Source of the DNA: Alphaproteobacteria bacterium
GTDB taxonomy: Bacteria; Pseudomonadota; Alphaproteobacteria; Micropepsales; Micropepsaceae
NCBI GenBank assembly: GCA_947473475.1
Contig: CANJBZ010000014.1
Coordinates: 1 to 64,000, forward strand
Direction: 5' to 3'
DNA: 64,000 nt
Part shown: in pieces, positions 1 to 64,000 of the stretch
Numbering within the stretch: position 1 is the stretch's first letter
Layout: the number at the start of each line of letters is the position of its first letter
Notes under the pieces: model-generated
Told to the model about the DNA's origin: nothing
The model's input: only the letters and a program-made list of their open reading frames with translations
The model's database searches: none
Program-made: the position numbers and the translations under genes

Positions 1-134
1 ATAAAGTTCCACTGTGAACATCCTTCCAGCCCCTCCATGCCCTTCAAGACATAAAGACGGCCTAGCAGGACCGGTACACTTTGCCGCCGCCTTCCAGCAG
101 CCAAATCAAAGCCGGTTCAGTGGTACACTTTGCT
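1..134. mobile_element. Possible insertion-sequence terminus
   Basis: Two direct copies of GGTACACTTTGC lie at 73-84 and 122-133, 49 bases apart. Repeated terminal boxes reading TGGTACACTTT recall the multiple transposase-binding repeats at the ends of IS21-family elements (recalled family knowledge, not searched). The neighbouring glycosyltransferase loses its homologous sequence where the second box begins. I infer this is one end of an element lying mostly to the left of the window. No transposase is visible in these 134 bases. Confidence 0.4.
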
Positions 135-989
135 CCCGCGATTTATATCCGGAATTCCTTTTATCGCTTCGATAAGTACATCGACGCCTTTGATAGGGTC
201 GATCCGTCCGAAATAGGCGAGGCGAAGAACTCCCGCGTCGTCACGGTGGTTCTGGCTGCTTACATTGGTAGGACCGCAGAAGCCCTGCCGGCACAATGTA
301 ACTTTCTCTTCAGGCACGCCGTTGCGGGTCAGCACGTCTTTAACCCACTGGCAGACCGCAACGACGCCGTCTGCTTTTTGCATCAAGGATGCAAAGCGCA
401 GATGGGCCGCGGCGGTATTCTCTTTCATGCGCAGAGCCGTCGCGATCGCGCCTTTTACTCCGAGCCCGGCTGTCGTCTTCCCGATTTCGCTTGGCAGCAT
501 GGCGACGATATTGCCGAGCGCCGGCGGCACCCCGTTTTTCTGCAGCGAACAGACCGTGCAACGAGCCACATTGAGGACGCCGTCGCAGGGGGCGTCTTCG
601 AACATCATTGTGCCGCGCAAGCAGCTCACTGTCGGCGAGTGATAGGTGAAGACGACACGCGCCCCGCATTCATGCGCCACGTCGGCGACCCTTTCGGAGA
701 CGGCTGCCGTGTGGGCGTGCATATGGACGATATCGGGCCGAAGTTTTTGCACGATCCGGCGGAATGCGCCCGCTGCGCTCTCGTCCGGTTCTCCGTAGGC
801 GTAGGCGAGCCGCTCCTGCGCGTCGCGCGCGAAGCGATAGACGGCGATGCCGTTGTGCTCGTATTCCTCGTCTACCGGGCCGGGGGCCGCCACCATTCCC
901 TGGACGCCGTGCCCGCGCATCGCGGCAATCAGTTCCGCGACATAAATCTCGGTTCCTCCCGGGGCGTCTGGGAAAAACGTATAGGGCAC
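117..989 (-). pseudogene. Glycosyltransferase family 4, C-terminally truncated
   Basis: The product resembles the N-terminal half of GT4 (GT-B fold) glycosyltransferases. It has the donor/acceptor-loop sequence FFPDAPGGTE near the start, a typical DIVHMHAH segment, and AYFGRIDPIKGVDVLIEA, which normally opens the C-terminal nucleotide-sugar domain. Family members are about 370-420 residues, but this one stops at about 290: after the residues GIPDI the last eight codons (NRGSKVYH) are read from the repeat-box sequence near 120-135. The E-x7-E region is missing, so it is probably inactive. The start is uncertain: GTG at 989 is the first plausible start in frame, although homologous-looking residues (AVLH) precede it. 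It is divergent from galE and probably belonged to the same polysaccharide locus. Confidence 0.75.
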
Positions 990-1200
990 ATGGAGAACGG
1001 CAGGAGAGATACCTTGGCACTCCCTTTAGGATGAGGCCTGGTCCGCTATGGCCCAAGGACCATCTGACGCAGACATTCTGCTGAGTCTTTCTTGAGAAAT
1101 GGCAGTGTTGCATTGACCTTGCGAACGGAACAAATCGTTATCGGGCTCGACGCCGCCTCTCGTTTACTGTTTAGACAATGTCTTCACGTTAGGAACGTCT

Positions 1201-2184
1201 ATGTCCATCCTGATCTCCGGCGGAGCCGGTTATATCGGCAGTCATATGGTACTTGCAGCCCTCGACAGGGGCGAGCAGGTCGTGGTCGTCGACAATCTGT
1301 CCACCGGCATTCGCGGCTTGGTGGCAGAGGCCGCGCATTTCCATCAGGGGAATATCGGGGATCAGGTCCTCCTGCGCGATTTGTTTCGGCAGTATGATGT
1401 GACCGCCGTCATTCATTTCGCTGGATCCATCGTGGTCCCGGAATCGGTCGAAAAACCGCTCGCCTATTATCAGAACAACACGGTGGCTTCGCGCAATTTG
1501 ATCGAGGCCTGCATCGAGGGCGGGGTTAAGAACTTCATCTTTTCGTCGACGGCGGCGGTTTACGGCACTCCGGAAAACAATCCGGTGACCGAAGCGGCGG
1601 ATCTGGTTCCGGCTAGTCCCTACGGCCGTTCCAAGCTGATGACCGAATGGATGCTGGAGGACGCTACCCGCGCGCATGATTTCCGTTATGTCGCGCTGCG
1701 CTATTTCAACGTGGCCGGCGCCGACCCTGGCGGGCGAACCGGCCAGTCAACGCCGCGCGCGACGCATCTGATCAAACGCGCCTGTCAGGTGGCGCTTGAG
1801 CGCGTGCCGGTGTTGGACATTTTTGGGACGGACTTTCCGACCAAAGATGGAACGGGCGTGCGCGACTATATCCACGTTACCGACCTTGTTGCGGCGCATG
1901 CGCTTGCGCTGGACCATTTGCGCAAGGGCGGGGAATCGTCTGTGCTCAATTGCGGTTATGGTCACGGCTTTTCGGTACGGCAGGTGGTCGAGACGGTGTC
2001 AAAGGTTGCCGGCCGCAAGCTTCCGACACGCGAGTCGCCACCACGCTCTGGCGATGTTGCCGAGATCGTTGCCGATTCATCAAAGCTTCAGGCGCGGCTG
2101 GGTTGGAAGCCGCAGCATAACGATCTGCTGGAGATCGTTACAACCGCTTATGCGTGGGAAAGCCGGCTGAATTCCGCCTCGTAA
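1201..2184 (+). CDS. galE: UDP-glucose 4-epimerase
   Basis: Cytosolic short-chain-dehydrogenase-type epimerase interconverting UDP-glucose and UDP-galactose with bound NAD. The 327 residues match the family length. The NAD-binding GGAGYIG is at residues 7-13 and the catalytic YxxxK at Tyr141-Lys145 (YGRSK), with the SSTAAVYG strand just before it. The ATG at 1201 starts directly at the Rossmann strand. It converges on galU with only three bases between the stop codons. Together with galU, ugd and the second epimerase it supplies UDP-sugars for surface polysaccharide. The 211-base gap upstream would hold its promoter; I see no clear boxes there. Confidence 0.93.
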   Translation: MSILISGGAGYIGSHMVLAALDRGEQVVVVDNLSTGIRGLVAEAAHFHQGNIGDQVLLRDLFRQYDVTAVIHFAGSIVVPESVEKPLAYYQNNTVASRNLIEACIEGGVKNFIFSSTAAVYGTPENNPVTEAADLVPASPYGRSKLMTEWMLEDATRAHDFRYVALRYFNVAGADPGGRTGQSTPRATHLIKRACQVALERVPVLDIFGTDFPTKDGTGVRDYIHVTDLVAAHALALDHLRKGGESSVLNCGYGHGFSVRQVVETVSKVAGRKLPTRESPPRSGDVAEIVADSSKLQARLGWKPQHNDLLEIVTTAYAWESRLNSAS

Positions 2185-2187
2185 GTC

Positions 2188-3066
2188 TCAAAATTTGAGC
2201 GAAGCGAGCATGCGCTTCAACGCCGGTGCTATATCGGGCCGCTCCAAGGCGACGGCAATATTGGCCTGCAGGAAACCAACTTTGTCGCCGCAATCATAGC
2301 GGGCACAGGACGTGGTAACGGCGTGGAAGGGAACGTGTCCCAAAAGCCGCGCCATGGCATCGGTAAGCTGGATTTCGTTTCCAGCTCCTCTTTCGCGCCG
2401 TTCCAGTTCCAAAAAAATCGACGGCGGCAGAATGTAACGGCCGATGATGCACAGCGTGGAGGGCGCGTCGGCGGGCGAGGGCTTCTCGACCACACCTCTG
2501 ACTTCCGTGATGTTGCCTCTGGTGCGCCCAGGGTCAATGACGCCATAACGCTGTGTTTCTTCGCGCGTCTTTTCTTCCGCCGCGACAATGACGCCGCCGC
2601 CGATTTCGTTATAGGCGTCCACCATCTGCTTCAGCGCGCCCGGCTTTCCCACCATCAAATCATCAGGCAGAACCACGGCGAACGGCTCATCGCCGACAAG
2701 ATGCTGCGCGCAGAGAACCGCGTGGCCAAGTCCCAGCGGCTTTTGCTGGCGAGTGAAGGACACCGAACCCGTATCGGGCAGGCTTTCCAAAAGGCTGTTC
2801 AGCTCCTTGGTCTTCTCCCGGGCCTCCAGAAGAGCCTCCAGCTCGTAGGCATGATCGAAATGATCTTCGATGACGTGCTTGCCGCGGCCGGTTACGAAGA
2901 TGAACTGTTCGATTCCTGCTTCACGGGCTTCTTCGACGCCATACTGAATGACCGGCTTGTCAACCACCGGTAACATTTCCTTGGGAACGGCCTTGGTAGC
3001 GGGCAAAAAACGTGTGCCCATTCCGGCGACGGGAAAGACAGCTTTGCGAATGCGAGGTGTGGACAT
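2188..3066 (-). CDS. galU: UTP-glucose-1-phosphate uridylyltransferase
   Basis: Makes UDP-glucose from UTP and glucose-1-phosphate, the substrate for the neighbouring galE and ugd. The 292 residues are the usual bacterial GalU length. The nucleotidyltransferase loop GMGTRFLPATKAVPKEM is near residue 15, followed by VDKPVIQYGVEEA, and the sugar-binding PLGLGHAV and VEKP segments are present. ATG at 3066 is the first start ahead of the first strand. It is convergent with galE and divergent from the epimerase at 3197. Confidence 0.95.
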   Translation of the reverse strand: MSTPRIRKAVFPVAGMGTRFLPATKAVPKEMLPVVDKPVIQYGVEEAREAGIEQFIFVTGRGKHVIEDHFDHAYELEALLEAREKTKELNSLLESLPDTGSVSFTRQQKPLGLGHAVLCAQHLVGDEPFAVVLPDDLMVGKPGALKQMVDAYNEIGGGVIVAAEEKTREETQRYGVIDPGRTRGNITEVRGVVEKPSPADAPSTLCIIGRYILPPSIFLELERRERGAGNEIQLTDAMARLLGHVPFHAVTTSCARYDCGDKVGFLQANIAVALERPDIAPALKRMLASLKF

Positions 3067-3196
3067 GATGGGACCGATGAATGATGAGCGTCAAACGCCT
3101 ATAAAAGCATAAGGTTCCTGAAGGAAACCTTTTGTATAAGCGAATTATGTGGCCACGATGACAGGGTCCACTTCCGTCGACAAGGATTTACCGCAT

Positions 3197-4174
3197 ATGA
3201 AAATTCTTCTCACCGGCGCGGCAGGGTTCATCGGCTCGCACGCGGCGACCGTGTTTTTGGACAGGGGCCATACCGTCACCGGTATCGATTCTCTTAACGC
3301 TTATTACGATCCGGCGCTCAAGCAGGGCCGCTTAGCCCGTTTGACGGGCCGCAACGGCTTCCGTTTCGCGCAGGCGGACATCGCCGACGCAACGGCGCTG
3401 AAACGCGCGGCGGGAGACGAACCGTACGACGTCATCGTGCATCTCGCGGCCCAGGCCGGCGTTCGATACGCGCTCACCGATCCGTCCGCCTACACCCAAT
3501 CCAATCTGGTGGGCCACCACAACATGCTGGAGTTGGCGCGCCACATGAAGGGACTCGGGCAAACGATCTATGCATCCTCGAGTTCGGTCTACGGCAATGA
3601 CAGCAAGGCGCCGTTTTCCGAAGATGCGCGCGCCGACAAGCCGGTCTCCTATTACGGCGCCACGAAGCGGGCAGGGGAGATGATGGCGCATTCCTATTCG
3701 GAACTGTTCGGGCTGAAGCTCACGGGCCTAAGGTTCTTCACTGTCTATGGCCGCTGGGGCAGGCCCGACATGGCCTATTGGCTGTTTACCGAAGCGGTCT
3801 TGAAAGGCTTGCCGCTGAAGGTCTTTGGCCAAGGCCTTCTGAAGCGCGATTTCACTTGGATCGACGACATTGTTTCGGCTGTGGTGCGTATGGCGGAAAC
3901 GCCGTTTGCGAATGAAGGCAGCGGCGCACCGCATCGCGTCTACAATTTGGGCAACAGCCGCCCCCAAGAAGTGCTTTCGCTGATCCGCATCATCGAGAAC
4001 GCCTGCGGTAAGCAGGCGATCATTGAGCACGCCACCGGACCGGCCGGAGACGTCAACGAAACCTATGCCGATGTGTCCCGCGCCGCGCGCGATTTCGGCT
4101 TCAAGCCGTCAACGACGCTGGAAGAAGGTATCCCGCGTTTCGTGGAATGGTACCGGGACTTCTACAAACTTTAG
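3197..4174 (+). CDS. UDP-glucuronate 4-epimerase-like NAD-dependent epimerase
   Basis: Extended-SDR sugar-nucleotide epimerase, 325 residues. N-terminal TGAAGFIGSH binds NAD, SLNAYYDPALKQ follows strand 2 as in UDP-glucuronate 4-epimerases, and the catalytic YxxxK is Tyr153-Lys157 (YGATK). RFFTVYGRWGRPDMA is diagnostic of the UDP-GlcA/UDP-GalA epimerase branch. ATG at 3197 is preferred over the in-frame start at 3149 because an AAGGA box lies about ten bases upstream and the protein then starts at the Rossmann strand. With ugd, which makes UDP-glucuronate, it would supply UDP-galacturonate for capsule or exopolysaccharide. The exact substrate is inferred. Confidence 0.87.
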   Translation: MKILLTGAAGFIGSHAATVFLDRGHTVTGIDSLNAYYDPALKQGRLARLTGRNGFRFAQADIADATALKRAAGDEPYDVIVHLAAQAGVRYALTDPSAYTQSNLVGHHNMLELARHMKGLGQTIYASSSSVYGNDSKAPFSEDARADKPVSYYGATKRAGEMMAHSYSELFGLKLTGLRFFTVYGRWGRPDMAYWLFTEAVLKGLPLKVFGQGLLKRDFTWIDDIVSAVVRMAETPFANEGSGAPHRVYNLGNSRPQEVLSLIRIIENACGKQAIIEHATGPAGDVNETYADVSRAARDFGFKPSTTLEEGIPRFVEWYRDFYKL

Positions 4175-4180
4175 GCGGTA

Positions 4181-4278
4181 CAAAAGGGGTAACACGAAGG
4201 TCACCAAGAGACACAAAGGACACAATGTTTCTTCGTGACCTTTGTGAAACCTTCGTGCCCTTTGTGTTACCCCTTTTT
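4181..4278. repeat. Palindromic repeat with CACAAAGG/CACGAAGG heptads
   Basis: The gap between the epimerase and ugd is almost filled by an inverted repeat. AAAAGGGGTAACAC on the left returns as GTGTTACCCCTTTT on the right, and the interior is short CACAAAGG / CACGAAGG-like units on both arms. A relative lies at 38568-38690. It could also act as a bidirectional terminator for the two convergent genes. Confidence 0.8.
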
Positions 4279-4283
4279 ACTAC

Positions 4284-5591
4284 TTATCCGACCGGCGGGC
4301 GCCCGATGCTGACATAGGCGAAACCGGCCTTTGCCATTTCTTCCGGGCGATAAATATTGCGCAGGTCGACCATCAGCGGCGTCTTCAGAAGCCGTTTCGT
4401 GGTCTTCAGATCGAGCGCGCGAAACTCGTTCCACTCGGTCAAAATCACCACGCCGTCCGCGCCTTCCAGCGCTTCATAGGCGTCGGCGCACATTTCCACG
4501 TCGAGAAGTTTCTTGGCTTCGTGCATGCCTTCCGGATCGTAGGCGCGAATGCGTGCGCCCTGCCTTACAAGCTCCGGCAGGATCACGAGGCTGGGGGAAT
4601 CGCGCATGTCGTCGGTGTTCGGTTTGAACGTCAACCCCAGCACCGCCACGGTCTTTCCGGCGACGCCGCCGAAAGCGTCCGCAACCTTATGCGCCATGCG
4701 CATCTTGCGTTCTTCGTTTACCGCCGCGACGGCGCCGACGATCCGTGTCGGCGCGCCGACTTCCTCAGCCGTGCGCAACAGAGCCAGCATATCTTTCGGA
4801 AAGCATGAACCTCCGTAACCGGGACCCGCGTGGAGGAATTTTCCACCGATGCGGCCGTCGAGACCAATGCCGCGCGCGACGTCCTGCACATTGGCGCCGA
4901 CCTTCTCGCAGATATCCGCCATCTCGTTGATGAAGGTGATCTTGGTCGCAAGAAATGCGTTCGCCGCGTATTTGATCAGTTCCGACGTCTCGCGCGATGT
5001 GAACAGCATCGGCGTCTCGTTCAGGAACAAGGGCCGGTACAACTCGCGCAAAACCGCGCGGGCCTGATCGCTGACGGTGCCGCACACCACGCGGTCGGGA
5101 CGCCGGAAGTCCTCGATGGCCGAGCCTTCACGCAGGAATTCCGGATTGGACGCCACGTCGAAGTCGGCGTCGGGGCGGATCGCGCGGATGGTATCCTCAG
5201 CCCGCTTGCCCGTGCCGACGGGAACCGTGGATTTGGTGACGATCACGGTATAGCCGTCCAACGCCGCGGCGATCTCTTCGGCGGCTTTGAACACATAGGT
5301 CAGATCGGCGTGACCATCGCCCCGGCGCGAGGGCGTGCCCACCGCGATGAACACTGCGTCGGCCTCTTTGACGCTGGCGGCGAGATCGCCGGTGAACGAC
5401 AGCCGTCCCGCTTTGACACTATCGGCGACGACTTCCTCAAGACCCGGCTCGTAAATCGGCATCTTGCCGGCTTTGAGCATGTCGATCTTCGACATGTCCT
5501 TGTCGACACAGACGACGTGATGGCCGAATTCCGAAAAGCAGGCTCCCGAAACCAGCCCAACATAGCCGGTTCCAATCATGGCGATACGCAT
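4284..5591 (-). CDS. ugd: UDP-glucose 6-dehydrogenase
   Basis: Oxidises UDP-glucose to UDP-glucuronate with two NAD. The 435 residues match the bacterial Ugd length. The NAD motif GTGYVGL is at residues 8-13, the catalytic cysteine is Cys263 in GPGYGGSCFPKD, and the conserved ASNPEFLREG segment is near 147-156. The C-terminal UDP-binding domain begins with VLGLTFKPNTDDMRDSPS. ATG at 5591 starts directly at the first Rossmann strand. It is convergent with the epimerase that would use its product, and a palindromic repeat separates the two stops. Confidence 0.95.
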   Translation of the reverse strand: MRIAMIGTGYVGLVSGACFSEFGHHVVCVDKDMSKIDMLKAGKMPIYEPGLEEVVADSVKAGRLSFTGDLAASVKEADAVFIAVGTPSRRGDGHADLTYVFKAAEEIAAALDGYTVIVTKSTVPVGTGKRAEDTIRAIRPDADFDVASNPEFLREGSAIEDFRRPDRVVCGTVSDQARAVLRELYRPLFLNETPMLFTSRETSELIKYAANAFLATKITFINEMADICEKVGANVQDVARGIGLDGRIGGKFLHAGPGYGGSCFPKDMLALLRTAEEVGAPTRIVGAVAAVNEERKMRMAHKVADAFGGVAGKTVAVLGLTFKPNTDDMRDSPSLVILPELVRQGARIRAYDPEGMHEAKKLLDVEMCADAYEALEGADGVVILTEWNEFRALDLKTTKRLLKTPLMVDLRNIYRPEEMAKAGFAYVSIGRPPVG

Positions 5592-5729
5592 GGTTAATGC
5601 TCTAGAGATGCCGGCCTTGTTTGGCCCGCCCCGCCGTCCGGTTCAAGCGGAAGTTTGCCGCGTGGTGAATGGAATATAGCGGGTGGACGCTCTGCGTGGG
5701 TTCCCGCATAGTTCCTCGCCGGGGGCCGC

Positions 5730-6656
5730 ATGATTGATGTCGACAGTCTGATTTATGAATATCCGGCGAAGCGCGCCCTCGATGGAGTGACGCTCGGCGT
5801 CCGCGCGCAGACGATAACTGCTTTCGTTGGCCCCAATGGCGCGGGCAAGACCACGCTTCTCCGCTGCCTGGCAGCCCTGGACACGCCCTACAGCGGCACG
5901 GTTCGGATTGGCGGCCTCGACACGCGGGAGGCGCCGCGTCAAATCCATGCCCAATTGGGCTATTTGCCCGACTTCTTCGGTCTCTACGATCCGCTTTCGG
6001 TTCGGCGCTGTCTGATCTTTTCCGCGAGATCGCATGCGTTGGCTGCCGGAGAAGCCTCGGCCGCCGCGGAACGCACGGCGGAGCAGGTTGGTTTGTCGGA
6101 TCGTTTGGATGTGCCCGCGGCGGAATTGTCCCGCGGCCTGCGCCAGCGTCTGGCGATCGGACAGGCTATCGTCCACACGCCAAAAGTGTTGCTGCTGGAC
6201 GAACCGGCGGCAGGCCTCGATCCGACGGCGCGACGCGACCTTTCGGATTTGCTTGTGACACTTAAGAGACGCGGCATGACTCTGGTTGTGTCCTCTCACA
6301 TTCTCGCCGAGCTGGAAGATTACTGCGATGAAATGATGATCATAGAGGACGGGCGAATTGCCGGCGGCGGCGCGCTCAAAGTTCGGGAGGAGGAGCGCGC
6401 AACCATTCGCCTTCAACTGGCTTCCCCGAACGATGCGTTGGCTTCGTTTCTGCGGCAGCAGAACGGCATCGAAGTCTTGGACGTCAACGATATAGCCGCC
6501 AGCTTCCGCTTCAGCGGCGATGTGTCCGCCCGTGCGGATTTGCTTCGCAGCCTCGTTGGCAATGGATTTCACGTCATCACCTTCGCGCAAGAAGCCCAGC
6601 GTTTGCAGGACCTCTATTTCGCCGAAGTGAAGAAAAAAGGCGGCGTCTCCGCATGA
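5730..6656 (+). CDS. ABC transporter ATP-binding protein
   Basis: Cytoplasmic ATPase subunit of an export-type (ABC-2-like) transporter, 308 residues. Walker A GPNGAGKTT is at about residues 34-42, the signature is the variant LSRGLRQRL, Walker B with switch Glu is LLLDEPAAGLD, and the H-loop is VVSSHIL. The residues after about 215 form the regulatory extension seen in drug/lipid/polysaccharide exporters. Its stop overlaps the start of the membrane subunit by four bases (ATGA), so the two are translationally coupled. The substrate is unknown. Confidence 0.92.
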   Translation: MIDVDSLIYEYPAKRALDGVTLGVRAQTITAFVGPNGAGKTTLLRCLAALDTPYSGTVRIGGLDTREAPRQIHAQLGYLPDFFGLYDPLSVRRCLIFSARSHALAAGEASAAAERTAEQVGLSDRLDVPAAELSRGLRQRLAIGQAIVHTPKVLLLDEPAAGLDPTARRDLSDLLVTLKRRGMTLVVSSHILAELEDYCDEMMIIEDGRIAGGGALKVREEERATIRLQLASPNDALASFLRQQNGIEVLDVNDIAASFRFSGDVSARADLLRSLVGNGFHVITFAQEAQRLQDLYFAEVKKKGGVSA

Positions 6657-7990
6657 ACCCGGAATTCGAGCGCAATCTCTGGCTGGAACTGACACCGCGT
6701 CGCGTCCTGCAAATGGTCATCGTGCTCGGCCTGATTTTTCTGACGCTGAAGGTGGCCGATCCTTTTGACGGCCGTGACCGGGCAGCTGAATTTCTGTTTT
6801 TCGCCATCGTGGTCATTTGGGGTACACGCGAAGCGGCCCAATCGGTCGTCGAGGAAATCCGCGACCGCACCTGGGATTTTCAACGGCTGTCGGCGCTGAC
6901 GCCGTTCAACATGACCTGGGGTGAGCTGTTTGGTGCGACATCGTACATCTGGCTCGGCGGATTGATTTGCCTGGCCGTCATGATCGCCGTCCAGGGCTCG
7001 CCGGTTCGTCCACTGAACATATTCGCCGATCTTGCCATTGGGCTTACGGCGCAATCGGCGGCCCTGTTCGCAAGCCTGCTGGCGGTGCGGCGGCGCCAGA
7101 GCATTACGCGCCTCAGCGTCTTTCAATACCAGATGTTTGGAATCGCGACGGCGGCTGCGATGTGGGCTCTATGGGAGCCTGTGGCGAACGCAACGATGCC
7201 GATCGGCATTTCCCGCGTACTGTGGTGGAACGTGACGTTCGATGGCCGTCCCTTTCTGGCGGTGTCATTCGCGCTGTTGCTGATCTGCCTTGCGGCCGGG
7301 TGCTACCGGCTGATGCGTCTGGAATTGCAGATGCAGAACCGGCCGTTGGTGTGGACCGGCTTTATCGCCATCGCCGCGATCTATGCCGCAGGTTTCGGCC
7401 GTCTGCCGGATTCGGTAAATGTAGCCATCCCTGAAAGCGAAGTTGCGCTACGGCTGATGGCCGCGGCGCTTGCGCTTCTGGTGGTCACTTACGCGGCGGT
7501 GCTGCACGAACCCAAAGACCGCGTTCTGTATCGCTGGCTCACCGAAATGGCGCAGAAGCGGCGTTGGACAGCGCTCCTTTCTCGCGTGCAGTGCTGGATG
7601 ATCGCCTACGCCGCAACGCTGTTGGTTGGCGTTTTTCTGCTCGTGCGCCTGCAAATGATGGACGCGAATTCTTTAGCGCATCAACAGCTGATACCGCTGA
7701 CCATTGCCGTATCGGGCTTTCTCACGCGCGATCTAGGCATCATCCTGTATTTCGCGCTTGTGCCCGGTCAGAAGCGCGGTGACATGCCGGCGATTGTCGC
7801 TTTGGCGGCACTCTACGGATTGGGGCCGCAATTGCTCAGAAGCGCGGGTATCGACAACCCAGATTTCATCCTGCCGGCATTCACAGGAGGGTGGCTGGGC
7901 GCCGCCTTTGCCTGGGCTGAGGCGATCGGTGTTTGGACGCTGGTATTCAAGCGGCCGTTCAGGACAGGCGTCGTTTCAACCCGTTCTTAA
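6653..7990 (+). CDS. ABC transporter membrane subunit (ABC-2-like)
   Basis: 445-residue integral membrane protein with about ten or more hydrophobic segments spread over its length. The sequence WDFQRLSALTPFNMTWGELF after the second segment recalls the coupling region of ABC-2-type permeases. Its start overlaps the ATPase stop by four bases, which makes the partnership near certain although the family was not identified precisely. Its 3' end overlaps the 3' end of recG on the other strand by 15 bases. Substrate unknown. Confidence 0.8.
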   Translation: MNPEFERNLWLELTPRRVLQMVIVLGLIFLTLKVADPFDGRDRAAEFLFFAIVVIWGTREAAQSVVEEIRDRTWDFQRLSALTPFNMTWGELFGATSYIWLGGLICLAVMIAVQGSPVRPLNIFADLAIGLTAQSAALFASLLAVRRRQSITRLSVFQYQMFGIATAAAMWALWEPVANATMPIGISRVLWWNVTFDGRPFLAVSFALLLICLAAGCYRLMRLELQMQNRPLVWTGFIAIAAIYAAGFGRLPDSVNVAIPESEVALRLMAAALALLVVTYAAVLHEPKDRVLYRWLTEMAQKRRWTALLSRVQCWMIAYAATLLVGVFLLVRLQMMDANSLAHQQLIPLTIAVSGFLTRDLGIILYFALVPGQKRGDMPAIVALAALYGLGPQLLRSAGIDNPDFILPAFTGGWLGAAFAWAEAIGVWTLVFKRPFRTGVVSTRS

Positions 7991-10078
7991 GTAGCGGACG
8001 GCTTCGTCCCGCCCGAACAGATAGAGCAAGACCCTCAATGCTTCCCCGCGTGGCGATTTCAAACCGGGATCGCGCGAGAGGATCAGGCGTGCGTCGTCAC
8101 GCGCCGCTGCCAGAAGCTCCCCATGAACGGCCACATCGGCAAAGTGGAAATCGGGAAGGCCGCTTTGCTTGGTGCCCATCAGCTCGCCGGCGCCTCGCAG
8201 CCGCAGGTCTTCCTCAGCAATGACAAAGCCGTCGTCGGTCGCACGAAGAGCGGCCAGCCGCTGCTTGGCGACGGCGCCCAGAGGCGGGTGATAGACGAGC
8301 AGGCAGGTCGACTTCGCCGAGCCCCGCCCGACGCGGCCGCGAAGCTGATGCAATTGCGCCAGCCCAAATCGCTCGGCGTGTTCCACAACCATGATCGAGG
8401 CCTGCGGAACATCCACCCCCACCTCGATGACCGTTGTCGCCACCAGCACGGATGTTTCTCCCGCCTTGAAAGCGGCCATGGCGGCGTCGCGCTCAGCCCC
8501 TTTCAGGCGCCCGTGTACAAGGCCCACGCGTCCGCCCAACGCTTCGCGCAGCATTGTCGCGCGTTCCGCAGCCGCGGCGAGATCGGATTTTTCGGATTCT
8601 TCGACCAGCGGGCACACCCAATAAGCGCGCGCGCCATTGGCCAGTGCGCGCTTCAAACCGTCGATCACTTCATCCAGCCGCGCGGCCGGAAGCACGCGCG
8701 TTTCGACGGGGCGGCGGCCCGGCGGCTTTCCCGTCAGGCGGGAGACATCCATGTCGCCATACGCGGTCAGTTGCAGCGTGCGCGGGATGGGCGTCGCCGT
8801 CATCACCAGCACATCGGCGGGGCGCTCGCCCTTGCCTTGAAGCTGCATCCGTTGATGCACACCGAAGCGGTGCTGTTCGTCCACCACAGCGACAGCCATG
8901 TCTTTGAACGTCACATCTTCGGAAAAGATGGCGTGCGTGCCGACCAGAATGTCGATCTCGCCTGCTTCCAACGCTGCGAGAATTCCTGTGCGCACCAGAC
9001 CTTTTTCGCGCCCCGTCAGCAACGCGATCCGCACGCCCGCCGCTTCGGCCATCCCTGCCAGCGATGCCATATGCTGCCGCGCCAGAATTTCCGTCGGCGC
9101 CATGAACGCGCCCTGGCAGCCGGCCTCCACCGCATGCAACAGCGCCGCCATTGCGACGACGGTTTTGCCCGATCCGACATCGCCTTGCAGCAGGCGGATC
9201 ATGCGCGAGTCCGATTCCATATCGGCGTCGATATCCGCGATGGATTTCTCCTGTGCTTCCGTCAGTTGAAAGGGCAGAGCGGCAAACGCTTTCGCGCGCA
9301 ACGCGCCTTTGCTCTTCAGGGAACGTCCCGGCAGGCGGCGAACGGAGTCGCGGATCAAAGCCAGCGCAAGCTGGTTGGCAAGCAATTCGTCATAGGCCAG
9401 CCGCATCCGCGGCAGCGCCAACAGATCCAGATCGGCCGCGTTCTTCGGCGCATGGGCCGCTTTCAGCGCCGCTGCAAAATCGGGCCAACCCTCACGCGCG
9501 CGGTATGGTTCATCCTGCCACTCCGGCAAGGCGGGCGCCCGCTCGAGCGCATTGCGCACGGCTTTGGCGAGCGTGCGCGGCGGCAGCGCCTCGGTCGTGC
9601 GGTAGACGGGCTCGACCTCCGGGATGGAGTCCGCTTCGTCCTCCGCCACGATGAAATCGGGATGGGCCATTTGCAGCCGGCCATTGAAGCTGTCGAGCCG
9701 CCCGGACACGATACGCCGCGTGCCGGGGGGCAGCACCTTTTGGATGTGCTCCTCATGCGGCGTGAAGAAAACAATCTCCATCGCCGCCGTGTCGTCCGTC
9801 ACCAGCACGCGGTAAGGGAGTTTCCGCCCCCTCACCGCCGGAACGTGATCCAGCACGTTCACCGTTACGGTCACGATCTGCCCCGGCTCGGCGGCGATCA
9901 GCTTGGGGCGATAGCTGCGGTCGATCAGACTGAACGGCAGGTGGAAGATCAGATCAGCCAGCCGCGGCGGGTTGCCCTCGGTGTTCAGCACCTTGCCGAT
10001 CAGCTTCTCGATCTTCGGCCCGACGCCGGGCAGAACCCGCGCCTCTGCAAACAACGGATTGAGAATCGCCGGTCGCAT
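7976..10078 (-). CDS. recG: ATP-dependent DNA helicase RecG
   Basis: Branch-migration helicase that remodels stalled replication forks and Holliday junctions. 700 residues with start ATG at 10078, chosen because RecG homology (LPGVGPKIEKL) begins there and the 17 residues before it look unrelated. The N-terminal wedge/OB domain spans about 1-250. Walker A is GDVGSGKT near residue 300, the DEAD-like box VVDEQHRFGVHQR follows, then TATPIPRTL, and the helicase C-domain has the RecG-type LHQLRGRVGRG. It is divergent from sdhE and mfd, a common alphaproteobacterial arrangement. Confidence 0.96.
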   Translation of the reverse strand: MRPAILNPLFAEARVLPGVGPKIEKLIGKVLNTEGNPPRLADLIFHLPFSLIDRSYRPKLIAAEPGQIVTVTVNVLDHVPAVRGRKLPYRVLVTDDTAAMEIVFFTPHEEHIQKVLPPGTRRIVSGRLDSFNGRLQMAHPDFIVAEDEADSIPEVEPVYRTTEALPPRTLAKAVRNALERAPALPEWQDEPYRAREGWPDFAAALKAAHAPKNAADLDLLALPRMRLAYDELLANQLALALIRDSVRRLPGRSLKSKGALRAKAFAALPFQLTEAQEKSIADIDADMESDSRMIRLLQGDVGSGKTVVAMAALLHAVEAGCQGAFMAPTEILARQHMASLAGMAEAAGVRIALLTGREKGLVRTGILAALEAGEIDILVGTHAIFSEDVTFKDMAVAVVDEQHRFGVHQRMQLQGKGERPADVLVMTATPIPRTLQLTAYGDMDVSRLTGKPPGRRPVETRVLPAARLDEVIDGLKRALANGARAYWVCPLVEESEKSDLAAAAERATMLREALGGRVGLVHGRLKGAERDAAMAAFKAGETSVLVATTVIEVGVDVPQASIMVVEHAERFGLAQLHQLRGRVGRGSAKSTCLLVYHPPLGAVAKQRLAALRATDDGFVIAEEDLRLRGAGELMGTKQSGLPDFHFADVAVHGELLAAARDDARLILSRDPGLKSPRGEALRVLLYLFGRDEAVRYLRTG

Positions 10079-10149
10079 GGTTCCCAATTGTAGCGGGTTG
10101 GGCTCACGGCAACATTGTCCGCGCCCCATTTTCCGCGTTATAGCGATGC

Positions 10150-10422
10150 ATGGATGTCATGGATGAGATCGAAGTCCGTCGCAAGCGAGCACTTTTCCGC
10201 GCGCAACGGCGTGGATTCCGCGAACTCGACCTGATCTTTGCCCAATTCGCCGAAGAACACTTGCCGACGCTGGTCGAACCGGACCTTACCCATTTCGAGG
10301 CGCTGCTTTCGATCCCCGATTGGGAGATTTTCGGCTGGATCATGGGCCACGAGCCCGTGCCCGACGCTTACAACGATCCCGTTTTTGCGCAGCTTTGCGC
10401 CTACCGCCCCAACTTCGTTTAA
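10150..10422 (+). CDS. sdhE: Succinate dehydrogenase flavinylation factor SdhE
   Basis: Small cytosolic protein (90 residues) that helps attach FAD covalently to the SdhA flavoprotein. It carries the family hallmark RGFRELDLI (RGxxE motif near residue 21) and the WEIFGWIMG segment of the five-helix fold. ATG at 10150 follows the recG-sdhE intergenic region, which must hold divergent promoters. The stop is three bases before mfd, so the two are probably cotranscribed. recG-sdhE-mfd is a known conserved trio. Confidence 0.93.
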   Translation: MDVMDEIEVRRKRALFRAQRRGFRELDLIFAQFAEEHLPTLVEPDLTHFEALLSIPDWEIFGWIMGHEPVPDAYNDPVFAQLCAYRPNFV

Positions 10423-10425
10423 ATC

Positions 10426-13400
10426 ATGGTCGAACGTCTCACAGCGATAGCCCGGTCGCCCGGCCGTATCACCGTCACCGGCGCCCCTGAAGGCTACGAC
10501 TCCTACGCCGCCGCCGAAGCAGCCAAGCGCGAGCAGAAGCTTGTGCTGTTTGTGGCGGCCGACGACTCGCGCGCCGCCGCCGCGCTGGAAGCCGCTCGCT
10601 TCTTCGCGCCCGAACTTCAGGTTCTGTATTTCCCGGCCTGGGATTGCCTCCCTTACGACCGCGTTGGTCCGCGCTCCGATATCGAGAGCCAAAGGCTGGC
10701 GGCGCTTTCCGTATTGGCCGCGCGGGGTGACAAGGCCGGCCCAGCCCTCGTGATCACCACCACCAACGCGCTCATCCAGCGGGTGCCGCCGCGCGAATTT
10801 GTCGCCGGCGCCAGCTTCCTCGCGACGGCAGGCAAGCGGGTGGACCGTGACGCGCTGCTGAAATTCCTGGTCCGCAACGCCTACAGCAGCACCGGCACGG
10901 TGCGCGAGCCCGGCGAGTTCGCGCTGCGCGGCGGTATCATCGATCTGTGGCCGCCGGGCAGCGCAGAGCCGTTGCGTCTGGATTTCTTCGGCGATGATCT
11001 GGAAACCATCCGCCGCTTCGATGCGGAATCCCAGCTTACGACGGGTACGGAAGAACGCATTGCGCTGCTTCCCGCCAGCGAAACGCCGCTCGATCCGGCC
11101 TCCATCAGCCGCTTCCGTACCGGTTACATCACGGCGTTCGGCGCGGTGACCGATGGCGATCCGCTGTACGGCGCCATCAGCGAAGGCCGCAAGCACGCGG
11201 GGCAGGAGCACTGGCTGCCGCTGTTTCACGAAAAGCTCGAAACGCTGTTCGATTATGCCGGCCGCGCGCAGGTGTTCCTGAGCCCCCATGTGGACGAGGC
11301 CCGCAAGGCGCGCGCCGAACTGATCGCCGATTACTATTTGACACGCGAACAATTGCGTCAGGGCGCGGCGGATAAGAAAGAGTCGGGCGGTGCGCCGTAC
11401 AAACCGCTGAAGCCGGACGCGCTCTATCTCACCGAACGCGAGTGGGAAGCAGCGCTGCACAGCCGCCCCGTGCGCGTGCTCTCGCCGTTTACCGGGCCGG
11501 ACACGCCTACCTCCACCGATGCTGGTGGCCGTCCCGGACGCGACTTCGCGCCCGAACGCGCCCAGGAAGGCGGAACCGCCGAAGGTCTTGGCCGTGTCAA
11601 CGTCTTTGAAATGGCAGCCGCGCACATCGCGGCCCTGCAGCAAAGCGGCAAACGCGTCATCGTGGGTTGCTGGACCGAAGGGTCGGCAGACCGCATGGGC
11701 GGCGTCCTCGCCGATCACGGCGTCACCGCGCTCAAGCAAATCGCCGATTGGCGTGAAGCCGCCGCTTTGCACAAAACCGCCGTCGGCCTTGCGGTCATCG
11801 GTATCGAGCACGGCTTCGAAGGCACTGATTTCGCGGTCCTCACCGAACAGGACGTGCTCGGCGACCGCATGGTGCGTTCGCGCGGGCGGCAGCGGCGCTC
11901 GCAGAATTTCCTCTCGGAAGCCTCCGCGCTCACGCCGGGCGATCTCGTCACCCATATCGAGCACGGCATCGGGCGCTATCTCGGGCTCAAAGCCATTGAG
12001 GTGCAGTCCGAACCGCACGATTGCCTGGAACTGCAATATGACGGCGGCAAGCTGTTCCTGCCCGTGGAGAACATCGAGCTTCTGACGCGCTTCGGCTCGG
12101 AAGACAGCGGCGTGCAGCTCGACAAATTAGGCGGCGTCGGCTGGCAGACGCGCAAGGCGCGCATGAAGCAGCGCGTGCGCGAAATGGCCGCCGAGCTGAT
12201 CCGCATCGCCGCCGCCCGCGCCATGAAGGAAATGCCGGCGGTCGATCCGCCCGAGCATGCCTATGACGAATTCTGCGCCCGCTTCCCCTACGTGGAAACC
12301 GAGGATCAGGAAAAAGCCATTGGCGACGTCATCGAAGATCTCGCCAAGGGGCGGCCGATGGACCGGCTGGTCTGCGGCGATGTGGGCTTCGGCAAAACGG
12401 AAGTGGCGTTGCGCGCGGCCTTCGTCATGGCGATGTCGGGCAAGCAGGTGGCCGTCGTCGTGCCCACCACGCTACTGGCGCGCCAGCATTTTCGCACCTT
12501 CCGCGCCCGCTTCGCTGGCCTGCCGCTCAAGGTCGCGCAGTTGTCCCGCTTCACGCTGCCGAAAGACGCAAAGGACGCCAAGGCCGGCCTTGCGAGCGGC
12601 GATCTGGATATCATTGTCGGCACGCACGCGCTGCTCGCCCAAAGCATTGAGTTCGCGCGGCTTGGCCTTGTCATCGTGGACGAGGAACAGCATTTCGGCG
12701 TCAACCACAAAGAGCGGCTGAAGAGCCTCAAAGCCGACGTGCATGTGCTGACGCTGACCGCCACGCCCATTCCGCGCACGCTACAATTGGCGCTATCGGG
12801 TGTGCGCGATCTGTCGCTGATCACCACCCCGCCGGTGGACCGCTTGGCGGTGCGCACCTATGTGACGCCGTTCGATCCCATGACCATCCGCGAGGCGCTG
12901 CTGCGCGAACATTATCGCGGCGGCCAAAGTTTCTATGTCGTGCCACGCATTGCCGATCTGGCGCAGGCCGCCGAATTTCTGAAAGAAACCGTGCCGGAAG
13001 TGAAAACCGCCGTCGCGCACGGACAGATCGGCGCGGCGCAGCTCGAAGACACCATGACCGCTTTCTACGACGGCAAGATCGACGTGCTCGTCTCCACCAA
13101 CATCGTGGAATCCGGCCTCGACATTCCCACTGCCAACACGCTGGTCATCCATCGCGCCGATATGTTCGGCCTGGCGCAGTTGTACCAATTGCGCGGACGC
13201 ATCGGCCGCGCCAAACAGCGAGCCTATGCCTATCTGACGACGCCCGCCGACAAGAAGCTGACCGAAGGCGCGCAGCGGCGGCTGCAAGTGCTGCAATCCC
13301 TCGACAATCTGGGCGCGGGCTTTGCGGTGGCAAGCCACGATCTGGACATTCGCGGCGCTGGCAATCTGTTGGGCGACGAGCAATCGGGCCATGTGCGCGA

Positions 13401-13941
13401 GGTCGGCATCGAGCTGTATCAGAGCATGCTGGAAGAAGCCGTTGCCTCGATGCGCGAGGGGCGCATGGACGAGGAGATCGCCGACACCTGGTCGCCGACG
13501 ATCAGCCTCGGCGCCGCCGTGCTGATCCCCGAAACCTATGTGCCCGATCTGAACGTGCGCATGGCGCTTTACCGCCGTCTGTCCGAATTGGACGACACCC
13601 GCGCCATCGACAGCTTCGCCGCCGAACTGATCGACCGCTTTGGGCCCCTCCCCGAAGAGGTGGAGCACCTTTTCAAGATCGTCCACATCAAGCGCCACTG
13701 CCGCATCGCCATGGTGGAAAAGGTGGAAGCCGGCCCCAAAGGCGCCACGCTGACCTTCCGCAACAGCGCCTATCCCAACCCGCTCGGCTTGGTGAAACTC
13801 ATCACCGAACACGCCGGCACGATGAAAGTGCGCCCGGATCAGAAGGTCGTGGTGATGCGCAACTGGCCGACGCCGGAGGCGCGGCTGAAGGGCGCAGAGG
13901 CGCTACTGGCGCAATTGGCGCGGCTGGCAAAGGCCGCGTAA
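10426..13941 (+). CDS. mfd: Transcription-repair coupling factor Mfd
   Basis: Translocase that removes RNA polymerase stalled at DNA damage and recruits UvrA. 1171 residues, normal length. The UvrB-like N-terminal region (about 1-330) is followed by a linker. The RNA-polymerase-interacting CarD-like domain starts near residue 503 (GDLVTHIEHGIGRYLGL). Walker A GDVGFGKTEVA begins at residue 651, the DEEQHFGV box lies near 750, TATPIPRTL follows, and the TRCF C-terminal domain ends the protein. It starts three bases after sdhE. A decayed copy of its last codons lies at 20333-20440. Confidence 0.96.
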   Translation: MVERLTAIARSPGRITVTGAPEGYDSYAAAEAAKREQKLVLFVAADDSRAAAALEAARFFAPELQVLYFPAWDCLPYDRVGPRSDIESQRLAALSVLAARGDKAGPALVITTTNALIQRVPPREFVAGASFLATAGKRVDRDALLKFLVRNAYSSTGTVREPGEFALRGGIIDLWPPGSAEPLRLDFFGDDLETIRRFDAESQLTTGTEERIALLPASETPLDPASISRFRTGYITAFGAVTDGDPLYGAISEGRKHAGQEHWLPLFHEKLETLFDYAGRAQVFLSPHVDEARKARAELIADYYLTREQLRQGAADKKESGGAPYKPLKPDALYLTEREWEAALHSRPVRVLSPFTGPDTPTSTDAGGRPGRDFAPERAQEGGTAEGLGRVNVFEMAAAHIAALQQSGKRVIVGCWTEGSADRMGGVLADHGVTALKQIADWREAAALHKTAVGLAVIGIEHGFEGTDFAVLTEQDVLGDRMVRSRGRQRRSQNFLSEASALTPGDLVTHIEHGIGRYLGLKAIEVQSEPHDCLELQYDGGKLFLPVENIELLTRFGSEDSGVQLDKLGGVGWQTRKARMKQRVREMAAELIRIAAARAMKEMPAVDPPEHAYDEFCARFPYVETEDQEKAIGDVIEDLAKGRPMDRLVCGDVGFGKTEVALRAAFVMAMSGKQVAVVVPTTLLARQHFRTFRARFAGLPLKVAQLSRFTLPKDAKDAKAGLASGDLDIIVGTHALLAQSIEFARLGLVIVDEEQHFGVNHKERLKSLKADVHVLTLTATPIPRTLQLALSGVRDLSLITTPPVDRLAVRTYVTPFDPMTIREALLREHYRGGQSFYVVPRIADLAQAAEFLKETVPEVKTAVAHGQIGAAQLEDTMTAFYDGKIDVLVSTNIVESGLDIPTANTLVIHRADMFGLAQLYQLRGRIGRAKQRAYAYLTTPADKKLTEGAQRRLQVLQSLDNLGAGFAVASHDLDIRGAGNLLGDEQSGHVREVGIELYQSMLEEAVASMREGRMDEEIADTWSPTISLGAAVLIPETYVPDLNVRMALYRRLSELDDTRAIDSFAAELIDRFGPLPEEVEHLFKIVHIKRHCRIAMVEKVEAGPKGATLTFRNSAYPNPLGLVKLITEHAGTMKVRPDQKVVVMRNWPTPEARLKGAEALLAQLARLAKAA

Positions 13942-13977
13942 GCGAAGCCTTCACGCAGCAGAGAGTTTGATGGACCG

Positions 13978-14082
13978 CCCCCTCACCCTAACCCTCTCCC
14001 CGAACGGGGAGAGGGAAGCGCGCACGAAAATCCCTCTCCCCCAGCGGGGGAGAGGGCCGGGGTGAGGGGGCGGTCTATCCAC
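13978..14082. repeat. Palindromic CCCTCACCC...GGGTGAGGG repeat
   Basis: Follows mfd. CCCCCTCACCCTAACCCTCT on the left is matched by its complement ending GGGTGAGGGGG on the right, with inner GGGGAGAGGG / CCCTCTCCCC hairpins. The same family recurs around 40296-40334, 40426-40464 and 47517-47612. It sits between the 3' ends of mfd and the cupin gene and may serve as their terminator. Confidence 0.85.
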
Positions 14083-14172
14083 CCGAATAGCGTCTCAGTT
14101 TGATCGCCACGCATTTCGGTGGGCCATTGGCGAAAGTCGCTGCGGAGGCGAATACGGCATGCCCCAGGCGCT

Positions 14173-15009
14173 TCACTTCACGTCGTAGTTCACGGCGAAG
14201 TAGCCGATCGAGCCGGTTTTCGACGTGTCTTTCCACTGGTGCGGAGTCTTGGCGGGGATGGTGATTACATCGCCCACGGTCAGGTGATGATTGGCGCCGC
14301 CCTCGATGCCCGCTCCGCGCGTCTGGCCGGGGCCGTCCGCCTTCGGATCGATCAGCTTGCCGCCGGTGAGGAATTCCGCTTCGCCATCCCTGATGATGAA
14401 GACGTGGTTGGTGTTGGCGTGAATCTCTGAGCCGCGCTGCATACCGCGATTGGCGATGACGGTCAGACCTTCTTCTTCGATGATGCGCCCGCCCTTGACG
14501 AAGGTCGCTGCAATCTTGTCGTGGTCGATGTATTTGACCGTCGGCGGAAAACGAAACCCGGGCGTGTTGTCGAAATTCACGGCGTAATAGGCGATTGAGC
14601 CGGTCTTAGAGGTGTCTTTCCACTGGTGCGGAGTCTTGGCGGGGATGGTGATCACGTCGCCCTTGCTTAGGTGATGGCTGACTCCGCCCTCGATACCGGT
14701 GCCGCGCGTCTGGCCGGGGCCGTCCACTTTCGCGCCGACCAGCTTGCCGTCGGTGATGAACTCCGCTTCGCCCTCCTGGATGATGAACACATGGTTGGTA
14801 TCGTCGTGCATCTCAGAGCCGCGCCCCATGACGCGCTGGGCGATGACGATCAAACCTTCATCCTTCAGGACTTGCTCGCCCTTAGCGAAGCTGGCCGCCA
14901 TCTTGGCGTGGTCGACGGTATGCACCTGCGCCGGAAACCCGGCAGCGAGACCTGCCGTTGCCAGAGCCACGGTCGAAAGCATCGCGGTGAGTGCGAGCGG
15001 ATATTTCAT
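14173..15009 (-). CDS. Exported two-domain cupin protein
   Basis: 278 residues with a signal peptide (MKYPLALTAMLSTVALATAG) followed by two tandem cupin domains of about 120 residues. Each has a metal-binding-like GSEMHDDTNHVF or GSEIHANTNHVF segment and a GDVITIPAKTPHQWKDTSKT segment that is identical in both. The strong identity between repeats suggests recent internal duplication or conversion. ATG at 15009 is chosen over the one at 15033 because AAGGGG lies upstream and the signal peptide begins there. Likely periplasmic; ligand unknown. Confidence 0.78.
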   Translation of the reverse strand: MKYPLALTAMLSTVALATAGLAAGFPAQVHTVDHAKMAASFAKGEQVLKDEGLIVIAQRVMGRGSEMHDDTNHVFIIQEGEAEFITDGKLVGAKVDGPGQTRGTGIEGGVSHHLSKGDVITIPAKTPHQWKDTSKTGSIAYYAVNFDNTPGFRFPPTVKYIDHDKIAATFVKGGRIIEEEGLTVIANRGMQRGSEIHANTNHVFIIRDGEAEFLTGGKLIDPKADGPGQTRGAGIEGGANHHLTVGDVITIPAKTPHQWKDTSKTGSIGYFAVNYDVK

Positions 15010-15077
15010 AAGCGGCCCCTTGGTTGGCGTCATCGAAAGTCAGTTTAGCGCAGACCTCCAAAGAGGCCGAGACGAAT

Positions 15078-15485
15078 TCAGCCCGGTCCCTTGGTGTACG
15101 TCACGCGGGGTGAAAGACCGATCTGTTCGTAGCGCAGCCCATCGGACGGCCGGTCGAGCCGCCGCAGATAGACTCCTGTGGGACTGCTTTTGTCGGGCCA
15201 GCCGGTAGCCGTCACCTTGTCGCCGTATTTGAAGGTCGTCTTCGATATGCCGACGTCCACGAGTTCGTGGAGATTATCCATTTCCAGCCGCCATATCTGC
15301 TTTCCGCCGGACGGCGCGGTGACCGCGATCATCAGGACGGGATGCGGGTTGGAGAAGTGGTATTCCTCAACCGTGCCCTCGGCCGTCACGGAGCGGTTCT
15401 GGTCATAAGCGCTCAGGGAATGGTGCGCCTGCGCCACGGACGCGACGAGGCAGAGCCCCAAGATCGGTCCAGTCCATTTCCGCAT
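15078..15485 (-). CDS. DUF6152-type exported protein
   Basis: 135 residues with a signal peptide ending in QAHHS, then HSLSAYDQNRSVTAEGTVEEY and a NPHPVLMIAV core, the pattern of the DUF6152 family (small exported OB-like proteins of unknown function starting 'HHSxxxYD'). ATG at 15485 is preferred over the start at 15509 because GGAG lies seven bases upstream. The first six residues (MRKWTG) and the preceding ~70 bases are shared with the hydrolase gene starting at 17329, although the mature proteins are unrelated. Confidence 0.75.
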   Translation of the reverse strand: MRKWTGPILGLCLVASVAQAHHSLSAYDQNRSVTAEGTVEEYHFSNPHPVLMIAVTAPSGGKQIWRLEMDNLHELVDVGISKTTFKYGDKVTATGWPDKSSPTGVYLRRLDRPSDGLRYEQIGLSPRVTYTKGPG

Positions 15486-15556
15486 GTTTCGTCTCCGCAT
15501 CGTCTTCAACCCCGAAGCTACCGCACTCCGCGCGGCCTGAACAACGGAGAGTTATG
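15486..15556 (-). promoter_or_regulatory. Leader shared with the 17.3-kb hydrolase gene (copy A)
   Basis: Read on the plus strand, the stretch just beyond the DUF6152 start (TCGTCTCCGC.TCGT.TTCAAC, then GCTACCGC, then CTGAACAACGG.G.GTTA) matches 17330-17400 in the same order and nearly the same spacing. Conserved non-coding sequence in front of two unrelated genes suggests a common promoter or operator, or a duplicated leader. No -35/-10 pair is obvious. Confidence 0.5.
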
Positions 15557-15571
15557 AGCACCGGCGCGTTG

Positions 15572-15627
15572 GATCCTCCCCTGCGAAGCGGGGGAGGGGG
15601 ACCATGCGAAGCATGGTGGAGGGGGCC
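15572..15627. repeat. Palindromic repeat with ACCATGCGAAGCATGGT core
   Basis: Two adjacent hairpins: CTCCCCTGCGAAGCGGGGGAG and ACCATGCGAAGCATGGT, followed by GGAGGGGGCC. A near-identical copy ends the 18789-19049 block. It lies immediately downstream of the hydrolase stop codon. Confidence 0.85.
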
Positions 15628-15640
15628 TTACTCCGTATGT

Positions 15641-17329
15641 TTACTGCCCCGCGCGAAGCTCCACCTTTCCGGCCTCGTCGGCATAGGACCGCACCGAAGT
15701 TTCCGTCAGAAACTTCTCGTCGCGCAGTTTCTCCGCGGCTCTACGGACGCAGGCGACATATGTGTCCCGCCCCATAGTGTCGTTTTGCGCGAGAAGACCC
15801 AGCCGCTGCCATGCCTGGGTCAGCGTTTCGCGTTGGTCGCGCCGGCCATTGTGATTCATATCGACATACATCAACTGGCCGTCCAGCGGTTCCAGCCCTG
15901 CGCCATCGAACGGGGAAAAACTGGTCACACCGGCGCTGCCGGAATTGTTGCCGCGCAACGGCGGAAACGGAAAATATGCCCCGAGCGGACAGGCCGTGTC
16001 CGGCAGAGCGATCGCAGCAGCGGAACTGACGGCGGGATCGTCCGCACGCGATTTTGGCGGCTCGATACCTTTCTCCACCCAGTTGTCCAGAAGATCGACC
16101 GCACTGTCCATCACACGCGACAAGTGTACGACCTGCACATCGCGCTCGCGGTTGTTTTCCAGGTCCTCGTCGCCCTGGTGGCTGACGCCGCGCACCTCAT
16201 ACATGCGGAAAACATTATCCATGCCCTTCTTGCCGAAGAGCTTGGCCATGTTGCGCTTGTTGGTCAGCGCCGTGTCGGAAATGCCGGCCGGCGCATGCTT
16301 CGCATCGAACTCGCCCACGACGACATTGGAATAGACCAGCGGATAAGCCTGGTGCGAAATGATCAAGGTCCTAACGAATTTCGCCTTCTCGTCTGCCGTG
16401 CGGTACAGGACATCCTGCCCGTTCTTGAACAACACCGGCAGGAACAATCCACCGCCCGGATCGTCGCCGATGAATCCGCTGATGGTTTCCTGCCCGTCCG
16501 CGTCCTTGTTGATCTGCGGATCGGATTGGATCGTGTAGTTCAGCCCAAGCGCCGTATAGGTGCCGGCGGAATGGCCCCACCAATAATTGCGCGACGGCTT
16601 CTTCCCCAATCGTTGTTTCAGCATATTTCCCACCAGCCGCACCTCATCGAGGATCAGCTCCGGGACCATGTTGATGTTTTGATCGGTCCACACCGTGCCG
16701 TCGTCCAGCACGGCGGAAAAATCCCCGGGCACAAAGCCATCGGCATTGCGCCGCGTGCGCGCGACCGCAAACCCGTGTTCGAGCATGGAACGTTCATATT
16801 TGTTCGCGTCGAACGGTTTGCCGCCGTCATAATATTCGTTCCACGGACGCAAGGTGCGGCGCAGGAACGATCCCGATCGGCCATGCACCATGACGAAGAC
16901 TTTCCCGTTCCAGTCCTTTTCCGGATAGGTCAGCGTGAGCGAAGTCCCCTTCTCCATTTGATAGGAGAGGATGCCGTGAAAACGCGGGGAATCGACGTTG
17001 CCGAATTGCGTGTAGGTGAAATCCGGCGCCGAGGTGAAATAATTCTGCCGCGCGCCCTCCTTCACGACATAGCCGGAAAGCGTGCCGGAAAGACCGATAT
17101 CGAGCCGATGATATTTTCGTTGCGCGTCGACAAGACCGTAATCGAGCATGCGGCATTCTTCCTGCCCGACCGCTTTGCCGTTCACACTCTTCTTCGGCGC
17201 CATGAACGCATTGCAATTGTCCGCGGAGGGTGCGGCGTTAGTCCCGCCGCTCCCTTGCGGTTGCGCGTGCGAACCCGCCGCAGCAAGAACCGAAATAAGC
17301 GCCAAGAACGTTCCGGTCCACTTCCGCAT
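15641..17329 (-). CDS. Exported alpha/beta hydrolase
   Basis: 562 residues with a signal peptide (MRKWTGTFLALISVLAAAG). The nucleophile elbow is GHSAG in NYWWGHSAGTY near the middle of the protein, preceded by KVFVMVHGRSGSF, which fits the oxyanion-hole strand of an alpha/beta hydrolase. The large size and the NADGFVPGDF segment recall the tannase-like or 'alpha/beta hydrolase domain' exported esterases. The substrate is not identifiable. ATG at 17329 has GGAGACGAGAC in front; the in-frame start at 17353 lacks a ribosome site. It is divergent from an MFS carrier that might import a product (inference). Confidence 0.75.
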   Translation of the reverse strand: MRKWTGTFLALISVLAAAGSHAQPQGSGGTNAAPSADNCNAFMAPKKSVNGKAVGQEECRMLDYGLVDAQRKYHRLDIGLSGTLSGYVVKEGARQNYFTSAPDFTYTQFGNVDSPRFHGILSYQMEKGTSLTLTYPEKDWNGKVFVMVHGRSGSFLRRTLRPWNEYYDGGKPFDANKYERSMLEHGFAVARTRRNADGFVPGDFSAVLDDGTVWTDQNINMVPELILDEVRLVGNMLKQRLGKKPSRNYWWGHSAGTYTALGLNYTIQSDPQINKDADGQETISGFIGDDPGGGLFLPVLFKNGQDVLYRTADEKAKFVRTLIISHQAYPLVYSNVVVGEFDAKHAPAGISDTALTNKRNMAKLFGKKGMDNVFRMYEVRGVSHQGDEDLENNRERDVQVVHLSRVMDSAVDLLDNWVEKGIEPPKSRADDPAVSSAAAIALPDTACPLGAYFPFPPLRGNNSGSAGVTSFSPFDGAGLEPLDGQLMYVDMNHNGRRDQRETLTQAWQRLGLLAQNDTMGRDTYVACVRRAAEKLRDEKFLTETSVRSYADEAGKVELRAGQ

Positions 17330-17400
17330 GTCTCGTCTCCGCGTCGTGTTCAACGGATAAGGCTACCGCCTTCGCATGGGCTGAACAACGGTGCGTTACC
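17330..17400 (-). promoter_or_regulatory. Leader shared with the DUF6152 gene (copy B)
   Basis: Counterpart of 15486-15556: TCGTCTCCGC.TCGT.TTCAAC, GGCTACCGC and CTGAACAACGGTGCGTTA are conserved in order. Copy B lies in the divergent interval between the hydrolase and the MFS gene, so it is the more natural candidate for the original promoter region. Confidence 0.5.
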
Positions 17401-17480
17401 AAGTTCCGCTTTTCCCCATAACAAGCCCTTCGCCCGCTCAACCGTGATAGCGTCCCGGCGCGCCGAGCGATGGGGGGCAT

Positions 17481-18755
17481 ATGACTGAGCAGGACCGCGT
17501 CTTTACGAAATGCGCGTGGCGGCTCGTGCCGTTGATGCTGCTTCTCTATTTTGTCAGTTACCTGGACCGCGTGAACATCGCGTTCGCCGCGCTGACGATG
17601 AACAAGGATTTGGGCTTCTCGCCCGCTGTTTACGGCCTGGGCGCGGGCATTTTCTTCATCGGCTATTTTCTGTTTCAAATTCCCGCCAACCTGATGCTCG
17701 AACGCTTCGGGCCGCGCCGCTGGATTTTCTTCATCCTCATCTTGTGGGGCGCGCTGTCCGCAGGCAACGCCCTGATCCGCGATCCCCTGACATTATATGC
17801 GTTGCGCTTCCTCTTGGGTTGCGCGGAAGCCGGGTTATATCCCGGCATTGTCTACTATCTGACACTGTGGTTTCCGGCGTCCTATCGCGCGCGGGTGACG
17901 GCAAATTTCCATGTCGGCCTGCCCCTGGCGTTCGTCATCGGATCGCCCCTGTCGAGCTACCTCTTGGAACTTAACGGCCTTGGCGGGCTGCACGGCTGGC
18001 AATGGATGTTTGTGCTGGAGGGGCTGCCTGCCATCGTGCTCGCGTTTGTGGTGTTGAAGGTCTTTGCGGACAGTCCAGCGCAGGCAAGCTGGCTCAGCGA
18101 AGCCGAACGCGCAACCATCGCAAGACACCTCGCAACCGGCGACGCGCCTCAGCACAAGGTTCTGTGGCGCGCGTTGCTGGACCCTCGCGTCATCGTGCTC
18201 GGACTCATCTTTTTCGCCGATCAATGCGCGGCTTCAGGCAGCCGGTTCTGGCTGCCGCAGATGCTGCAAGGCATGGGATTTTCGAATATCGAAGTCGGAT
18301 ATGCGGTTGCGCTGCCCTTCGTCATCGGAATCGGCGCCATGTCCTGGTGGGGGCATTCGGGCGATAAGCGCGACGAGCGGGTATGGCACATCGCGCTTCC
18401 GCTGTTGATCTCGGCGTTGGGACTACTGGTCGCCAGTGTCTCGCAATCTCCCATCCTCATTCTTGCCGCTCTGGTCGTCCTCATGATTGGGCCGCTTCTC
18501 TTCCTGGCGGCCTTATGGGGTTTCAGTTCGGTATTCCTCGCCGGGCGCGGCTCCGCCGGCTCCATCGCGATGGTCAGTTCGCTCGGCAGCTTGGGCGGCT
18601 TTGTCGGCCCCAATGTCATCGGTACGTTAAAGACCGCCACCGGCGCGTATGGCCCCGGCATGAGCGTCATTGCCCTCATGCTCATCGCTTCGGTCGCCGC
18701 CGTGCTCATCATGGGCCGCGCGAGCACGGTCCGGGAGAAAGTCAAATTGGCCTGA
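17481..18755 (+). CDS. MFS transporter, ACS (anion:cation symporter) type
   Basis: 424-residue inner-membrane carrier with about twelve hydrophobic segments. The first helix ends in FVSYLDRVNIAFA and the loop after helix 2 reads FFIGYFLFQIPANLMLERFG, both characteristic of the anion:cation symporter family (phthalate, hexuronate and similar organic acids). GLYPGIVYYLTLWFP fits helix 4. ATG at 17481 follows a run of six G. It is divergent from the exported hydrolase; a joint role in using an organic acid or ester is plausible but unproven. Confidence 0.87.
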   Translation: MTEQDRVFTKCAWRLVPLMLLLYFVSYLDRVNIAFAALTMNKDLGFSPAVYGLGAGIFFIGYFLFQIPANLMLERFGPRRWIFFILILWGALSAGNALIRDPLTLYALRFLLGCAEAGLYPGIVYYLTLWFPASYRARVTANFHVGLPLAFVIGSPLSSYLLELNGLGGLHGWQWMFVLEGLPAIVLAFVVLKVFADSPAQASWLSEAERATIARHLATGDAPQHKVLWRALLDPRVIVLGLIFFADQCAASGSRFWLPQMLQGMGFSNIEVGYAVALPFVIGIGAMSWWGHSGDKRDERVWHIALPLLISALGLLVASVSQSPILILAALVVLMIGPLLFLAALWGFSSVFLAGRGSAGSIAMVSSLGSLGGFVGPNVIGTLKTATGAYGPGMSVIALMLIASVAAVLIMGRASTVREKVKLA

Positions 18756-18788
18756 GCGGTATTCGCGGTCCCAAAATGACTGCGCTGT

Positions 18789-19049
18789 TGATCCTCCCCT
18801 GCGAAGTGGGGGGCTTTCGCACAATCATCACCTCCCCCGTGCGGGGAGGTCGAAATGCTGAAGCGGCTTCAGCCGCGAAGGCATTTCGGGTGGGGGGATT
18901 GTTGCCACCGCGTTCCCCCCACCCGAAATTGCTCGCGGAACGTCGCGATCAATTTCGACCTCCCCGCACGGGGGAGGTCATTTGCTGAGGTGGCTCCTCC
19001 CCTGCGAAGCGGGGGAGGGGGACCATGCGAAGCATGGTGGAGGGGGCCT
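18789..19049. repeat. Composite of palindromic repeats
   Basis: The gap between the MFS and PepSY genes is packed with repeats. A partial copy of the CCTCCCCTGCGAAG unit begins at 18789. A larger inverted unit (18828-18980) has CACCTCCCCC.TGCGGGGAGG, CGAAATGC and GGCATTTCGGGTGGGGGGATTG arms. A full copy of the ACCATGCGAAGCATGGT unit ends at the PepSY stop codon. The large inverted unit recurs at 26209-26358. Confidence 0.85.
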
Positions 19050-20214
19050 ACTCCGCCGGTGCGACTCGCGCCGCCTTCGCCACGCGGCGCGAAACCCGCC
19101 GTCGCGCCCACCAGATGTTGAATCCGGTAACCGCGAAGAACAGCGGCAGGAAGCCGGAGACGAACACCGTTGCTTGCCACAACAGCCCGAACGGCGCGCC
19201 GTAATGCAGTGCGTTCAGTAGGTTGATAGTCCGCTCGGCCGTTCCGTGATAGCGCGGGTCATCCACATAACGGGCGTTTCCCGTGGCCTGATTGAACATG
19301 ACCAAAATCTGGGGCTGCGTCGCGTCGCCCACCCTCGTGGACTCCAGAAACACCACGATGGGCCTTCCGGCCTGCTCCGGCATTTGCACGCCGACGGCGC
19401 GCGCATCGGGCACCGCCCGCACCGCAGAGGCGACGGCCATATCGGCATCCAGAGGCCCCGGCGTGGGCACGAACCCCGCCCTGGGTTCGCCCGAACCCAG
19501 GCCGGACGGCAGCACGGCAAGCACGGCGTTGGTAGCGGTCTGGGGGAAGCTCAAATAGACGCCGCTGACGCTCATGATGAGAAACACGGCAAGCGTCCAG
19601 ATTCCGGCGGCATGATGCAGATCGAGATTAAGCGCCAATCCCCGCGCGCCGCGGCGCACGAAAAACGCACGGCGCCATTGCCCGCGTCTCGGCCACCACA
19701 GAACCAGCCCGCTGACGCCCATCAGCGTCATCACCACGCCAAGCCAGCCTACGACTTTCGCCCCGATATAGGATTTCATCGTCAGGAACGCATGAATGCG
19801 GATGAGAAAGCCGAGCGCCTCGCCGCGCGGCACCACCTCTTCGCTGCCCAGAACTTTCAGCGACACCGGGTCCACATAAATCTTCACCGGACGCACCCGG
19901 CGGCCCGGAGGCTGCATTTGCACGGTGACCGGATCGCCCTCGCGCAGCGCCAGATCGGCGCGGCCGAGGCGGGCGTTGGCCGGCCCCGCCGCCTGCGCAA
20001 CCTCTATCGCGCGCATGATGGGTTGCCTGGGTCCGGCAGCGGTCGCAGGCGGGAAGGACCGGCGCACATAATCGCTTTGCACCAGCAGCGCGCTACCCGA
20101 AATGCCGATCACCACAATGGGAATACACAGCGCCAGCCCAAGCCACAGATGCACGGTCTGCAGCGCGCGCCGAACCCCGCGCCACGCCCCCTCCGCTGTC
20201 CTCTCCCGGCTCAC
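19048..20214 (-). CDS. PepSY-associated transmembrane protein
   Basis: 388 residues. The N-terminal membrane helix with the HLWLGLALCIP motif, a long periplasmic domain, paired helices around residues 140-220 (with GVSGLVLWWPRR) and a final helix FFAVTGFNIWWARRR are the pattern of PepSY-TM proteins linked to siderophore uptake or ferric reduction. GTG at 20214 is the only start upstream of helix 1 and has a weak ribosome site. The stop codon abuts a palindromic repeat. No TonB receptor is adjacent, so the partner is unknown. Confidence 0.8.
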   Translation of the reverse strand: MSRERTAEGAWRGVRRALQTVHLWLGLALCIPIVVIGISGSALLVQSDYVRRSFPPATAAGPRQPIMRAIEVAQAAGPANARLGRADLALREGDPVTVQMQPPGRRVRPVKIYVDPVSLKVLGSEEVVPRGEALGFLIRIHAFLTMKSYIGAKVVGWLGVVMTLMGVSGLVLWWPRRGQWRRAFFVRRGARGLALNLDLHHAAGIWTLAVFLIMSVSGVYLSFPQTATNAVLAVLPSGLGSGEPRAGFVPTPGPLDADMAVASAVRAVPDARAVGVQMPEQAGRPIVVFLESTRVGDATQPQILVMFNQATGNARYVDDPRYHGTAERTINLLNALHYGAPFGLLWQATVFVSGFLPLFFAVTGFNIWWARRRVSRRVAKAARVAPAE

Positions 20215-20332
20215 CTAAATCTACGCCCGTGCCAAACCTGTGTGGCTTATAGCATCGCCAGCCTGCCCCGATAACGACGCACTTTCGCTGAGTCCGCAAT
20301 GGGGCAAGCGAATATCAGGGCGGTCTCCTGCG

Positions 20333-20440
20333 CTCCTCGCCGAACACGCCGACATCATCAGGGTGCGCCCGGATCAGAAGATTGCGGTGATCGGCAATTA
20401 GGAGCCGCTCGAATGTCGGCGCAAGCGGCGCTTACCAGAT
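20333..20440 (+). pseudogene. Decayed fragment of the mfd 3' end
   Basis: Reads L-L-A-E-H-A-D-I-I-R-V-R-P-D-Q-K-I-A-V-I-G-N then a TAG. Mfd residues encoded near 13795-13866 read LITEHAGTMKVRPDQKVVVMRN then Trp. The register continues beyond the stop with matching E, R and K residues, so the TAG stands where the intact gene has TGG. At DNA level CGAACACGCCG and GTGCGCCCGGATCAGAAG are shared. It is a relic of an mfd gene (own or foreign) lying 113 bases before the TIR gene. Confidence 0.75.
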
Positions 20441-20553
20441 GGCACGGATATAGCGACGTTAGATTTAATCTGCCCCCAACTTGCAGAACTGAGTCTACCT
20501 TCCGGTCACAATACTTAGCTGATACGGTGGCCAAAGCTTTTGGGGTCAATGAA

Positions 20554-20922
20554 ATGGCTGGTAAAGTTATTTTTGTCGCGTTTGCGATAGAGGACGAACG
20601 TATTCGTGATCTTATTAAGGGGCAGTCCCTTCATACAGATACGCCGTTCGAGTACATCGATATGTCTGTTAAAGAGGCATATGACGAAGAATGGAAAAAG
20701 CGGGTTCGTACACGCATTCTACGTTCCGATGGTGTGCTGGCAATCGTTAGCAAGAACTCGCTCAATTCATCTGGTCAGAAATGGGAAATACAGTGTGCTA
20801 AGGACGAAAAGAGGCCGGTGCGAGGTATCTGGGCGTATAAGGAAGATCGCACCAATTTAGTTGGCGTGAACACCATGGTGTGGACCTGGGACAATATAGC
20901 CGCTTGGATAAATACGCTCTGA
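20554..20922 (+). CDS. TIR-like (ThsB-type) signalling protein
   Basis: 122 residues matching the TIR-like (DUF1863/ThsB-type) fold. It has strand A VIFVAFAIEDERIRDL, then GQSLHTDTPFEYIDMSVKEAYDEEWKKRVRTRI, then SDGVLAIVSKNSLNSSGQKW, and Glu79 in KWEIQCA as the candidate catalytic glutamate. Family knowledge: such proteins sense phage and make a cyclic-ADP-ribose-like messenger. The first gene of a tight operon (12 bases to the caspase gene). ATG at 20554 is chosen because the fold starts there; the reading frame upstream runs through non-homologous sequence and an mfd relic. A/T-richer than its surroundings, suggesting transfer. Confidence 0.85.
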   Translation: MAGKVIFVAFAIEDERIRDLIKGQSLHTDTPFEYIDMSVKEAYDEEWKKRVRTRILRSDGVLAIVSKNSLNSSGQKWEIQCAKDEKRPVRGIWAYKEDRTNLVGVNTMVWTWDNIAAWINTL

Positions 20923-20934
20923 GGATTTTCTCTT

Positions 20935-21891
20935 TTGCGCAAAGCACTAGTTGTCGGCATTGATTATTATGAGCACATCGGTGGACTTCACGGATGTGTA
21001 AACGACGCTTTTGGGGTCAAGCAAATGCTTGATCGCCATGCAGATGGGTCAGTTAATTTTTCTCAACCCAAGCTGATGGTCGGAACGGCGCCAACCGATC
21101 TCGTTACGCGCAGCGAGCTAAAAGAAGCGGTGCGCGATCTGTTCGCCGACGACAACGACGTGGTTCTTTTCTATTTTGCCGGACACGGTTACATCGAATC
21201 CACTGGCGGATACCTATGCGCCAGCGACTGCAAGTCAGGGGATGATGGCTTGCCACTCGCCGAAATTATGACTTTTGCGAATAAGAGTCCCGCGCGCAAT
21301 AAAATCATAATGCTCGATAGCTGTCATAGCGGGGGGCTCGGGAACCATCCAGTTAATCCTCAACTGACGGAGATAGCCGAAGGGGTCACGATTCTGACGG
21401 CGTCGACCAAAGATCAGTATGCAGCCGAAGTAAATGGGGGGGGAGTCTTTACCGATCTGCTAATCGATGCTCTAGGCGGTGCGGGGGCAAACCTTGTTGG
21501 CGAGGTGACGCCCGGAAGCGTGTACGCTCACATTGATCAATCGCTTGGGTCTTGGAGCCAACGGCCAGTCTTTAAGACGAATATTAAGCGTTTTGTTTCA
21601 CTGAGGCAGGTGCAACCCCCACTTCCGTTAGCTGACCTCCAACGGCTGGCTGAGTTTTTCCCAATGCGAGGATATGAATATCAACTCGACCCTTCTTACG
21701 AACCTACCGACGCAACAGCAGATGCGGCGCACACAGCGGTTTTTGCAATTCTTCAAAAGTATAATCGGGTAAACCTCTTGGTTCCGGTGGGCGCCCCGCA
21801 TATGTGGCATGCTGCTATTCATAGCAAGACTGTTAGGCTTACAGCGACGGGAGAGCACTACCGAAACCTAGTTGAACAAGGCCTCATCTAA
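20935..21891 (+). CDS. Caspase-like protease (peptidase C14)
   Basis: 318 residues from a TTG start, chosen because [24 protein letters not shown] is the exact N-terminal pattern of prokaryotic caspase-like proteases and GAGGA lies nine bases upstream. Catalytic His84 is in FYFAGHGY and Cys130 in [11 protein letters not shown]-terminal ~90-residue extension (about 226-318) contains a conserved-looking [16 protein letters not shown] block and could bind the activating messenger. Known from recalled literature: in TIR-caspase (type IV) Thoeris the TIR product activates the protease, which then degrades cell proteins. Operon position here fits that model. Confidence 0.87.
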
Positions 21892-21893
21892 TA

Positions 21894-22181
21894 ATGGATA
21901 AGGAGTTAGTCGAGGGCGCCCTGTTTAGCCTCCTTGAACCGCTTGCCGCAATCGAACATGAGCGTTGGGCGCGTTGGCAGCGATACATGCACGATTCTGG
22001 CCAACTTCAGGCTGATGGTTCACTGCTCATTCCGGCAGCGTTGGTTCAGCATTGGGAACGACAGATTGCGACACCGTATGCGGCCTTGTCTGAAAGCGAG
22101 AAAGAGAGCGATCGCGAACAGGTGCACCACGTTATCAAGTTGATAGTTAATCGCTTCGCCGCTCCTTGGTCCTATTCTTAA
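21894..22181 (+). CDS. RyR-like small protein of the TIR-caspase operon
   Basis: 95 residues starting two bases after the caspase stop. IEHERWARWQRYM and TPYAALSESEKESDREQV follow the pattern of bacterial RyR (ryanodine-receptor-type) repeats: E-H-x-R-W, then PY..L...EK..DR..V. No signal peptide or membrane segment. Such domains turn up near nucleotide-signalling conflict systems, so a regulator or sensor for the protease or the TIR messenger is a reasonable guess, but no function is shown. It shares the A/T-rich composition of the two genes before it. Confidence 0.7.
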   Translation: MDKELVEGALFSLLEPLAAIEHERWARWQRYMHDSGQLQADGSLLIPAALVQHWERQIATPYAALSESEKESDREQVHHVIKLIVNRFAAPWSYS

Positions 22182-22224
22182 AGCAGAAATAGGGTCACAG
22201 ACATTAGCCCCGTCATCAGCCCCA

Positions 22225-22440
22225 TTAGGGTTTCAGCCTCAACAGCTTCGCCGGATTGGTCTGAGACATCGTCACGATGTCCGCCGCAGAAATGCCTTGG
22301 GCCATCAGGGCTTTGTACATCGCCAGCAGGCCGTCGGTGTGCAGGGGATTGGCGGGTTGGCCGAGGTCGGTGGAGAGGACCACGGAGGACGCTCCGACGG
22401 CGCGGATCACCTCCACCTCCTTGCGCACCATGTCCGGGCA
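22225..22440 (-). pseudogene. Duplicated 3' fragment of the DUF6282 gene
   Basis: Encodes the last ~70 residues of the intact gene at 24011-24904 with only two amino-acid changes visible (SQTNPAKLLRLKP against SQANPAKLLGLKP). By eye about 15 of roughly 214 bases differ and there is no indel. Homology begins at CCATGTCCGG and runs through the stop codon. There is no 5' portion, so it is not a functional gene. Together with the intact copy it forms a direct repeat around two unknown genes. Confidence 0.88.
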
Positions 22441-22443
22441 CGA

Positions 22444-23187
22444 TTAGGGGCGGGGGACGTTCAGGGCAGGGACTTCAGTGAAGCCCAAATGAACTGTTGT
22501 CGTTGGTGGCAGATCGGCGTTCGGCAGGGGGAGTGGTCTGGAATTGCCGGCGCCAGGAAAGGACACGGCAGGAGTTGGGAGGGCGCCTGGAGTGGACACG
22601 AGGGTTACGGGGGGCGGCCCCAACTCAGCAAGGACCGCACTCATTTCATCGGCGTAATAGGAGCGCCCGCCGCAGGTAGAGTTGAAGTCGTTGACCAGTG
22701 AATTGCCTCGGTCATTTTCCTTCCGCGCAAGGTCTACGGCAATATTGTAATCGTTTATGGCGGTACTTTGAGCGCGGACGGCAGCATTAAAGCCGTCAAC
22801 CGATGCCTGACTTCTTGCGTTAACGAGCAGGCGTTGCACATCGAGCGCCTTGTCCTGAGCTTCGATCTGGCTTCGGCGCGCGGTCAACTGGTATTCGTCA
22901 GCTCTTGACTGACTTCTGCTGGCATCAATGTTCCGCTGTGTGACGACACAGGTTCGCAACTGATCACGCGTAAGCGCTTGACGGACAAAAAAACGCGACC
23001 CTCCAATGCCGCCGCTGGCAGGCCCCAAGGTCACGAGTTCGCGTTGCGGCGTGGGTGGGGCAGGAGGCTCTTCCATAGGCATTTCGACTGCAGTGGTGTC
23101 CACTGCCATTTCGAGTGCCGGCTTGTTTGCGGCGCATGACGCAAGAAAAGCGCACGACGCAACAGCGATCGGACTTAGACGCCTCAT
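22444..23187 (-). CDS. Predicted lipoprotein of unknown function
   Basis: 247 residues. The N-terminus MRRLSPIAVASCAFLASC ends in a lipobox-like LASC, so the mature protein may be lipid-anchored. A proline-rich stretch (about 35-48) is followed by a helical, Arg/Gln/Ala-rich region (about 70-170) likely to form a coiled coil, and a proline-rich tail. ATG at 23187 has GGGAG upstream. The two internal cysteines (CVVTQ and CGGRS) could pair in the periplasm. It ends four bases from the duplicated DUF6282 fragment, so its 3' end marks an insertion boundary. Family not recognised. Confidence 0.65.
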   Translation of the reverse strand: MRRLSPIAVASCAFLASCAANKPALEMAVDTTAVEMPMEEPPAPPTPQRELVTLGPASGGIGGSRFFVRQALTRDQLRTCVVTQRNIDASRSQSRADEYQLTARRSQIEAQDKALDVQRLLVNARSQASVDGFNAAVRAQSTAINDYNIAVDLARKENDRGNSLVNDFNSTCGGRSYYADEMSAVLAELGPPPVTLVSTPGALPTPAVSFPGAGNSRPLPLPNADLPPTTTVHLGFTEVPALNVPRP

Positions 23188-23317
23188 GGCTCACTCCCAT
23201 GTTCCATTCATCGCGTAATTTTTGGGAGAATAGAGCCTTCATGGTTAATTTTGAAGGCCGAACTATATTTGAGTCCTGTAAATTGGAAAGCGCCCCTTCC
23301 GTAAGGACAGCGGGGCG

Positions 23318-23965
23318 TTATTTCAGTTTCGCCAAGCCGCGCGTTACACTCTCCTGCAGTCTTTTGAAATTCCGCGGATTTTCGGTGTAGTAGGTGGTGC
23401 ATCCCAAATAATTCTTGATCGCTGCCCCATCGATCGTTTTCGGAGCGGGATCGGGCTGCTTCGCCATTTGCGGCCGCCCACCTTTGATCCATTCGAGGAG
23501 TTTCGTCGGCGGTCCGGTCATGTTGATCCACAGCGCCATGTAAATAAGGGCCTCTGCGGTGATGTTCCGGCCAGTGCCGCTCGCAGCAGCGATGCATTTA
23601 TCGACTTGCGACGAGACGTGTTCAAAGATCTTCTGATCCATGGAATCGACGACGTCGGTGGCGTTCGCCAACGCCTGATTGACGCGTTCGGTTTGTTCCG
23701 GCGTCAGGGGATTATCCGGGCACGGTTTCGAGAGTAAGCCCACATAGGTGCCAATTTCTTGCGGCGTGAAGTTCGCGCGCTGAAGGCAGGTCTTAAAAGC
23801 CGCGGTGGCTTCGTCCTGCTTTGCTGCGAGATCGCCTTGCATGAAACCAAAGCTCGCGCCGCTGTCGCCCTTTCGCGCGAAACAAAGGCAATAGGGCGAT
23901 CCGTCCGAGATTTCATGATCCCGGAGAGCGGTCTTGAGCCCGGCCAGAACGTCTGGATTAAGCAT
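23318..23965 (-). CDS. Unknown protein, faint lysozyme-like signature
   Basis: 215 residues with no signal peptide, behind a strong GGAGG site five bases before ATG 23965. The N-terminal part has Glu18 followed by SGASFGFMQGDLA, which resembles the SGVTIGxGxDLG segment of T4-lysozyme/pesticin-type muramidases; this is only a local resemblance. Several cysteines (CLC, CLQ, PCP, KCI, LGC) suggest disulfides or metal binding. Translated in the same direction as the lipoprotein 130 bases downstream. Both lie between the two copies of the DUF6282 3' end, so they probably arrived together. Confidence 0.6.
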   Translation of the reverse strand: MLNPDVLAGLKTALRDHEISDGSPYCLCFARKGDSGASFGFMQGDLAAKQDEATAAFKTCLQRANFTPQEIGTYVGLLSKPCPDNPLTPEQTERVNQALANATDVVDSMDQKIFEHVSSQVDKCIAAASGTGRNITAEALIYMALWINMTGPPTKLLEWIKGGRPQMAKQPDPAPKTIDGAAIKNYLGCTTYYTENPRNFKRLQESVTRGLAKLK

Positions 23966-24010
23966 GTTGCCTCCAAGATGAATGGCTTCATGTTGCTAGT
24001 TTGGCGGCTA

Positions 24011-24904
24011 CTAGGGTTTCAGCCCCAACAGTTTCGCCGGATTGGCCTGAGACATGGTCACAATGTCCGCCGCTGAGATGCCCTGGGCCATTAGCGCCTT
24101 GTACATGGCCAGCAGGCCGTCGGTGTGGAGGGGATTGGCGGGTTGGCCGAGGTCGGTGGAGAGGACCACGGAGGACGCTCCGACGGCGCGGATCACTTCC
24201 ACCTCTTTGCGCACCATGTCCGGCGTATTCCCGCCATGGACGAGTTCGATATAGGCGCCCAGCTTCGCGGCCTGTTGAATCTCGGCGAGCGTGAGGGGGC
24301 CGCCGGGGTTGGTCAGCGCATGCGTGACCATGACGTTCTGCACGCCCTGGCGCTTCGCCTCCGCGATGATCACCAGATCTTCGGCGCCCGAGGAATGTCC
24401 CGTCTCCAGCACCAGATTGCTTTTGGCGGCGATAGCCATCACCTGCGCCACCGCCGGCAGAACTTTGCCGTCTTTCACCACGGGCGCAAACGGGCGATTT
24501 TCTTTGGTAAGTTTCACCTGCGCCTCGGAGTCATAGGTCGGCAGCCAGACCACCTTGCCGTAGCCGCCTTTGACCTTGGTCATCCATTCCACGGCGGCCG
24601 GATTGACGCCGCCGACGGTCAGATCCAGCGAGATGCCGCCGAAGACCTCGATGCCCGGCACGATCTTGCGAAGGAGAAACGCTTGCGACTGCGTGGGCTC
24701 GTAGTGATTTTTGATCACGATGGCGCGCATGCCGTTCTGCTTCGCCAGGCGCACCAACTCGATGGCGTCGAGCTTTCTTCCCACGCCATCCGGATCGGCA
24801 TGCGCGTGCATATCGATCGCGCCGGTCAGGGTTTGCGCCTGCGCTGTTACGGAAAACATTGGCAGCGACAACAGCAGAAACACAGCCGCGAGCTTGGACT
24901 TCAT
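24011..24904 (-). CDS. DUF6282 exported metal-dependent hydrolase-like protein
   Basis: 297 residues with a signal peptide ending in VTAQAQ. IDMHAHADPDG near the mature N-terminus is a metal-binding H-x-H of the amidohydrolase (TIM-barrel) type, with IKNHYEPT, ETGHSSG and VTHAL as later candidate ligand histidines. This set fits the DUF6282 family, whose substrates are unknown. ATG at 24904 is preferred over 24958 because GGAAAGGGG precedes it and the signal peptide starts there. Its last 70 codons are duplicated at 22225-22440. Confidence 0.78.
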   Translation of the reverse strand: MKSKLAAVFLLLSLPMFSVTAQAQTLTGAIDMHAHADPDGVGRKLDAIELVRLAKQNGMRAIVIKNHYEPTQSQAFLLRKIVPGIEVFGGISLDLTVGGVNPAAVEWMTKVKGGYGKVVWLPTYDSEAQVKLTKENRPFAPVVKDGKVLPAVAQVMAIAAKSNLVLETGHSSGAEDLVIIAEAKRQGVQNVMVTHALTNPGGPLTLAEIQQAAKLGAYIELVHGGNTPDMVRKEVEVIRAVGASSVVLSTDLGQPANPLHTDGLLAMYKALMAQGISAADIVTMSQANPAKLLGLKP

Positions 24905-25038
24905 GGATGCCCCTTTCCTCGATATGAAATTCATTCTGCCCCCCGATGCACGAGCCATCCCCCGACGGATGAACGGAACTTAGCAGTTTTTGGTGGCGCG
25001 GTTACGTCGGGCAAGCTTTCCGTGTGCGCTAAACAACC

Positions 25039-25142
25039 TGTCATCCCGGCCAAGCGATGCGCAGCATCGCGCCGAGCCGGGACCCACCGGGCCGTTTCCT
25101 CCGTGGGTCCCGGATAGCCGCTGACGCGGCTTCCGGGATGAC
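25039..25142. repeat. Palindromic TCATCCCGG...CCGGGATGA repeat
   Basis: TGTCATCCCGGCC on the left pairs with TTCCGGGATGACA on the right, and GGGACCCACCGGG / GTGGGTCCCGG form an inner stem. This is the layout of the widespread alphaproteobacterial RPE-like palindromes. It lies between the DUF6282 and hydroxylase genes. Confidence 0.85.
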
Positions 25143-25154
25143 AACGGGGGCAAT

Positions 25155-26111
25155 TTAAGCTGGTGGCGCGCTTTGCGTACCGGCAAGAGCCGGATCTTTG
25201 GGCCAGGACGCCGGCCAGAGGCCGAGAGGCATCAGCAGCATGCGCACATAGCTGCGTTCGTCGGGGAGCCCGTCGGGGTGGCCGATGCGCTCGGGCTGCA
25301 GCGTCTGGCCGTCTTTCTGCGGTAGATAGAAGGTGCCGAACAGCATGTCCCAGACGGGAAATTCGACGGAGTAATTGCAGGAATAGCCGTAGCCCTTGGG
25401 CACGTCGGCCGTGTGATGCCAACGATGCACTTCCGGCGTCACGAAGACGTAGTTCAAAAAGCCGCCTTTCAAATCCGCGCCGCAATGCTGCAGCCCGCCG
25501 CCGATGAAGGTGATCGCCGCCGCAATCAGAATCGCGAATGGATCAAACCCGATTACGCCGACGACAAGATAAACCAGGACGTTGCGCAGCGCGTAATCGA
25601 TGGGGTGCGAGACGTAGGTGTTGAGCGCCTTCAAGTCGGTGACGCGGTGATGATAGGCGTGCAGCTCCCACAGGAATTGGTTTTCGTGCTGCAGCCGGTG
25701 CATCCAATAGCGGAAGAAACCGACGAACGCCGTTATCACCACGACCTGCAGCCACAGCGGCCCCAGCGCATCGGACGAGGCAAACAGCAGTTTGCGCCCC
25801 AGCAGATGTTGCGGCAGATACGCCAGCACCGGCAGAACCAGCAGCGCGGTGACGAAGCCTACCACGTACATTGTCACGAAGGTCGAGAGGACATCGCGCC
25901 CCAGCAGATGCCGCTGCGAGACCGCGTAACGATAGTGATAAATCCGCTCCAGCAAGACCACCACGGCGAACAGAAGCAGCCGGTCCCATTTGGGAATCCA
26001 GCTATCCAATTCCGGATGCGTTTGCGCGACGATACGCAGGCCGAAAAAGATCGCCAGCACAGCCGGCAAAACAGCGAAATTTAGAAGTGTGGATTTGCTG
26101 ACAGCCGGCAT
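25155..26111 (-). CDS. Sterol desaturase / fatty acid hydroxylase family protein
   Basis: 318-residue membrane di-iron enzyme of the fatty acid hydroxylase superfamily. The histidine boxes are HRLQH, HAYHH and HRWHH (with VTPEVHRWHHTADVP typical of the family), set among about five hydrophobic helices. The reaction is expected to be O2-dependent hydroxylation or desaturation of a lipid in the inner membrane; the substrate is unknown. ATG at 26111 has GGAGG six bases upstream. No clear operon partner. Confidence 0.9.
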   Translation of the reverse strand: MPAVSKSTLLNFAVLPAVLAIFFGLRIVAQTHPELDSWIPKWDRLLLFAVVVLLERIYHYRYAVSQRHLLGRDVLSTFVTMYVVGFVTALLVLPVLAYLPQHLLGRKLLFASSDALGPLWLQVVVITAFVGFFRYWMHRLQHENQFLWELHAYHHRVTDLKALNTYVSHPIDYALRNVLVYLVVGVIGFDPFAILIAAAITFIGGGLQHCGADLKGGFLNYVFVTPEVHRWHHTADVPKGYGYSCNYSVEFPVWDMLFGTFYLPQKDGQTLQPERIGHPDGLPDERSYVRMLLMPLGLWPASWPKDPALAGTQSAPPA

Positions 26112-26208
26112 GGTGAGCCTCCAAAGGAAGGACGAAACGCAACGCCGTCAAAGGAAGGGCAGGGTAGGCACGCGTTGCCCACGGCGTCAACGCGTGGCCC
26201 CCGCTCAA

Positions 26209-26358
26209 TCACCTCCCCCACCGCGGGGAGGTCGAAATGCAGAAGCGGCGTCAGCCGCGAGGCATTTCGGGTGGGGGGATTGCTGCGGATAGCTTCCCCC
26301 CACCCGAAATTGTTCGCTGCGCTCCCAATTTCGACCTCCCCGCGTTGGGGGAGGTGAT
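26209..26358. repeat. Palindromic CACCTCCCC / CGAAATGC repeat
   Basis: A full copy of the large inverted unit seen at 18828-18980: CACCTCCCCCACCGCGGGGAG, CGAAATGC, GGCATTTCGGGTGGGGGGATTG, then CCCCCCACCCGAAATTG, AATTTCGACCTCCCCGCG and GGGGGAGGTGATTG. It occupies most of the ~330-base gene-free stretch 26112-26442; nothing else was recognised there. Confidence 0.85.
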
Positions 26359-26442
26359 TGCCCGTGCAAGCTGGCGATCATGAGGAGTAGCCGCCACGCC
26401 TGCGACGGGCGTAGATTGGGGTGGATAGCGGCGGAGGCAATC

Positions 26443-27324
26443 ATGGCGGGGTGGCGGCGTGCGCTTCTGATGACGGGCCTGTTGGCGGCGGCGGCGATGC
26501 CGGGCCAAGCGGCGCCTGCGCCAGTGCCGGATTTTTCGGGGATGTGGGCGCATCCCTCGCTGCCGGGCATGGAGCCTTTGGCGTCGGGGCCGACATCGCT
26601 GGTGAATCTTCAGCGGCGGAACGGGCGCAGCAATCCGGTGCAGCTCGTCGGCGATTATCGCAATCCCATCCTGAAGCCTGAAGCCGCCGCCATCGTGAAA
26701 ATGCGCGGCGAAGAGTCGATGGGCCATTTCGGCTTTCATAATCCGCGCAATCAGTGCTGGCCCAACGGGGTGCCCTTCGTGCTGCCCTCGGCCGGAATGG
26801 AAATGTTCCAGCAGAAGGACCACATCACCATCCACTATCTTGTCGATCAGCAGGTTCGGCACGTTCGCCTGAACGCGCAGCATCCCCAGAAGATCACGCC
26901 GTCCTGGTACGGCGATTCCGTCGCCCATTACGAAGGCGACACGCTGGTGATCGATACGGTCGGCATCAAGGCCGGGCCGTTCGCGATGGTGGATTGGTTC
27001 GGCACGCCGCAAAGTCCGGCGCTGCATGTCGTCGAACGCTATCGCATGATCGGCAACGAAGAAGCGCAGGAAAGCTATGCGCGCGACGCCAAGGAAAACG
27101 TCCGCAACCAGCAGCCCTTCGATGCCGATTACCGGGGCAGGGTGCTGCAGCTTCTGTTTACGGTGGACGACCCCAACGTCTTCACCACGCCATGGTCGGC
27201 TACGGTTACATACCGCCACATGATCCAGGACCAGTGGGTGGAAAACGTCTGCGCCGAAAACCCGCGCAAATACGGCACCGAAGAAGACGCCCAAGTCCCG
27301 ACCGCCACCACGCCGGACTTCTGA
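26443..27324 (+). CDS. Exported protein with [18 protein letters not shown] motif
   Basis: 293 residues with a signal peptide (MAGWRRALLMTGLLAAAAMP) and mature start near APAPVPDFSGMWAHP. The hallmark [19 protein letters not shown] is in the middle, and ALHVVERYR follows. The protein at 32839-33627 shares these elements, the PDF(S/T)G(M/N)W start, PIL.P, and the C-terminal PTAT.(A/P)DF. The family is common as hypothetical exported proteins; no function is assigned. ATG at 26443 has a GGAGG site; the in-frame start at 26380 does not. Confidence 0.72.
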   Translation: MAGWRRALLMTGLLAAAAMPGQAAPAPVPDFSGMWAHPSLPGMEPLASGPTSLVNLQRRNGRSNPVQLVGDYRNPILKPEAAAIVKMRGEESMGHFGFHNPRNQCWPNGVPFVLPSAGMEMFQQKDHITIHYLVDQQVRHVRLNAQHPQKITPSWYGDSVAHYEGDTLVIDTVGIKAGPFAMVDWFGTPQSPALHVVERYRMIGNEEAQESYARDAKENVRNQQPFDADYRGRVLQLLFTVDDPNVFTTPWSATVTYRHMIQDQWVENVCAENPRKYGTEEDAQVPTATTPDF

Positions 27325-27369
27325 ACGAGGCTTCAGCGCCCTACTCGAATATCACGCGCGTCTGCGCTG

Positions 27370-27402
27370 CGATCACCTCCCCGCGTTGGGGGAGGTGATT
27401 GC
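27370..27402. repeat. Short ATCACCTCCCC...GGGGGAGGTGAT hairpin
   Basis: A reduced member of the CACCTCCCC family: ATCACCTCCCCGCGTTGGGG followed by GAGGTGATTGC. It lies about 45 bases after the stop of the exported protein and may act as a terminator-like hairpin. Confidence 0.7.
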
Positions 27403-27431
27403 GGTGTGCGTGCGTCTTCGAGATGGCCGGC

Positions 27432-27479
27432 TTGACATAGCCGCCAAATTATATAACAAATGAATTATATAACGAAGAG
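27432..27479 (+). promoter_or_regulatory. Candidate promoter and operator of the ArsR/SRPBCC operon
   Basis: TTGACA at 27432-27437 is a good -35 box. It is followed by two direct copies of AATTATATAAC (27447-27457 and 27463-27473), 16 bases apart, which contain possible -10 boxes and stand out from the GC-rich surroundings. A repeated AT-rich box just before an ArsR gene suggests autoregulation. Spacing to a -10 is not ideal (14 bases to TATAAC). Confidence 0.4.
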
Positions 27480-27486
27480 CGCAAAT

Positions 27487-27825
27487 ATGCCAAATCTCGA
27501 TGCTGCTTTTTCGGCGATGGCCGATCCGACCCGCAGGGCGATCCTGGCGCGGTTGGCGTTGGGGGAGGCGACGGTGATGGAGCTGGCCGAGCCGTTCGAC
27601 ATGACGCAGCCGGCGGTGTCGCGGCATCTGAAGGTGCTCGAAGGCGCCGGGCTGATCCTGCGCCGAGTCGAAGGCGCCAAACGGCCCTGCCGGTTGGCGC
27701 CGGCGGCCATCACCGAGATCGATCAGTGGCTCGACATGCTGCGCGTTGCGCTCGCCAGAAACTACGACCGGCTTGATGACGTATTGGCCGAAGTGACACT
27801 CAAAAGACGAAAGGCAAAACGATGA
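27487..27825 (+). CDS. ArsR-family transcriptional regulator
   Basis: 112-residue winged-helix repressor-like protein. MADPTRRAILARLALGEATV opens the fold and the recognition helix reads FDMTQPAVSRHLKVLEGAGLI. No CxC-type metal site is seen, so it probably belongs to the ArsR branch paired with SRPBCC proteins. ATG at 27487 with GAAGAG upstream is preferred to 27460, which lies inside the repeated AT boxes. It overlaps the next gene by four bases (ATGA). Confidence 0.9.
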   Translation: MPNLDAAFSAMADPTRRAILARLALGEATVMELAEPFDMTQPAVSRHLKVLEGAGLILRRVEGAKRPCRLAPAAITEIDQWLDMLRVALARNYDRLDDVLAEVTLKRRKAKR

Positions 27826-28286
27826 GCAAGATGACTCTGACCACAGAAGGCGACATGCACATCGTCGTCACCCGGCGCTTCGCGGCGCTGCCAGAGGCAG
27901 TCTATCGCGCCCACACCGAGTCGAAGATCATCCAGAAGTGGCTGCTAGGCCCCGATGGCTGGTCGATGCCGGTTTGCATCATCGATCCGCGCCCAGGTGG
28001 AACCTTCCGCTACGAGTGGGTGAACGGCACGGGCCGGGGTTTCCACATCACCGGCGAGTTCGTCGAACTGGTTCCTTTCAGCCGCATCGTCCACATCGAG
28101 CGTATGCATCTTCCCGACCCGACGCCGGACAACCATGTCGTCACGACATTCGAGAAAGACGGCGCGGGCACGTTGATGACCATGCGCATGACACTGCCCG
28201 ATGCCGCAACGGTTTCGGCAATGCTCGCCACCGGTATGGCGGGCGGCATGGAAGCAAGCTACGTCCGGCTGGAGACCCTGATCTGA
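27822..28286 (+). CDS. SRPBCC (AHSA1-like) domain protein
   Basis: 154-residue START/Bet v1-like hydrophobic-ligand-binding protein of the activator-of-Hsp90-ATPase type. FAALPEAVYRAHTESKIIQKW at the start and GGTFRYEWV, GEFVEL and RIVHIERM in the middle follow the family consensus. It is translationally coupled to the ArsR gene, a very common pair in soil bacteria, often with a third gene of the glyoxalase or GyrI type, as here. Cytosolic; ligand unknown. Confidence 0.9.
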   Translation: MSKMTLTTEGDMHIVVTRRFAALPEAVYRAHTESKIIQKWLLGPDGWSMPVCIIDPRPGGTFRYEWVNGTGRGFHITGEFVELVPFSRIVHIERMHLPDPTPDNHVVTTFEKDGAGTLMTMRMTLPDAATVSAMLATGMAGGMEASYVRLETLI

Positions 28287-28327
28287 ATCGTTCAATTCAT
28301 CTGTACACAAACAATGGAGTAACGCCG

Positions 28328-28792
28328 ATGCTTGCCGCACCACAGATCATCCAGACCGAAGCTCAACCCGCTGCCGTGATCCATCTTACCGTCCCGCGCA
28401 ACGAGATGATGAAAGTCTTCGGCCCCGCCGTCGGCGAGCTGATGGCGGCGCTTGCCGCACAAGGCGCGAAGCCCGACGGCGCGGTCTTCGCGCATCATCT
28501 GAAAATGAGCCCAGACGTGTTCGATTTTGAATTGGGCGTGAAAGTCTCCGCGCCCGTGACCGCTGCCGGACGCATGAAGCCGGGCGTGCTGCCCGCCGCC
28601 AAGGTGGCGCGCACCGTTTACAGCGGCGGCTACGAAGGCCTGCCCGCCGCATGGGGCGAATTCATGCAATGGATGAAAACCAACGGCCACGAGCCGGCCG
28701 CCGATCTGTGGGAGGTCTATTCCGCCGGCCCCCAATCGACTCCCGATCCCGCGGGCTGGCGCACAGAGCTGAACCGCCCGCTGAAGAATTGA
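28328..28792 (+). CDS. GyrI-like small-molecule-binding protein
   Basis: 154 residues resembling the GyrI/AraC effector-binding domain (SHS2 fold). It begins with IIQTEAQPAAVIHLTVPRNEM and has VFGPAVGELMAALAAQGAKP, VFAHHLKM and a final WEVYSAGPQSTPDPAGWRTE matching the usual W.E.Y..(G)P..D...W.T.L ending. ATG at 28328 has GGAG upstream. It lies 41 bases after the SRPBCC gene and is likely in the same operon; the role is inferred to be sequestering or sensing a small molecule. Confidence 0.8.
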   Translation: MLAAPQIIQTEAQPAAVIHLTVPRNEMMKVFGPAVGELMAALAAQGAKPDGAVFAHHLKMSPDVFDFELGVKVSAPVTAAGRMKPGVLPAAKVARTVYSGGYEGLPAAWGEFMQWMKTNGHEPAADLWEVYSAGPQSTPDPAGWRTELNRPLKN

Positions 28793-28808
28793 TGAACCTG
28801 GCGCCGGT

Positions 28809-29285
28809 TCAGGGATACCGTTCCCACACGAACACCGTGGCGACGTTGCGGCCTTCGGCGTTTTTCGCCGGGGGCGTGGCCAGCGACAGATGGCCTTGCG
28901 CGTCGAACGAATAATAGCGCTTGGCGGCCTGGCCGACCTGTTTCGGGTTCAAGTTTCCGTCCTGCTGATGCAGCACATAGCCTTCCGCCGTCACCAATTC
29001 CCAGCGCCCGAAATAGGACGCGAAGTTGGCCGGGTCCCCGGCCGGAGCCTTGTCCCACCCCACGCGCGCGATTTGTAGGGAGAGACGCCCATTGGCGGTG
29101 TAAATCAACTGCCCACCGGCCCCGCCTGGTGTGGCGGGCTTTTCGGCGCCCGTCTCGGCATCGCGCTCGCGGACGTCAATCAGCCGCCATGCGCCGATGA
29201 ATTTCTCCTTCGGCGGCGCCTCCGCCCCCCACGCCGGAATGGCGGCCAGCGCCAGTATCACCGTCAAAGCACCGAACCTGTTCAT
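28809..29285 (-). CDS. Exported lipocalin-like protein
   Basis: 158 residues with a signal peptide (MNRFGALTVILALAAIPAWG). FIGAWRLIDVRERD opens a lipocalin-like domain of the kind described as lipocalin_5, with GQLIYTANGRLSLQI, FGRWELV and a closing ATVFVWER strand. It probably binds a small hydrophobic compound in the periplasm; the ligand is unknown. It is convergent with the GyrI-like gene, 16 bases apart. GGGGGATGCG precedes the ATG. Confidence 0.78.
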   Translation of the reverse strand: MNRFGALTVILALAAIPAWGAEAPPKEKFIGAWRLIDVRERDAETGAEKPATPGGAGGQLIYTANGRLSLQIARVGWDKAPAGDPANFASYFGRWELVTAEGYVLHQQDGNLNPKQVGQAAKRYYSFDAQGHLSLATPPAKNAEGRNVATVFVWERYP

Positions 29286-29381
29286 CGCATCCCCCGTATC
29301 TCGCTGAACTCGAAACTATCACGCTGCGCTGCTATCGTTTAGAGAATGATACAAATCTAAAAACACTGGGGAGGGCCTGCC

Positions 29382-30143
29382 ATGCATAGCCGCTTTGTCA
29401 TTGCTGCCGCCATCGCGACGCTTGCGCTCGCTCAAAGCCCCGGTTTTGCCGCTACGCCCAACGTGCCGGATTTTGTAAAGGCCGCGGTTGCCGATTCCCA
29501 TCGTCCCGCCGACGATACGATGCGCGATGCCGACAGGCAGCCGGCAGACATGCTGGCCAATTCGGGCATCAAGCCGGGGGACACGGTGGCGGAGCTCGTC
29601 CCGTCGGGCGGCTATTCCACGCGCCTCCTCAGCGCGGCGGTCGGGCCGAAGGGGCACGTCTATTCCATCAACCTGGTGACGTTTAACGACCGCATCAAAG
29701 CGCAGATCGCGGCGGTCACCAAAGATCCTGCTTATGCGAATGTCACCGTGCTGGACGAAGATTTCTCGCAGCTGAAAACGCCCGAGCCCGTTGACGTCGT
29801 TTGGACGGCGCAGAATTATCACGACTTCCAAAACCCCGGCATTTTTCACGCCGACACCATGGCGATGGACTGGGCGATCTTCGCGGCGCTGAAGCCGGGC
29901 GGATATTTTGTGGTTATCGACCACGCCGCCGCTGCCGGATCTGGCGTGCGCGATACCGCCTCCATGCATCGCATCGATGCGGAGGTGGTGAAGAAGGAAG
30001 CAATGGCCGCCGGCTTCAAACTGGTCGGCGACTACAAGGTGCTTGGCAATCCCGCCGACGACCACACCAAGCGCGTGACGGGGCAGGGCGGCATCGCCGA
30101 CAAATCCGACAAATTTTATCTGAAATTCCAGAAGCCGAAATAA
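29382..30143 (+). CDS. Exported SAM-methyltransferase-like protein
   Basis: 253 residues with a signal peptide ending FAATPNVPDFV. The remainder looks like a class I methyltransferase: GDTVAELVPSGGYSTRLLSAA occupies the place of motif I (ExxPGGG), DVVWTAQNYHDF motif II/IV, and LKPGGYFVVIDH motif V. The presence of a cleavable export signal is odd for a SAM-dependent enzyme because SAM is cytosolic, so it may have another activity. GGGAGGG is seven bases upstream of the ATG. The 3' end converges on the HerA-like gene. Confidence 0.8.
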   Translation: MHSRFVIAAAIATLALAQSPGFAATPNVPDFVKAAVADSHRPADDTMRDADRQPADMLANSGIKPGDTVAELVPSGGYSTRLLSAAVGPKGHVYSINLVTFNDRIKAQIAAVTKDPAYANVTVLDEDFSQLKTPEPVDVVWTAQNYHDFQNPGIFHADTMAMDWAIFAALKPGGYFVVIDHAAAAGSGVRDTASMHRIDAEVVKKEAMAAGFKLVGDYKVLGNPADDHTKRVTGQGGIADKSDKFYLKFQKPK

Positions 30144-30153
30144 GCGGCGCGTT

Positions 30154-31725
30154 TCACCGCCGCAAAACACCGCCCAACGTGCCGCGCACGATCGCCCGTC
30201 CGATCGTGCCGCCGGTTCGCCCGCCCAAGGATTTTCCCAGATCGGCGGCGAGTTGCCCCACCACGCGGTTTGCGACCGACCGTGTAACTTCGCGCGCGAT
30301 CGCCTGACCGGTTGTCAAACGGCCGCTCCGCGATCCGCCCGTTCCAAAAATGCCGGAGAGCGCGGCGCCGATACCGCCCAATATATCGCTGGCGCCCCCG
30401 CCCTGTTGCGGCGGTTGTTCCGCCGGTGCGGTCCCTTGCGTCGCGCGGTTGTGCAACACTTCGTAAGCGGACTCAGCGTCCAGCGCAGTATCGTATTTTC
30501 CCCGGACGGGGCTTGCATCCATAACCGCCTTACGCTCATCCGGCGTTACGGGCCCAACGCGGGCGGCCGGCGGGCAGATCATCACGCGTTCCACCATTCG
30601 CGGCGTGCCGTTGCCTTCCAGAAACGAGACAAGCGCCTCGCCTTTTCCCAGCTCCATGATCACATGCGCGGTGTCGAGGCCCGGGTTGGCGCGAAACGTG
30701 TCCGCCGCGGCCTTGACCGCTTTTTGATCGCGCGGCGTGAAGGCGCGGAGTGCGTGCTGCACACGGTTGCTCAATTGCGCCAGAACCTTGTCGGGAACGT
30801 CCAACGGGTTCTGCGTCACAAAATAGACGCCCACGCCCTTTGACCGGATGAGGCGCACCACCTGCTCGATTTTTTCCAACAGCGGCTTGGGCGCATCGTT
30901 GAACAGCAGATGCGCTTCATCGAAGAAGAAAACCAGATTGGGCTTTTCCGGATCGCCCACTTCGGGCATCTGCTCGAACAATTCCGAAAGCAGCCACAAC
31001 AGGAACGTCGCGTACAGGCGCGGCGTCTCCATCAATTTGTCGGCGGCCAGCACATTGATGGCGCCGCGCCCTTCACGGTCCACGCGCAGGAAATCCTTCA
31101 GCGCCAGCGCCGGTTCTCCGAAAAATTTCGCTCCGCCCTGATTTTCCAGCACCAGAAGCTGACGTTGGATGGCGCCAACGGTGGCTTTTGAAACATTGCC
31201 GTATTCCGCCGTCAGTTCTGCCGCATGTTCCGCGATGAAGCCCAGAACGGCGCGCAAATCCTTGAGGTCGATCAGCAGCAGCCCGTTTTCGTCCGCAACC
31301 CGAAACGCGATGTTGAGCACGCCTTCCTGAACGTCATTCAATTCAAGCAGCTGCGACAGCAGCAGAGGTCCCATCTCCGAAATCGTCGCGCGAACGGGAT
31401 GGCCCTTGTCGCCGAACAAATCCCAGAACACGACCGGAAAGCGGTCGGGCTCATAGTCGTATCCCATGCTCTTGGCGCGCGTTACGAAGGCATCGCTCGA
31501 TTGTCCTGCCGCCGCGATGCCCGACAGGTCGCCCTTCACGTCCGAGACGAACACCGGCACGCCGGCGCGCGAAAATCCCTCGGCCAGAACCTGCATGGTT
31601 ACGGTCTTGCCCGTTCCCGTCGCGCCTGCGATCAACCCGTGCCGATTGGCCAGCTTCAGCGCCAGATATTCCGGGCTTTGGCCTGTGCCGACAAAAATTC
31701 CGGCGCTGTTGTCATACGGGCTCAT
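30154..31725 (-). CDS. HerA-like (DUF853) ATPase
   Basis: 523 residues. Walker A GATGTGKT at residues 34-41 after HGLIAGA, Walker B NLVFFFDEAHLLF, and VYFVTQNPLDVPDKVLAQLSNRVQHALRAFT are diagnostic of the DUF853/HerA-C family of hexameric DNA-translocase-like ATPases. The C-terminal ~80 residues are Gly/Arg/Thr-rich. ATG at 31725 is where homology begins (MSPYDNSAGIFVG); the in-frame start at 31893 would add 56 unrelated residues. Function in the cell is not established for this family. Confidence 0.9.
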   Translation of the reverse strand: MSPYDNSAGIFVGTGQSPEYLALKLANRHGLIAGATGTGKTVTMQVLAEGFSRAGVPVFVSDVKGDLSGIAAAGQSSDAFVTRAKSMGYDYEPDRFPVVFWDLFGDKGHPVRATISEMGPLLLSQLLELNDVQEGVLNIAFRVADENGLLLIDLKDLRAVLGFIAEHAAELTAEYGNVSKATVGAIQRQLLVLENQGGAKFFGEPALALKDFLRVDREGRGAINVLAADKLMETPRLYATFLLWLLSELFEQMPEVGDPEKPNLVFFFDEAHLLFNDAPKPLLEKIEQVVRLIRSKGVGVYFVTQNPLDVPDKVLAQLSNRVQHALRAFTPRDQKAVKAAADTFRANPGLDTAHVIMELGKGEALVSFLEGNGTPRMVERVMICPPAARVGPVTPDERKAVMDASPVRGKYDTALDAESAYEVLHNRATQGTAPAEQPPQQGGGASDILGGIGAALSGIFGTGGSRSGRLTTGQAIAREVTRSVANRVVGQLAADLGKSLGGRTGGTIGRAIVRGTLGGVLRR

Positions 31726-31766
31726 CTTGTTTTTCCAATCGGATCGAACGGGACAGGCGTTGACAC

Positions 31767-31809
31767 CCATCGCCCGCGTCGGCGCGCTTGCACCAGACGC
31801 GGGCGATGG
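31767..31809. terminator. Strong hairpin between DUF481 and HerA-like genes
   Basis: A perfect 14-base inverted repeat, CCATCGCCCGCGTC at 31767-31780 and GACGCGGGCGATGG at 31796-31809, with a 15-base loop. It lies 10 bases after the DUF481 stop (minus strand). There is no U-run, so it is either a factor-dependent terminator or a processing hairpin. Confidence 0.55.
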
Positions 31810-31819
31810 TGGCATTGTT

Positions 31820-32542
31820 TCAGAACCCGTAGACGAGCGAAATCCTTGAGATCGTGTCGGTCGATTTGCGGCCGAACGGCGGGTCGGATTCATTGCGTAC
31901 TTCGTAAGAAAAACGCGCCGCGAGTTTGTCCGTCATCTTGGCTGTGACGGCTGCGATATTGACGATTTGGGTCGAAACATCCGAATAGACCACTTCGGTA
32001 TCGTTCGTGAAATTCACGGCGTCATTGAACTTATAGGCGTAGACCGAGCCCAGCCGTGCGCCGAACGTGCCCTTGGATTTCCCCGTCGCTTGAAAAACGT
32101 CCCGGCGATACCCTGGGCCGCCTTCAATGGTCCATGTCGCGGGCCCCATCATCAAGACCTTATAACCCGCACCAACACCAACAAAGCTACGGCTATCGAA
32201 CCCTGAGAATTTGTCTTCTTCGTAGGTTCCGCGGAGATTGACGAAGAACCGGTTGGTGATATCGCGGTCCAACTGGCCGGTCAGCGACTAGCGATTGCGG
32301 CTCTCGACGCTATTGTTCTTGCCGTAATCGACGCCCAGCGCGCCTTTTACGCGCCAATCGCCGAATTGTTTGGCGGCTTTGATACCGATGCCGGCATCGG
32401 TCGATTTGGTATTTCCCGTAATGACGGCGGCGGATATGGCGCCCTCTCCGGTCCATTCGTTCGGATTCGGCATGGGCTGCGCCATGGCAGCCGTACCCAG
32501 CATCGCGAAGGCCGCAACACTGGTCATCGACAATCGTGTCAT
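31820..32542 (-). pseudogene. DUF481-type outer-membrane protein, interrupted by in-frame TAG
   Basis: The two halves read as one protein of about 239 codons in a single frame. The first 84 have a signal peptide (MTRLSMTSVAAFAMLGTAAM) and GAISAAVITGNTKSTD. The second half has SLTGQLDRDITNRFFVNLRGTYEEDKFSGF and ends YEVRN...SRISLVYGF, a beta-barrel end. The TAG at 32288-32290 falls in NR*SLTGQ, where DUF481 (YdiY-like) proteins usually have an aromatic residue. There is no other damage, so it is either a very recent mutation or a sequencing error. AAGGACG precedes the ATG. Confidence 0.82.
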
Positions 32543-32838
32543 ACGAAAACGTCCTTTCTTCTAGGGGGAATGAAATGAAAGGTAAGGCGGAAGAATCTGC
32601 CGAAAGTCGTCTATCATTTCACGATGGACATTCCAAAGGACTGTGGCTTTCGTGTGATTTTTCGCACACTCGGCGCGCTTGCAGCAGCCTGCATCCGGTG
32701 ATTGGCGGCTTTTATTGGCGGCGATGAATCGCATCCTCTTTGGTCGCGGCGGCGTCTGGTGTCTCATTTCGAGAAGCGATTCGCGTTGCGCCCGCGCCTT
32801 CCGCCGGATAGATGAAAACCTTCGAGCCGGAGAACACC

Positions 32839-33627
32839 ATGCGCCCTTGGTTTCTTGCCATCGCTGCTTTCGCGCCCATCGTCGCCGCATCCGCCGCGCC
32901 CGCGGAAATGCCGGATTTCACCGGCAATTGGCTGCACTCGCCGATTGCCCAGTTCCAGCCTGTGCCGGGCAGCCCTGCGCCGGTGCGCGGAAAGCGCATC
33001 GTTGACGCCACCAATCTGCAGACCTTGATTGAAGGCGACGAGACGAGCCCGATTCTGCAACCCTGGGCGGCGGCCCAAGTTGCCAAACGGGCCGAGTCGC
33101 GGCGCGTCGGACTGCAGATTCCCACGCAAACGGAGGAGTGCCGTGCGTCCGGAGTCCCCGGCGTCTTGACCCTGACCGCGCCCGTGCAATTCCTGCAGCT
33201 GCCGGGGGAGACGGTCATCATCTACCAGCGCGATCATCAGGTGCGGCACATCGCAATGAATGTGCCGCATACGAACAATCCTCCGCTGGCCTGGTATGGG
33301 GAGTCCGTCGGTCATTATGAAGGCGATACGCTGGTGATCGATACGATCGCGCTCAAGGGCATGTCGTCGGTGGACACCTTCGGCACGCCGCACACCGATG
33401 CCTTGCACGTCGTCGAAAGATACCGGCTGGCTGGCGACGGCAAAAAGCTGGAAGCGACCATTCGGGTCGAAGATACCGGCGCCTTCACCTCGCCCTGGAG
33501 CGGCGTCATGATCTACGACCGCGTCAACGTCCCTGCCCTCAGCGAAGAGATCTGTGCCGAGAACAATTTCGACGTGGTGACGAAGAAATCCTATCCGATC
33601 CCAACCGCCACGCCTGCCGACTTCTAA
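32839..33627 (+). CDS. Exported protein, paralogue of the 26443-27324 product
   Basis: 262 residues with a signal peptide ([20 protein letters not shown]). Mature part begins [13 protein letters not shown], then [34 protein letters not shown] and the end PTATPADF, all paralleling the 26443-27324 protein. Function unknown. ATG at 32839 follows GGAGAACACC; the upstream ATG at 32812 adds nine residues of a non-signal kind. The 296-base stretch before it (32543-32838) shows no recognised feature. Confidence 0.72.
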
Positions 33628-33728
33628 CCACGCGCGCGACAACCAAGCCCCCACGGCAGGCTTGGCATAAGCGGGAACGTAACCGCGCGCGGGACGTTAC
33701 AATTGCAGCCAAACGGAGGGCTCCGCTC

Positions 33729-33899
33729 ATGCTGCATTACACGCTCGTATTTCTTGTCCTTGGTCTGATCGCGGCTCTTTTGGGATTCACGGGAATCGCC
33801 GGCGCGTCCATCGAAATCGCAAAAGTGCTGTTCTTTGTCTTTCTCGTTCTGTTCGTCGTGTCTCTCGTCATGGGACGCCGCAGGAGCCGAGGGATCTAA
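33729..33899 (+). CDS. Small DUF1328-type membrane protein
   Basis: 56 residues starting [20 protein letters not shown], with two hydrophobic helices and [17 protein letters not shown] between them, then a basic tail (MGRRRSRGI). This is the usual layout of DUF1328 (YtjA-like) small inner-membrane proteins, often stress-induced. GGAGGG precedes the ATG by about ten bases. The gene stands alone between the exported protein and the VOC gene. Confidence 0.85.
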
Positions 33900-33966
33900 G
33901 CATGTGCTGCGTGGAAGGCCGGGCAGAGCTAAAAGCTCCGCTCGGGCCTGTACGCGGAATTTACGT

Positions 33967-34440
33967 TTAGCCGCGGCGCGCGCCTTCGATGGCGGCGACG
34001 TCGATCTTGCCCATGGTCATCATCGCATCGAAGGCCCGCTTTGCTTCGGGCCCGCCGGCTGCCAGCGCATCCATCAAAACGCGCGGCGTGATCTGCCACG
34101 ACAGGCCCCATTTGTCTTTGCACCAGCCGCAGGCGCTTTCCTGTCCACCATTGCCGACGATGGCGTTCCAATAGCGGTCGGTCTCATCCTGATTCTCGGT
34201 TGAGATCTGGAACGAAAAGGCTTCGCTTTGTTTGAACGCGGGTCCGCCGTTCAGGCCGAGACAGGCAATGCCTGCGACGGTGAATTCCACCGTCAGCACG
34301 TCGCCCTTTTTGCCGGACGGATAGTCGCTGGGCGCATGGTGCACAGCCGTGATGGAGCTGTCTGGAAAAATGTCCGCGTAGAACCGGGCGGCGGCCTCGG
34401 CATCCTTGTCGTACCAGATGCAAATTGTGTTCTTCGCCAT
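33967..34440 (-). CDS. VOC-family protein (PhnB / 3-demethylubiquinone methyltransferase-like)
   Basis: 157 residues of the vicinal-oxygen-chelate fold in the PF06983 branch. ICIWYDKDAEAAARFYADIFPDS at the start, GIACLGLNGGPAFKQSEAFSF in the middle, and GWCKDKWGLSWQITPRVL in the second half are the family signature. The name from ubiquinone synthesis is historical; most members have unknown substrates. ATG at 34440 has AAGGAC upstream and starts exactly at homology. Divergent from the SMP-30 gene. Confidence 0.92.
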   Translation of the reverse strand: MAKNTICIWYDKDAEAAARFYADIFPDSSITAVHHAPSDYPSGKKGDVLTVEFTVAGIACLGLNGGPAFKQSEAFSFQISTENQDETDRYWNAIVGNGGQESACGWCKDKWGLSWQITPRVLMDALAAGGPEAKRAFDAMMTMGKIDVAAIEGARRG

Positions 34441-34570
34441 GTCATGTCCTTTCCTTTTGTCGCGCGCCGCTCCTTGGGGCTCGTGGCCAGCTAGAGGCGG
34501 GGGTGGGGCTAATGCTATGCTGGTTTCTCTTAGAGCGCGCTCGCCCCTTCGATTTTGGAGCAGATACGAC

Positions 34571-35599
34571 ATGACGCCAAAAACAATCGCCGCCATCGCA
34601 ATCACGTTCGTGTCGCTGGGCTCTTTCTATGCCTTTGCCGCGGAAGCTCCGGCTGTGGTCGGAACTGCGACGGAAATTGCCGGCGTCGTCGCGGGCGGAT
34701 CTCCCATCACACGCATCGTGCAAGGGTATAAGGGCCTGGATGATCCCGTCGGGCTGAAGGATGGATCACTTCTGTTTTCAGAACCGGATATGCGCCGGGT
34801 GCATCGCCTAAATACACAGACGGACGAGGCGACCGTCTTCATCCCCGAGTCCAATGAATCGCATGGCGTGACGGAAGACGCGCAGGGGCGCCTCATTTCC
34901 GCCCAGGCCTGGGATGGCTCGACGCGCATCGGCGTCATTTATCCGAAGGGAAGTGAGGCCACTCTCGCCGACAAATACAACGGCATGCCCTTCAGCCGGC
35001 CCAACGATCTGATCGTCACGCGCAAGGGCGGCATCTACTTCACAGACCCCGGGCTCACCAAGCAACAGGCCGAGGAGTTGGTGAAGCGCAACGGCGGTAA
35101 GCCATTGGCTCCGCGTCTGCCGCCGGCGGTCTATTACATCGCGCCCGGTCAAGCGCCGGTGAAAATCGAAGACAAACTCATCCGGCCCAACGGCGTTACG
35201 CTCAACCGGGATGAAACCAAGCTCTATGTCGACGATTCCAATGGCGAGCACGTTATGGTGTGGGATATCCGCACCGACGGCCTTGTCGAAAATCGGCGCG
35301 AATTCGCGACGCTGAAGGGCCGCAGCAACCGCGACAACGGTCTGGGCGGGGTGAAGTCATTCGCTGACGGCATGACGGTGGACGACAATGACCGGCTTTA
35401 TGTAGCGACCGGCGGCGGTGTCGAAGTATTCAGCCCGCAAGGTCAGCCGCTGGGCACCATCCCCGTGCGCTGTCCACCGGCAGACTGTCAGAACATCGCG
35501 TTCAGCGGCGCGAACAAGCAAACCCTCTATATCGGTGGCGCAGGCTCTCTCTATAAAGTCCAGATGATCGCGCGCGGCATCGCGACCCGTTCTAAATAG
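34571..35599 (+). CDS. Exported SMP-30/gluconolactonase-like protein
   Basis: 342 residues with a signal peptide (MTPKTIAAIAITFVSLGSFY) and a six-bladed propeller of the SMP-30/gluconolactonase/LRE type. Motifs in order: DDPVGLKDGSLLFSEP, ESNESHGVTEDAQGRLISAQ, RPNDLIVTRKGGIYFTDPG, RPNGVTLNRDETKLYVDDSN and DGMTVDDNDRLYVATGGGV. These supply the acidic/Asn metal ligands of the lactonase site. Probably a periplasmic sugar-lactone hydrolase; the exact substrate is unknown. ATG at 34571 begins the signal peptide. Confidence 0.88.
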   Translation: MTPKTIAAIAITFVSLGSFYAFAAEAPAVVGTATEIAGVVAGGSPITRIVQGYKGLDDPVGLKDGSLLFSEPDMRRVHRLNTQTDEATVFIPESNESHGVTEDAQGRLISAQAWDGSTRIGVIYPKGSEATLADKYNGMPFSRPNDLIVTRKGGIYFTDPGLTKQQAEELVKRNGGKPLAPRLPPAVYYIAPGQAPVKIEDKLIRPNGVTLNRDETKLYVDDSNGEHVMVWDIRTDGLVENRREFATLKGRSNRDNGLGGVKSFADGMTVDDNDRLYVATGGGVEVFSPQGQPLGTIPVRCPPADCQNIAFSGANKQTLYIGGAGSLYKVQMIARGIATRSK

Positions 35600-35616
35600 C
35601 GGCGGCTCCGTTGCGG

Positions 35617-35757
35617 TCAATTCGATGCGGGCGGCGCGCTCGTGCTTGTTGTGCCGGGTGTCTTCTGAGGCGCCTTCATCGGCTCGCTATCGAGGTAGCG
35701 GACGGCGAGTGCACTGATTGCCATCAGTACGAGCGCGGCGACGAAGAGACGATACAT
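35617..35757 (-). CDS. Small single-helix membrane protein
   Basis: 46 residues: MYRLFVAALVLMAISALAV forms one membrane helix, followed by a short polar, Pro/Thr/Ser-rich tail. AGGTG lies five bases before the ATG. There is no recognised family; short proteins of this shape are common near exported enzymes. The reading frame continues upstream without homology. Coding status is uncertain. Confidence 0.4.
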   Translation of the reverse strand: MYRLFVAALVLMAISALAVRYLDSEPMKAPQKTPGTTSTSAPPASN

Positions 35758-35958
35758 GGCGGCACCTGGATTTGCAGGGCCGATTTTCCACGTCTTCAAG
35801 AAAGGTTCGGCTAATAAGCGAGTGCCGTTCGCTGGTTCGGTAAAGAATGTACAAACACGGAACGTAAAGTTGTCGGCGTTGACCGTGTACGGCTTGCATG
35901 ACGGCAGAACTCGCGCGATAGACGCCTTATGACGGAATGCTTTCACCTATCTCGCACA

Positions 35959-35998
35959 TGGCCTCACCCCTGCGTAGCGAAGCGGAGCGGGGGAGGAG
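35959..35998. repeat. GC-rich palindromic repeat overlapping a ribosome site
   Basis: GCCTCACCCCTGCGTAGCG and AGCGGGGGAGGAGC form an imperfect hairpin of the CTCCCC(TGCGAAG)GGGGAG kind. Its right arm supplies the GGAGGAG that precedes the GT10 start codon at 36006. Confidence 0.65.
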
Positions 35999-36005
35999 CT
36001 TTCTG

Positions 36006-36935
36006 ATGAAACAGCAGGTCCGGGTCAATTTCGCGTATTTCTGGCCAGGGTTTTCACCGGACCATTTCCGCGCATTCTTCCCCTATGTGTTCGAGAAGTA
36101 CGATCTGGTCGTCTCGCCCGATCCTGAAGTCGTGTTTTATTCGGTGTTCTCGCCGCAATTCCGCCCCTATGCGGATGCGCGCGAAACGCACGCCGTCGCG
36201 AGGGCTCCGGCGGGAAAATATCTGCGCGTCTTCATCACCGGCGAAAATTTCGAGCCCGACATGGCGCATTGCGAATTCGCGATGACGTTTTCATCGCTGG
36301 TCGATCACCCCAACCATCTGCGTCTGCCGCTTTGGGTCTATGAGGGGCGCGGTTACGGCTATCTCCCCGATGCACTGGTCAAGCGTGACGATACCGATTG
36401 GGAAAAGATCGCCGATGCCAAGTCCGGCTTCTGCAACTTCGTCTATCTGCACGAGGTGCCGTATCGCGACGCTATTTTCCGCTTGTTCAACGCCTACAAG
36501 CATGTCGATGCGGCCGGGCGCTGCCAGAACAATATGAACGGCTGGACGGTGCCCTATGCGCCGAACCGCATTGCCGCCAAGGTGGATTTCTTCAGCCGGT
36601 ACAAATTCACGCTCGCGGTCGAGAACACGATCTGGCCCGGCTACATGACCGAGAAGCTGGTCGATCCCATGTTCGCCAATAGCGTGCCGATCTATGTCGG
36701 CGACCCACAGGCCTCGCGTTTGTTCGACACAGCGAGCTATGTCGATTTCACGCGCTTTGCATCGATGACGGAGCTGTTCGAATTCGTGCGCGAGGCGGAC
36801 AATAATCGCGACCTGTATCTGAAGCTGCTGTCCGCGCCTTGGTACCGCAACAACAGCGTGCCCGATTACGCGCGCGACGAGACCATTCTCGCTTTCTTCG
36901 ACCGCATCATGGAAGCGGTAGTTTTGCGGCCGTAG
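36006..36935 (+). CDS. GT10 fucosyltransferase-like glycosyltransferase
   Basis: 309 residues. The C-terminal half has FTLAVENTIWPGYMTEKLVD then NSVPIYVGDP, the GDP-fucose-binding signature of family GT10 alpha-1,3-fucosyltransferases (F.x.EN....YxTEKL..A....VP.Y.G). The N-terminal acceptor domain is shorter and less conserved. Likely adds fucose or a related sugar to a surface glycan at the cytosolic face. ATG at 36006 has GGAGGAG eight bases upstream, provided by a palindromic repeat. No fucose-synthesis genes are in the window. Confidence 0.85.
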   Translation: MKQQVRVNFAYFWPGFSPDHFRAFFPYVFEKYDLVVSPDPEVVFYSVFSPQFRPYADARETHAVARAPAGKYLRVFITGENFEPDMAHCEFAMTFSSLVDHPNHLRLPLWVYEGRGYGYLPDALVKRDDTDWEKIADAKSGFCNFVYLHEVPYRDAIFRLFNAYKHVDAAGRCQNNMNGWTVPYAPNRIAAKVDFFSRYKFTLAVENTIWPGYMTEKLVDPMFANSVPIYVGDPQASRLFDTASYVDFTRFASMTELFEFVREADNNRDLYLKLLSAPWYRNNSVPDYARDETILAFFDRIMEAVVLRP

Positions 36936-36946
36936 CTTACCGCTCG

Positions 36947-37003
36947 CGCCCCCTCCGTCTCGCCCGGCACGCCGGGCGATCCACCTCCCCCGTAACGACG
37001 GGG
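36947..37003. repeat. GC-rich palindromic repeat after GT10 gene
   Basis: CCCCCTCCGTC, CGCCCGGCACGCCGGGCG and CCACCTCCCCCGTAACGACG make two small hairpins typical of the repeat families in this window. It lies between the convergent 3' ends of the GT10 and aldehyde dehydrogenase genes and could terminate both. Confidence 0.55.
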
Positions 37004-37013
37004 AAGAAATCCG

Positions 37014-38504
37014 TCAGCCGATTTTGATGTAGGTGGTTTTGAGCTGCGTGTATTTGTGAAATGCGTGAAGCGATTTGTCGCGTCCGTATCCCGATTGCTT
37101 GTAGCCGCCGAAGGGCACCTCGATGCCGCCGCCGTCGCGCGTGTTCACCGTTACCGTGCCGGCCCTTAACGCGCGCGCCATTGAATGGGCTTTGCTCAGA
37201 TCGTTGGTCCAAAGATTGGCTTCGAGACCATATTTTGAATCGTTGGCGAGCAGAATCGCTTCCTCTTCCGTCCTAAACGTGATGGTCGAAAGCACCGGCC
37301 CGAAGATTTCCTCGCGGGCGATGCTCATCTGGTTGTCGACGCCGTCGAAGATCGTGGGCTCGATGTAATAGCCGCCGGTTTCTTGACGCACCTGCTTGCC
37401 GCCGAGCGCCAGTTTCGCGCCTTCGTTTTTGCCTGCATTGATGAAACCGAGGACGCGCTGGGTTTGGGTCCCATCGACCATGGCGCCCATCTGCGTGCGC
37501 TCGTTCAGCGGATCGCCCGGCTGATAGCGTTTGGCGAATGCGGTGACTTTCGACAGGAATTCATCGTGAATGGAATCTTCGACCAATAGCCGCGAAGCCG
37601 CGTCGCAGACTTGCCCGGAATTGTAGAAGATGCCGTCGGCAGCGCCCTTCGCCGCATCGTCCAGATCGGGCGCGTCGGCGAAAACGATATTCGGAGTTTT
37701 GCCGCCGCATTCGAGGCTAACGGATTTCATGTTGGATTCGGCGGCGTATTTCAGGAACAGCTTGCCGACTTCGGTCGAGCCGGTGAACGTCAGCGCGTCC
37801 ACATCCATGTGGCGGCCCAACGCTTGCCCCGCGGTTTCGCCAAATCCCGGCACGACGTTGAACACGCCCGGCGGAATACCCGCTTCTACCGCCAATTCCG
37901 CGATACGAAGCGCCGACAGCGGCGATTGCTCGGCGGGTTTCAGCACAACCGAATTTCCGGCCGCCAGCGCAGGGGAAAATTTCCAGGCCGCCATCAGCAG
38001 AGGAAAATTCCATGGCACCACGGCGCCAACCACACCGATGGGTTCACGCGTGATGAGGGCCAGCGCATTCCTCGGGGTCGGCGCGATTTCGTCGTAGAGC
38101 TTGTCGATCGCTTCGCCGTACCAGCGGACGCATTCTGTTACGGCGCGCAGGTCGCCATGACGCGCGTTGAGAATCGGTTTGCCCATGTCGAGCGTTTCAA
38201 GCAGCGCCAGCTCATTGGCGTTCTTCTGGATCAACTCCGCAAAGCGCACCAACACGCGCTTGCGTGTCCTGGGGGCTTCGTTGGCCCAGACGCCGTCATC
38301 GAAGGCCGCACGCGCCGCCTTGACCGCGCGATCCACATCCTCCGCGTCGCACGCTGCAATTTGCGCGAGCACGGCGCCATCGACAGGTGAGGTGCATGCG
38401 AAGGTTTTGCCACTGGCTGCATCGGCGAAGGTGCCGCCAATAAATGCTTGATGCCGGAAGGCGAGGCGGGAGGCTTCCGCCCGCCAATCGATAGCTGCGC
38501 TCAT
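37014..38504 (-). CDS. Aldehyde dehydrogenase (PuuC-like)
   Basis: 496-residue NAD(P)-dependent aldehyde dehydrogenase. Catalytic Cys300 is in FYNSGQVCDAASRLLV, the general base Glu265 in SVSLECGGKTPNIV, and the oxyanion Asn in VVPWNFPLLM. GGTVTVN-type C-terminal motifs appear as AGTVTVNTRDGGG and FGGYKQSGYGRD. The best resemblance is to gamma-glutamyl-gamma-aminobutyraldehyde (PuuC) and betaine-aldehyde types; the substrate is not fixed. No polyamine genes are adjacent. Confidence 0.92.
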   Translation of the reverse strand: MSAAIDWRAEASRLAFRHQAFIGGTFADAASGKTFACTSPVDGAVLAQIAACDAEDVDRAVKAARAAFDDGVWANEAPRTRKRVLVRFAELIQKNANELALLETLDMGKPILNARHGDLRAVTECVRWYGEAIDKLYDEIAPTPRNALALITREPIGVVGAVVPWNFPLLMAAWKFSPALAAGNSVVLKPAEQSPLSALRIAELAVEAGIPPGVFNVVPGFGETAGQALGRHMDVDALTFTGSTEVGKLFLKYAAESNMKSVSLECGGKTPNIVFADAPDLDDAAKGAADGIFYNSGQVCDAASRLLVEDSIHDEFLSKVTAFAKRYQPGDPLNERTQMGAMVDGTQTQRVLGFINAGKNEGAKLALGGKQVRQETGGYYIEPTIFDGVDNQMSIAREEIFGPVLSTITFRTEEEAILLANDSKYGLEANLWTNDLSKAHSMARALRAGTVTVNTRDGGGIEVPFGGYKQSGYGRDKSLHAFHKYTQLKTTYIKIG

Positions 38505-38567
38505 GATCTAACGTCCGCTTTAGTTAGAGGGCGTTGTACCATAACGATTGCGGCACGGCGGCGGGCC

Positions 38568-38690
38568 TAAGCCTTGGTGTTCTTTGTGTCTCTTGGTGTC
38601 CTTTGTGGTTCCTCTTTCTTGGGATATCCCAGGTAAGAAGGGAAACCACAAAGGGCACAAAGGAGACACGAAGGTCACAAAAACAGCTCG
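38568..38690. repeat. Palindromic repeat with CACAAAGG heptads (second copy)
   Basis: Units such as CTTTGTGTCTCTTGGTGTCC and CCTTTGTGGTTCC face AAACCACAAAGG, CACAAAGGAGACACGAAGG and TCACAAA across a central TCTTGGGATATCCCAGG-like core. Same family as 4181-4278. Lies between aldehyde dehydrogenase and rpmG. Confidence 0.8.
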
Positions 38691-38766
38691 CCTGATGCTC
38701 GAGTGGGCATCGGCTATCGACAGATCGTTGAATCGGAATGGGTGCCGCGTCGCGGCGAATGCAGGA

Positions 38767-38934
38767 TTACTTAATCTTGCCTTCTTTGAAGGCGACGTGC
38801 TTGCGGACCACGGGGTCATATTTTTTGACGGACATCTTTTCCGTCATCGTGCGCGTGTTCTTTTTGACCACGTAGAAGAAACCCGTGTTGGCTTCGCTGT
38901 TCAGCCGGATCTTGACGGTGGTTGGCTTGGCCAT
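38767..38934 (-). CDS. rpmG: 50S ribosomal protein L33
   Basis: 55-residue ribosomal protein, starting [20 protein letters not shown], then [14 protein letters not shown] and [17 protein letters not shown]. This is the alphaproteobacterial L33 form without the zinc-binding cysteine pairs. AAGGA is about ten bases before ATG 38934. In alphaproteobacteria rpmG commonly follows rnr and a NUDIX gene, as it does here apart from an inserted cytochrome gene. Confidence 0.95.
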
Positions 38935-39017
38935 GGGAACAAATCCTTAAAAGTGCGCGAAGGGCGGCTAAACTAGCTTTCCGCGTCCGCAAGTCAAGCG
39001 CGAGAGCCGCAAAATGA

Positions 39018-39054
39018 AACTGCCGCCCGCACCGTTGGGTGCGGAGCGGCAGTT
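39018..39054 (-). terminator. Terminator after the cytochrome c gene
   Basis: AACTGCCG (39018-39025) and CGGCAGTT (39047-39054) enclose an inner CGCACC/GGTGCG stem with loop GTTG. On the minus strand the hairpin is followed by a T-rich TTTCATTTT. It lies 14 bases beyond the cytochrome stop. Confidence 0.7.
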
Positions 39055-39068
39055 CTAAACGGTACGGA

Positions 39069-39476
39069 TTATTTCATCGTCACGAGATAGGCGATCACGT
39101 CCGATTCGTCCTGCGGATCGGAGAAGCCTGGGAAGCCCATCTTCGTGCCGGGGACCTTCTTCTGCGGGCCCGCCAGGAACTGGTTCAGCGTTGCCGCGTC
39201 CCAGGTCAGGGCGGCCTTCATCATGGCCGGCGAATACATATAGCCGGCAGCGGTCGCGGACTTGCGACCGACGACGCCAAACAGATTCGGACCGATCTTG
39301 TTCGGCGCGCCCTTCGCATTCGAATGGCACACGCCGCAATTGTCCATAAATACGCCTTCACCGTTCTTGGCATCGCCGGCAGCTGCTGCCTGGGCAACCT
39401 GAGCGGTGAGCACAAAACCGGCAACTGCGATGCTTGCCGTTACGGCGCGTACCGCCGAAGTCAAAATCCGAGCCAC
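39069..39476 (-). CDS. Class I c-type cytochrome
   Basis: 135 residues with a signal peptide (to about AQA30) and one haem site Cys47-x2-Cys50-His51 (CGVCH) in GEGVFMDNCGVCHSN. GPNLFGVVGRKSATAAGY and a Met ligand in PGTKMGFPGF fit the cytochrome c2/c550 class. A soluble periplasmic electron carrier, for example between the bc1 complex and an oxidase. GTG at 39476 has GAGGGAG upstream. Its closeness to the electron conduit at 50-54 kb may be coincidental; it lies on the other side of rnr. Confidence 0.92.
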   Translation of the reverse strand: MARILTSAVRAVTASIAVAGFVLTAQVAQAAAAGDAKNGEGVFMDNCGVCHSNAKGAPNKIGPNLFGVVGRKSATAAGYMYSPAMMKAALTWDAATLNQFLAGPQKKVPGTKMGFPGFSDPQDESDVIAYLVTMK

Positions 39477-39575
39477 GGGAACTCCCTCGATTGTGTTTCC
39501 TTATGACCATAAGGCCATACAATTTACGCATAGCATAAAATACCTGCCTAATGGCAAATTGAAGGCAGTCCTTTT

Positions 39576-40292
39576 TTACAGGTGCTTTACGACCGCTTTC
39601 CCCCTCCGTGGAATGTAAAAAGGGGCGGGCCGGGGAGCCTGTGAACCCGGCTCGAGCCGGGCCTCGACCTCATTCAGGACGCACTGCGTGATGGGCAGGA
39701 TGCCGGCGGCCCGTGCCTCCGCCAGGGTCAGCCAGACCAGATTGAGAAGCTCGCCGGAGGCTGTTTCCGGGGCTCGGGCGGCGGCGATATGTTCCGCATT
39801 TACCATGAAAAATCGCGCATCGAAGCGGCGCGGACTGCCCGGCGGCGTAATGGCCCGGGCGATGAAATCCAGACATTCCAGATCGGGCGCGACACCTTCC
39901 GAGAAGAAGCTCCGCCATACCGGGGACCGGGTCTGGGGAAGGCCGGAAGCACGCTTGCCGATCAGAAGCGCGGTCTCCTCGAAGGTCTCGCGGATGGCCG
40001 CGAGGGCCAGCGCGCGTGCCCGGGAGGGGGACGTTCCAGCTGCGACTTTCGCGCGCACCTCAGGTCTTAACTCACTGGTAACCGTGAGGCGCATGTCGCT
40101 CGGGTCCACCCGGCCGCCCGGAAAAACGAATCGCCCAGGGAGGAAAACATGGGTCTTGGCTCGCTCGCCCATGAGCACGCGGACAGCATCCGTGTCCCGC
40201 CGGACCAGTACAAGAGACGCGGCGTCCTTCGGACGGACGTATGGGTGCCGAGGGCCGTTGTTCTCAAAGATGAAGGGATCGATGTCTACCAT
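39576..40292 (-). CDS. NUDIX hydrolase
   Basis: 238 residues. The Nudix helix is ALAAIRETFEETALLIG (RExxEE core) preceded by FLPGRFVFPGGRVD, which resembles NUDT19-like nucleoside-diphosphate-linked hydrolases. ATG at 40292 is preferred to 40358 because homology (FENNGPRHPYVRPKDAASL) starts there; the upstream codons are read from a palindromic repeat. GAGAGA before the ATG is also partly from the repeat. It is downstream of rnr on the same strand, a conserved pair. Confidence 0.88.
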   Translation of the reverse strand: MVDIDPFIFENNGPRHPYVRPKDAASLVLVRRDTDAVRVLMGERAKTHVFLPGRFVFPGGRVDPSDMRLTVTSELRPEVRAKVAAGTSPSRARALALAAIRETFEETALLIGKRASGLPQTRSPVWRSFFSEGVAPDLECLDFIARAITPPGSPRRFDARFFMVNAEHIAAARAPETASGELLNLVWLTLAEARAAGILPITQCVLNEVEARLEPGSQAPRPAPFYIPRRGKAVVKHL

Positions 40293-40295
40293 TCT

Positions 40296-40334
40296 CTCGC
40301 CCCCGCAGGGGGGGAGGGCCAGGGTGAGGGGGAG
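40296..40334. repeat. Palindromic CTCGCCCCC...GGTGAGGG repeat, NUDIX leader
   Basis: CTCGCCCCCGCAGGGGGG followed by AGGGCCAGGGTGAGGGGG is one half of the CCCTCACCC family. It ends four bases from the NUDIX start codon, so the ribosome site of that gene partly derives from the repeat. Confidence 0.75.
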
Positions 40335-40425
40335 CTCTCGCCGCAGCTCCTCCTGCACAGAATAATGATGCGCTCGTGCCGTTGCTTAAGGGTTCGAAAA
40401 ATCTGTGGGTTTGTCACCATCGCCC

Positions 40426-40464
40426 CCTCACCCCGACCCTCTCCCCCTCCGGGGGCGAGGGAGG
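40426..40464. repeat. Palindromic CCCTCACCC repeat inside the rnr 3' end
   Basis: CCCCCTCACCCCGACCCTCT then CCCCCTCCGGGGGCGAGGG. On the minus strand it supplies the last codons and the TGA of rnr. Confidence 0.85.
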
Positions 40465-42698
40465 TTGCGCTTACCTGGACGCGACGGGCGTTTCGACATG
40501 ACCTTACTGCTGGTGTCCTCATCCTCCGCCAGATCGAAGCGCAGGCCACCCGTTAAAGGGGCAGCCTCGGCGAGCCGTACACGGACAATGGCGCCCAGGC
40601 TGTAGACCGTGCCGGAACGCTCGCCAACGAGGGCGTGCCGCTTCTCGTCATGTCTAAAAAATTCGGCGCCAAGCGCCCGTATTGGCAGAAGGCCGTCGGC
40701 GCCCGTTTCCTTTAAACGCAGAAACAGGCCGAAGCGGGTCACGCCCGTAATCCGTCCGTCGAACACCGCGCCGACGCGGTCTTGCATGAAGGCCGCGACG
40801 TAACGGTCCACGGAATCGCGTTCCGCGGCCATCGCCCGGCGCTCGGTCATGGAGATGTGCTCTGCGGTTTCGGACAGGCTTGCAACTTCCGAATCCGACA
40901 AGCCGCCCTCGCCCAATTTCAAACCGCGGATCAGGGCGCGGTGTACGACGAGGTCGGCATAGCGCCGGATCGGCGAGGTAAAATGCGCATAGCGCTGAAG
41001 GTTCAGTCCGAAATGGCCGATGTTCTCCGGCGCGTAGATGGCTTGCGCCTGTGTGCGCAGCACGACGTCGTTCATCACCTCTTCATACGGCGTACCCTTG
41101 GCGCGGGCGAGAATCCGGTTGAAGACGCCGGGCTTCATCACCTGGCCTTTGGCGAAGGGAATTCCGATGGTTTTGAGGTAATCGGAGAAGGCGTAGAGTT
41201 TCTCCAGACTTGGCTCTTCATGCACCCGGTAGATGAGAGGCTGGCGCGCTTTCTCCAAAGACTCCGCGGCCGCTACATTGGCCATGATCATGAATTCTTC
41301 GATCAGCCGCATGGATTCGAGGCGCTCGCGGAAGGCTATGGTTTGAATCTTCCCATCGGCGCCGATGATGATGCGGCGCTCGGGCAAATCCAGATCGAGC
41401 GGTGAGCGCACATCGCGCTCGATCGTCAGTGTGCGATAGGCGTCCCAGAGCGGCTGCATGACATCGGCCTGCAGGGTTTGCGCCTTTGCATCCGGCTTCC
41501 CGTCGAAACAGCGTTGCGCTTCGGCATAAGTCAGCCGCGCGGCCGAGCGCATGATGGCCCGCAGGAATTCATGCCGCCGCTTCTTGCCTTGTGAGTCGAA
41601 AACCATTCGCACGGCCAGACAGGCGCGTTCCTGGTCTTCCCGCAGTGAACACAAGTCCGCCGACAGGGCCTCGGGCAGCATCGGCACCACGCGATCGGGG
41701 AAATAAACGGAGTTGCCGCGCTTCCAGGCTTCGCGGTCCAGCGCCGAGCCGGGCGTAACGTAATGGGCGACGTCGGCGATCGCGACGATGACGACATGGC
41801 CGCCCTTGTTGGAGGGATCGCTATCGAGTCCTGCCCAAACTGCGTCGTCGTGGTCGCGGGCATCTTCCGGGTCGATGGTGATGAGAGGGATTTTACGCAA
41901 ATCCGTTCGCCCGGCAGGCTGCACCGGTTTGGCGCCTTCGGCCTGTTCAATCGCCTCGCGCGGAAAGTCGGTCGGAATACCGTGGGCGTGGATGGCGATA
42001 AGACTGACGGTCTTGGGCTCGTTCATGGAGCCCAGCCGCTCGACGATGCGGGCTCGCGGTCCGCCAATTCCGTGCCGCGACGAGGGTTCGATCACCACCA
42101 GCTCGCCGTCTTCCGCGCCGCCTAGATCACTTTGCTCGACGGAGAAGGCAAACCGGGTCTTGCGATCGATCGGATCGATACGGGGCAACATGCCCTTTTC
42201 GCGCTTCAGCACGCCCAGCACACGATGGGCGCTGGCGCCCAGGTTCTTGATGATGCGGCCTTCATAGGCCGTGTGGCCCTCGCGGGAGCGGCTGATTCGG
42301 GCCAATACCTTATCGCCACGGCCGGGCGCTTTGGTTTCGTCGCGTCCCGGAAGAATCAGGACCGACGGCGCTGGGCCTTCGCCCTTCCATTCCAGAGGCC
42401 GGCCCAGCGGCTCGCCGTCAGGGTCTTCGCCGAAGATTTCCAGAACGGTGACTTCGGGCAGTTCGCCCGCAGGCACGAAACTGCGGCGGTTCCCCTTCGC
42501 GATCGTGCCCTCTTGCGCCAGTTCCGCCAGAATATGCTTAAGAATATGGCGGTCGGCGCCTTTCACCTTCAAAGCCTTGGCGATGTCGCGCTTGGTATCG
42601 CCGGGGTGCGCAGCCAGGTGCTCAAGCACGGCCTTCTTGGTCAGGGCGGGCAGGGAACTGTGGGCGGGTCGTCTTGCCAAAATAGTCCTCTTCTTCAC
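40428..42698 (-). CDS. rnr: Ribonuclease R
   Basis: 756-residue 3'-5' exoribonuclease (RNase II/R superfamily) that degrades structured RNA. N-terminal helix-turn-helix-like region with HILKHILAELAQEGTI, cold-shock-like domains, the RNB active-site segment LITIDPEDARDHDDAVWA with the catalytic aspartates, IADVAHYVTPGSALDREAWK, and an S1 domain near the end. GTG at 42698 is the likely start. The last ~12 residues (LPRPRRGRGSG) are encoded by a palindromic repeat and are not family sequence. Same direction as NUDIX and rpmG. Confidence 0.95.
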   Translation of the reverse strand: MKKRTILARRPAHSSLPALTKKAVLEHLAAHPGDTKRDIAKALKVKGADRHILKHILAELAQEGTIAKGNRRSFVPAGELPEVTVLEIFGEDPDGEPLGRPLEWKGEGPAPSVLILPGRDETKAPGRGDKVLARISRSREGHTAYEGRIIKNLGASAHRVLGVLKREKGMLPRIDPIDRKTRFAFSVEQSDLGGAEDGELVVIEPSSRHGIGGPRARIVERLGSMNEPKTVSLIAIHAHGIPTDFPREAIEQAEGAKPVQPAGRTDLRKIPLITIDPEDARDHDDAVWAGLDSDPSNKGGHVVIVAIADVAHYVTPGSALDREAWKRGNSVYFPDRVVPMLPEALSADLCSLREDQERACLAVRMVFDSQGKKRRHEFLRAIMRSAARLTYAEAQRCFDGKPDAKAQTLQADVMQPLWDAYRTLTIERDVRSPLDLDLPERRIIIGADGKIQTIAFRERLESMRLIEEFMIMANVAAAESLEKARQPLIYRVHEEPSLEKLYAFSDYLKTIGIPFAKGQVMKPGVFNRILARAKGTPYEEVMNDVVLRTQAQAIYAPENIGHFGLNLQRYAHFTSPIRRYADLVVHRALIRGLKLGEGGLSDSEVASLSETAEHISMTERRAMAAERDSVDRYVAAFMQDRVGAVFDGRITGVTRFGLFLRLKETGADGLLPIRALGAEFFRHDEKRHALVGERSGTVYSLGAIVRVRLAEAAPLTGGLRFDLAEDEDTSSKVMSKRPSRPGKRNLPRPRRGRGSG

Positions 42699-42840
42699 GG
42701 CTGCTTGAACATAGCCTTAAATTCGGGCGGGCGGGGCAGGATCAGGCTTTGCCGAAAACTACGTTTCACTCTATAAACCCGCGCCTGGGTGGTAACTCTG
42801 CCAATCCCTGACAGCTACATTGGAAGGAAGGATACGGGGC

Positions 42841-45000
42841 ATGAGCACGACGCATAAGTCGTACTTGAGCATGTTCGCGGCAAGCCTCATGGGCACCGCA
42901 ATGTTCATTGCCGCGCCGGCGATGGCGCAACCGCAAGTAAAAGCGGATCAAATCGGTGGCGTTGTGACCGGCGCAAAAGGCCCTGAGGCTGGCGTGTGGG
43001 TTATCGCGGAAACCAAAGACCTGCCGACGAAATATGTGAAGATCGTCGTGACCGACGACCAGGGCCGTTATCTGATTCCGGGCCTGCCCAAAGCGAATTA
43101 CGACGTTTGGGTCCGCGGTTATGGCTTGGTCGACTCGGCGCACACGAAGGCGGCGCTCGGCAAGGCGGTGAATTTGAAGTCGACGGCGGCTCCGAACGAG
43201 GCTGCGGCTGCGGAATATTATCCCGCCATCTATTGGTATTCGATGCTCAACGTCCCGGAAGCCAAGCTCTTCCCGGGCACCGGACCGGCCGGCAACGGCA
43301 TGCCCGTGACCCTGAAGGACCAGGGCCAGTGGATGCGCTTCCTGAAGACCGACAGCTGCAATTCCTGCCACCAGTTGGGCGACAAGTCGACCCGGACGCT
43401 TCCCTCCGTCCTCGGCCATTTCAATACGGCTGCGGAAGCTTGGGAGCGCCGCATCCAGTCCGGCCAGGCGAGCCCGCTCATGGTCAACGGTATCGGCAAT
43501 TTCGACACCGCCCGCGCGTTGGCGAATTTCGGCAATTGGACGGACCGCGTGGCGAAGGGAGAACTTCCCTTCCAGAAGCCGTCGCGCCCCGTCGGCATCG
43601 AACGCAACCTCGTTCTGACGGAATGGGACTGGGCAACGCCGCAGACCTATCTGCATGACGAAATCGCCACCGACCGCCGCAACCCGACGCTGAACGCAAA
43701 CGGCATCATCTATGGTTCGCCGGAAGCAAGCTCGGACAACATCCCGTGGCTGGACCCGGTCGATAACAAAGCCGGCTTCTTCAAGACGGAATGGCGCGAT
43801 CCGAAACTGCCGTCCACGAAGGATGGCCCGATCTTCAACGACTCGCCCTATTGGGGCAAAGACGCGATCTGGGACAGCCACACGGAAGTTCACAATCCGT
43901 GGATGGACCAGATGGGCCGCGTTTGGTTGACGGCGAAGATTCGCCCGGCCAATGCGGAACCGGCCTTCTGTAAGGCTGGCTCGAAGCATCCTTCGGCCGT
44001 TGCATTCCCGCTCACGCGTTCGGGCCGTCAGCTTGAGGTCTATGACCCCAAGACGAAGAAGGCGACGCCGATCGATCTGTGCTTCTCGACCCACCATCTG
44101 CAGTTGGACAAGAACGACATCATGTGGTTCTCCAGCGGCAACACCAACGACGAAGTCGTCGGCTGGTTCGATATGCGCAAATGGGACCAGACGCATGACG
44201 AAGCGGCCAGCCAAGGCTGGGCGCCGTTCGTGGTCGACACCAATGCCAACGGCAAGCTCGACGAGTATGTCGGCGTTGACGCGGCCACCGACCCCAAGAA
44301 GGACAAGCACGTGAAGGTCGGTTTCTACGGGGCTTCGCCGAATCCGGCGGACGGCACCGTGTGGGCGTCCTATCTCGGCTTCCCGGGTGGCGTTGCCCGC
44401 TTCGATCCCAAGACGAAGCTGACCGAGTTCTATGAGGTCCCGTACAAGGATCCGAAGAACCCGCGCTCCGGCTTCAGCCCGCGCGGCATGGACATCGACA
44501 GCAACGGCATCGCTTGGCTGGCGCTGGCGAGCGGTCACATGGCGAGCTTCGACCGCAAGCTCTGCAAAGGTCCGCTGAACGGTCCCGTCGCGGGCACCGG
44601 CAAGGCCTGCCCGGAAGGTTGGAAGCTGTACACGGTCCCCGGCCCGCAGTTTAAGGGTCTGGAAGTCGCCGATGGCAGCGCCGAAGCCCCGTATTACGAC
44701 TGGGTCGACCAGTTCGATACGCTGGGTCTCGGCAAGAACGTCCCAATCGCCACCGGCAACAATTCGGATGCGCTGTTCGCGCTGGTCAACGAAAAGTGGG
44801 TGACCATGCGCGTGCCGTACCCCATGGGCTTCTTCGCGAAGAACATGGACGGCCGCATCGACGATCCGAATGGCGGCTGGAAGGGTAAGGGCATCTTCTC
44901 GACCTACTCAGGCCGTTCCGCGCCGCACATCGAAGGCGGCAAGGGTCAGCAGAGCAAGGTCGTGCACTTCCAGCTCCGTCCGACTCCCATCGCGGACTAA
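42841..45000 (+). CDS. Exported monohaem protein with regulatory-like and propeller domains (paralogue 1)
   Basis: 719 residues. Signal peptide to about Ala29. The N-terminal domain (about 37-112) is carboxypeptidase-regulatory-like: IGGVVTGAKGPEAGVWV, DDQGRYLIPGLPKANYDVWV. A single haem site Cys173-x2-Cys176-His177 (CNSCHQLGD) follows. Residues from about 250 are rich in propeller-like repeats (SSDNIPWLDPVDN, GRVWLTAKIRP, VVGWFDMRKW, GVARFDPKTKLTEFYEVP) resembling Vgb-lyase/SMP-30 folds. Further conserved cysteine pairs may be disulfides. ATG at 42841 has GGAAGG boxes upstream. First of four paralogues around a porin-cytochrome pair; the reaction is unknown. Followed by a clear terminator. 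Confidence 0.82.
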   Translation: MSTTHKSYLSMFAASLMGTAMFIAAPAMAQPQVKADQIGGVVTGAKGPEAGVWVIAETKDLPTKYVKIVVTDDQGRYLIPGLPKANYDVWVRGYGLVDSAHTKAALGKAVNLKSTAAPNEAAAAEYYPAIYWYSMLNVPEAKLFPGTGPAGNGMPVTLKDQGQWMRFLKTDSCNSCHQLGDKSTRTLPSVLGHFNTAAEAWERRIQSGQASPLMVNGIGNFDTARALANFGNWTDRVAKGELPFQKPSRPVGIERNLVLTEWDWATPQTYLHDEIATDRRNPTLNANGIIYGSPEASSDNIPWLDPVDNKAGFFKTEWRDPKLPSTKDGPIFNDSPYWGKDAIWDSHTEVHNPWMDQMGRVWLTAKIRPANAEPAFCKAGSKHPSAVAFPLTRSGRQLEVYDPKTKKATPIDLCFSTHHLQLDKNDIMWFSSGNTNDEVVGWFDMRKWDQTHDEAASQGWAPFVVDTNANGKLDEYVGVDAATDPKKDKHVKVGFYGASPNPADGTVWASYLGFPGGVARFDPKTKLTEFYEVPYKDPKNPRSGFSPRGMDIDSNGIAWLALASGHMASFDRKLCKGPLNGPVAGTGKACPEGWKLYTVPGPQFKGLEVADGSAEAPYYDWVDQFDTLGLGKNVPIATGNNSDALFALVNEKWVTMRVPYPMGFFAKNMDGRIDDPNGGWKGKGIFSTYSGRSAPHIEGGKGQQSKVVHFQLRPTPIAD

Positions 45001-45026
45001 GACGGGCTGAAAGCCTAAGCAGTTGA

Positions 45027-45065
45027 AAAGGGCGGACCGAGAAATCGGCCCGCCCTTTTTCTTTG
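45027..45065 (+). terminator. Terminator after paralogue 1
   Basis: AGGGCGG-A-CCGA, loop GAAA, TCGG-C-CCGCCCT, then TTTTTCTTT. A typical intrinsic terminator with a seven-base outer stem and a U-run, 30 bases after the stop. Confidence 0.85.
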
Positions 45066-45102
45066 AAATTGCGCGGTTGAATCTGCCTATCAACCCATGT
45101 CA

Positions 45103-45192
45103 TGGCCCGGCCCGACCGGGCAATCCAGCAGGCGCGCGTCCGCGCGCCATTGAGCCTGCGTCGCCTGGATGGCCGCTTTTGCGGGCCATGAC
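45103..45192. repeat. Palindromic CATGGCCCGG...CGGGCCATG repeat
   Basis: TGTCATGGCCCG at left pairs with CGGGCCATGACA at right. The core has CCAGCAGGCGCGCGTCCGCG and GAGCCTGC. The block GGC.ATCCAGCAGGCG.GCGTCCG recurs at 57152-57268. It fills much of the ~346-base gene-free stretch 45001-45346, together with the terminator; nothing else was recognised. Confidence 0.82.
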
Positions 45193-45346
45193 ACGAAGAA
45201 TCTGCCCCATGCTGCGGTTGCGTTAACGCTGATGTGCGTCGTCTTGGTCCGTGCCGTCTCGTGCTTAACCGCCGGATGCGGTATAAGGACGCGCGTCATA
45301 CGAGTGCGTCAGGGCTTCGCTCTCAAAACCACCAGGGAAGGGACAC

Positions 45347-47509
45347 ATGAAAACCAGAACAGCCAGTATCGGCCTGCTTAGTGCCAGCGTCGCGGCATTG
45401 GTGTTTGCCGCCGCTCAGCCCGCAGCCGCCCAGCAAGCGCGCGTGGATGCCGATGATATCGGCGGCGTGGTCACCGGCGCTAAAGGCCCGGAGGCCGGCG
45501 TCTGGGTGATCGCCGAAACCAAGGACCTGCCCACGAAATATGTAAAGATCGTCGTTACCGACAATCAGGGCCGCTACATGCTGCCCGATCTTCCCAAAGC
45601 CAATTACGACATCTGGGTCCGCGGTTACGGCCTGGTCGATTCACCGAAAACGAAATCGGCGCCCGGCAAAACGCTCGATCTGAAAGCCGTTGCCGCGCCG
45701 ACGCGCGCCGCGGCTGCCGAATATTATCCGGCGCAATATTGGTATTCGATGGTGAAGGTCCCGGCGGCGAATCTGTTCCCCGGCAGCGACGCCAATGGCA
45801 TGTCCAAGCAGATGACCGATCAGGGCGTCTGGCTGCGCAACATGAAGACCGACGGATGCATCGGCTGCCACCAGATCGGCGACAAGGCCACCCGTACGAT
45901 TCCCTCCGTACTTGGACATTTCAATTCCGGTGCCGAAGCCTGGGAACGCCGGCTGCAATCCGGTCAGGCCAGCGGCCCCATGATGGGCGCCATCGGCCGC
46001 TTCGACACGCAGAAGGCGCTCGCCATGTATGGCGATTGGACCGACCGCGTCGCGAAGGGCGAACTGCCGAAATTCGATCCGCCGCGCCCGCAAGGTATCG
46101 AACGCAATTTCGTCATCACGGAATGGGACTGGAATACGCCCACCGCCTATCTGCATGACGAAATCGCCACCGACCGCAACAATCCTTCGGTCAACGCGCA
46201 CGGCATCATTTACGGTTCGACGGAAGCGAGTTCGGATTCCATTCCGTGGCTCGATCCGGTCGACAACAAATCCGGTTTGCTGAAGACCGAATACCGCGAT
46301 CCCAAGACGCCGTCCTCCAAGGATGATCCGATCTTTGCGGACTCACCCTATTGGGGGAAGGAGCCGATCTGGGACAGCCACACCAACGTTCACAACCCGA
46401 TGTATGACAGCCAGGGCCGGCTGTGGCTGACGGCGCGCATTCGTCCGCAAGCCAACCCGGCATTCTGCAAGGCTGGTTCGAACCATCCTTCGGCGAAGGT
46501 TTTCCCGGTCGCGCGTTCAGGGCGTCAGGCGGAAATGTTCGATCCGAAGACGCGCAAATTCACGCTGATCGACCTCTGCTATTCGACGCATCATCTGCAG
46601 TTCGACAAGGCGGGCATGCTGTGGTTCAGCTCGGGCGGCGGCAACAACGAAGTCGTCGGCTGGTTCGATCCGAAGAAGTTCGAACAGACGCATGACGAAG
46701 CGGCCAGCCAAGGTTGGGCGCCGTTCATCATCGACACCAACGGCAACGGCAAGCGCGACGTCGGTTGGGTCGAGCCGAAAGGCAAACTCGATCCGACCAA
46801 GGATATGCGCATCGTCACGGGCCTTTACAGCGTGTCGCCCAGTCCGGCCGATGGCACGGTATGGGGCACGGTGCTCGGCTTCCCAGGCGGCGTTGCGCGA
46901 TTCGATCCCAAGACGCTGCTCACGGAATATTATGAGGTGCCTTGGAAGAACGCGAAGGTCGCACGCGGTGGCTTTGCTCCGCGTGGCGGCGACATTACCA
47001 GCGATGGCGTGTTCTGGACGGTGCTCGCCAGCGGCGACTTCGCCAGCTTCGACCGCCGCCTCTGTAAGGGCAAACTTTCCGGCCCGGCGCTTACCGATCC
47101 GCAGAACCTCTGCCCCGAAGGGTGGAAGCTCTATCAGATGCCTGGGCCGCAGTTCGAAAACCTTCCCGCGGGCACCCAAGGCGCAAGTGCCGAAGCGCCG
47201 TATTACAACTGGGTCGACCAGTACGACACGCTCGGCCTTGGCAAAAACACGCCGATCGCCACCGGCAATCAGTCCGACTCGCTTGCGGCTCTGGTGAACG
47301 AGAAATGGGTCGTCATGCGGGTTCCGTACCCGATCGGCTATTTCGCCAAAGGCATGGACGGCCGTTTCGACGATCCCAATACCGGCTGGAAGGGCAAGGG
47401 CCTGTTCTCCACCTTCTCCGACCGTGCCGCCACCCATATCGAGGGTGGAAAAGGCCAAATGAGCAAAGTCGTCCACTTCCAGCTCCGCCCCGATCCACTG
47501 GCGAAGTAA
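45347..47509 (+). CDS. Exported monohaem protein with regulatory-like and propeller domains (paralogue 2)
   Basis: 720 residues. Signal peptide ends near PAAAQQ (residue 29). Same layout as paralogue 1: regulatory-like domain about 37-112, haem site Cys171-x2-Cys174-His175 (CIGCHQIGD), then the long propeller-like part. WLDPVDNKSGLLKTEYRDPK, WLTARIRPQANPAFCKAGS, STHHLQFD and DTLGLGKNTPIATGNQSD are kept almost unchanged between copies. Loops differ, so these are diverged paralogues rather than an assembly repeat. AAGGGA precedes the ATG. It has its own 346-base upstream region and a downstream terminator, so it is probably a separate transcription unit. Confidence 0.82.
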   Translation: MKTRTASIGLLSASVAALVFAAAQPAAAQQARVDADDIGGVVTGAKGPEAGVWVIAETKDLPTKYVKIVVTDNQGRYMLPDLPKANYDIWVRGYGLVDSPKTKSAPGKTLDLKAVAAPTRAAAAEYYPAQYWYSMVKVPAANLFPGSDANGMSKQMTDQGVWLRNMKTDGCIGCHQIGDKATRTIPSVLGHFNSGAEAWERRLQSGQASGPMMGAIGRFDTQKALAMYGDWTDRVAKGELPKFDPPRPQGIERNFVITEWDWNTPTAYLHDEIATDRNNPSVNAHGIIYGSTEASSDSIPWLDPVDNKSGLLKTEYRDPKTPSSKDDPIFADSPYWGKEPIWDSHTNVHNPMYDSQGRLWLTARIRPQANPAFCKAGSNHPSAKVFPVARSGRQAEMFDPKTRKFTLIDLCYSTHHLQFDKAGMLWFSSGGGNNEVVGWFDPKKFEQTHDEAASQGWAPFIIDTNGNGKRDVGWVEPKGKLDPTKDMRIVTGLYSVSPSPADGTVWGTVLGFPGGVARFDPKTLLTEYYEVPWKNAKVARGGFAPRGGDITSDGVFWTVLASGDFASFDRRLCKGKLSGPALTDPQNLCPEGWKLYQMPGPQFENLPAGTQGASAEAPYYNWVDQYDTLGLGKNTPIATGNQSDSLAALVNEKWVVMRVPYPIGYFAKGMDGRFDDPNTGWKGKGLFSTFSDRAATHIEGGKGQMSKVVHFQLRPDPLAK

Positions 47510-47516
47510 GGAAATC

Positions 47517-47612
47517 CCCTCTCCCCCTCGGGGGAGAGGGTTAGGGTGAGGGGGCGGTGCCTCCCGAGAGTTACCCCCTCACCCCAGCCATCTCCCCCAG
47601 GGGGGAGAGGGA
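47517..47612. repeat. Palindromic CCCTCTCCCC...CCCTCACCCC repeat
   Basis: CCCCTCTCCCCCTCGGGGGA with GAGGGTTAGGGTGAGGGGGCG at left and CCCCCTCACCCCAGCCATCT with CCCCCAGGGGGGAGAGGGAG at right. A member of the family seen at 13978-14082 and in the rnr 3' end, here starting seven bases past the stop of paralogue 2. Confidence 0.85.
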
Positions 47613-47622
47613 GATCGCTACA

Positions 47623-47658
47623 AGGCGGTTTCCGACCGTGGAAACCGCCTCTGTTTTT
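47623..47658 (+). terminator. Terminator after paralogue 2
   Basis: A perfect 10-base stem, AGGCGGTTTC (47623-47632) and GAAACCGCCT (47641-47650), followed by CTGTTTTT. Confidence 0.85.
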
Positions 47659-47751
47659 GAGTAACTATGGAATCCATAGCCGGGGCGGTTCGTTTCTGCG
47701 GCGCCATCCGCTACAAGAATTCAGTCAAACCCAATCAATGAGGGACGGGAC

Positions 47752-49929
47752 ATGAGGATGAAGAAAGCAGCCGCTTTGGCCATGCTGAGCGCCAGTTTTG
47801 GGGCGCTGTTGTGCGCTGCGTCGGTCGTACCGGCCGCCGCGCAAGGCGGTGCGCAGGTGCGCATCGACGCCGATGACATCGGCGGCGTCGTTACCGGCGC
47901 GAAAGGCCCAGAAGCAGGCGTGTGGGTCGTCGCTGAGACGCGGGACCTGCCGACCAAATATGTGAAGATCGTCGTCACCGACGATCAGGGCCGCTTTGTC
48001 CTTCCCGACATGCCCAAGGCCAATTACGACATCTGGGTCCGCGGTTACGGTCTGGTCGATTCGCCGAAAGTGAAGGCGCAGCCGGGCAAGACAATCGATC
48101 TCAAATCCGTACAGGCGCCCAACCGCGCCGCCGCAGCCCAGTATTATCCGGGCATCTATTGGTACGCGATGATGAAAATCCCGCCCGCGAACCTCTTCCC
48201 CGGAACGGGCCCGCAGGGCAACGGCATGTCGCCAACCCTGAAGGATCAGGGCCAGTGGCTGCGCTTCACCAAGACCGACGGCTGCGGCCATTGCCATCAG
48301 TTGGGCGACCTTGCCACGCGCACGATCCCGCAGAGTGTCGGCCACTTCAACACGTCCGCTGAAGCGTGGGAGCGCCGGCTGCAAGCCGGTCAGGCCGGCC
48401 GCAACATGATGGAAGAACTGGCCAAGTTTGACGTGCAGCGTCAGTTGGTTCTGCTCGGCGATTGGACCGACCGCGTTGCGAAGGGCGAGTTGCCGAAAAG
48501 CGATCCGCCGCGTCCGGTCGGCACGGAACGTAACGTTGTGATGACGGAGTGGGACTGGGCGACGCCCACCATGTACGTGCACGACACGATTTCGACCGAT
48601 AAGCGCAATCCCACGGTGAACGCGCACGGCCTGATCTACGGCGCACCGGAAGCCAGCTCCGACAACGTTCCCTGGCTCGACCCGGTCGACAACAAGTCCG
48701 GTGTGATCAAATCGGAATTCCGTGATCCGAAGACGCCGACGACTAAGAACGATCTCATCCTTGCCCCGTCGCCCTATTGGGGCAATGAGGCGATCTGGGA
48801 CTCGCATACGATCATTCACAACCCGATGTTCGACGAGACGGGCCGCGTCTGGCTGACGGCGCGCATTCGTCCCCAGCCAAATCCGGCCTTCTGTAAAGAA
48901 GGTTCGGATAATCCGTATGCGAAGATTTATCCCAAGGCGACTTCCAACCGTCAGGTCGAAGTCTACGATCCGAAGACCCGCAAGATCGACATGATCGACA
49001 CGTGCTTCAACACGCACCATCTGCAGTTCGACAAGAACGGCATGCTGTGGTTCAGCGCCGGCGGAAATTACGACGTCGTCGGTTGGCTCGACATGAAGAA
49101 GTGGGATCAGACGCACGACGCAGCCGCCAGTCAGGGCTGGGCGCCGTTCGTCATCGACGTCAACGGCAACGGCAAGCGCGACATCGGTTGGACCGAACCC
49201 AATGCCCCGACCGACAACGCCAAGGACAAGCGCATGGTGCTTGGCTTCTATGGCGCGTCGCCGAATCCGGTCGACGGCACGATTTGGGGTGGCGTCGTCG
49301 GCTTTCCCGGCGGCGTAGTACGCTACGATCCGAAGACGCAGCTCTCCGAATATTATGAATTCCCTTACAAGAATGCGAAGAACCCGCAATCGGGATTCAG
49401 CCCACGCGGTTCCGACATCGACAGCAAGGGCGTATTCTGGGCCGTGCTTTCGAGCGGTCATCTCGTCAGCTTCGACCGCAGCCTTTGCAAAGCAAAGCTG
49501 AACGGTCCGGGCGCTGCCGATCCGCAGAACCTGTGTCCGGAAGGCTTCAAATATTATCAGATGCCTGGGCCAGAGTTCGACGTTCCGAAGGGTACGCCGG
49601 GCGCCTCCGCCGAAGCGCCGTATTACGTCTGGCTCGACCAGCACAATACGTTCGGCCTCGGCGAGAACACCCCCATCGTGACCGGCAACAATGCCGACTC
49701 GCTGAACGCGCTCGTCAACGGCAAGTGGATGGTGATGCGCGTGCCTTATCCGATGAGCTTCTACGCAAAGAACCTCGACGGACGCATCGACGATGCGAAT
49801 ACGGGCTGGAAGGGCAAAGGCTTGTGGACCCAGTACTCAGGCCGTTCTCAGCCGCATCTTGAAGGCGGCAAGGGACAGCAGAGCAAGATCATCCACGTCC
49901 AGTACCGGCCCGATCCGCTGGCGAAATAA
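47752..49929 (+). CDS. Exported monohaem protein with regulatory-like and propeller domains (paralogue 3)
   Basis: 725 residues. Signal peptide to about Ala30 (VVPAAAQ). Regulatory-like domain about 42-118 with the same IGGVVTGAKGPEAGVWV; haem site Cys178-x2-Cys181-His182 (CGHCHQLGD). Propeller segments NVPWLDPVDNKSGVIKSEF, WLTARIRPQPNPAFCKEGS, VVGWLDMKKWDQTHDAAASQ and TGNNADSLNALVNGKW are retained. ATG at 47752 (or 47758) follows GAGGGACGGGAC. It converges on the MtrB-like gene, with a bidirectional terminator between. Each paralogue has just one CxxCH, so each would carry one haem c. Confidence 0.82.
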   Translation: MRMKKAAALAMLSASFGALLCAASVVPAAAQGGAQVRIDADDIGGVVTGAKGPEAGVWVVAETRDLPTKYVKIVVTDDQGRFVLPDMPKANYDIWVRGYGLVDSPKVKAQPGKTIDLKSVQAPNRAAAAQYYPGIYWYAMMKIPPANLFPGTGPQGNGMSPTLKDQGQWLRFTKTDGCGHCHQLGDLATRTIPQSVGHFNTSAEAWERRLQAGQAGRNMMEELAKFDVQRQLVLLGDWTDRVAKGELPKSDPPRPVGTERNVVMTEWDWATPTMYVHDTISTDKRNPTVNAHGLIYGAPEASSDNVPWLDPVDNKSGVIKSEFRDPKTPTTKNDLILAPSPYWGNEAIWDSHTIIHNPMFDETGRVWLTARIRPQPNPAFCKEGSDNPYAKIYPKATSNRQVEVYDPKTRKIDMIDTCFNTHHLQFDKNGMLWFSAGGNYDVVGWLDMKKWDQTHDAAASQGWAPFVIDVNGNGKRDIGWTEPNAPTDNAKDKRMVLGFYGASPNPVDGTIWGGVVGFPGGVVRYDPKTQLSEYYEFPYKNAKNPQSGFSPRGSDIDSKGVFWAVLSSGHLVSFDRSLCKAKLNGPGAADPQNLCPEGFKYYQMPGPEFDVPKGTPGASAEAPYYVWLDQHNTFGLGENTPIVTGNNADSLNALVNGKWMVMRVPYPMSFYAKNLDGRIDDANTGWKGKGLWTQYSGRSQPHLEGGKGQQSKIIHVQYRPDPLAK

Positions 49930-49950
49930 GCCGGTCTAATCGGAATGCGA

Positions 49951-49987
49951 AAAGGGGCGGGCGCCGAAAGGCCTCCGCCCTTTTTAT
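49951..49987. terminator. Bidirectional terminator between paralogue 3 and the barrel gene
   Basis: AAAAGGGGCGGGCGCC, loop GAAA, GGCCTCCGCCCTTTTTATTT. An A-run on the left and T-run on the right flank a GC stem, which suits the two convergent genes. Confidence 0.8.
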
Positions 49988-50040
49988 TTCGGTTGCGTGG
50001 CCAAGCCCTGTCGGACCGATGCGATACGGCACGTCTCCCT

Positions 50041-52491
50041 TCACATGCGGTATTGCGTGAAAAACCCTATGACATGCGCCGTGTAATCTTGGGGAATTGC
50101 GGCAAGGAAAATGTTGTTTCCAACAAGATTGGTCAGTCCAGCGTAGTGAAAATCGTCCAACGTCTCGTGCTCGAGACGGTAATACCAGCGCAGGCTGATT
50201 TGTTCCGAATAGGTCCAGGTGAGCTTTGCTTCTAGAATATGGTGGGCGAATTGCTGATCGGGGAAACCAAAGCCGGCTTCCAACGGCGTGAGCCCCGACG
50301 AGATGGCACCAAGTCCGGCAAAGCTGTAGGCAAAATCGCTCGTTGCCTGTGAGTATGTGTAATCGAGCCCGCCGGAGAATTTCCCGACGCGATACTCCGC
50401 GTTGATCCCGAACACATGATTGGTGTCCCGCACGCGCTCTTGCCAGGAGTTGGCCGCCGGATAGTTGGGGCCGCCCGCCGATGCGTCGCTGCTTGCGCTG
50501 CGAGCGGCGTTTACGGAGGCTGCCGTACGCCAGTGAAACTGAAAGCCGTAGAACGCCGTCAGCGTTAAAGCATTTGAAATCCGGTCCGTGTAGCTGACGT
50601 TGGCATCGTAGGTGTCGAGCGCTCGCAATCCGTAATCGGCATCGTAGTCGGAGCGGCGATAACTGCCGGTCAGTTGAAAATCGGAATCCTCCGTCAGGAC
50701 AAAATTCGATTGGAGTTTGGCGGTATGTTCCCGCCGGCCGGCAACATCGTATTTGCGAAATGTGTTCAGCGCATATGGCGCATCGCCGTTGGGCGGACGC
50801 TGCACGTAGCCCGGCAGAGAAGATGAACGCGCGAAGATGTAAGGATCGGTGACATAGGAACTGCCGTCACGGTCGGCATAGCTGTACGAGAAACGCACCG
50901 TTCCCCATTCGTAACCGGTGGTGTTGATGTCCGTCTCCACCGAATTGTCGCGGGAGTGCAAGACTTCGCGATTGGCACGGTCGATCTCGTCATGGGTGAT
51001 CGAGAGCGCGATCCGCGTATGATCGGCGGCGCGATAATCCGCTTTGCTCGTGATCTTCAGCTCATTGCTTTGGAATGGAATATTTCGGATCGGAACGTCC
51101 GTTCCGGGAATGGCCGGTGTGTAAATTCGCGATAGCGCGCCGTCCAAGCCCATATAGCCATATTCACCGGTCAACGGATTGAAGGCCGAATAGTCGGTCT
51201 TGTTGTCTTCGTTGCGGTATCGGGTCTCGAGCGTCAGGGCGAGATCCCGGTCGGCATTCCAGCGGAATTGGACGAAGCCATTGACCGCGTCGAGTCCGGC
51301 TTTTGCCGTCCGGCGCGATAAAGCCGCAATGGTGTTCCAGTTGGCTAGGTCAACCGGCGAGCGGCCGCTGTTTGCGGCGGGCGGCAGCAAGTCGTCGTCC
51401 TGTCGCATGATCGCGTAGGACGCGTTGGCAGCGACTTGGACATCGGAAAGGATCCACGCCGCATCCGCCTTTATGGTGTGGTAATCGTTGTTGGGCGCGA
51501 GGGCGATGCGCCCGCGCGGCGGAGCGAACGAACCCGCCGGCGTTCCAAGCCCGGGATTGTCCCAGGTGAGCGCGGCAAAATCGTTGCGAAAGAAAGACCC
51601 GGCGTAAGTGACATTGGCCTGCAGTTCTTCGCCTTTGTAGCGCGATCCGATGGATAGATCGGTCGTGCGGTATTTGACGGGTTGCACGAGTTCGGCGGCG
51701 CCGCGTCCGGGGAAGGAAAATGCCGATCCGATCGGCTTATTGCCGTCACGCCATTCGTTCGCGGCATTCAAGAACAATTCCCAGGTGTCGGAAGGCGTAT
51801 AGCTCAACGCCATGCCGGTTGTGGTTCGGGAAAACCCAAGATTGCCTGGCAGTGTTTGGCTCAGGGCGCTCCGTACTTGGGCCGCTGTCGCGGCTCCAGG
51901 CACGGTCCCGGGCGTCAATGTCAGGTCGGAGGTTCCAATTCCATTCCATGGCGCAGTGGCGTTTGCTGCGAGCATATGCGGCGCCGCAACGAAGCCGAGA
52001 TTGAAGCGGAAGACGCCGAAGCGCCCCCCCGATAAGGAATAGGATTGATCGTCGCGACCGATGTTGCTCCCGGAAAGCGATACGTAATTGGCGGTCTTCC
52101 GATTTTCGGCATACATGCCGAAGCTACCAATGACGCCACTCGACCAATCGCCATATTCGGAAAAGGTCGCCGCGTGCGTATTCGATGCGTTGTACAGGAC
52201 GCCCGCATCGGCCCATCCCGAACGCCACCAATCCGGTGCGTCTTTGTCTTGCGTCAGTTCGGGAAGGAGAAATGGCTTAGGATAAAGATATCCGCTCGGC
52301 GAGCGCGAGTTCGAAATGAATGCCGACAATCCGCGGCTATCCGTGAGAACGCCAGGGATGAGGCCAGACGGATTGAGTTCATTTCCAACCCCAAGCGAAA
52401 TGCCGACTGCGGAATCAGCATAGGCAGCGCCCGGCGTTCCAATCAGCAGGAGGATAAGCGCACCCGGTCTTGCGCCACGGAGCGGACTCAT
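50041..52491 (-). CDS. MtrB/PioB-type outer-membrane beta-barrel
   Basis: 816 residues with a signal peptide (to about AAYADS). Many alternating amphipathic strands are seen; WWRSGWADAGVLYNAS near the start, GSRYKGEELQANVTYAGSFF in the middle and SLRWYYRLEHETLDDFHYAG near the end follow the MtrB/PioB family pattern of 26-28-stranded porins that sheath a decahaem cytochrome. ATG at 52491 overlaps the stop of the cytochrome gene by four bases (ATGA), so translation is coupled. I see no N-terminal CxxC pair as in Shewanella MtrB. It probably forms the outer-membrane electron conduit with the 52488-53594 product. Confidence 0.88.
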   Translation of the reverse strand: MSPLRGARPGALILLLIGTPGAAYADSAVGISLGVGNELNPSGLIPGVLTDSRGLSAFISNSRSPSGYLYPKPFLLPELTQDKDAPDWWRSGWADAGVLYNASNTHAATFSEYGDWSSGVIGSFGMYAENRKTANYVSLSGSNIGRDDQSYSLSGGRFGVFRFNLGFVAAPHMLAANATAPWNGIGTSDLTLTPGTVPGAATAAQVRSALSQTLPGNLGFSRTTTGMALSYTPSDTWELFLNAANEWRDGNKPIGSAFSFPGRGAAELVQPVKYRTTDLSIGSRYKGEELQANVTYAGSFFRNDFAALTWDNPGLGTPAGSFAPPRGRIALAPNNDYHTIKADAAWILSDVQVAANASYAIMRQDDDLLPPAANSGRSPVDLANWNTIAALSRRTAKAGLDAVNGFVQFRWNADRDLALTLETRYRNEDNKTDYSAFNPLTGEYGYMGLDGALSRIYTPAIPGTDVPIRNIPFQSNELKITSKADYRAADHTRIALSITHDEIDRANREVLHSRDNSVETDINTTGYEWGTVRFSYSYADRDGSSYVTDPYIFARSSSLPGYVQRPPNGDAPYALNTFRKYDVAGRREHTAKLQSNFVLTEDSDFQLTGSYRRSDYDADYGLRALDTYDANVSYTDRISNALTLTAFYGFQFHWRTAASVNAARSASSDASAGGPNYPAANSWQERVRDTNHVFGINAEYRVGKFSGGLDYTYSQATSDFAYSFAGLGAISSGLTPLEAGFGFPDQQFAHHILEAKLTWTYSEQISLRWYYRLEHETLDDFHYAGLTNLVGNNIFLAAIPQDYTAHVIGFFTQYRM

Positions 52492-53594
52492 CGCTGCAAG
52501 CGCGCTCCCGCAGGACTGTTGGACCCGTGAATTTGCGAATGGCAATTCGCGCAGGCTCGCCCAAGCAGGCGCACATCGGGAAAAGAGCTGCCGGCCATAT
52601 TTCCGCGCGTCATCAGCAAGGCGTCATGACCGGGCTGAATGTGGCACTGCTGGCAGAGCAAAGGCGCGGCCGTTACCAGCAGCTTCTCGTGATTAGAGCC
52701 GTGCGGCGCGTGGCAGTTGGTGCAGGAATCGCGCACCGGCGCGTGATCGAACAAGAAGGGGCCGCGTTTTTCAGCATGACAGCCGTAGCAGATTTCGTTG
52801 ACGCTGTTTGCCTTTAGAAGTGGCCGGGTCGTGCTGCCGTGCGGATTGTGGCAGTCGGTACACGATATTTGTCCCTCCGGCAGGGGCATATGCGAGCGCC
52901 GGCGAAATTCCGCGCGCTGTGTCGCATGACACTGGAAACAGGTTTCATTGATCGAGCGCTTAGCGGTCAAGCCGCGCGCGGAGAAGTTGGCCTGCGGATT
53001 GTGGCAATCGCTGCATGCAACATCCCGGCCTTCATGGGCCGATCCTGACCAGAATATGCGCTGGCCGCCGCGATGACAGGTCAGACACTGCGCGTTTTGT
53101 TGTGCGATCGGAGTTCCACCATTGTGCGTGAAGCGGATGATGGTGGTCTTGTTCAAAGGGTTTCGCAGATGCTCCGATGCCGGGCCGTGGCAAGCTTGGC
53201 ACTGCTGTCCCTCCAGCGCATTGCGGGGATTGAGTGTGAAAACCTTTGCATGCGTCGTGTGCGCCCAATTCTGCGCTTCCTGCGTATGACATCCCGCGCA
53301 GACGCCCGGGTCGATGTAGCTGGGTGCTCTTGCGGACGAGCCGCTGGCCGGTGGATCGGACGCGGCGGCCAAAACTCCCGAAGCGGGATCCCGGGGACGT
53401 GAAACGGCGCCGGTGTCCGTAGCGGCAAGATAGGTCCGTATTTCTCCGAACAATCGATCCGCGCCTTGGTGTGGATCGGCCTGTCCAGATTTGCTGGCCG
53501 GCTGTGCCACATCGAACGATTCGGCCCGCGCAACGCCCTGTAGCAGGAGAATTGCGCACGCGATGCTCGCGAAGACACGGAGAGTATGTTCCAT
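52488..53594 (-). CDS. Decahaem c-type cytochrome (MtrA/PioA/DmsE type)
   Basis: 368 residues with a signal peptide ending VARAES. Ten CxxCH sites are countable: CAGCH (Cys99), CQACH, CLTCH, CSDCH, CFQCH, CTDCH, CYGCH, CTNCH, CQQCH and CANCH. Spacing and phrases such as CTDCHNPHGS and CYGCHAEKRGPFLFDHAPV are those of DmsE/MtrA-type cytochromes, which carry electrons through the outer-membrane barrel. A low-complexity Ser/Ala/Pro stretch (about 60-95) precedes the first haem, longer than in MtrA and recalling PioA. Start ATG 53594. Cotranscribed with the barrel gene and divergent from paralogue 4. Confidence 0.92.
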   Translation of the reverse strand: MEHTLRVFASIACAILLLQGVARAESFDVAQPASKSGQADPHQGADRLFGEIRTYLAATDTGAVSRPRDPASGVLAAASDPPASGSSARAPSYIDPGVCAGCHTQEAQNWAHTTHAKVFTLNPRNALEGQQCQACHGPASEHLRNPLNKTTIIRFTHNGGTPIAQQNAQCLTCHRGGQRIFWSGSAHEGRDVACSDCHNPQANFSARGLTAKRSINETCFQCHATQRAEFRRRSHMPLPEGQISCTDCHNPHGSTTRPLLKANSVNEICYGCHAEKRGPFLFDHAPVRDSCTNCHAPHGSNHEKLLVTAAPLLCQQCHIQPGHDALLMTRGNMAGSSFPDVRLLGRACANCHSQIHGSNSPAGARLQR

Positions 53595-53774
53595 CCCATT
53601 TGAAAGGTAACAGGCATTGACCCCGTGGCCTTGATTTCGATCAACGCCCCGCACCGAGACGGTTTCAGGTGGCAGAACGCCCCAAGGGCAGCCTTGCCGG
53701 GATTTGCTAGGCTTTGTGCGGCGGCAAAGTCTCGCTTAGACTGGTGCATCGGCATTTCCACAAGGGGTACGAGG
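53595..53774. promoter_or_regulatory. Divergent control region between the decahaem gene and paralogue 4
   Basis: 180 bases separate the two divergent start codons, so both promoters must lie here. GCTAGGCTTTGTG...TCTCGCTTAGACTGG has weak -10-like boxes (TAGGCT, TTAGAC). No clear operator palindrome was found by eye. The position argues that the conduit and paralogue 4 are expressed together. Confidence 0.45.
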
Positions 53775-55922
53775 ATGATCAAACGGTTCGGCATGTTGGG
53801 GGTGAGTTTCGCGGCTCTCATGGGCGCGGCGGCAATGACGCCCGCCATCGCGCAAGTACAGCTCGATGCCAATGACATTGGCGGCGTCGTGACGGGCGCA
53901 AAAGGGCCGGAAGCGGGTGTTTGGGTCATCGCGGAAACGAAAGACCTCCCGACGCGCTTCATCAAGATCGTCGCGACCGACGATCAGGGCCGCTATCTGC
54001 TGCCCGATCTGCCGAAGGCGAATTACGACGTCTGGGTGCGCGGCTATGGGTTGGTCGATTCACAGCATGTGAAAGCCGCACCCGGCAAAGCCCTGGACTT
54101 GAAAGCCACGCCTGCGCCGAACGAAGCGGCCGCCGCTCAGTATTATCCGGCGGTCTACTGGTTCTCGATGCTGAAAATTCCGGACGCGAAGCAATTTCCG
54201 GGAACGGGCGCGACGGGCAACGGCATGCCGGTGTCCCTGCAAGACCAAGCCAATTGGCTGCGTCACCTCAAGACGGATGGCTGCAGCTCGTGTCACCAAT
54301 TGGGCGACAAGGCGACGCGCGAACTTCCCACGCAGCTCGGAAAATTCAACACGAGCGCGGAAGCTTGGGAGCGGCGCATTCAATCGGGCCAAGCCGGCAT
54401 TCTGATGGTGCAGGCGGTCGGCGATCTGGAGCCCTCGCGCGCTTTCGCGAATTTCGGCGATTGGACGGACCGCATCGGCAAGGGCGAGCTTCCCTTTGCC
54501 AAACCGTCGCGTCCCACGGGCATCGAGCGCAATGCGGTTCTGACGCTGTGGGATTGGTCGCAGCCGACCGCTTACATGCACGATCTGACCACCACCGATA
54601 AGCGCAACCCGACCCTGAACGTGAACGGCGTCATCTATGGTTCGCCGGAATTGTCGTCGGATTACGTCGCTTGGCTGGACCCGGCGAACAACAAGACCGG
54701 TTTGATCAAGACGGAATGGCGCGATCAGAAAACGCCGACGACGAAGACCGGACCGCTTGTGGCGCCGTCACCCTATTGGGGCACCGAGCCGGTGTGGGAC
54801 AGCCATTCGCTGAACCACAATCCCATGATGGACGAGAAGGGCCGCGTCTGGCTGACCTCGCGCATTCGCCCCGACGCGAATCCGGCCTTCTGCAAAGCGG
54901 GCTCAAAGCATCCGTCCGCCGTCGCGTTCCCGCTCAATCAGTCGCGCCGCGAAATGCAGATGTACGATCCGGCGACGAAGAAGATCGTCACGCTGGATAC
55001 GTGCTTCCCGACGCACCATCTAAACTTTGCGCATGACGGAAAAATCTACTTCTCCAGCGGCAGCAACAACGACCCGGTTGTAGGCTGGTTCGACACGAAG
55101 AAGTGGGACGAGACTCACGACGAGCAAGACTCGCAGGGGTGGGCGCCGTTTATCATCGACACCAACGGCGATGGCAAAGCGGGCGAGTATGTCGAACCCA
55201 ACCAGCCCGTCGATCCGAAAAAGGACAAGCGCGTCCTGCAAGGGCTGTATTCGGTTTCGGAAAATCCCGCCGACGGCACGATCTGGGCGGTGGTGTTGGG
55301 CTTCCCAGGCACGGCGACGCGCTACGATCCCAAGACCAAGCTGACCGAGATGTACCAGGTCCCGTGGAACGATCCGAAAAATCCGGATTCCGGATTCTCA
55401 CCGCGCGGTGCGGACATGACCTCCGACGGCGTGTTGTGGGCGGTGCTGGCCAGCGGCCATCTCGCAAGCTTCGACCGCCGTTTGTGCAAAGGGCCGCTCA
55501 ACGGTCCTGCCGCCGCCACCGGCAAAGCTTGCCCCGAAGGGTGGAAGCTCTACACGATCCCCGCGCCGCAATTTAAGGGCGTCGCGATGAAGGGCGGCAG
55601 CGCGGAAGCGCCGTACTACGATTGGGTCGATCAGTTCGACACGCTGGGCCTCGGCAAGAACACGCCGATCGCCACCGGCAACATGTCGGACTCACTGTTC
55701 GCCATGCAGAACGGCAAATTCGTGACGCTGCGCGTGCCGTATCCGATGGGCTTCTTTGCCAAAGGTATGGATGGACGCATCGACGATGCGAAAGCCGGCT
55801 GGAAGGGCAAGGGCATCTACGCCACCTATTCCGGCAGCGCGAGCACCCACATCGAAGGCGGCAAAGGCCAGATGCCCAAAGTGATCCACTTCCAACTCCG
55901 CCCCGATCCCTTGGCGAAATAG
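53775..55922 (+). CDS. Exported monohaem protein with regulatory-like and propeller domains (paralogue 4)
   Basis: 715 residues from ATG 53775; the longer frame from 53625 adds 50 residues without homology. Signal peptide to about Ala26 (MTPAIAQ). Regulatory-like domain about 33-110 with IGGVVTGAKGPEAGVWV; haem site Cys170-x2-Cys173-His174 (CSSCHQLGD). The propeller part keeps WLDPANNKTGLIKTEWRD, WLTSRIRPDANPAFCKAGS and GTATRYDPKTKLTEMYQVPW. It resembles paralogue 1 in its ending (GPLNGPAAATGKACPEGWKL). Divergent from the decahaem gene and 12 bases ahead of a hypothetical exported protein. Confidence 0.82.
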   Translation: MIKRFGMLGVSFAALMGAAAMTPAIAQVQLDANDIGGVVTGAKGPEAGVWVIAETKDLPTRFIKIVATDDQGRYLLPDLPKANYDVWVRGYGLVDSQHVKAAPGKALDLKATPAPNEAAAAQYYPAVYWFSMLKIPDAKQFPGTGATGNGMPVSLQDQANWLRHLKTDGCSSCHQLGDKATRELPTQLGKFNTSAEAWERRIQSGQAGILMVQAVGDLEPSRAFANFGDWTDRIGKGELPFAKPSRPTGIERNAVLTLWDWSQPTAYMHDLTTTDKRNPTLNVNGVIYGSPELSSDYVAWLDPANNKTGLIKTEWRDQKTPTTKTGPLVAPSPYWGTEPVWDSHSLNHNPMMDEKGRVWLTSRIRPDANPAFCKAGSKHPSAVAFPLNQSRREMQMYDPATKKIVTLDTCFPTHHLNFAHDGKIYFSSGSNNDPVVGWFDTKKWDETHDEQDSQGWAPFIIDTNGDGKAGEYVEPNQPVDPKKDKRVLQGLYSVSENPADGTIWAVVLGFPGTATRYDPKTKLTEMYQVPWNDPKNPDSGFSPRGADMTSDGVLWAVLASGHLASFDRRLCKGPLNGPAAATGKACPEGWKLYTIPAPQFKGVAMKGGSAEAPYYDWVDQFDTLGLGKNTPIATGNMSDSLFAMQNGKFVTLRVPYPMGFFAKGMDGRIDDAKAGWKGKGIYATYSGSASTHIEGGKGQMPKVIHFQLRPDPLAK

Positions 55923-55934
55923 AGAGGATGAAGC

Positions 55935-56723
55935 ATGAGGCAGGTGATCGGTGCAGCCGCGTTGCTTGGTGGCGTTTTGCTTGGCCCTCAAGGCCAAGCA
56001 GCAGCGCCGGACATGCGGCCAGGGCCATTCGAAGCTCACCTGACCACGCTTTACGGCGCGCGCCAATACGATGCGCTTACGATGGAAATCGCTGGAGCGC
56101 AGGGCAACGAGGCGCAAGTTCGCGTCGTGAATTGGCTTTTAGCCCAGGAATCATCCGGGGGCATGAGCACGTTTATCACTATAATGGATGCGTCGCGCTT
56201 GTGGGTGTTGTCGGCGAAGTTGCCTCCCGAGCAGCAGAACCGTCTTAAGGAGCAAGCAGCCGGTCAATACCTACTGACCAAGTGGTTGATGCAGACAGAG
56301 GGATTTCAGTGCGCCGATCCAGAATCGGTCGAGAACCGGTCAGCCCTTTTCTTCGCTAGCGCACAGGCGCGAGAGATACAGGCTTTTATCGAACAGTTGC
56401 CGCAGGAGCGGGCCACACAAGTACGTGGGATTAGTTTGGGCCTCATGCTGCTTAGTTTTTCACGACGGAAGAACGATGACTGGCTCTGCCGCGCAGGTCC
56501 GCATTATTTTAACACGTATGTGCGGCAACATCCTGGCGTGTTGGATACGTCCAATCCCGATGCCAAAGTCGTAGTTCCCGATGATCCGAGCATAGAAGCC
56601 GAATTCGTTCCATTTTCGGAATGGAAAGAAAAACGTATTGGAGCCTACAAAGCTCTAGATGCAGAGTTAGGCTTGCCTCCCACCCCTGCGGTGCTTCTGC
56701 AGGGAAACGGTCAATTCAAGTAA
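55935..56723 (+). CDS. Exported protein of unknown function
   Basis: 262 residues with a signal peptide (MRQVIGAAALLGGVLLGPQG, cleavage near QAAAP). The rest is mostly helical with no recognised motif; three cysteines (CADPES, CRAG and none paired nearby). It starts 12 bases after paralogue 4 with GAGGATGAAGC in front, so it is probably in the same operon. Its base composition is less GC-rich than its neighbour, hinting at separate origin. It may be a partner of the conduit, but only by location. Confidence 0.65.
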   Translation: MRQVIGAAALLGGVLLGPQGQAAAPDMRPGPFEAHLTTLYGARQYDALTMEIAGAQGNEAQVRVVNWLLAQESSGGMSTFITIMDASRLWVLSAKLPPEQQNRLKEQAAGQYLLTKWLMQTEGFQCADPESVENRSALFFASAQAREIQAFIEQLPQERATQVRGISLGLMLLSFSRRKNDDWLCRAGPHYFNTYVRQHPGVLDTSNPDAKVVVPDDPSIEAEFVPFSEWKEKRIGAYKALDAELGLPPTPAVLLQGNGQFK

Positions 56724-56733
56724 TCCGATATCG

Positions 56734-57147
56734 TCAACACATCCCATTCGCGGTCAGGGTGCCGCTGGGGCAGATATCGACCGGTGGCGGGCCAAAGGGA
56801 CTTGGGCCGGAATTGGCGGCGTTTGGCATCGTCTGCAACTCTTGCGGTAGCGTGCTTTGGTTCGTGTACGGCGGTTTGATGGGCGGGTAGGGCGCCACGC
56901 GATACTGGCTTGCGGTGTCGGGAACGGCAGGCGGCGCCAACTGCGGATCGAAGTTCCGCACACCAGGTGAGCCTGGGAGGCCTGCGAGCGGCACACGGCC
57001 CGTAGCAGCCGAACCGCCGATCTGCGGGGTCACCACCGTTCCGGGAACCAGCGTAATGCCGCCGGGAACATCGCCGGTTGTTTGGGCGAAAGCTGCGCTG
57101 TGAAGTGATGCGGATGCGACCAGTGCAGACAGCGCGATGGCAAACAT
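56734..57147 (-). CDS. Exported proline-rich protein of unknown function
   Basis: 137 residues: signal peptide (MFAIALSALVASASLHSAAF, then AQTTG), then a low-complexity Pro/Gly/Thr/Ala sequence with GGITLVPGTVVTPQIGG and PPYPPIKPPY-like stretches (YRVAPYPPIKPPYTNQ). The two cysteines in the tail (DICPSG, NGMC) may form a disulfide. ATG at 57147 has GGTGAA in front; longer frames upstream are read through a palindromic repeat. It converges on the preceding gene, 10 bases apart. Family not recognised. Confidence 0.55.
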   Translation of the reverse strand: MFAIALSALVASASLHSAAFAQTTGDVPGGITLVPGTVVTPQIGGSAATGRVPLAGLPGSPGVRNFDPQLAPPAVPDTASQYRVAPYPPIKPPYTNQSTLPQELQTMPNAANSGPSPFGPPPVDICPSGTLTANGMC

Positions 57148-57151
57148 TTCA

Positions 57152-57268
57152 CCGTGGCCGGCCTCCGAGCCGGCCATCCAGCAGGCGAGCGTCCGTGAGC
57201 CAATGAGTCTGCTGCGCCCGTAGACACGGGCGCGCTGGGTGGCCGGGGCAAGCCCAGCCATGGTGAAT
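57152..57268. repeat. Palindromic TTCACC.TGGC...GCCATGGTGAA repeat
   Basis: TTTCACCGTGGCCGG at left faces AAGCCCAGCCATGGTGAA at right. GGCCATCCAGCAGGCGAGCG and CCGTGAGCCAATGAGTCTGC inside match the 45103-45192 element. It lies immediately upstream of the proline-rich protein gene. Confidence 0.82.
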
Positions 57269-57362
57269 TTGGGATTGAGCCCGAACCGAACCGAGCGCGC
57301 GCGCATACACAACACCTAATGCGCGCCATCCCCGCTCACAAGGCTTGCCCGTAACAACGTGA

Positions 57363-60035
57363 TCAGGCCTTCGCCGCTGCTTTGCGCTTTGGCTTCGCCG
57401 GGGCAGCTTCAGCACTCGCAGCTTTGGCCTTTTTCGGCGCTGCCTTCTTGGGAGCTGCTGCCTTGGCCGCAGGCGCTTTTGACGTCTTCGTTTTCGTCGC
57501 TTTCGCAGGCTTGCCGCGCCCCTTCTTGGACGGCGCCATTGCGGCGCGCGCGACCAATAGCGCGACCGCTTCCTCCATGGTCACGGAGTTCGGATCGGAA
57601 TCACGCGGCAGCGTGGCGTTGACCGTGCCGTCGGTGACGTAAGGCCCATAGCGGCCCTTCATCACCTTGACCGGAGCACCGCCGCTCGGGTGCGGACCTA
57701 ATTCCTTCAGCGCTTGACTGCCGCGCGGGCCGCGTCCGCCTTTTTCCTTGCGCTCGGCCAGCAGCGTCACCGCATGGTTCAAGCCGACGGTGAACACATC
57801 CTCAGGGCCTTCCAGCGAAGCATAGGAGCCGTCATTGGAGAGGTAAGGCCCGAAGCGGCCGAAACCCGCCATGATCGGTTTGCCGTTTTCGGGATGCAGT
57901 CCAACCTCGCGTGGCAGCGACAGCAGCCGCAGGGCCTTTTCCAAATCCACGTTTTCAACGGAAAAGCCCTTCGGGATTCCGGCCCGTTGCGGCTTCTCGC
58001 CATTGCCAAGCTGCACATACGGACCGAAGCGCCCCGACTTCAGTGCAACCTCTTCGCCCGATTGGGGATCGATCCCAAGCACGCGCGGAGAGGTATCGCC
58101 GTTCTCGTCCCCACCGCGTCCCATTTGGCGTGTGTAGCGGCATTCGGGATAATTGGAGCAGCCGATGAAGGCGCCGAAGCGCCCGAGTTTCAGATTGAGC
58201 CGCCCCGAACCGCAGGTCGGGCACAGCCGCGGATCGCCACCGTCCTCGCGCGCCGGGAACATATGCGGCCCGAGTATTTCGTCCAGCGCATCGATGACAT
58301 TGGCGAATTTGAGCTGTTTGGCTTCTTCCGTCGCCGGGTGGAAATCCTTCCAGAAATCCCGCAGCAATTGCTTCCACGACAGTTCGCCAGCGGAAACTTC
58401 GTCGAGCTTTTCTTCCAAATCGGCCGTGAAGTCGTATTCGACGTAATGCTTGAAGAAGCTCGTCAGGAACGCGGTGACGATGCGTCCCTTGTCATCGGGA
58501 ATGAACCTCCCGCGGTCCATGCGCACATAGGAACGATCGCGCAAAGTCGACAAAATGCTGGCGTAGGTGGACGGGCGGCCGATGCCGAGCTCTTCCATCT
58601 TCTTCACCAGACTCGCTTCGGAGTAGCGCGGCGGCGGCTCGGTGAAATGCTGCTCGTCGCGGATGGCCAGCAGCTTCAGCAGGTCACCAACGGAAAGCCT
58701 CGGCAGGCGCCTGTCGTCTCCATCGGCTTCATCGTCGCGGCCTTCCTGGTAGAGCTTCAGAAAGCCGTCGAACAGCGTCACCGCGCCTGTGGCGCGAAGG
58801 CGTGTCTGGCCGTCGGGCGACCCGACGTCGATGGTTGTGCGCTCTTGCTCGGCGGATTCCATCTGACTGGCCAGCGCGCGCTTCCAGACCAGTTCGTAAA
58901 GCCGCGCCTGATCGGAATCGAGATAGCGCGCTACAAGCTCGGGCGTGCGGGCAAAGCTTGTCGGACGGATCGCTTCGTGCGCTTCCTGCGCGTTCTTTAC
59001 CTTCGATGTGTATTGGCGGGGACGCTCGGGAACGTAGCGGGCGCCATGCAGCTCGCCGATGACATCGCGGCTTTCCGCAATGGCTTCACCGGCCATCGTC
59101 GTACCGTCGGTGCGCATATAGGTGATGAGACCCACCGTCTCGCCGCCGAGATCGACGCCCTCATACAGCCCTTGCGCAATCTTCATCGTGCGCGCGGCGG
59201 GAAAGCCGAGCTTGCGCGAGGCTTCCTGCTGCAGCGTGGACGTAATGAAGGGCGGCGCGGGATGGCGTTTGACCGGCTTCTTCTCGACCTCTGCGACGGA
59301 AAAGTTTCCACCCTGGATCGCCGCGACGGCGCGCTTTGCTTCCTCGGCGTTGCGGTGCGAAAGCTTGTCGAGCTTTTTGCCCTCCGCGTGAGTCAACTTG
59401 GCGGTGATGTTGCCGCCGGACGCCGAGAAATCCGCTTCGACCGTCCAATATTCCTGCGCCTTGAAGGCTTCGATCTCCAGCTCGCGCTCGCAGATCAATC
59501 GCAGCGCGACGGATTGCACGCGCCCCGCCGAGCGGGCGCCGGGCAGCTTTCGCCACAGCACGGGGGAAAGCGTGAAACCGACGAGATAATCGAGAGCACG
59601 GCGGGCGAGATAGGCATCGACCAGCTCTTCATTGATCGCGCGGGGATGGGCGATGGCGTCCAGCACGGCCGACTTGGTCACGGCGTTGAACACAACCCGC
59701 TGCACCTGCGCCTTACCGAGGGCGCGACGCTGCTTCAGCGCCTCCAGCACGTGCCAGGAAATGGCCTCGCCCTCGCGGTCCGGGTCGGTTGCGAGGATCA
59801 ACGTGTCGGCGCCCTTCAGCGCGTCCGCGATGTCCTTCAGGCGCTTTTGTGCCTTGTCATCGACTTCCCAGATCATGGCGAAGTCGGAATTGGGATCGAC
59901 AGACCCATCTTTGGGCGGCAAATCGCGAACGTGCCCGTAGCTGGCGAGCACGATGTAATCACGGCCAAGATATTTGTTGATGGTCTTCGCTTTGGCAGGC
60001 GATTCGACGACCACAACGCTGGAAGCTTCTGACAT
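57363..60035 (-). CDS. topA: DNA topoisomerase I
   Basis: 890-residue type IA topoisomerase that relaxes negative supercoils. The Toprim domain begins VVVVESPAKAKTINKYLG and has ATDPDREGEAI (Asp84, Asp86). The active-site tyrosine is Tyr306 in GLITYMRTDGTT. A C4 zinc-ribbon (CPTCGSGRLNLKLGRFGAFIGCSNYPEC region) and several 'GRFGPY' repeats follow. A Lys/Ala/Pro-rich tail ends the protein. ATG at 60035 is the point where homology starts. In most alphaproteobacteria rnr follows topA; here about 14.6 kb intervene. Confidence 0.96.
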   Translation of the reverse strand: MSEASSVVVVESPAKAKTINKYLGRDYIVLASYGHVRDLPPKDGSVDPNSDFAMIWEVDDKAQKRLKDIADALKGADTLILATDPDREGEAISWHVLEALKQRRALGKAQVQRVVFNAVTKSAVLDAIAHPRAINEELVDAYLARRALDYLVGFTLSPVLWRKLPGARSAGRVQSVALRLICERELEIEAFKAQEYWTVEADFSASGGNITAKLTHAEGKKLDKLSHRNAEEAKRAVAAIQGGNFSVAEVEKKPVKRHPAPPFITSTLQQEASRKLGFPAARTMKIAQGLYEGVDLGGETVGLITYMRTDGTTMAGEAIAESRDVIGELHGARYVPERPRQYTSKVKNAQEAHEAIRPTSFARTPELVARYLDSDQARLYELVWKRALASQMESAEQERTTIDVGSPDGQTRLRATGAVTLFDGFLKLYQEGRDDEADGDDRRLPRLSVGDLLKLLAIRDEQHFTEPPPRYSEASLVKKMEELGIGRPSTYASILSTLRDRSYVRMDRGRFIPDDKGRIVTAFLTSFFKHYVEYDFTADLEEKLDEVSAGELSWKQLLRDFWKDFHPATEEAKQLKFANVIDALDEILGPHMFPAREDGGDPRLCPTCGSGRLNLKLGRFGAFIGCSNYPECRYTRQMGRGGDENGDTSPRVLGIDPQSGEEVALKSGRFGPYVQLGNGEKPQRAGIPKGFSVENVDLEKALRLLSLPREVGLHPENGKPIMAGFGRFGPYLSNDGSYASLEGPEDVFTVGLNHAVTLLAERKEKGGRGPRGSQALKELGPHPSGGAPVKVMKGRYGPYVTDGTVNATLPRDSDPNSVTMEEAVALLVARAAMAPSKKGRGKPAKATKTKTSKAPAAKAAAPKKAAPKKAKAASAEAAPAKPKRKAAAKA

Positions 60036-60203
60036 CGGCCCTGCGTATTGTGAATTCATGCCGCACGTCTTTGCCTGGAAAGGCACCCGGACGCGGCGGG
60101 CGCGGACACTGGGGTAAGTTCCAGACCCGTGTCAACGGCGGGCACTGCTACTACCGCGCGATGAGTTAATCATTAATAGGAAAAATTCAACCTGAAGCTG
60201 AGT

Positions 60204-61316
60204 TCAGCGCCAAGAAACTCGGTTTCCGGGATGCCGCTGGACCCGTCCCGCCAGTTCAAGCTCTAGAATCACGGTTAACACGGCAGCGGACGGGGCAGCA
60301 CACTGCCGTATGATCTCGTCAATTTCGACCGGGGCAGGGCCCATCTTCTCCTCGACCAGCTGACGCACGTGGTCCGCTTCGCTTTCGAGCCCCCCCAAGT
60401 CGGCGGGGAAGGGCGTGCTCGCCTCCGGCTCTTGAAAGGAGCCCCCCAGCATCGGCCGCAACGCGGCAAGCACATCCTCGGCGCTTTCCGTGAGCGCGGC
60501 CCCCTCGCGGATCAGCCGGTTGGCGCCCTTTGCCCTGGGATCGAGTGGAGAACCGGGAACGGCAAACACCTCGCGGCCCTGCTCCAAAGCATAGTTCGCC
60601 GTGATGAGCGAGCCGGACCGTTCGGCCGCTTCGATCACCACCACGCCGCGTGCCATGCCGGAAATCAGCCGGTTGCGCCGCGGGAAATGGCGTGACAGCG
60701 GAGCCATGCCGAGCGGCATCTCTGAGACGATAGCGCCCCGCGCTTTGATCGCGTTGTAGAGAGCCGCGTGCTCAGGCGGATAGACGACATCGATGCCGCC
60801 GGCGACGACCGCGACGGTTCCGGTTTCCAACGAACCCGTGTGCGCCGCATGATCGATGCCGCGCGCCAGACCTGAAACCACGACCAGCCCGGCATTGCCA
60901 AGATCGGTTGCCAAGCGCGTGGCGAATTTGATGCCCAGCGCCGAAGCATTTCGCGCGCCGACAATGCCGACCATTTCGCGCTTCAGGGTGGGAATGTGGC
61001 CGATGACGGAAATCAACGGCGGTGGCGGTTCCAGAGCCGCGAGGCCGGCGGGAAATTCCGGCTCGATCGCGGCAATCAGCCGGCCGCCGATACGCGCCAG
61101 TCCGTCGATTTCGGCAATCGCTTCGGCCTCGCTCGGAATCCGCAGATCCTTCGCACCGCCACGGCGTGCCAGGCGCGGCGCGGCGTCAAGCGCTTCGCGC
61201 ACATCGGGATAGCGCGCGAGCAAACTCGCAAACGTAACTGGGCCAATCGTGTCGGTTCGTGCCAGCCGCACCCAGGCGCGCCGTTCATCCTCCCGCAAAG
61301 CCCGGCGCATCGTCAT
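60204..61316 (-). CDS. dprA: DNA processing protein DprA
   Basis: 370 residues. Loads RecA on incoming single-stranded DNA during natural transformation. The Rossmann-like core has VGIVGARNASALG, VVSGLARGIDHAAHTGSL, TVAVVAGGIDVVYPPEH, SEMPLGMAPLSRHFPRRNR and the GREVFAVPGS loop. An N-terminal SAM-like domain (TIGPVTFASLLARYP) and a C-terminal winged-helix (IDEIIRQCAAPSAAVLTVILELELAGRV) complete it. ATG at 61316 overlaps the plsY stop by four bases (ATGA). Conserved operon plsY-dprA-topA. Confidence 0.94.
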   Translation of the reverse strand: MTMRRALREDERRAWVRLARTDTIGPVTFASLLARYPDVREALDAAPRLARRGGAKDLRIPSEAEAIAEIDGLARIGGRLIAAIEPEFPAGLAALEPPPPLISVIGHIPTLKREMVGIVGARNASALGIKFATRLATDLGNAGLVVVSGLARGIDHAAHTGSLETGTVAVVAGGIDVVYPPEHAALYNAIKARGAIVSEMPLGMAPLSRHFPRRNRLISGMARGVVVIEAAERSGSLITANYALEQGREVFAVPGSPLDPRAKGANRLIREGAALTESAEDVLAALRPMLGGSFQEPEASTPFPADLGGLESEADHVRQLVEEKMGPAPVEIDEIIRQCAAPSAAVLTVILELELAGRVQRHPGNRVSWR

Positions 61317-61939
61317 CGCGATCGCCCTATCCTCGGTTCTTGGCCCTGAAGCAAACGGACGATGTTCTCGCGGTGCTTGACGTAAATAAGGAGGACCATG
61401 ATCAGCGTCAGCAAGGCGAACAGCGTCGTCCCAAGGAAAAGGAAATAAAGCGGCGTCAGCGCCGTTGCGACAAGCGCAGCGAGCGAAGAGTAGCGAAAGG
61501 CCTGTGCGATGCCGAGCCAACTCGCGCAGATAAGAAGTCCGACAGGCCAGGCAAGCGCGAGCACGACGCCGATGAAGGTGGCGACGCCTTTGCCGCCCTT
61601 GAACCCAAGCCAGATCGGATAGAGATGCCCGATGAAGGCGCCCAGTCCGGCAAAGACGCCGAAGCTTTGGCCGCCGAGATTAAAGCCCGCGACAACGGCG
61701 ATGTAGCCCTTAAGCCCATCGCAAAACAGCGTGGCGGCGGCCGCTCCGCGATTGCCGGTGCGCAGCACATTCGTTGCGCCGATATTGCCCGAGCCGATCT
61801 TGCGAATGTCGCCGGCCCCGGCCAGCCGCGCAAAGATTAGTCCGAACGGAATAGAGCCCAGCAGATAGGCCAAAAAAAACGTGGCCAGAACATAAGGCCA
61901 CGCTGTTTCCCACCGGATCAGGGCAAGCGTTTCAACCAT
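61313..61939 (-). CDS. plsY: Glycerol-3-phosphate acyltransferase PlsY
   Basis: 208-residue inner-membrane enzyme that acylates glycerol-3-phosphate from acyl-phosphate, the first step of phospholipid synthesis. Motifs: LLGSIPFG, IGSGNIGATNVLR and GHLYPIWLGFKGGKGVAT, with five or so membrane helices. It begins one base past the pyrB stop region and overlaps dprA by four bases. In many relatives pyrC lies between pyrB and plsY; it is absent here. Confidence 0.95.
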   Translation of the reverse strand: MVETLALIRWETAWPYVLATFFLAYLLGSIPFGLIFARLAGAGDIRKIGSGNIGATNVLRTGNRGAAAATLFCDGLKGYIAVVAGFNLGGQSFGVFAGLGAFIGHLYPIWLGFKGGKGVATFIGVVLALAWPVGLLICASWLGIAQAFRYSSLAALVATALTPLYFLFLGTTLFALLTLIMVLLIYVKHRENIVRLLQGQEPRIGRSR

Positions 61940-61940
61940 C

Positions 61941-63320
61941 TTATCCGCTTGCCGCTTTACGGCGGCGTTTCGGCAGCGTGAAGCCCGCGCCTTCGGCGCG
62001 CTCCGTATCGGGAAAAATCACCGTGTCGTGGCCGGCGGCCAGCCGCAATGTCGTGCTCTCGCTGTCGTAATGTTTCGTGCGTTTGTTCGCGACCACGAAA
62101 TCCGCAATGTCCGTTTCGCAATAGAAACAGCGCAGCCGGTGCTCGCCGACCACGTGGAAGCGGTTGCGCGTGTATTTGCCTTCCTGCGGATCATGCACGA
62201 TGCAATTGGGATTGATGCATTCAATTCCCAGCGCGTTCGGCTGGTCGTACAGGGGACGCTCGTCGGGCTTGAAGCCGCCGGGATAGCGTTTGAGTCCAGT
62301 GCTTTCGCCAAAACCGAGAATGGACGCGATAAGCGCCATGCGGATGGGCACGCCGAACGCCGCTTGGCGGAAATAAGCGGCGCGGCGGTCGGAATCGAGC
62401 GCAATGTCCAGCTCTCCGACGCGGGGCAGGGGATGCAGCACGCTCGTCTTGGAATAGCGTTTGTCTCTAAGGAAACGCTGGTCGACGGTCGGATAGTCCT
62501 GCGCCTTGCCGGTCCAGCGTTCCTTCTGGAAGCGCGTCACATACATGGCGTCGACGTTCTTGCGGACTTTCAAATTCGCGTCCGCGATCAGCGCCAGCTG
62601 GTGCGGCTTGTCCGCCGTCATATAAAGAGCATCGACCGAGGAATTGTCTTTTTCGTAGCGCGCGCGCGGCACGGCATAGCAATTCAGCTCGTTGCGCAGC
62701 TTCCAATCGACATGGGCCGGCAGCTCCATGCCTTTGGCGGGCATCATCATGATGTTGGCGCCGAAGCGGGCCAAGGCATAGACAAAGGAATGGATCGTGC
62801 GGCTGCCCTTGAGGTCGCCCGAAATGGCCACGTTCAAATGCTGCAGCTTCTTGCCTTCCTGCAGCAGCGTGAACAGGTCGCACAAGGTCTGGGTCGGATG
62901 CTCATGGGCTCCGTCGCCGCCATTGACCACCGGCACGTTCGCGTAAGTGGCGGCCAGTTTGACCGCGCCATCGCGCGGATGGCGGATGACCAGAACGTCC
63001 GCATAATTGGATGCGACGCGCACCGTGTCGGCAAGGCTTTCGCCCTTGGCCGCGGAGCTTGTCGCGGGATCGGCGCTGCCGATCGATTTTCCGCCCAGCC
63101 GCAGCATGGCGCTTTCGAAGGAAAGGCGCGTGCGGGTGGACGGTTCGTAGAACAGGCTCGCCAGGATCGAGCCCTGCCCATCGCTTATACTGCGGCCGAT
63201 GCGGTGCGGGACGTTGGGATCGCTGAGCTTGCGCAGGAACGATTGCGCGCGCGAAAAAATACCCTCGATCTCTTCCAAGCTGAGATCGTTGATAGACGTG
63301 ATGTGGCGGAGATCGTGCAT
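61941..63320 (-). CDS. pyrB: Aspartate carbamoyltransferase with PyrI-like zinc domain
   Basis: 459 residues. Catalyses carbamoyl phosphate + aspartate to carbamoyl aspartate (pyrimidine synthesis). The carbamoyl-phosphate loop is FYEPSTRTRLSFE (Ser61-Arg65), with HPTQTLCDL and VLHPLPR downstream. The family is usually about 310 residues; this one has ~120 more. The extension contains Cys368-x4-Cys373 (CINPNCI) and Cys398-x2-Cys401 (CFYCE), as in the zinc domain of the regulatory chain PyrI (CPNxxCI...CKYCE). A nucleotide-binding PyrI domain is not evident. ATG at 63320 (second of two possible starts). Confidence 0.88.
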   Translation of the reverse strand: MHDLRHITSINDLSLEEIEGIFSRAQSFLRKLSDPNVPHRIGRSISDGQGSILASLFYEPSTRTRLSFESAMLRLGGKSIGSADPATSSAAKGESLADTVRVASNYADVLVIRHPRDGAVKLAATYANVPVVNGGDGAHEHPTQTLCDLFTLLQEGKKLQHLNVAISGDLKGSRTIHSFVYALARFGANIMMMPAKGMELPAHVDWKLRNELNCYAVPRARYEKDNSSVDALYMTADKPHQLALIADANLKVRKNVDAMYVTRFQKERWTGKAQDYPTVDQRFLRDKRYSKTSVLHPLPRVGELDIALDSDRRAAYFRQAAFGVPIRMALIASILGFGESTGLKRYPGGFKPDERPLYDQPNALGIECINPNCIVHDPQEGKYTRNRFHVVGEHRLRCFYCETDIADFVVANKRTKHYDSESTTLRLAAGHDTVIFPDTERAEGAGFTLPKRRRKAASG

Positions 63321-63543
63321 CAAAGCGAAGGCTTATAGGCAGGGATGGCCCGGAAGCAAAGCCTTACCCGCGAAGCCTCACAGGTTTCTTACAAATATTT
63401 GAAAAGGCGCGGATTTGCCTTCACCGTCAGCCAGAAAACCTTGGAAATGTTGCAGCATAGCGTCCGGCATTTAACCGAGCGTCGGCGTCTACGCAGACGA
63501 TCTGGCGGTGGCGTTCCTCTATTACCGCCCCCTGCTGAAGCGG

Positions 63544-64000
63544 CTATCGCGGATTAGCGATTGTCCTTAAGCGGTCGAGCGCGCCCTGAAGGATGTAGGC
63601 CGCCGCCATTTTGTCCACGACTTCCCCGCGCCGGCGGCGGGAAGCATCCGCGTCGATCAGTGTCCGCGTCACGGCGGCGGTCGAGAGCCGTTCATCCACC
63701 ATGACCAGCGCACAATCGGATACCGCCTCGAAATTGCGGGCAAAGGCGCGTGCGGACTGCGCAGAGGGGCCATCCGAGCCATCCATGTTGAGCGGCAGAC
63801 CGATGACGAGCCCGCCGATGCTGTGCTCGGCAATCAGCTTCATCAGAATGGCGGCGTCTGTCTTAAAGCGCCCACGCGCTAGGGTTTGGAAGGGTGTTGC
63901 AATGTTGCGTGTCGTATCGGACAGCGCCAGCCCTATGGTTTTTTCGCCGAGATCCAATCCCAACAGCCTCTGCCCTTGCTTCAGGACTGGCGGGAGGTCG
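63544..64000 (-). CDS. ruvX: YqgF/RuvX-type Holliday-junction resolvase homologue, partial
   Basis: The frame continues past the right edge of the window (preceding codons read DLPPVLKQGQRLLGLDLG), so the first few residues are missing. RLLGLDLGEKTIGLALSD holds the RNase H-like first strand with its catalytic Asp; GLVIGLPLNMDGSDGPSAQ and MVDERLSTAAVTRTL are diagnostic of the family, with a final D in EVVDKMAAAYILQ. Acts on RNA/DNA in rRNA processing or recombination (family knowledge). Adjacent to pyrB, as commonly found in this class; a 220-base gap between them shows no recognised feature. Confidence 0.92.
   Translation of the reverse strand, partial: DLPPVLKQGQRLLGLDLGEKTIGLALSDTTRNIATPFQTLARGRFKTDAAILMKLIAEHSIGGLVIGLPLNMDGSDGPSAQSARAFARNFEAVSDCALVMVDERLSTAAVTRTLIDADASRRRRGEVVDKMAAAYILQGALDRLRTIANPR

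Follow-up and report, generated by a model that had tools for sequence, protein, structure and literature searches.

A short scrap of DNA just upstream of a TIR defence gene is probably what remains, decayed and no longer coding, of a second mfd 3' part, made from the lineage's own gene by an old local duplication. The scrap lies in a 64,000-nucleotide stretch (the window) of a Micropepsaceae genome, Alphaproteobacteria bacterium (assembly GCA_947473475.1, contig CANJBZ010000014.1). A first-pass annotation of the window had proposed two sources for it: an old local duplication, or a piece of a foreign mfd carried with an island, in which case the 3' end of mfd would be a hot spot for such islands. 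The evidence favours the former; neither the foreign piece nor the hot spot finds support. Taken alone the scrap matters little, except as evidence that the stretch was rearranged.

The fragment and its probable parent gene

The firm part of the match covers 65 bases, of which 52 are identical to mfd, with no gaps and in the same strand (Table 1). In a BLASTN comparison within the window (360-base query) this 80% identity has an E-value of 4e-11. A search of the whole genome returns the scrap at 59.9 bits (E 1.3e-9), and the sole other match is mfd itself. As a control, the last 900 bases of mfd were aligned with 58 other segments of this genome, each 6.5 kb long, and no score exceeded 35.6 bits. 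The decayed mfd piece is therefore real. The protein-level score of the scrap alone is weak (E 0.095), so a protein profile by itself would miss it.

Table 1. Positions of mfd, its fragment and neighbouring features in the window.
Feature	Position	Strand	Remarks
Intact mfd	10426-13941	+	13798-13862 is the part matched by the scrap; C-terminal part matched in 60/60 family genomes
DNA between mfd and the scrap	13942-20332		five genes, none of an integrase or transposase family; GC 0.618, as in the host
Cupin gene	14173-15033	-	
DUF6152 gene	15078-15509	-	
Alpha/beta-hydrolase-like gene	15641-17353	-	
MFS gene	17481-18755	+	
PepSY_TM gene	19048-20214	-	
Decayed mfd 3' fragment, firm part	20333-20397	+	52/65 identical
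Probable continuation of the fragment	20398-20427	+	TAG for TGG, then weak similarity down to chance
TIR protein gene (ThsB-like)	20554-20922	+	first cassette gene
Caspase-like protease gene	20935-21891	+	conserved His84 and Cys130
Small RyR-domain protein gene (putative)	21894-22181	+	third cassette gene
Detached 3' tail of DUF6282 gene	22226-22437	-	197/212 identical (93%) to 24012-24223, through the stop codon
Low-GC (0.564) insert between DUF6282 tail and intact gene	22438-24010	-	two ORFs of unknown family
Intact DUF6282 gene	24011-24958	-	

The scrap can be read as EHADIIRVRPDQKIAVIGN, opposite EHAGTMKVRPDQKVVVMRN in Mfd, with 12 of 19 residues equal. Directly after EHADIIRVRPDQKIAVIGN, a TAG stands opposite the TGG (Trp) codon of Mfd, as the first-pass annotation had noticed. 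The matching residues that it described beyond this stop fare less well: similarity is weak (53% over offsets 60-90) and at chance level thereafter. The edges differ in character, with a sharp onset at 20333 and a fade by about 20427, roughly 44 bases before the position of the mfd stop. Thus, although a match of 108 bases had been claimed, 65 of these are firm and the whole extends over 65-95.

The spacing between the mfd stop and the scrap is 6,391 bases, somewhat less than the seven kilobases originally given. The scrap is outside the TIR reading frame; because TIR homologues start at window 20554, it ends some 125-155 bases before the TIR start.

Its relationship to other mfd genes was assessed in a set of 131 scanned loci, 88 of which have an alignable stretch, yielding 66 distinct sequences besides the window's own mfd. 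The scrap differs from its own mfd at 13 of 65 bases and from the other 66 sequences at no fewer than 17 (median 26). Seven columns carry a host base that is in the minority among mfd genes, and at five of them the scrap has that same base. Searched as DNA against 61 genomes (own included), the fragment finds matches in its own genome and in one genome of the same genus only; plasmid and phage records searched for it return no match. With its own mfd nearest and no better source in these genomes, plasmids or phages, local origin is favoured over import. This comparison, which the first-pass annotation had suggested as the deciding one, thus falls on the side of duplication. The data give no support to import from another genus; a donor from a very close strain or the same species is possible. 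(Sixty-five bases are too short for a reliable tree.)

The scrap also bears marks of disuse. At three columns where all 32 of 32 relatives agree it carries another base, as expected of a sequence that has lost its function and is free of selection. Its mismatches are spread evenly over the codon positions (4/4/5), and this too points toward lost function, although the difference from the relatives' pattern is not significant alone (P = 0.19) and by itself does not reject a selected donor.

Duplication, insertion or import

The most likely history would begin with an old local duplication, tandem or segmental, that placed a second mfd end about 6.5 kb downstream of the first. Most of this second copy would then have been lost, leaving 65-95 functionless bases to drift. 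The low-GC cassette of TIR, caspase and RyR genes would have arrived afterwards, as part of a turnover of the stretch that used or created the boundary beside the scrap. We infer both the tandem mechanism and this order of events. A simple tandem copy should at first, before later loss, have been followed by the same DNA as mfd; no such similarity is seen after the scrap, and this counts against it.

The main rival is an insertion: foreign DNA with an mfd end of its own would have recombined into the host mfd, the incoming end restoring the host gene and the old end being pushed 6.5 kb downstream to decay. We regard this course as unlikely, though worth serious weighing. It agrees with the order of intact gene, insert and detached tail, with gene and tail in one orientation, and with genes after mfd unlike those of the relatives examined. 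However, the scrap ends about 44 bases short of the stop codon position, there is no identical core, and a search with Pfam reveals no recombinase family among the five intervening genes, whose GC content is host-like. Nor is there a second clear case among 99 mfd loci.

A further point for an insertion lies on the other side of the cassette from the scrap, where a DUF6282 gene has a detached tail of its own, 1.8 kb from the intact gene. The tail matches as far as the stop codon and not beyond. Differences fall at third codon positions in 13 of 15 cases, and at second positions in none; this bias suggests that the tail and the intact gene diverged while both were working alleles. Unlike the mfd scrap, the DUF6282 tail looks imported or recombined. 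In both cases the intact gene is followed by other genes and then by the detached tail, which keeps the orientation of its gene. The nearby, younger DUF6282 tail hints at a shared insertion process, against the duplication reading. Because DUF6282 is present in 3 other genomes of 60 only, its ancestral gene order is unreadable; it is absent from the stretch examined downstream of mfd in 20 mfd regions and in locus L062.

Carried further, this reasoning would make the tails of mfd and DUF6282, which point towards each other from either side of the cassette, the scars of one recurring insertion process. Incoming DNA would replace the 3' end of a host gene with a working copy, without a recognisable recombinase, and defence genes would settle repeatedly in the gap between convergent genes. 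The proposal is a long shot. If the two tails did come from one process, they would provide a sequence signature by which insertions made without a recombinase could be recognised.

A further tail elsewhere in the genome argues the other way. A 451-kb sample of this genome contains one more clear case, in which a 120-base piece (83% identical) of an S8-protease-like gene lies about 1.8 kb downstream on the same strand (G000 contig C4, 19735-19854 and 21615-21733; L089-L091), beyond an oppositely oriented aldehyde-dehydrogenase-like gene. (Both names come from reading of the sequence.) The same layout at this third gene indicates that mfd is not alone in leaving such debris; for this reason ordinary duplication and loss is preferred for mfd, with insertion as its chief competitor.

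Other candidates were set aside. A match on contig C1 is, by reading of its sequence, a repeat and not a gene tail. Between mfd and the scrap, 15454-15554 and 17298-17398 are 80% identical over 102 bases although the two proteins differ; this apparent third gene tail was rejected, being the leader and signal-peptide region common to two neighbouring minus-strand genes. A plus-strand ORF at 15554-17488 is probably spurious antisense.

The window has other repeated sequences. A partly palindromic repeat of about 155 bases is found in two copies, at 18827-18982 and 26208-26359 (84% identity), each matching its own reverse complement; it is possibly a small mobile repeat. Four long paralogous genes with 69-73% DNA identity occupy one 13-kb stretch, 42820-55922.

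That a foreign mfd piece was brought in together with the TIR cassette is decidedly improbable. The scrap does border the low-GC cassette, and relatives of the cassette caspase are found on 84 plasmid records. Yet the closest mfd is the genome's own, plasmids and phages have none, and the GC content of the scrap (0.621) is host-like. Moreover, no mfd piece lies within the 19.9 kb examined of L061, a relative whose cassette has the same three genes. Finally, chance similarity, which the shortness of the scrap and its protein-level score might suggest, is ruled out in practice by the DNA-level E-value and the 58-segment null, and deserves virtually no credence.

The region downstream of mfd in other genomes

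As a hot spot for islands, the 3' end of mfd is not supported. A scan for detached tails was entered with 102 loci, 99 of which have at least 1.5 kb downstream of mfd (1,004,671 bases together); some are duplicates of one contig (L038 and L101 among them). At E 1e-3 nine matches were found, all of 34 bases or fewer except those in the window and in locus L172. The L172 copy (about 4450-4498 of a metagenome scaffold) is a 96% identical mfd tail directly after a run of N, and for that reason is discounted as a probable scaffolding or assembly artefact. The claim is thus left with no convincing second case in 99 loci, and with no recombinase family in the five genes behind mfd.

Gene content after mfd does vary between genomes of the same genus. 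In one (G006), the window's aldehyde-dehydrogenase (37014) and RNase-R-like (40428) genes lie within about 4-7 kb of mfd; in another (G003), only the RNase-R-like gene of that pair lies within this distance; a third (G005) has yet other genes. In the window itself, 23 kb of other genes separate mfd from the pair. Across 22 loci compared, no downstream ORF is common to more than 8 others. Such variable content alone is no proof of an integration site. The inspection of relatives recommended by the first-pass annotation therefore reveals variable genes after mfd but no recurring detached tail. Literature searches combining mfd with genomic islands, integrases and insertion hotspots returned no paper, and a broader search nothing relevant, in the portions of the literature accessible to them.

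The TIR cassette and known systems

The cassette next to the scrap stands out by composition: its genes have a GC content of 0.465-0.531 in a window of 0.607. Three residues are invariant in aligned homologues: Glu79 (E79) of the TIR protein; and His84 (H84) and Cys130 (C130) of the caspase. We take these to be the catalytic residues. Among the plasmid records with caspase relatives, 43 cover at least 80% of the query. In the window's own class such relatives are rare (a search of 385 genomes, own included, finds them in 3 others at E 1e-25), and a caspase scan of genome contigs gave no match. In other relatives the cassette position includes a second TIR gene: L180; and, by sequence reading, L077 and L078.

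The third cassette gene merits more attention than the mfd scrap. It appears RyR-like on three grounds: a match to the RyR domain (PF02026) at a Pfam E-value of 7.7e-5, under the curated cut-off; a match of its four-sequence profile to RyR chimera and ryanodine-receptor chains in the PDB (E 1.8e-5); and His, Trp and Asp residues (H22, W25 and D73) that are invariant in its relatives and may correspond to ligand-site residues, a fourth ligand residue not being found. Relatives are present on 21 plasmid records. In 18 of these the RyR gene follows a caspase gene on the same strand at a distance of 60 bases or less, as judged against the 60 caspase matches listed of 84. In the other three it is upstream, 3 kb away, or without a caspase among those 60 listed.

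What might this protein do? Phage RyR proteins cut or bind 2'cADPR and 3'cADPR, according to the accessible part of a preprint (PMC13232231). By analogy, a cyclic ADP-ribose signal may be tuned or read by a RyR protein that the host encodes next to its TIR and caspase. Within the literature searched, two papers contain both RyR and Thoeris. (In another paper, PMC8195603, ryanodine occurs in the reference list only.) Host RyR proteins next to TIR-caspase pairs therefore invite a test of such signal tuning.

Three known arrangements invite comparison. Genomic islands at the 3' end of a gene leave a displaced-tail architecture. The window has the corresponding order of intact gene, other genes and detached tail in one orientation, but differs in having no recombinase, no identical att-like core, a tail that stops short of the stop codon, and no convincing repetition at other mfd loci.

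Type IV Thoeris consists of a TIR protein and a caspase-like protease encoded in one operon, with N7-cADPR as the signal (PMC12847820, in its accessible part). The cassette appears to resemble this system: its TIR and caspase-like genes are adjacent, in one apparent operon, with residues of catalytic type conserved. It differs in adding the gene for a putative RyR-domain protein.

The scrap itself is closest to a truncated pseudogene fragment from local duplication. It is very short for one (65-95 bases), and its downstream flank is no longer recognisable. Nevertheless it combines the expected features: similarity beyond chance; truncation with a disabling in-frame stop and no open frame of its own; and, as its closest relative, the intact parent gene in its own neighbourhood.
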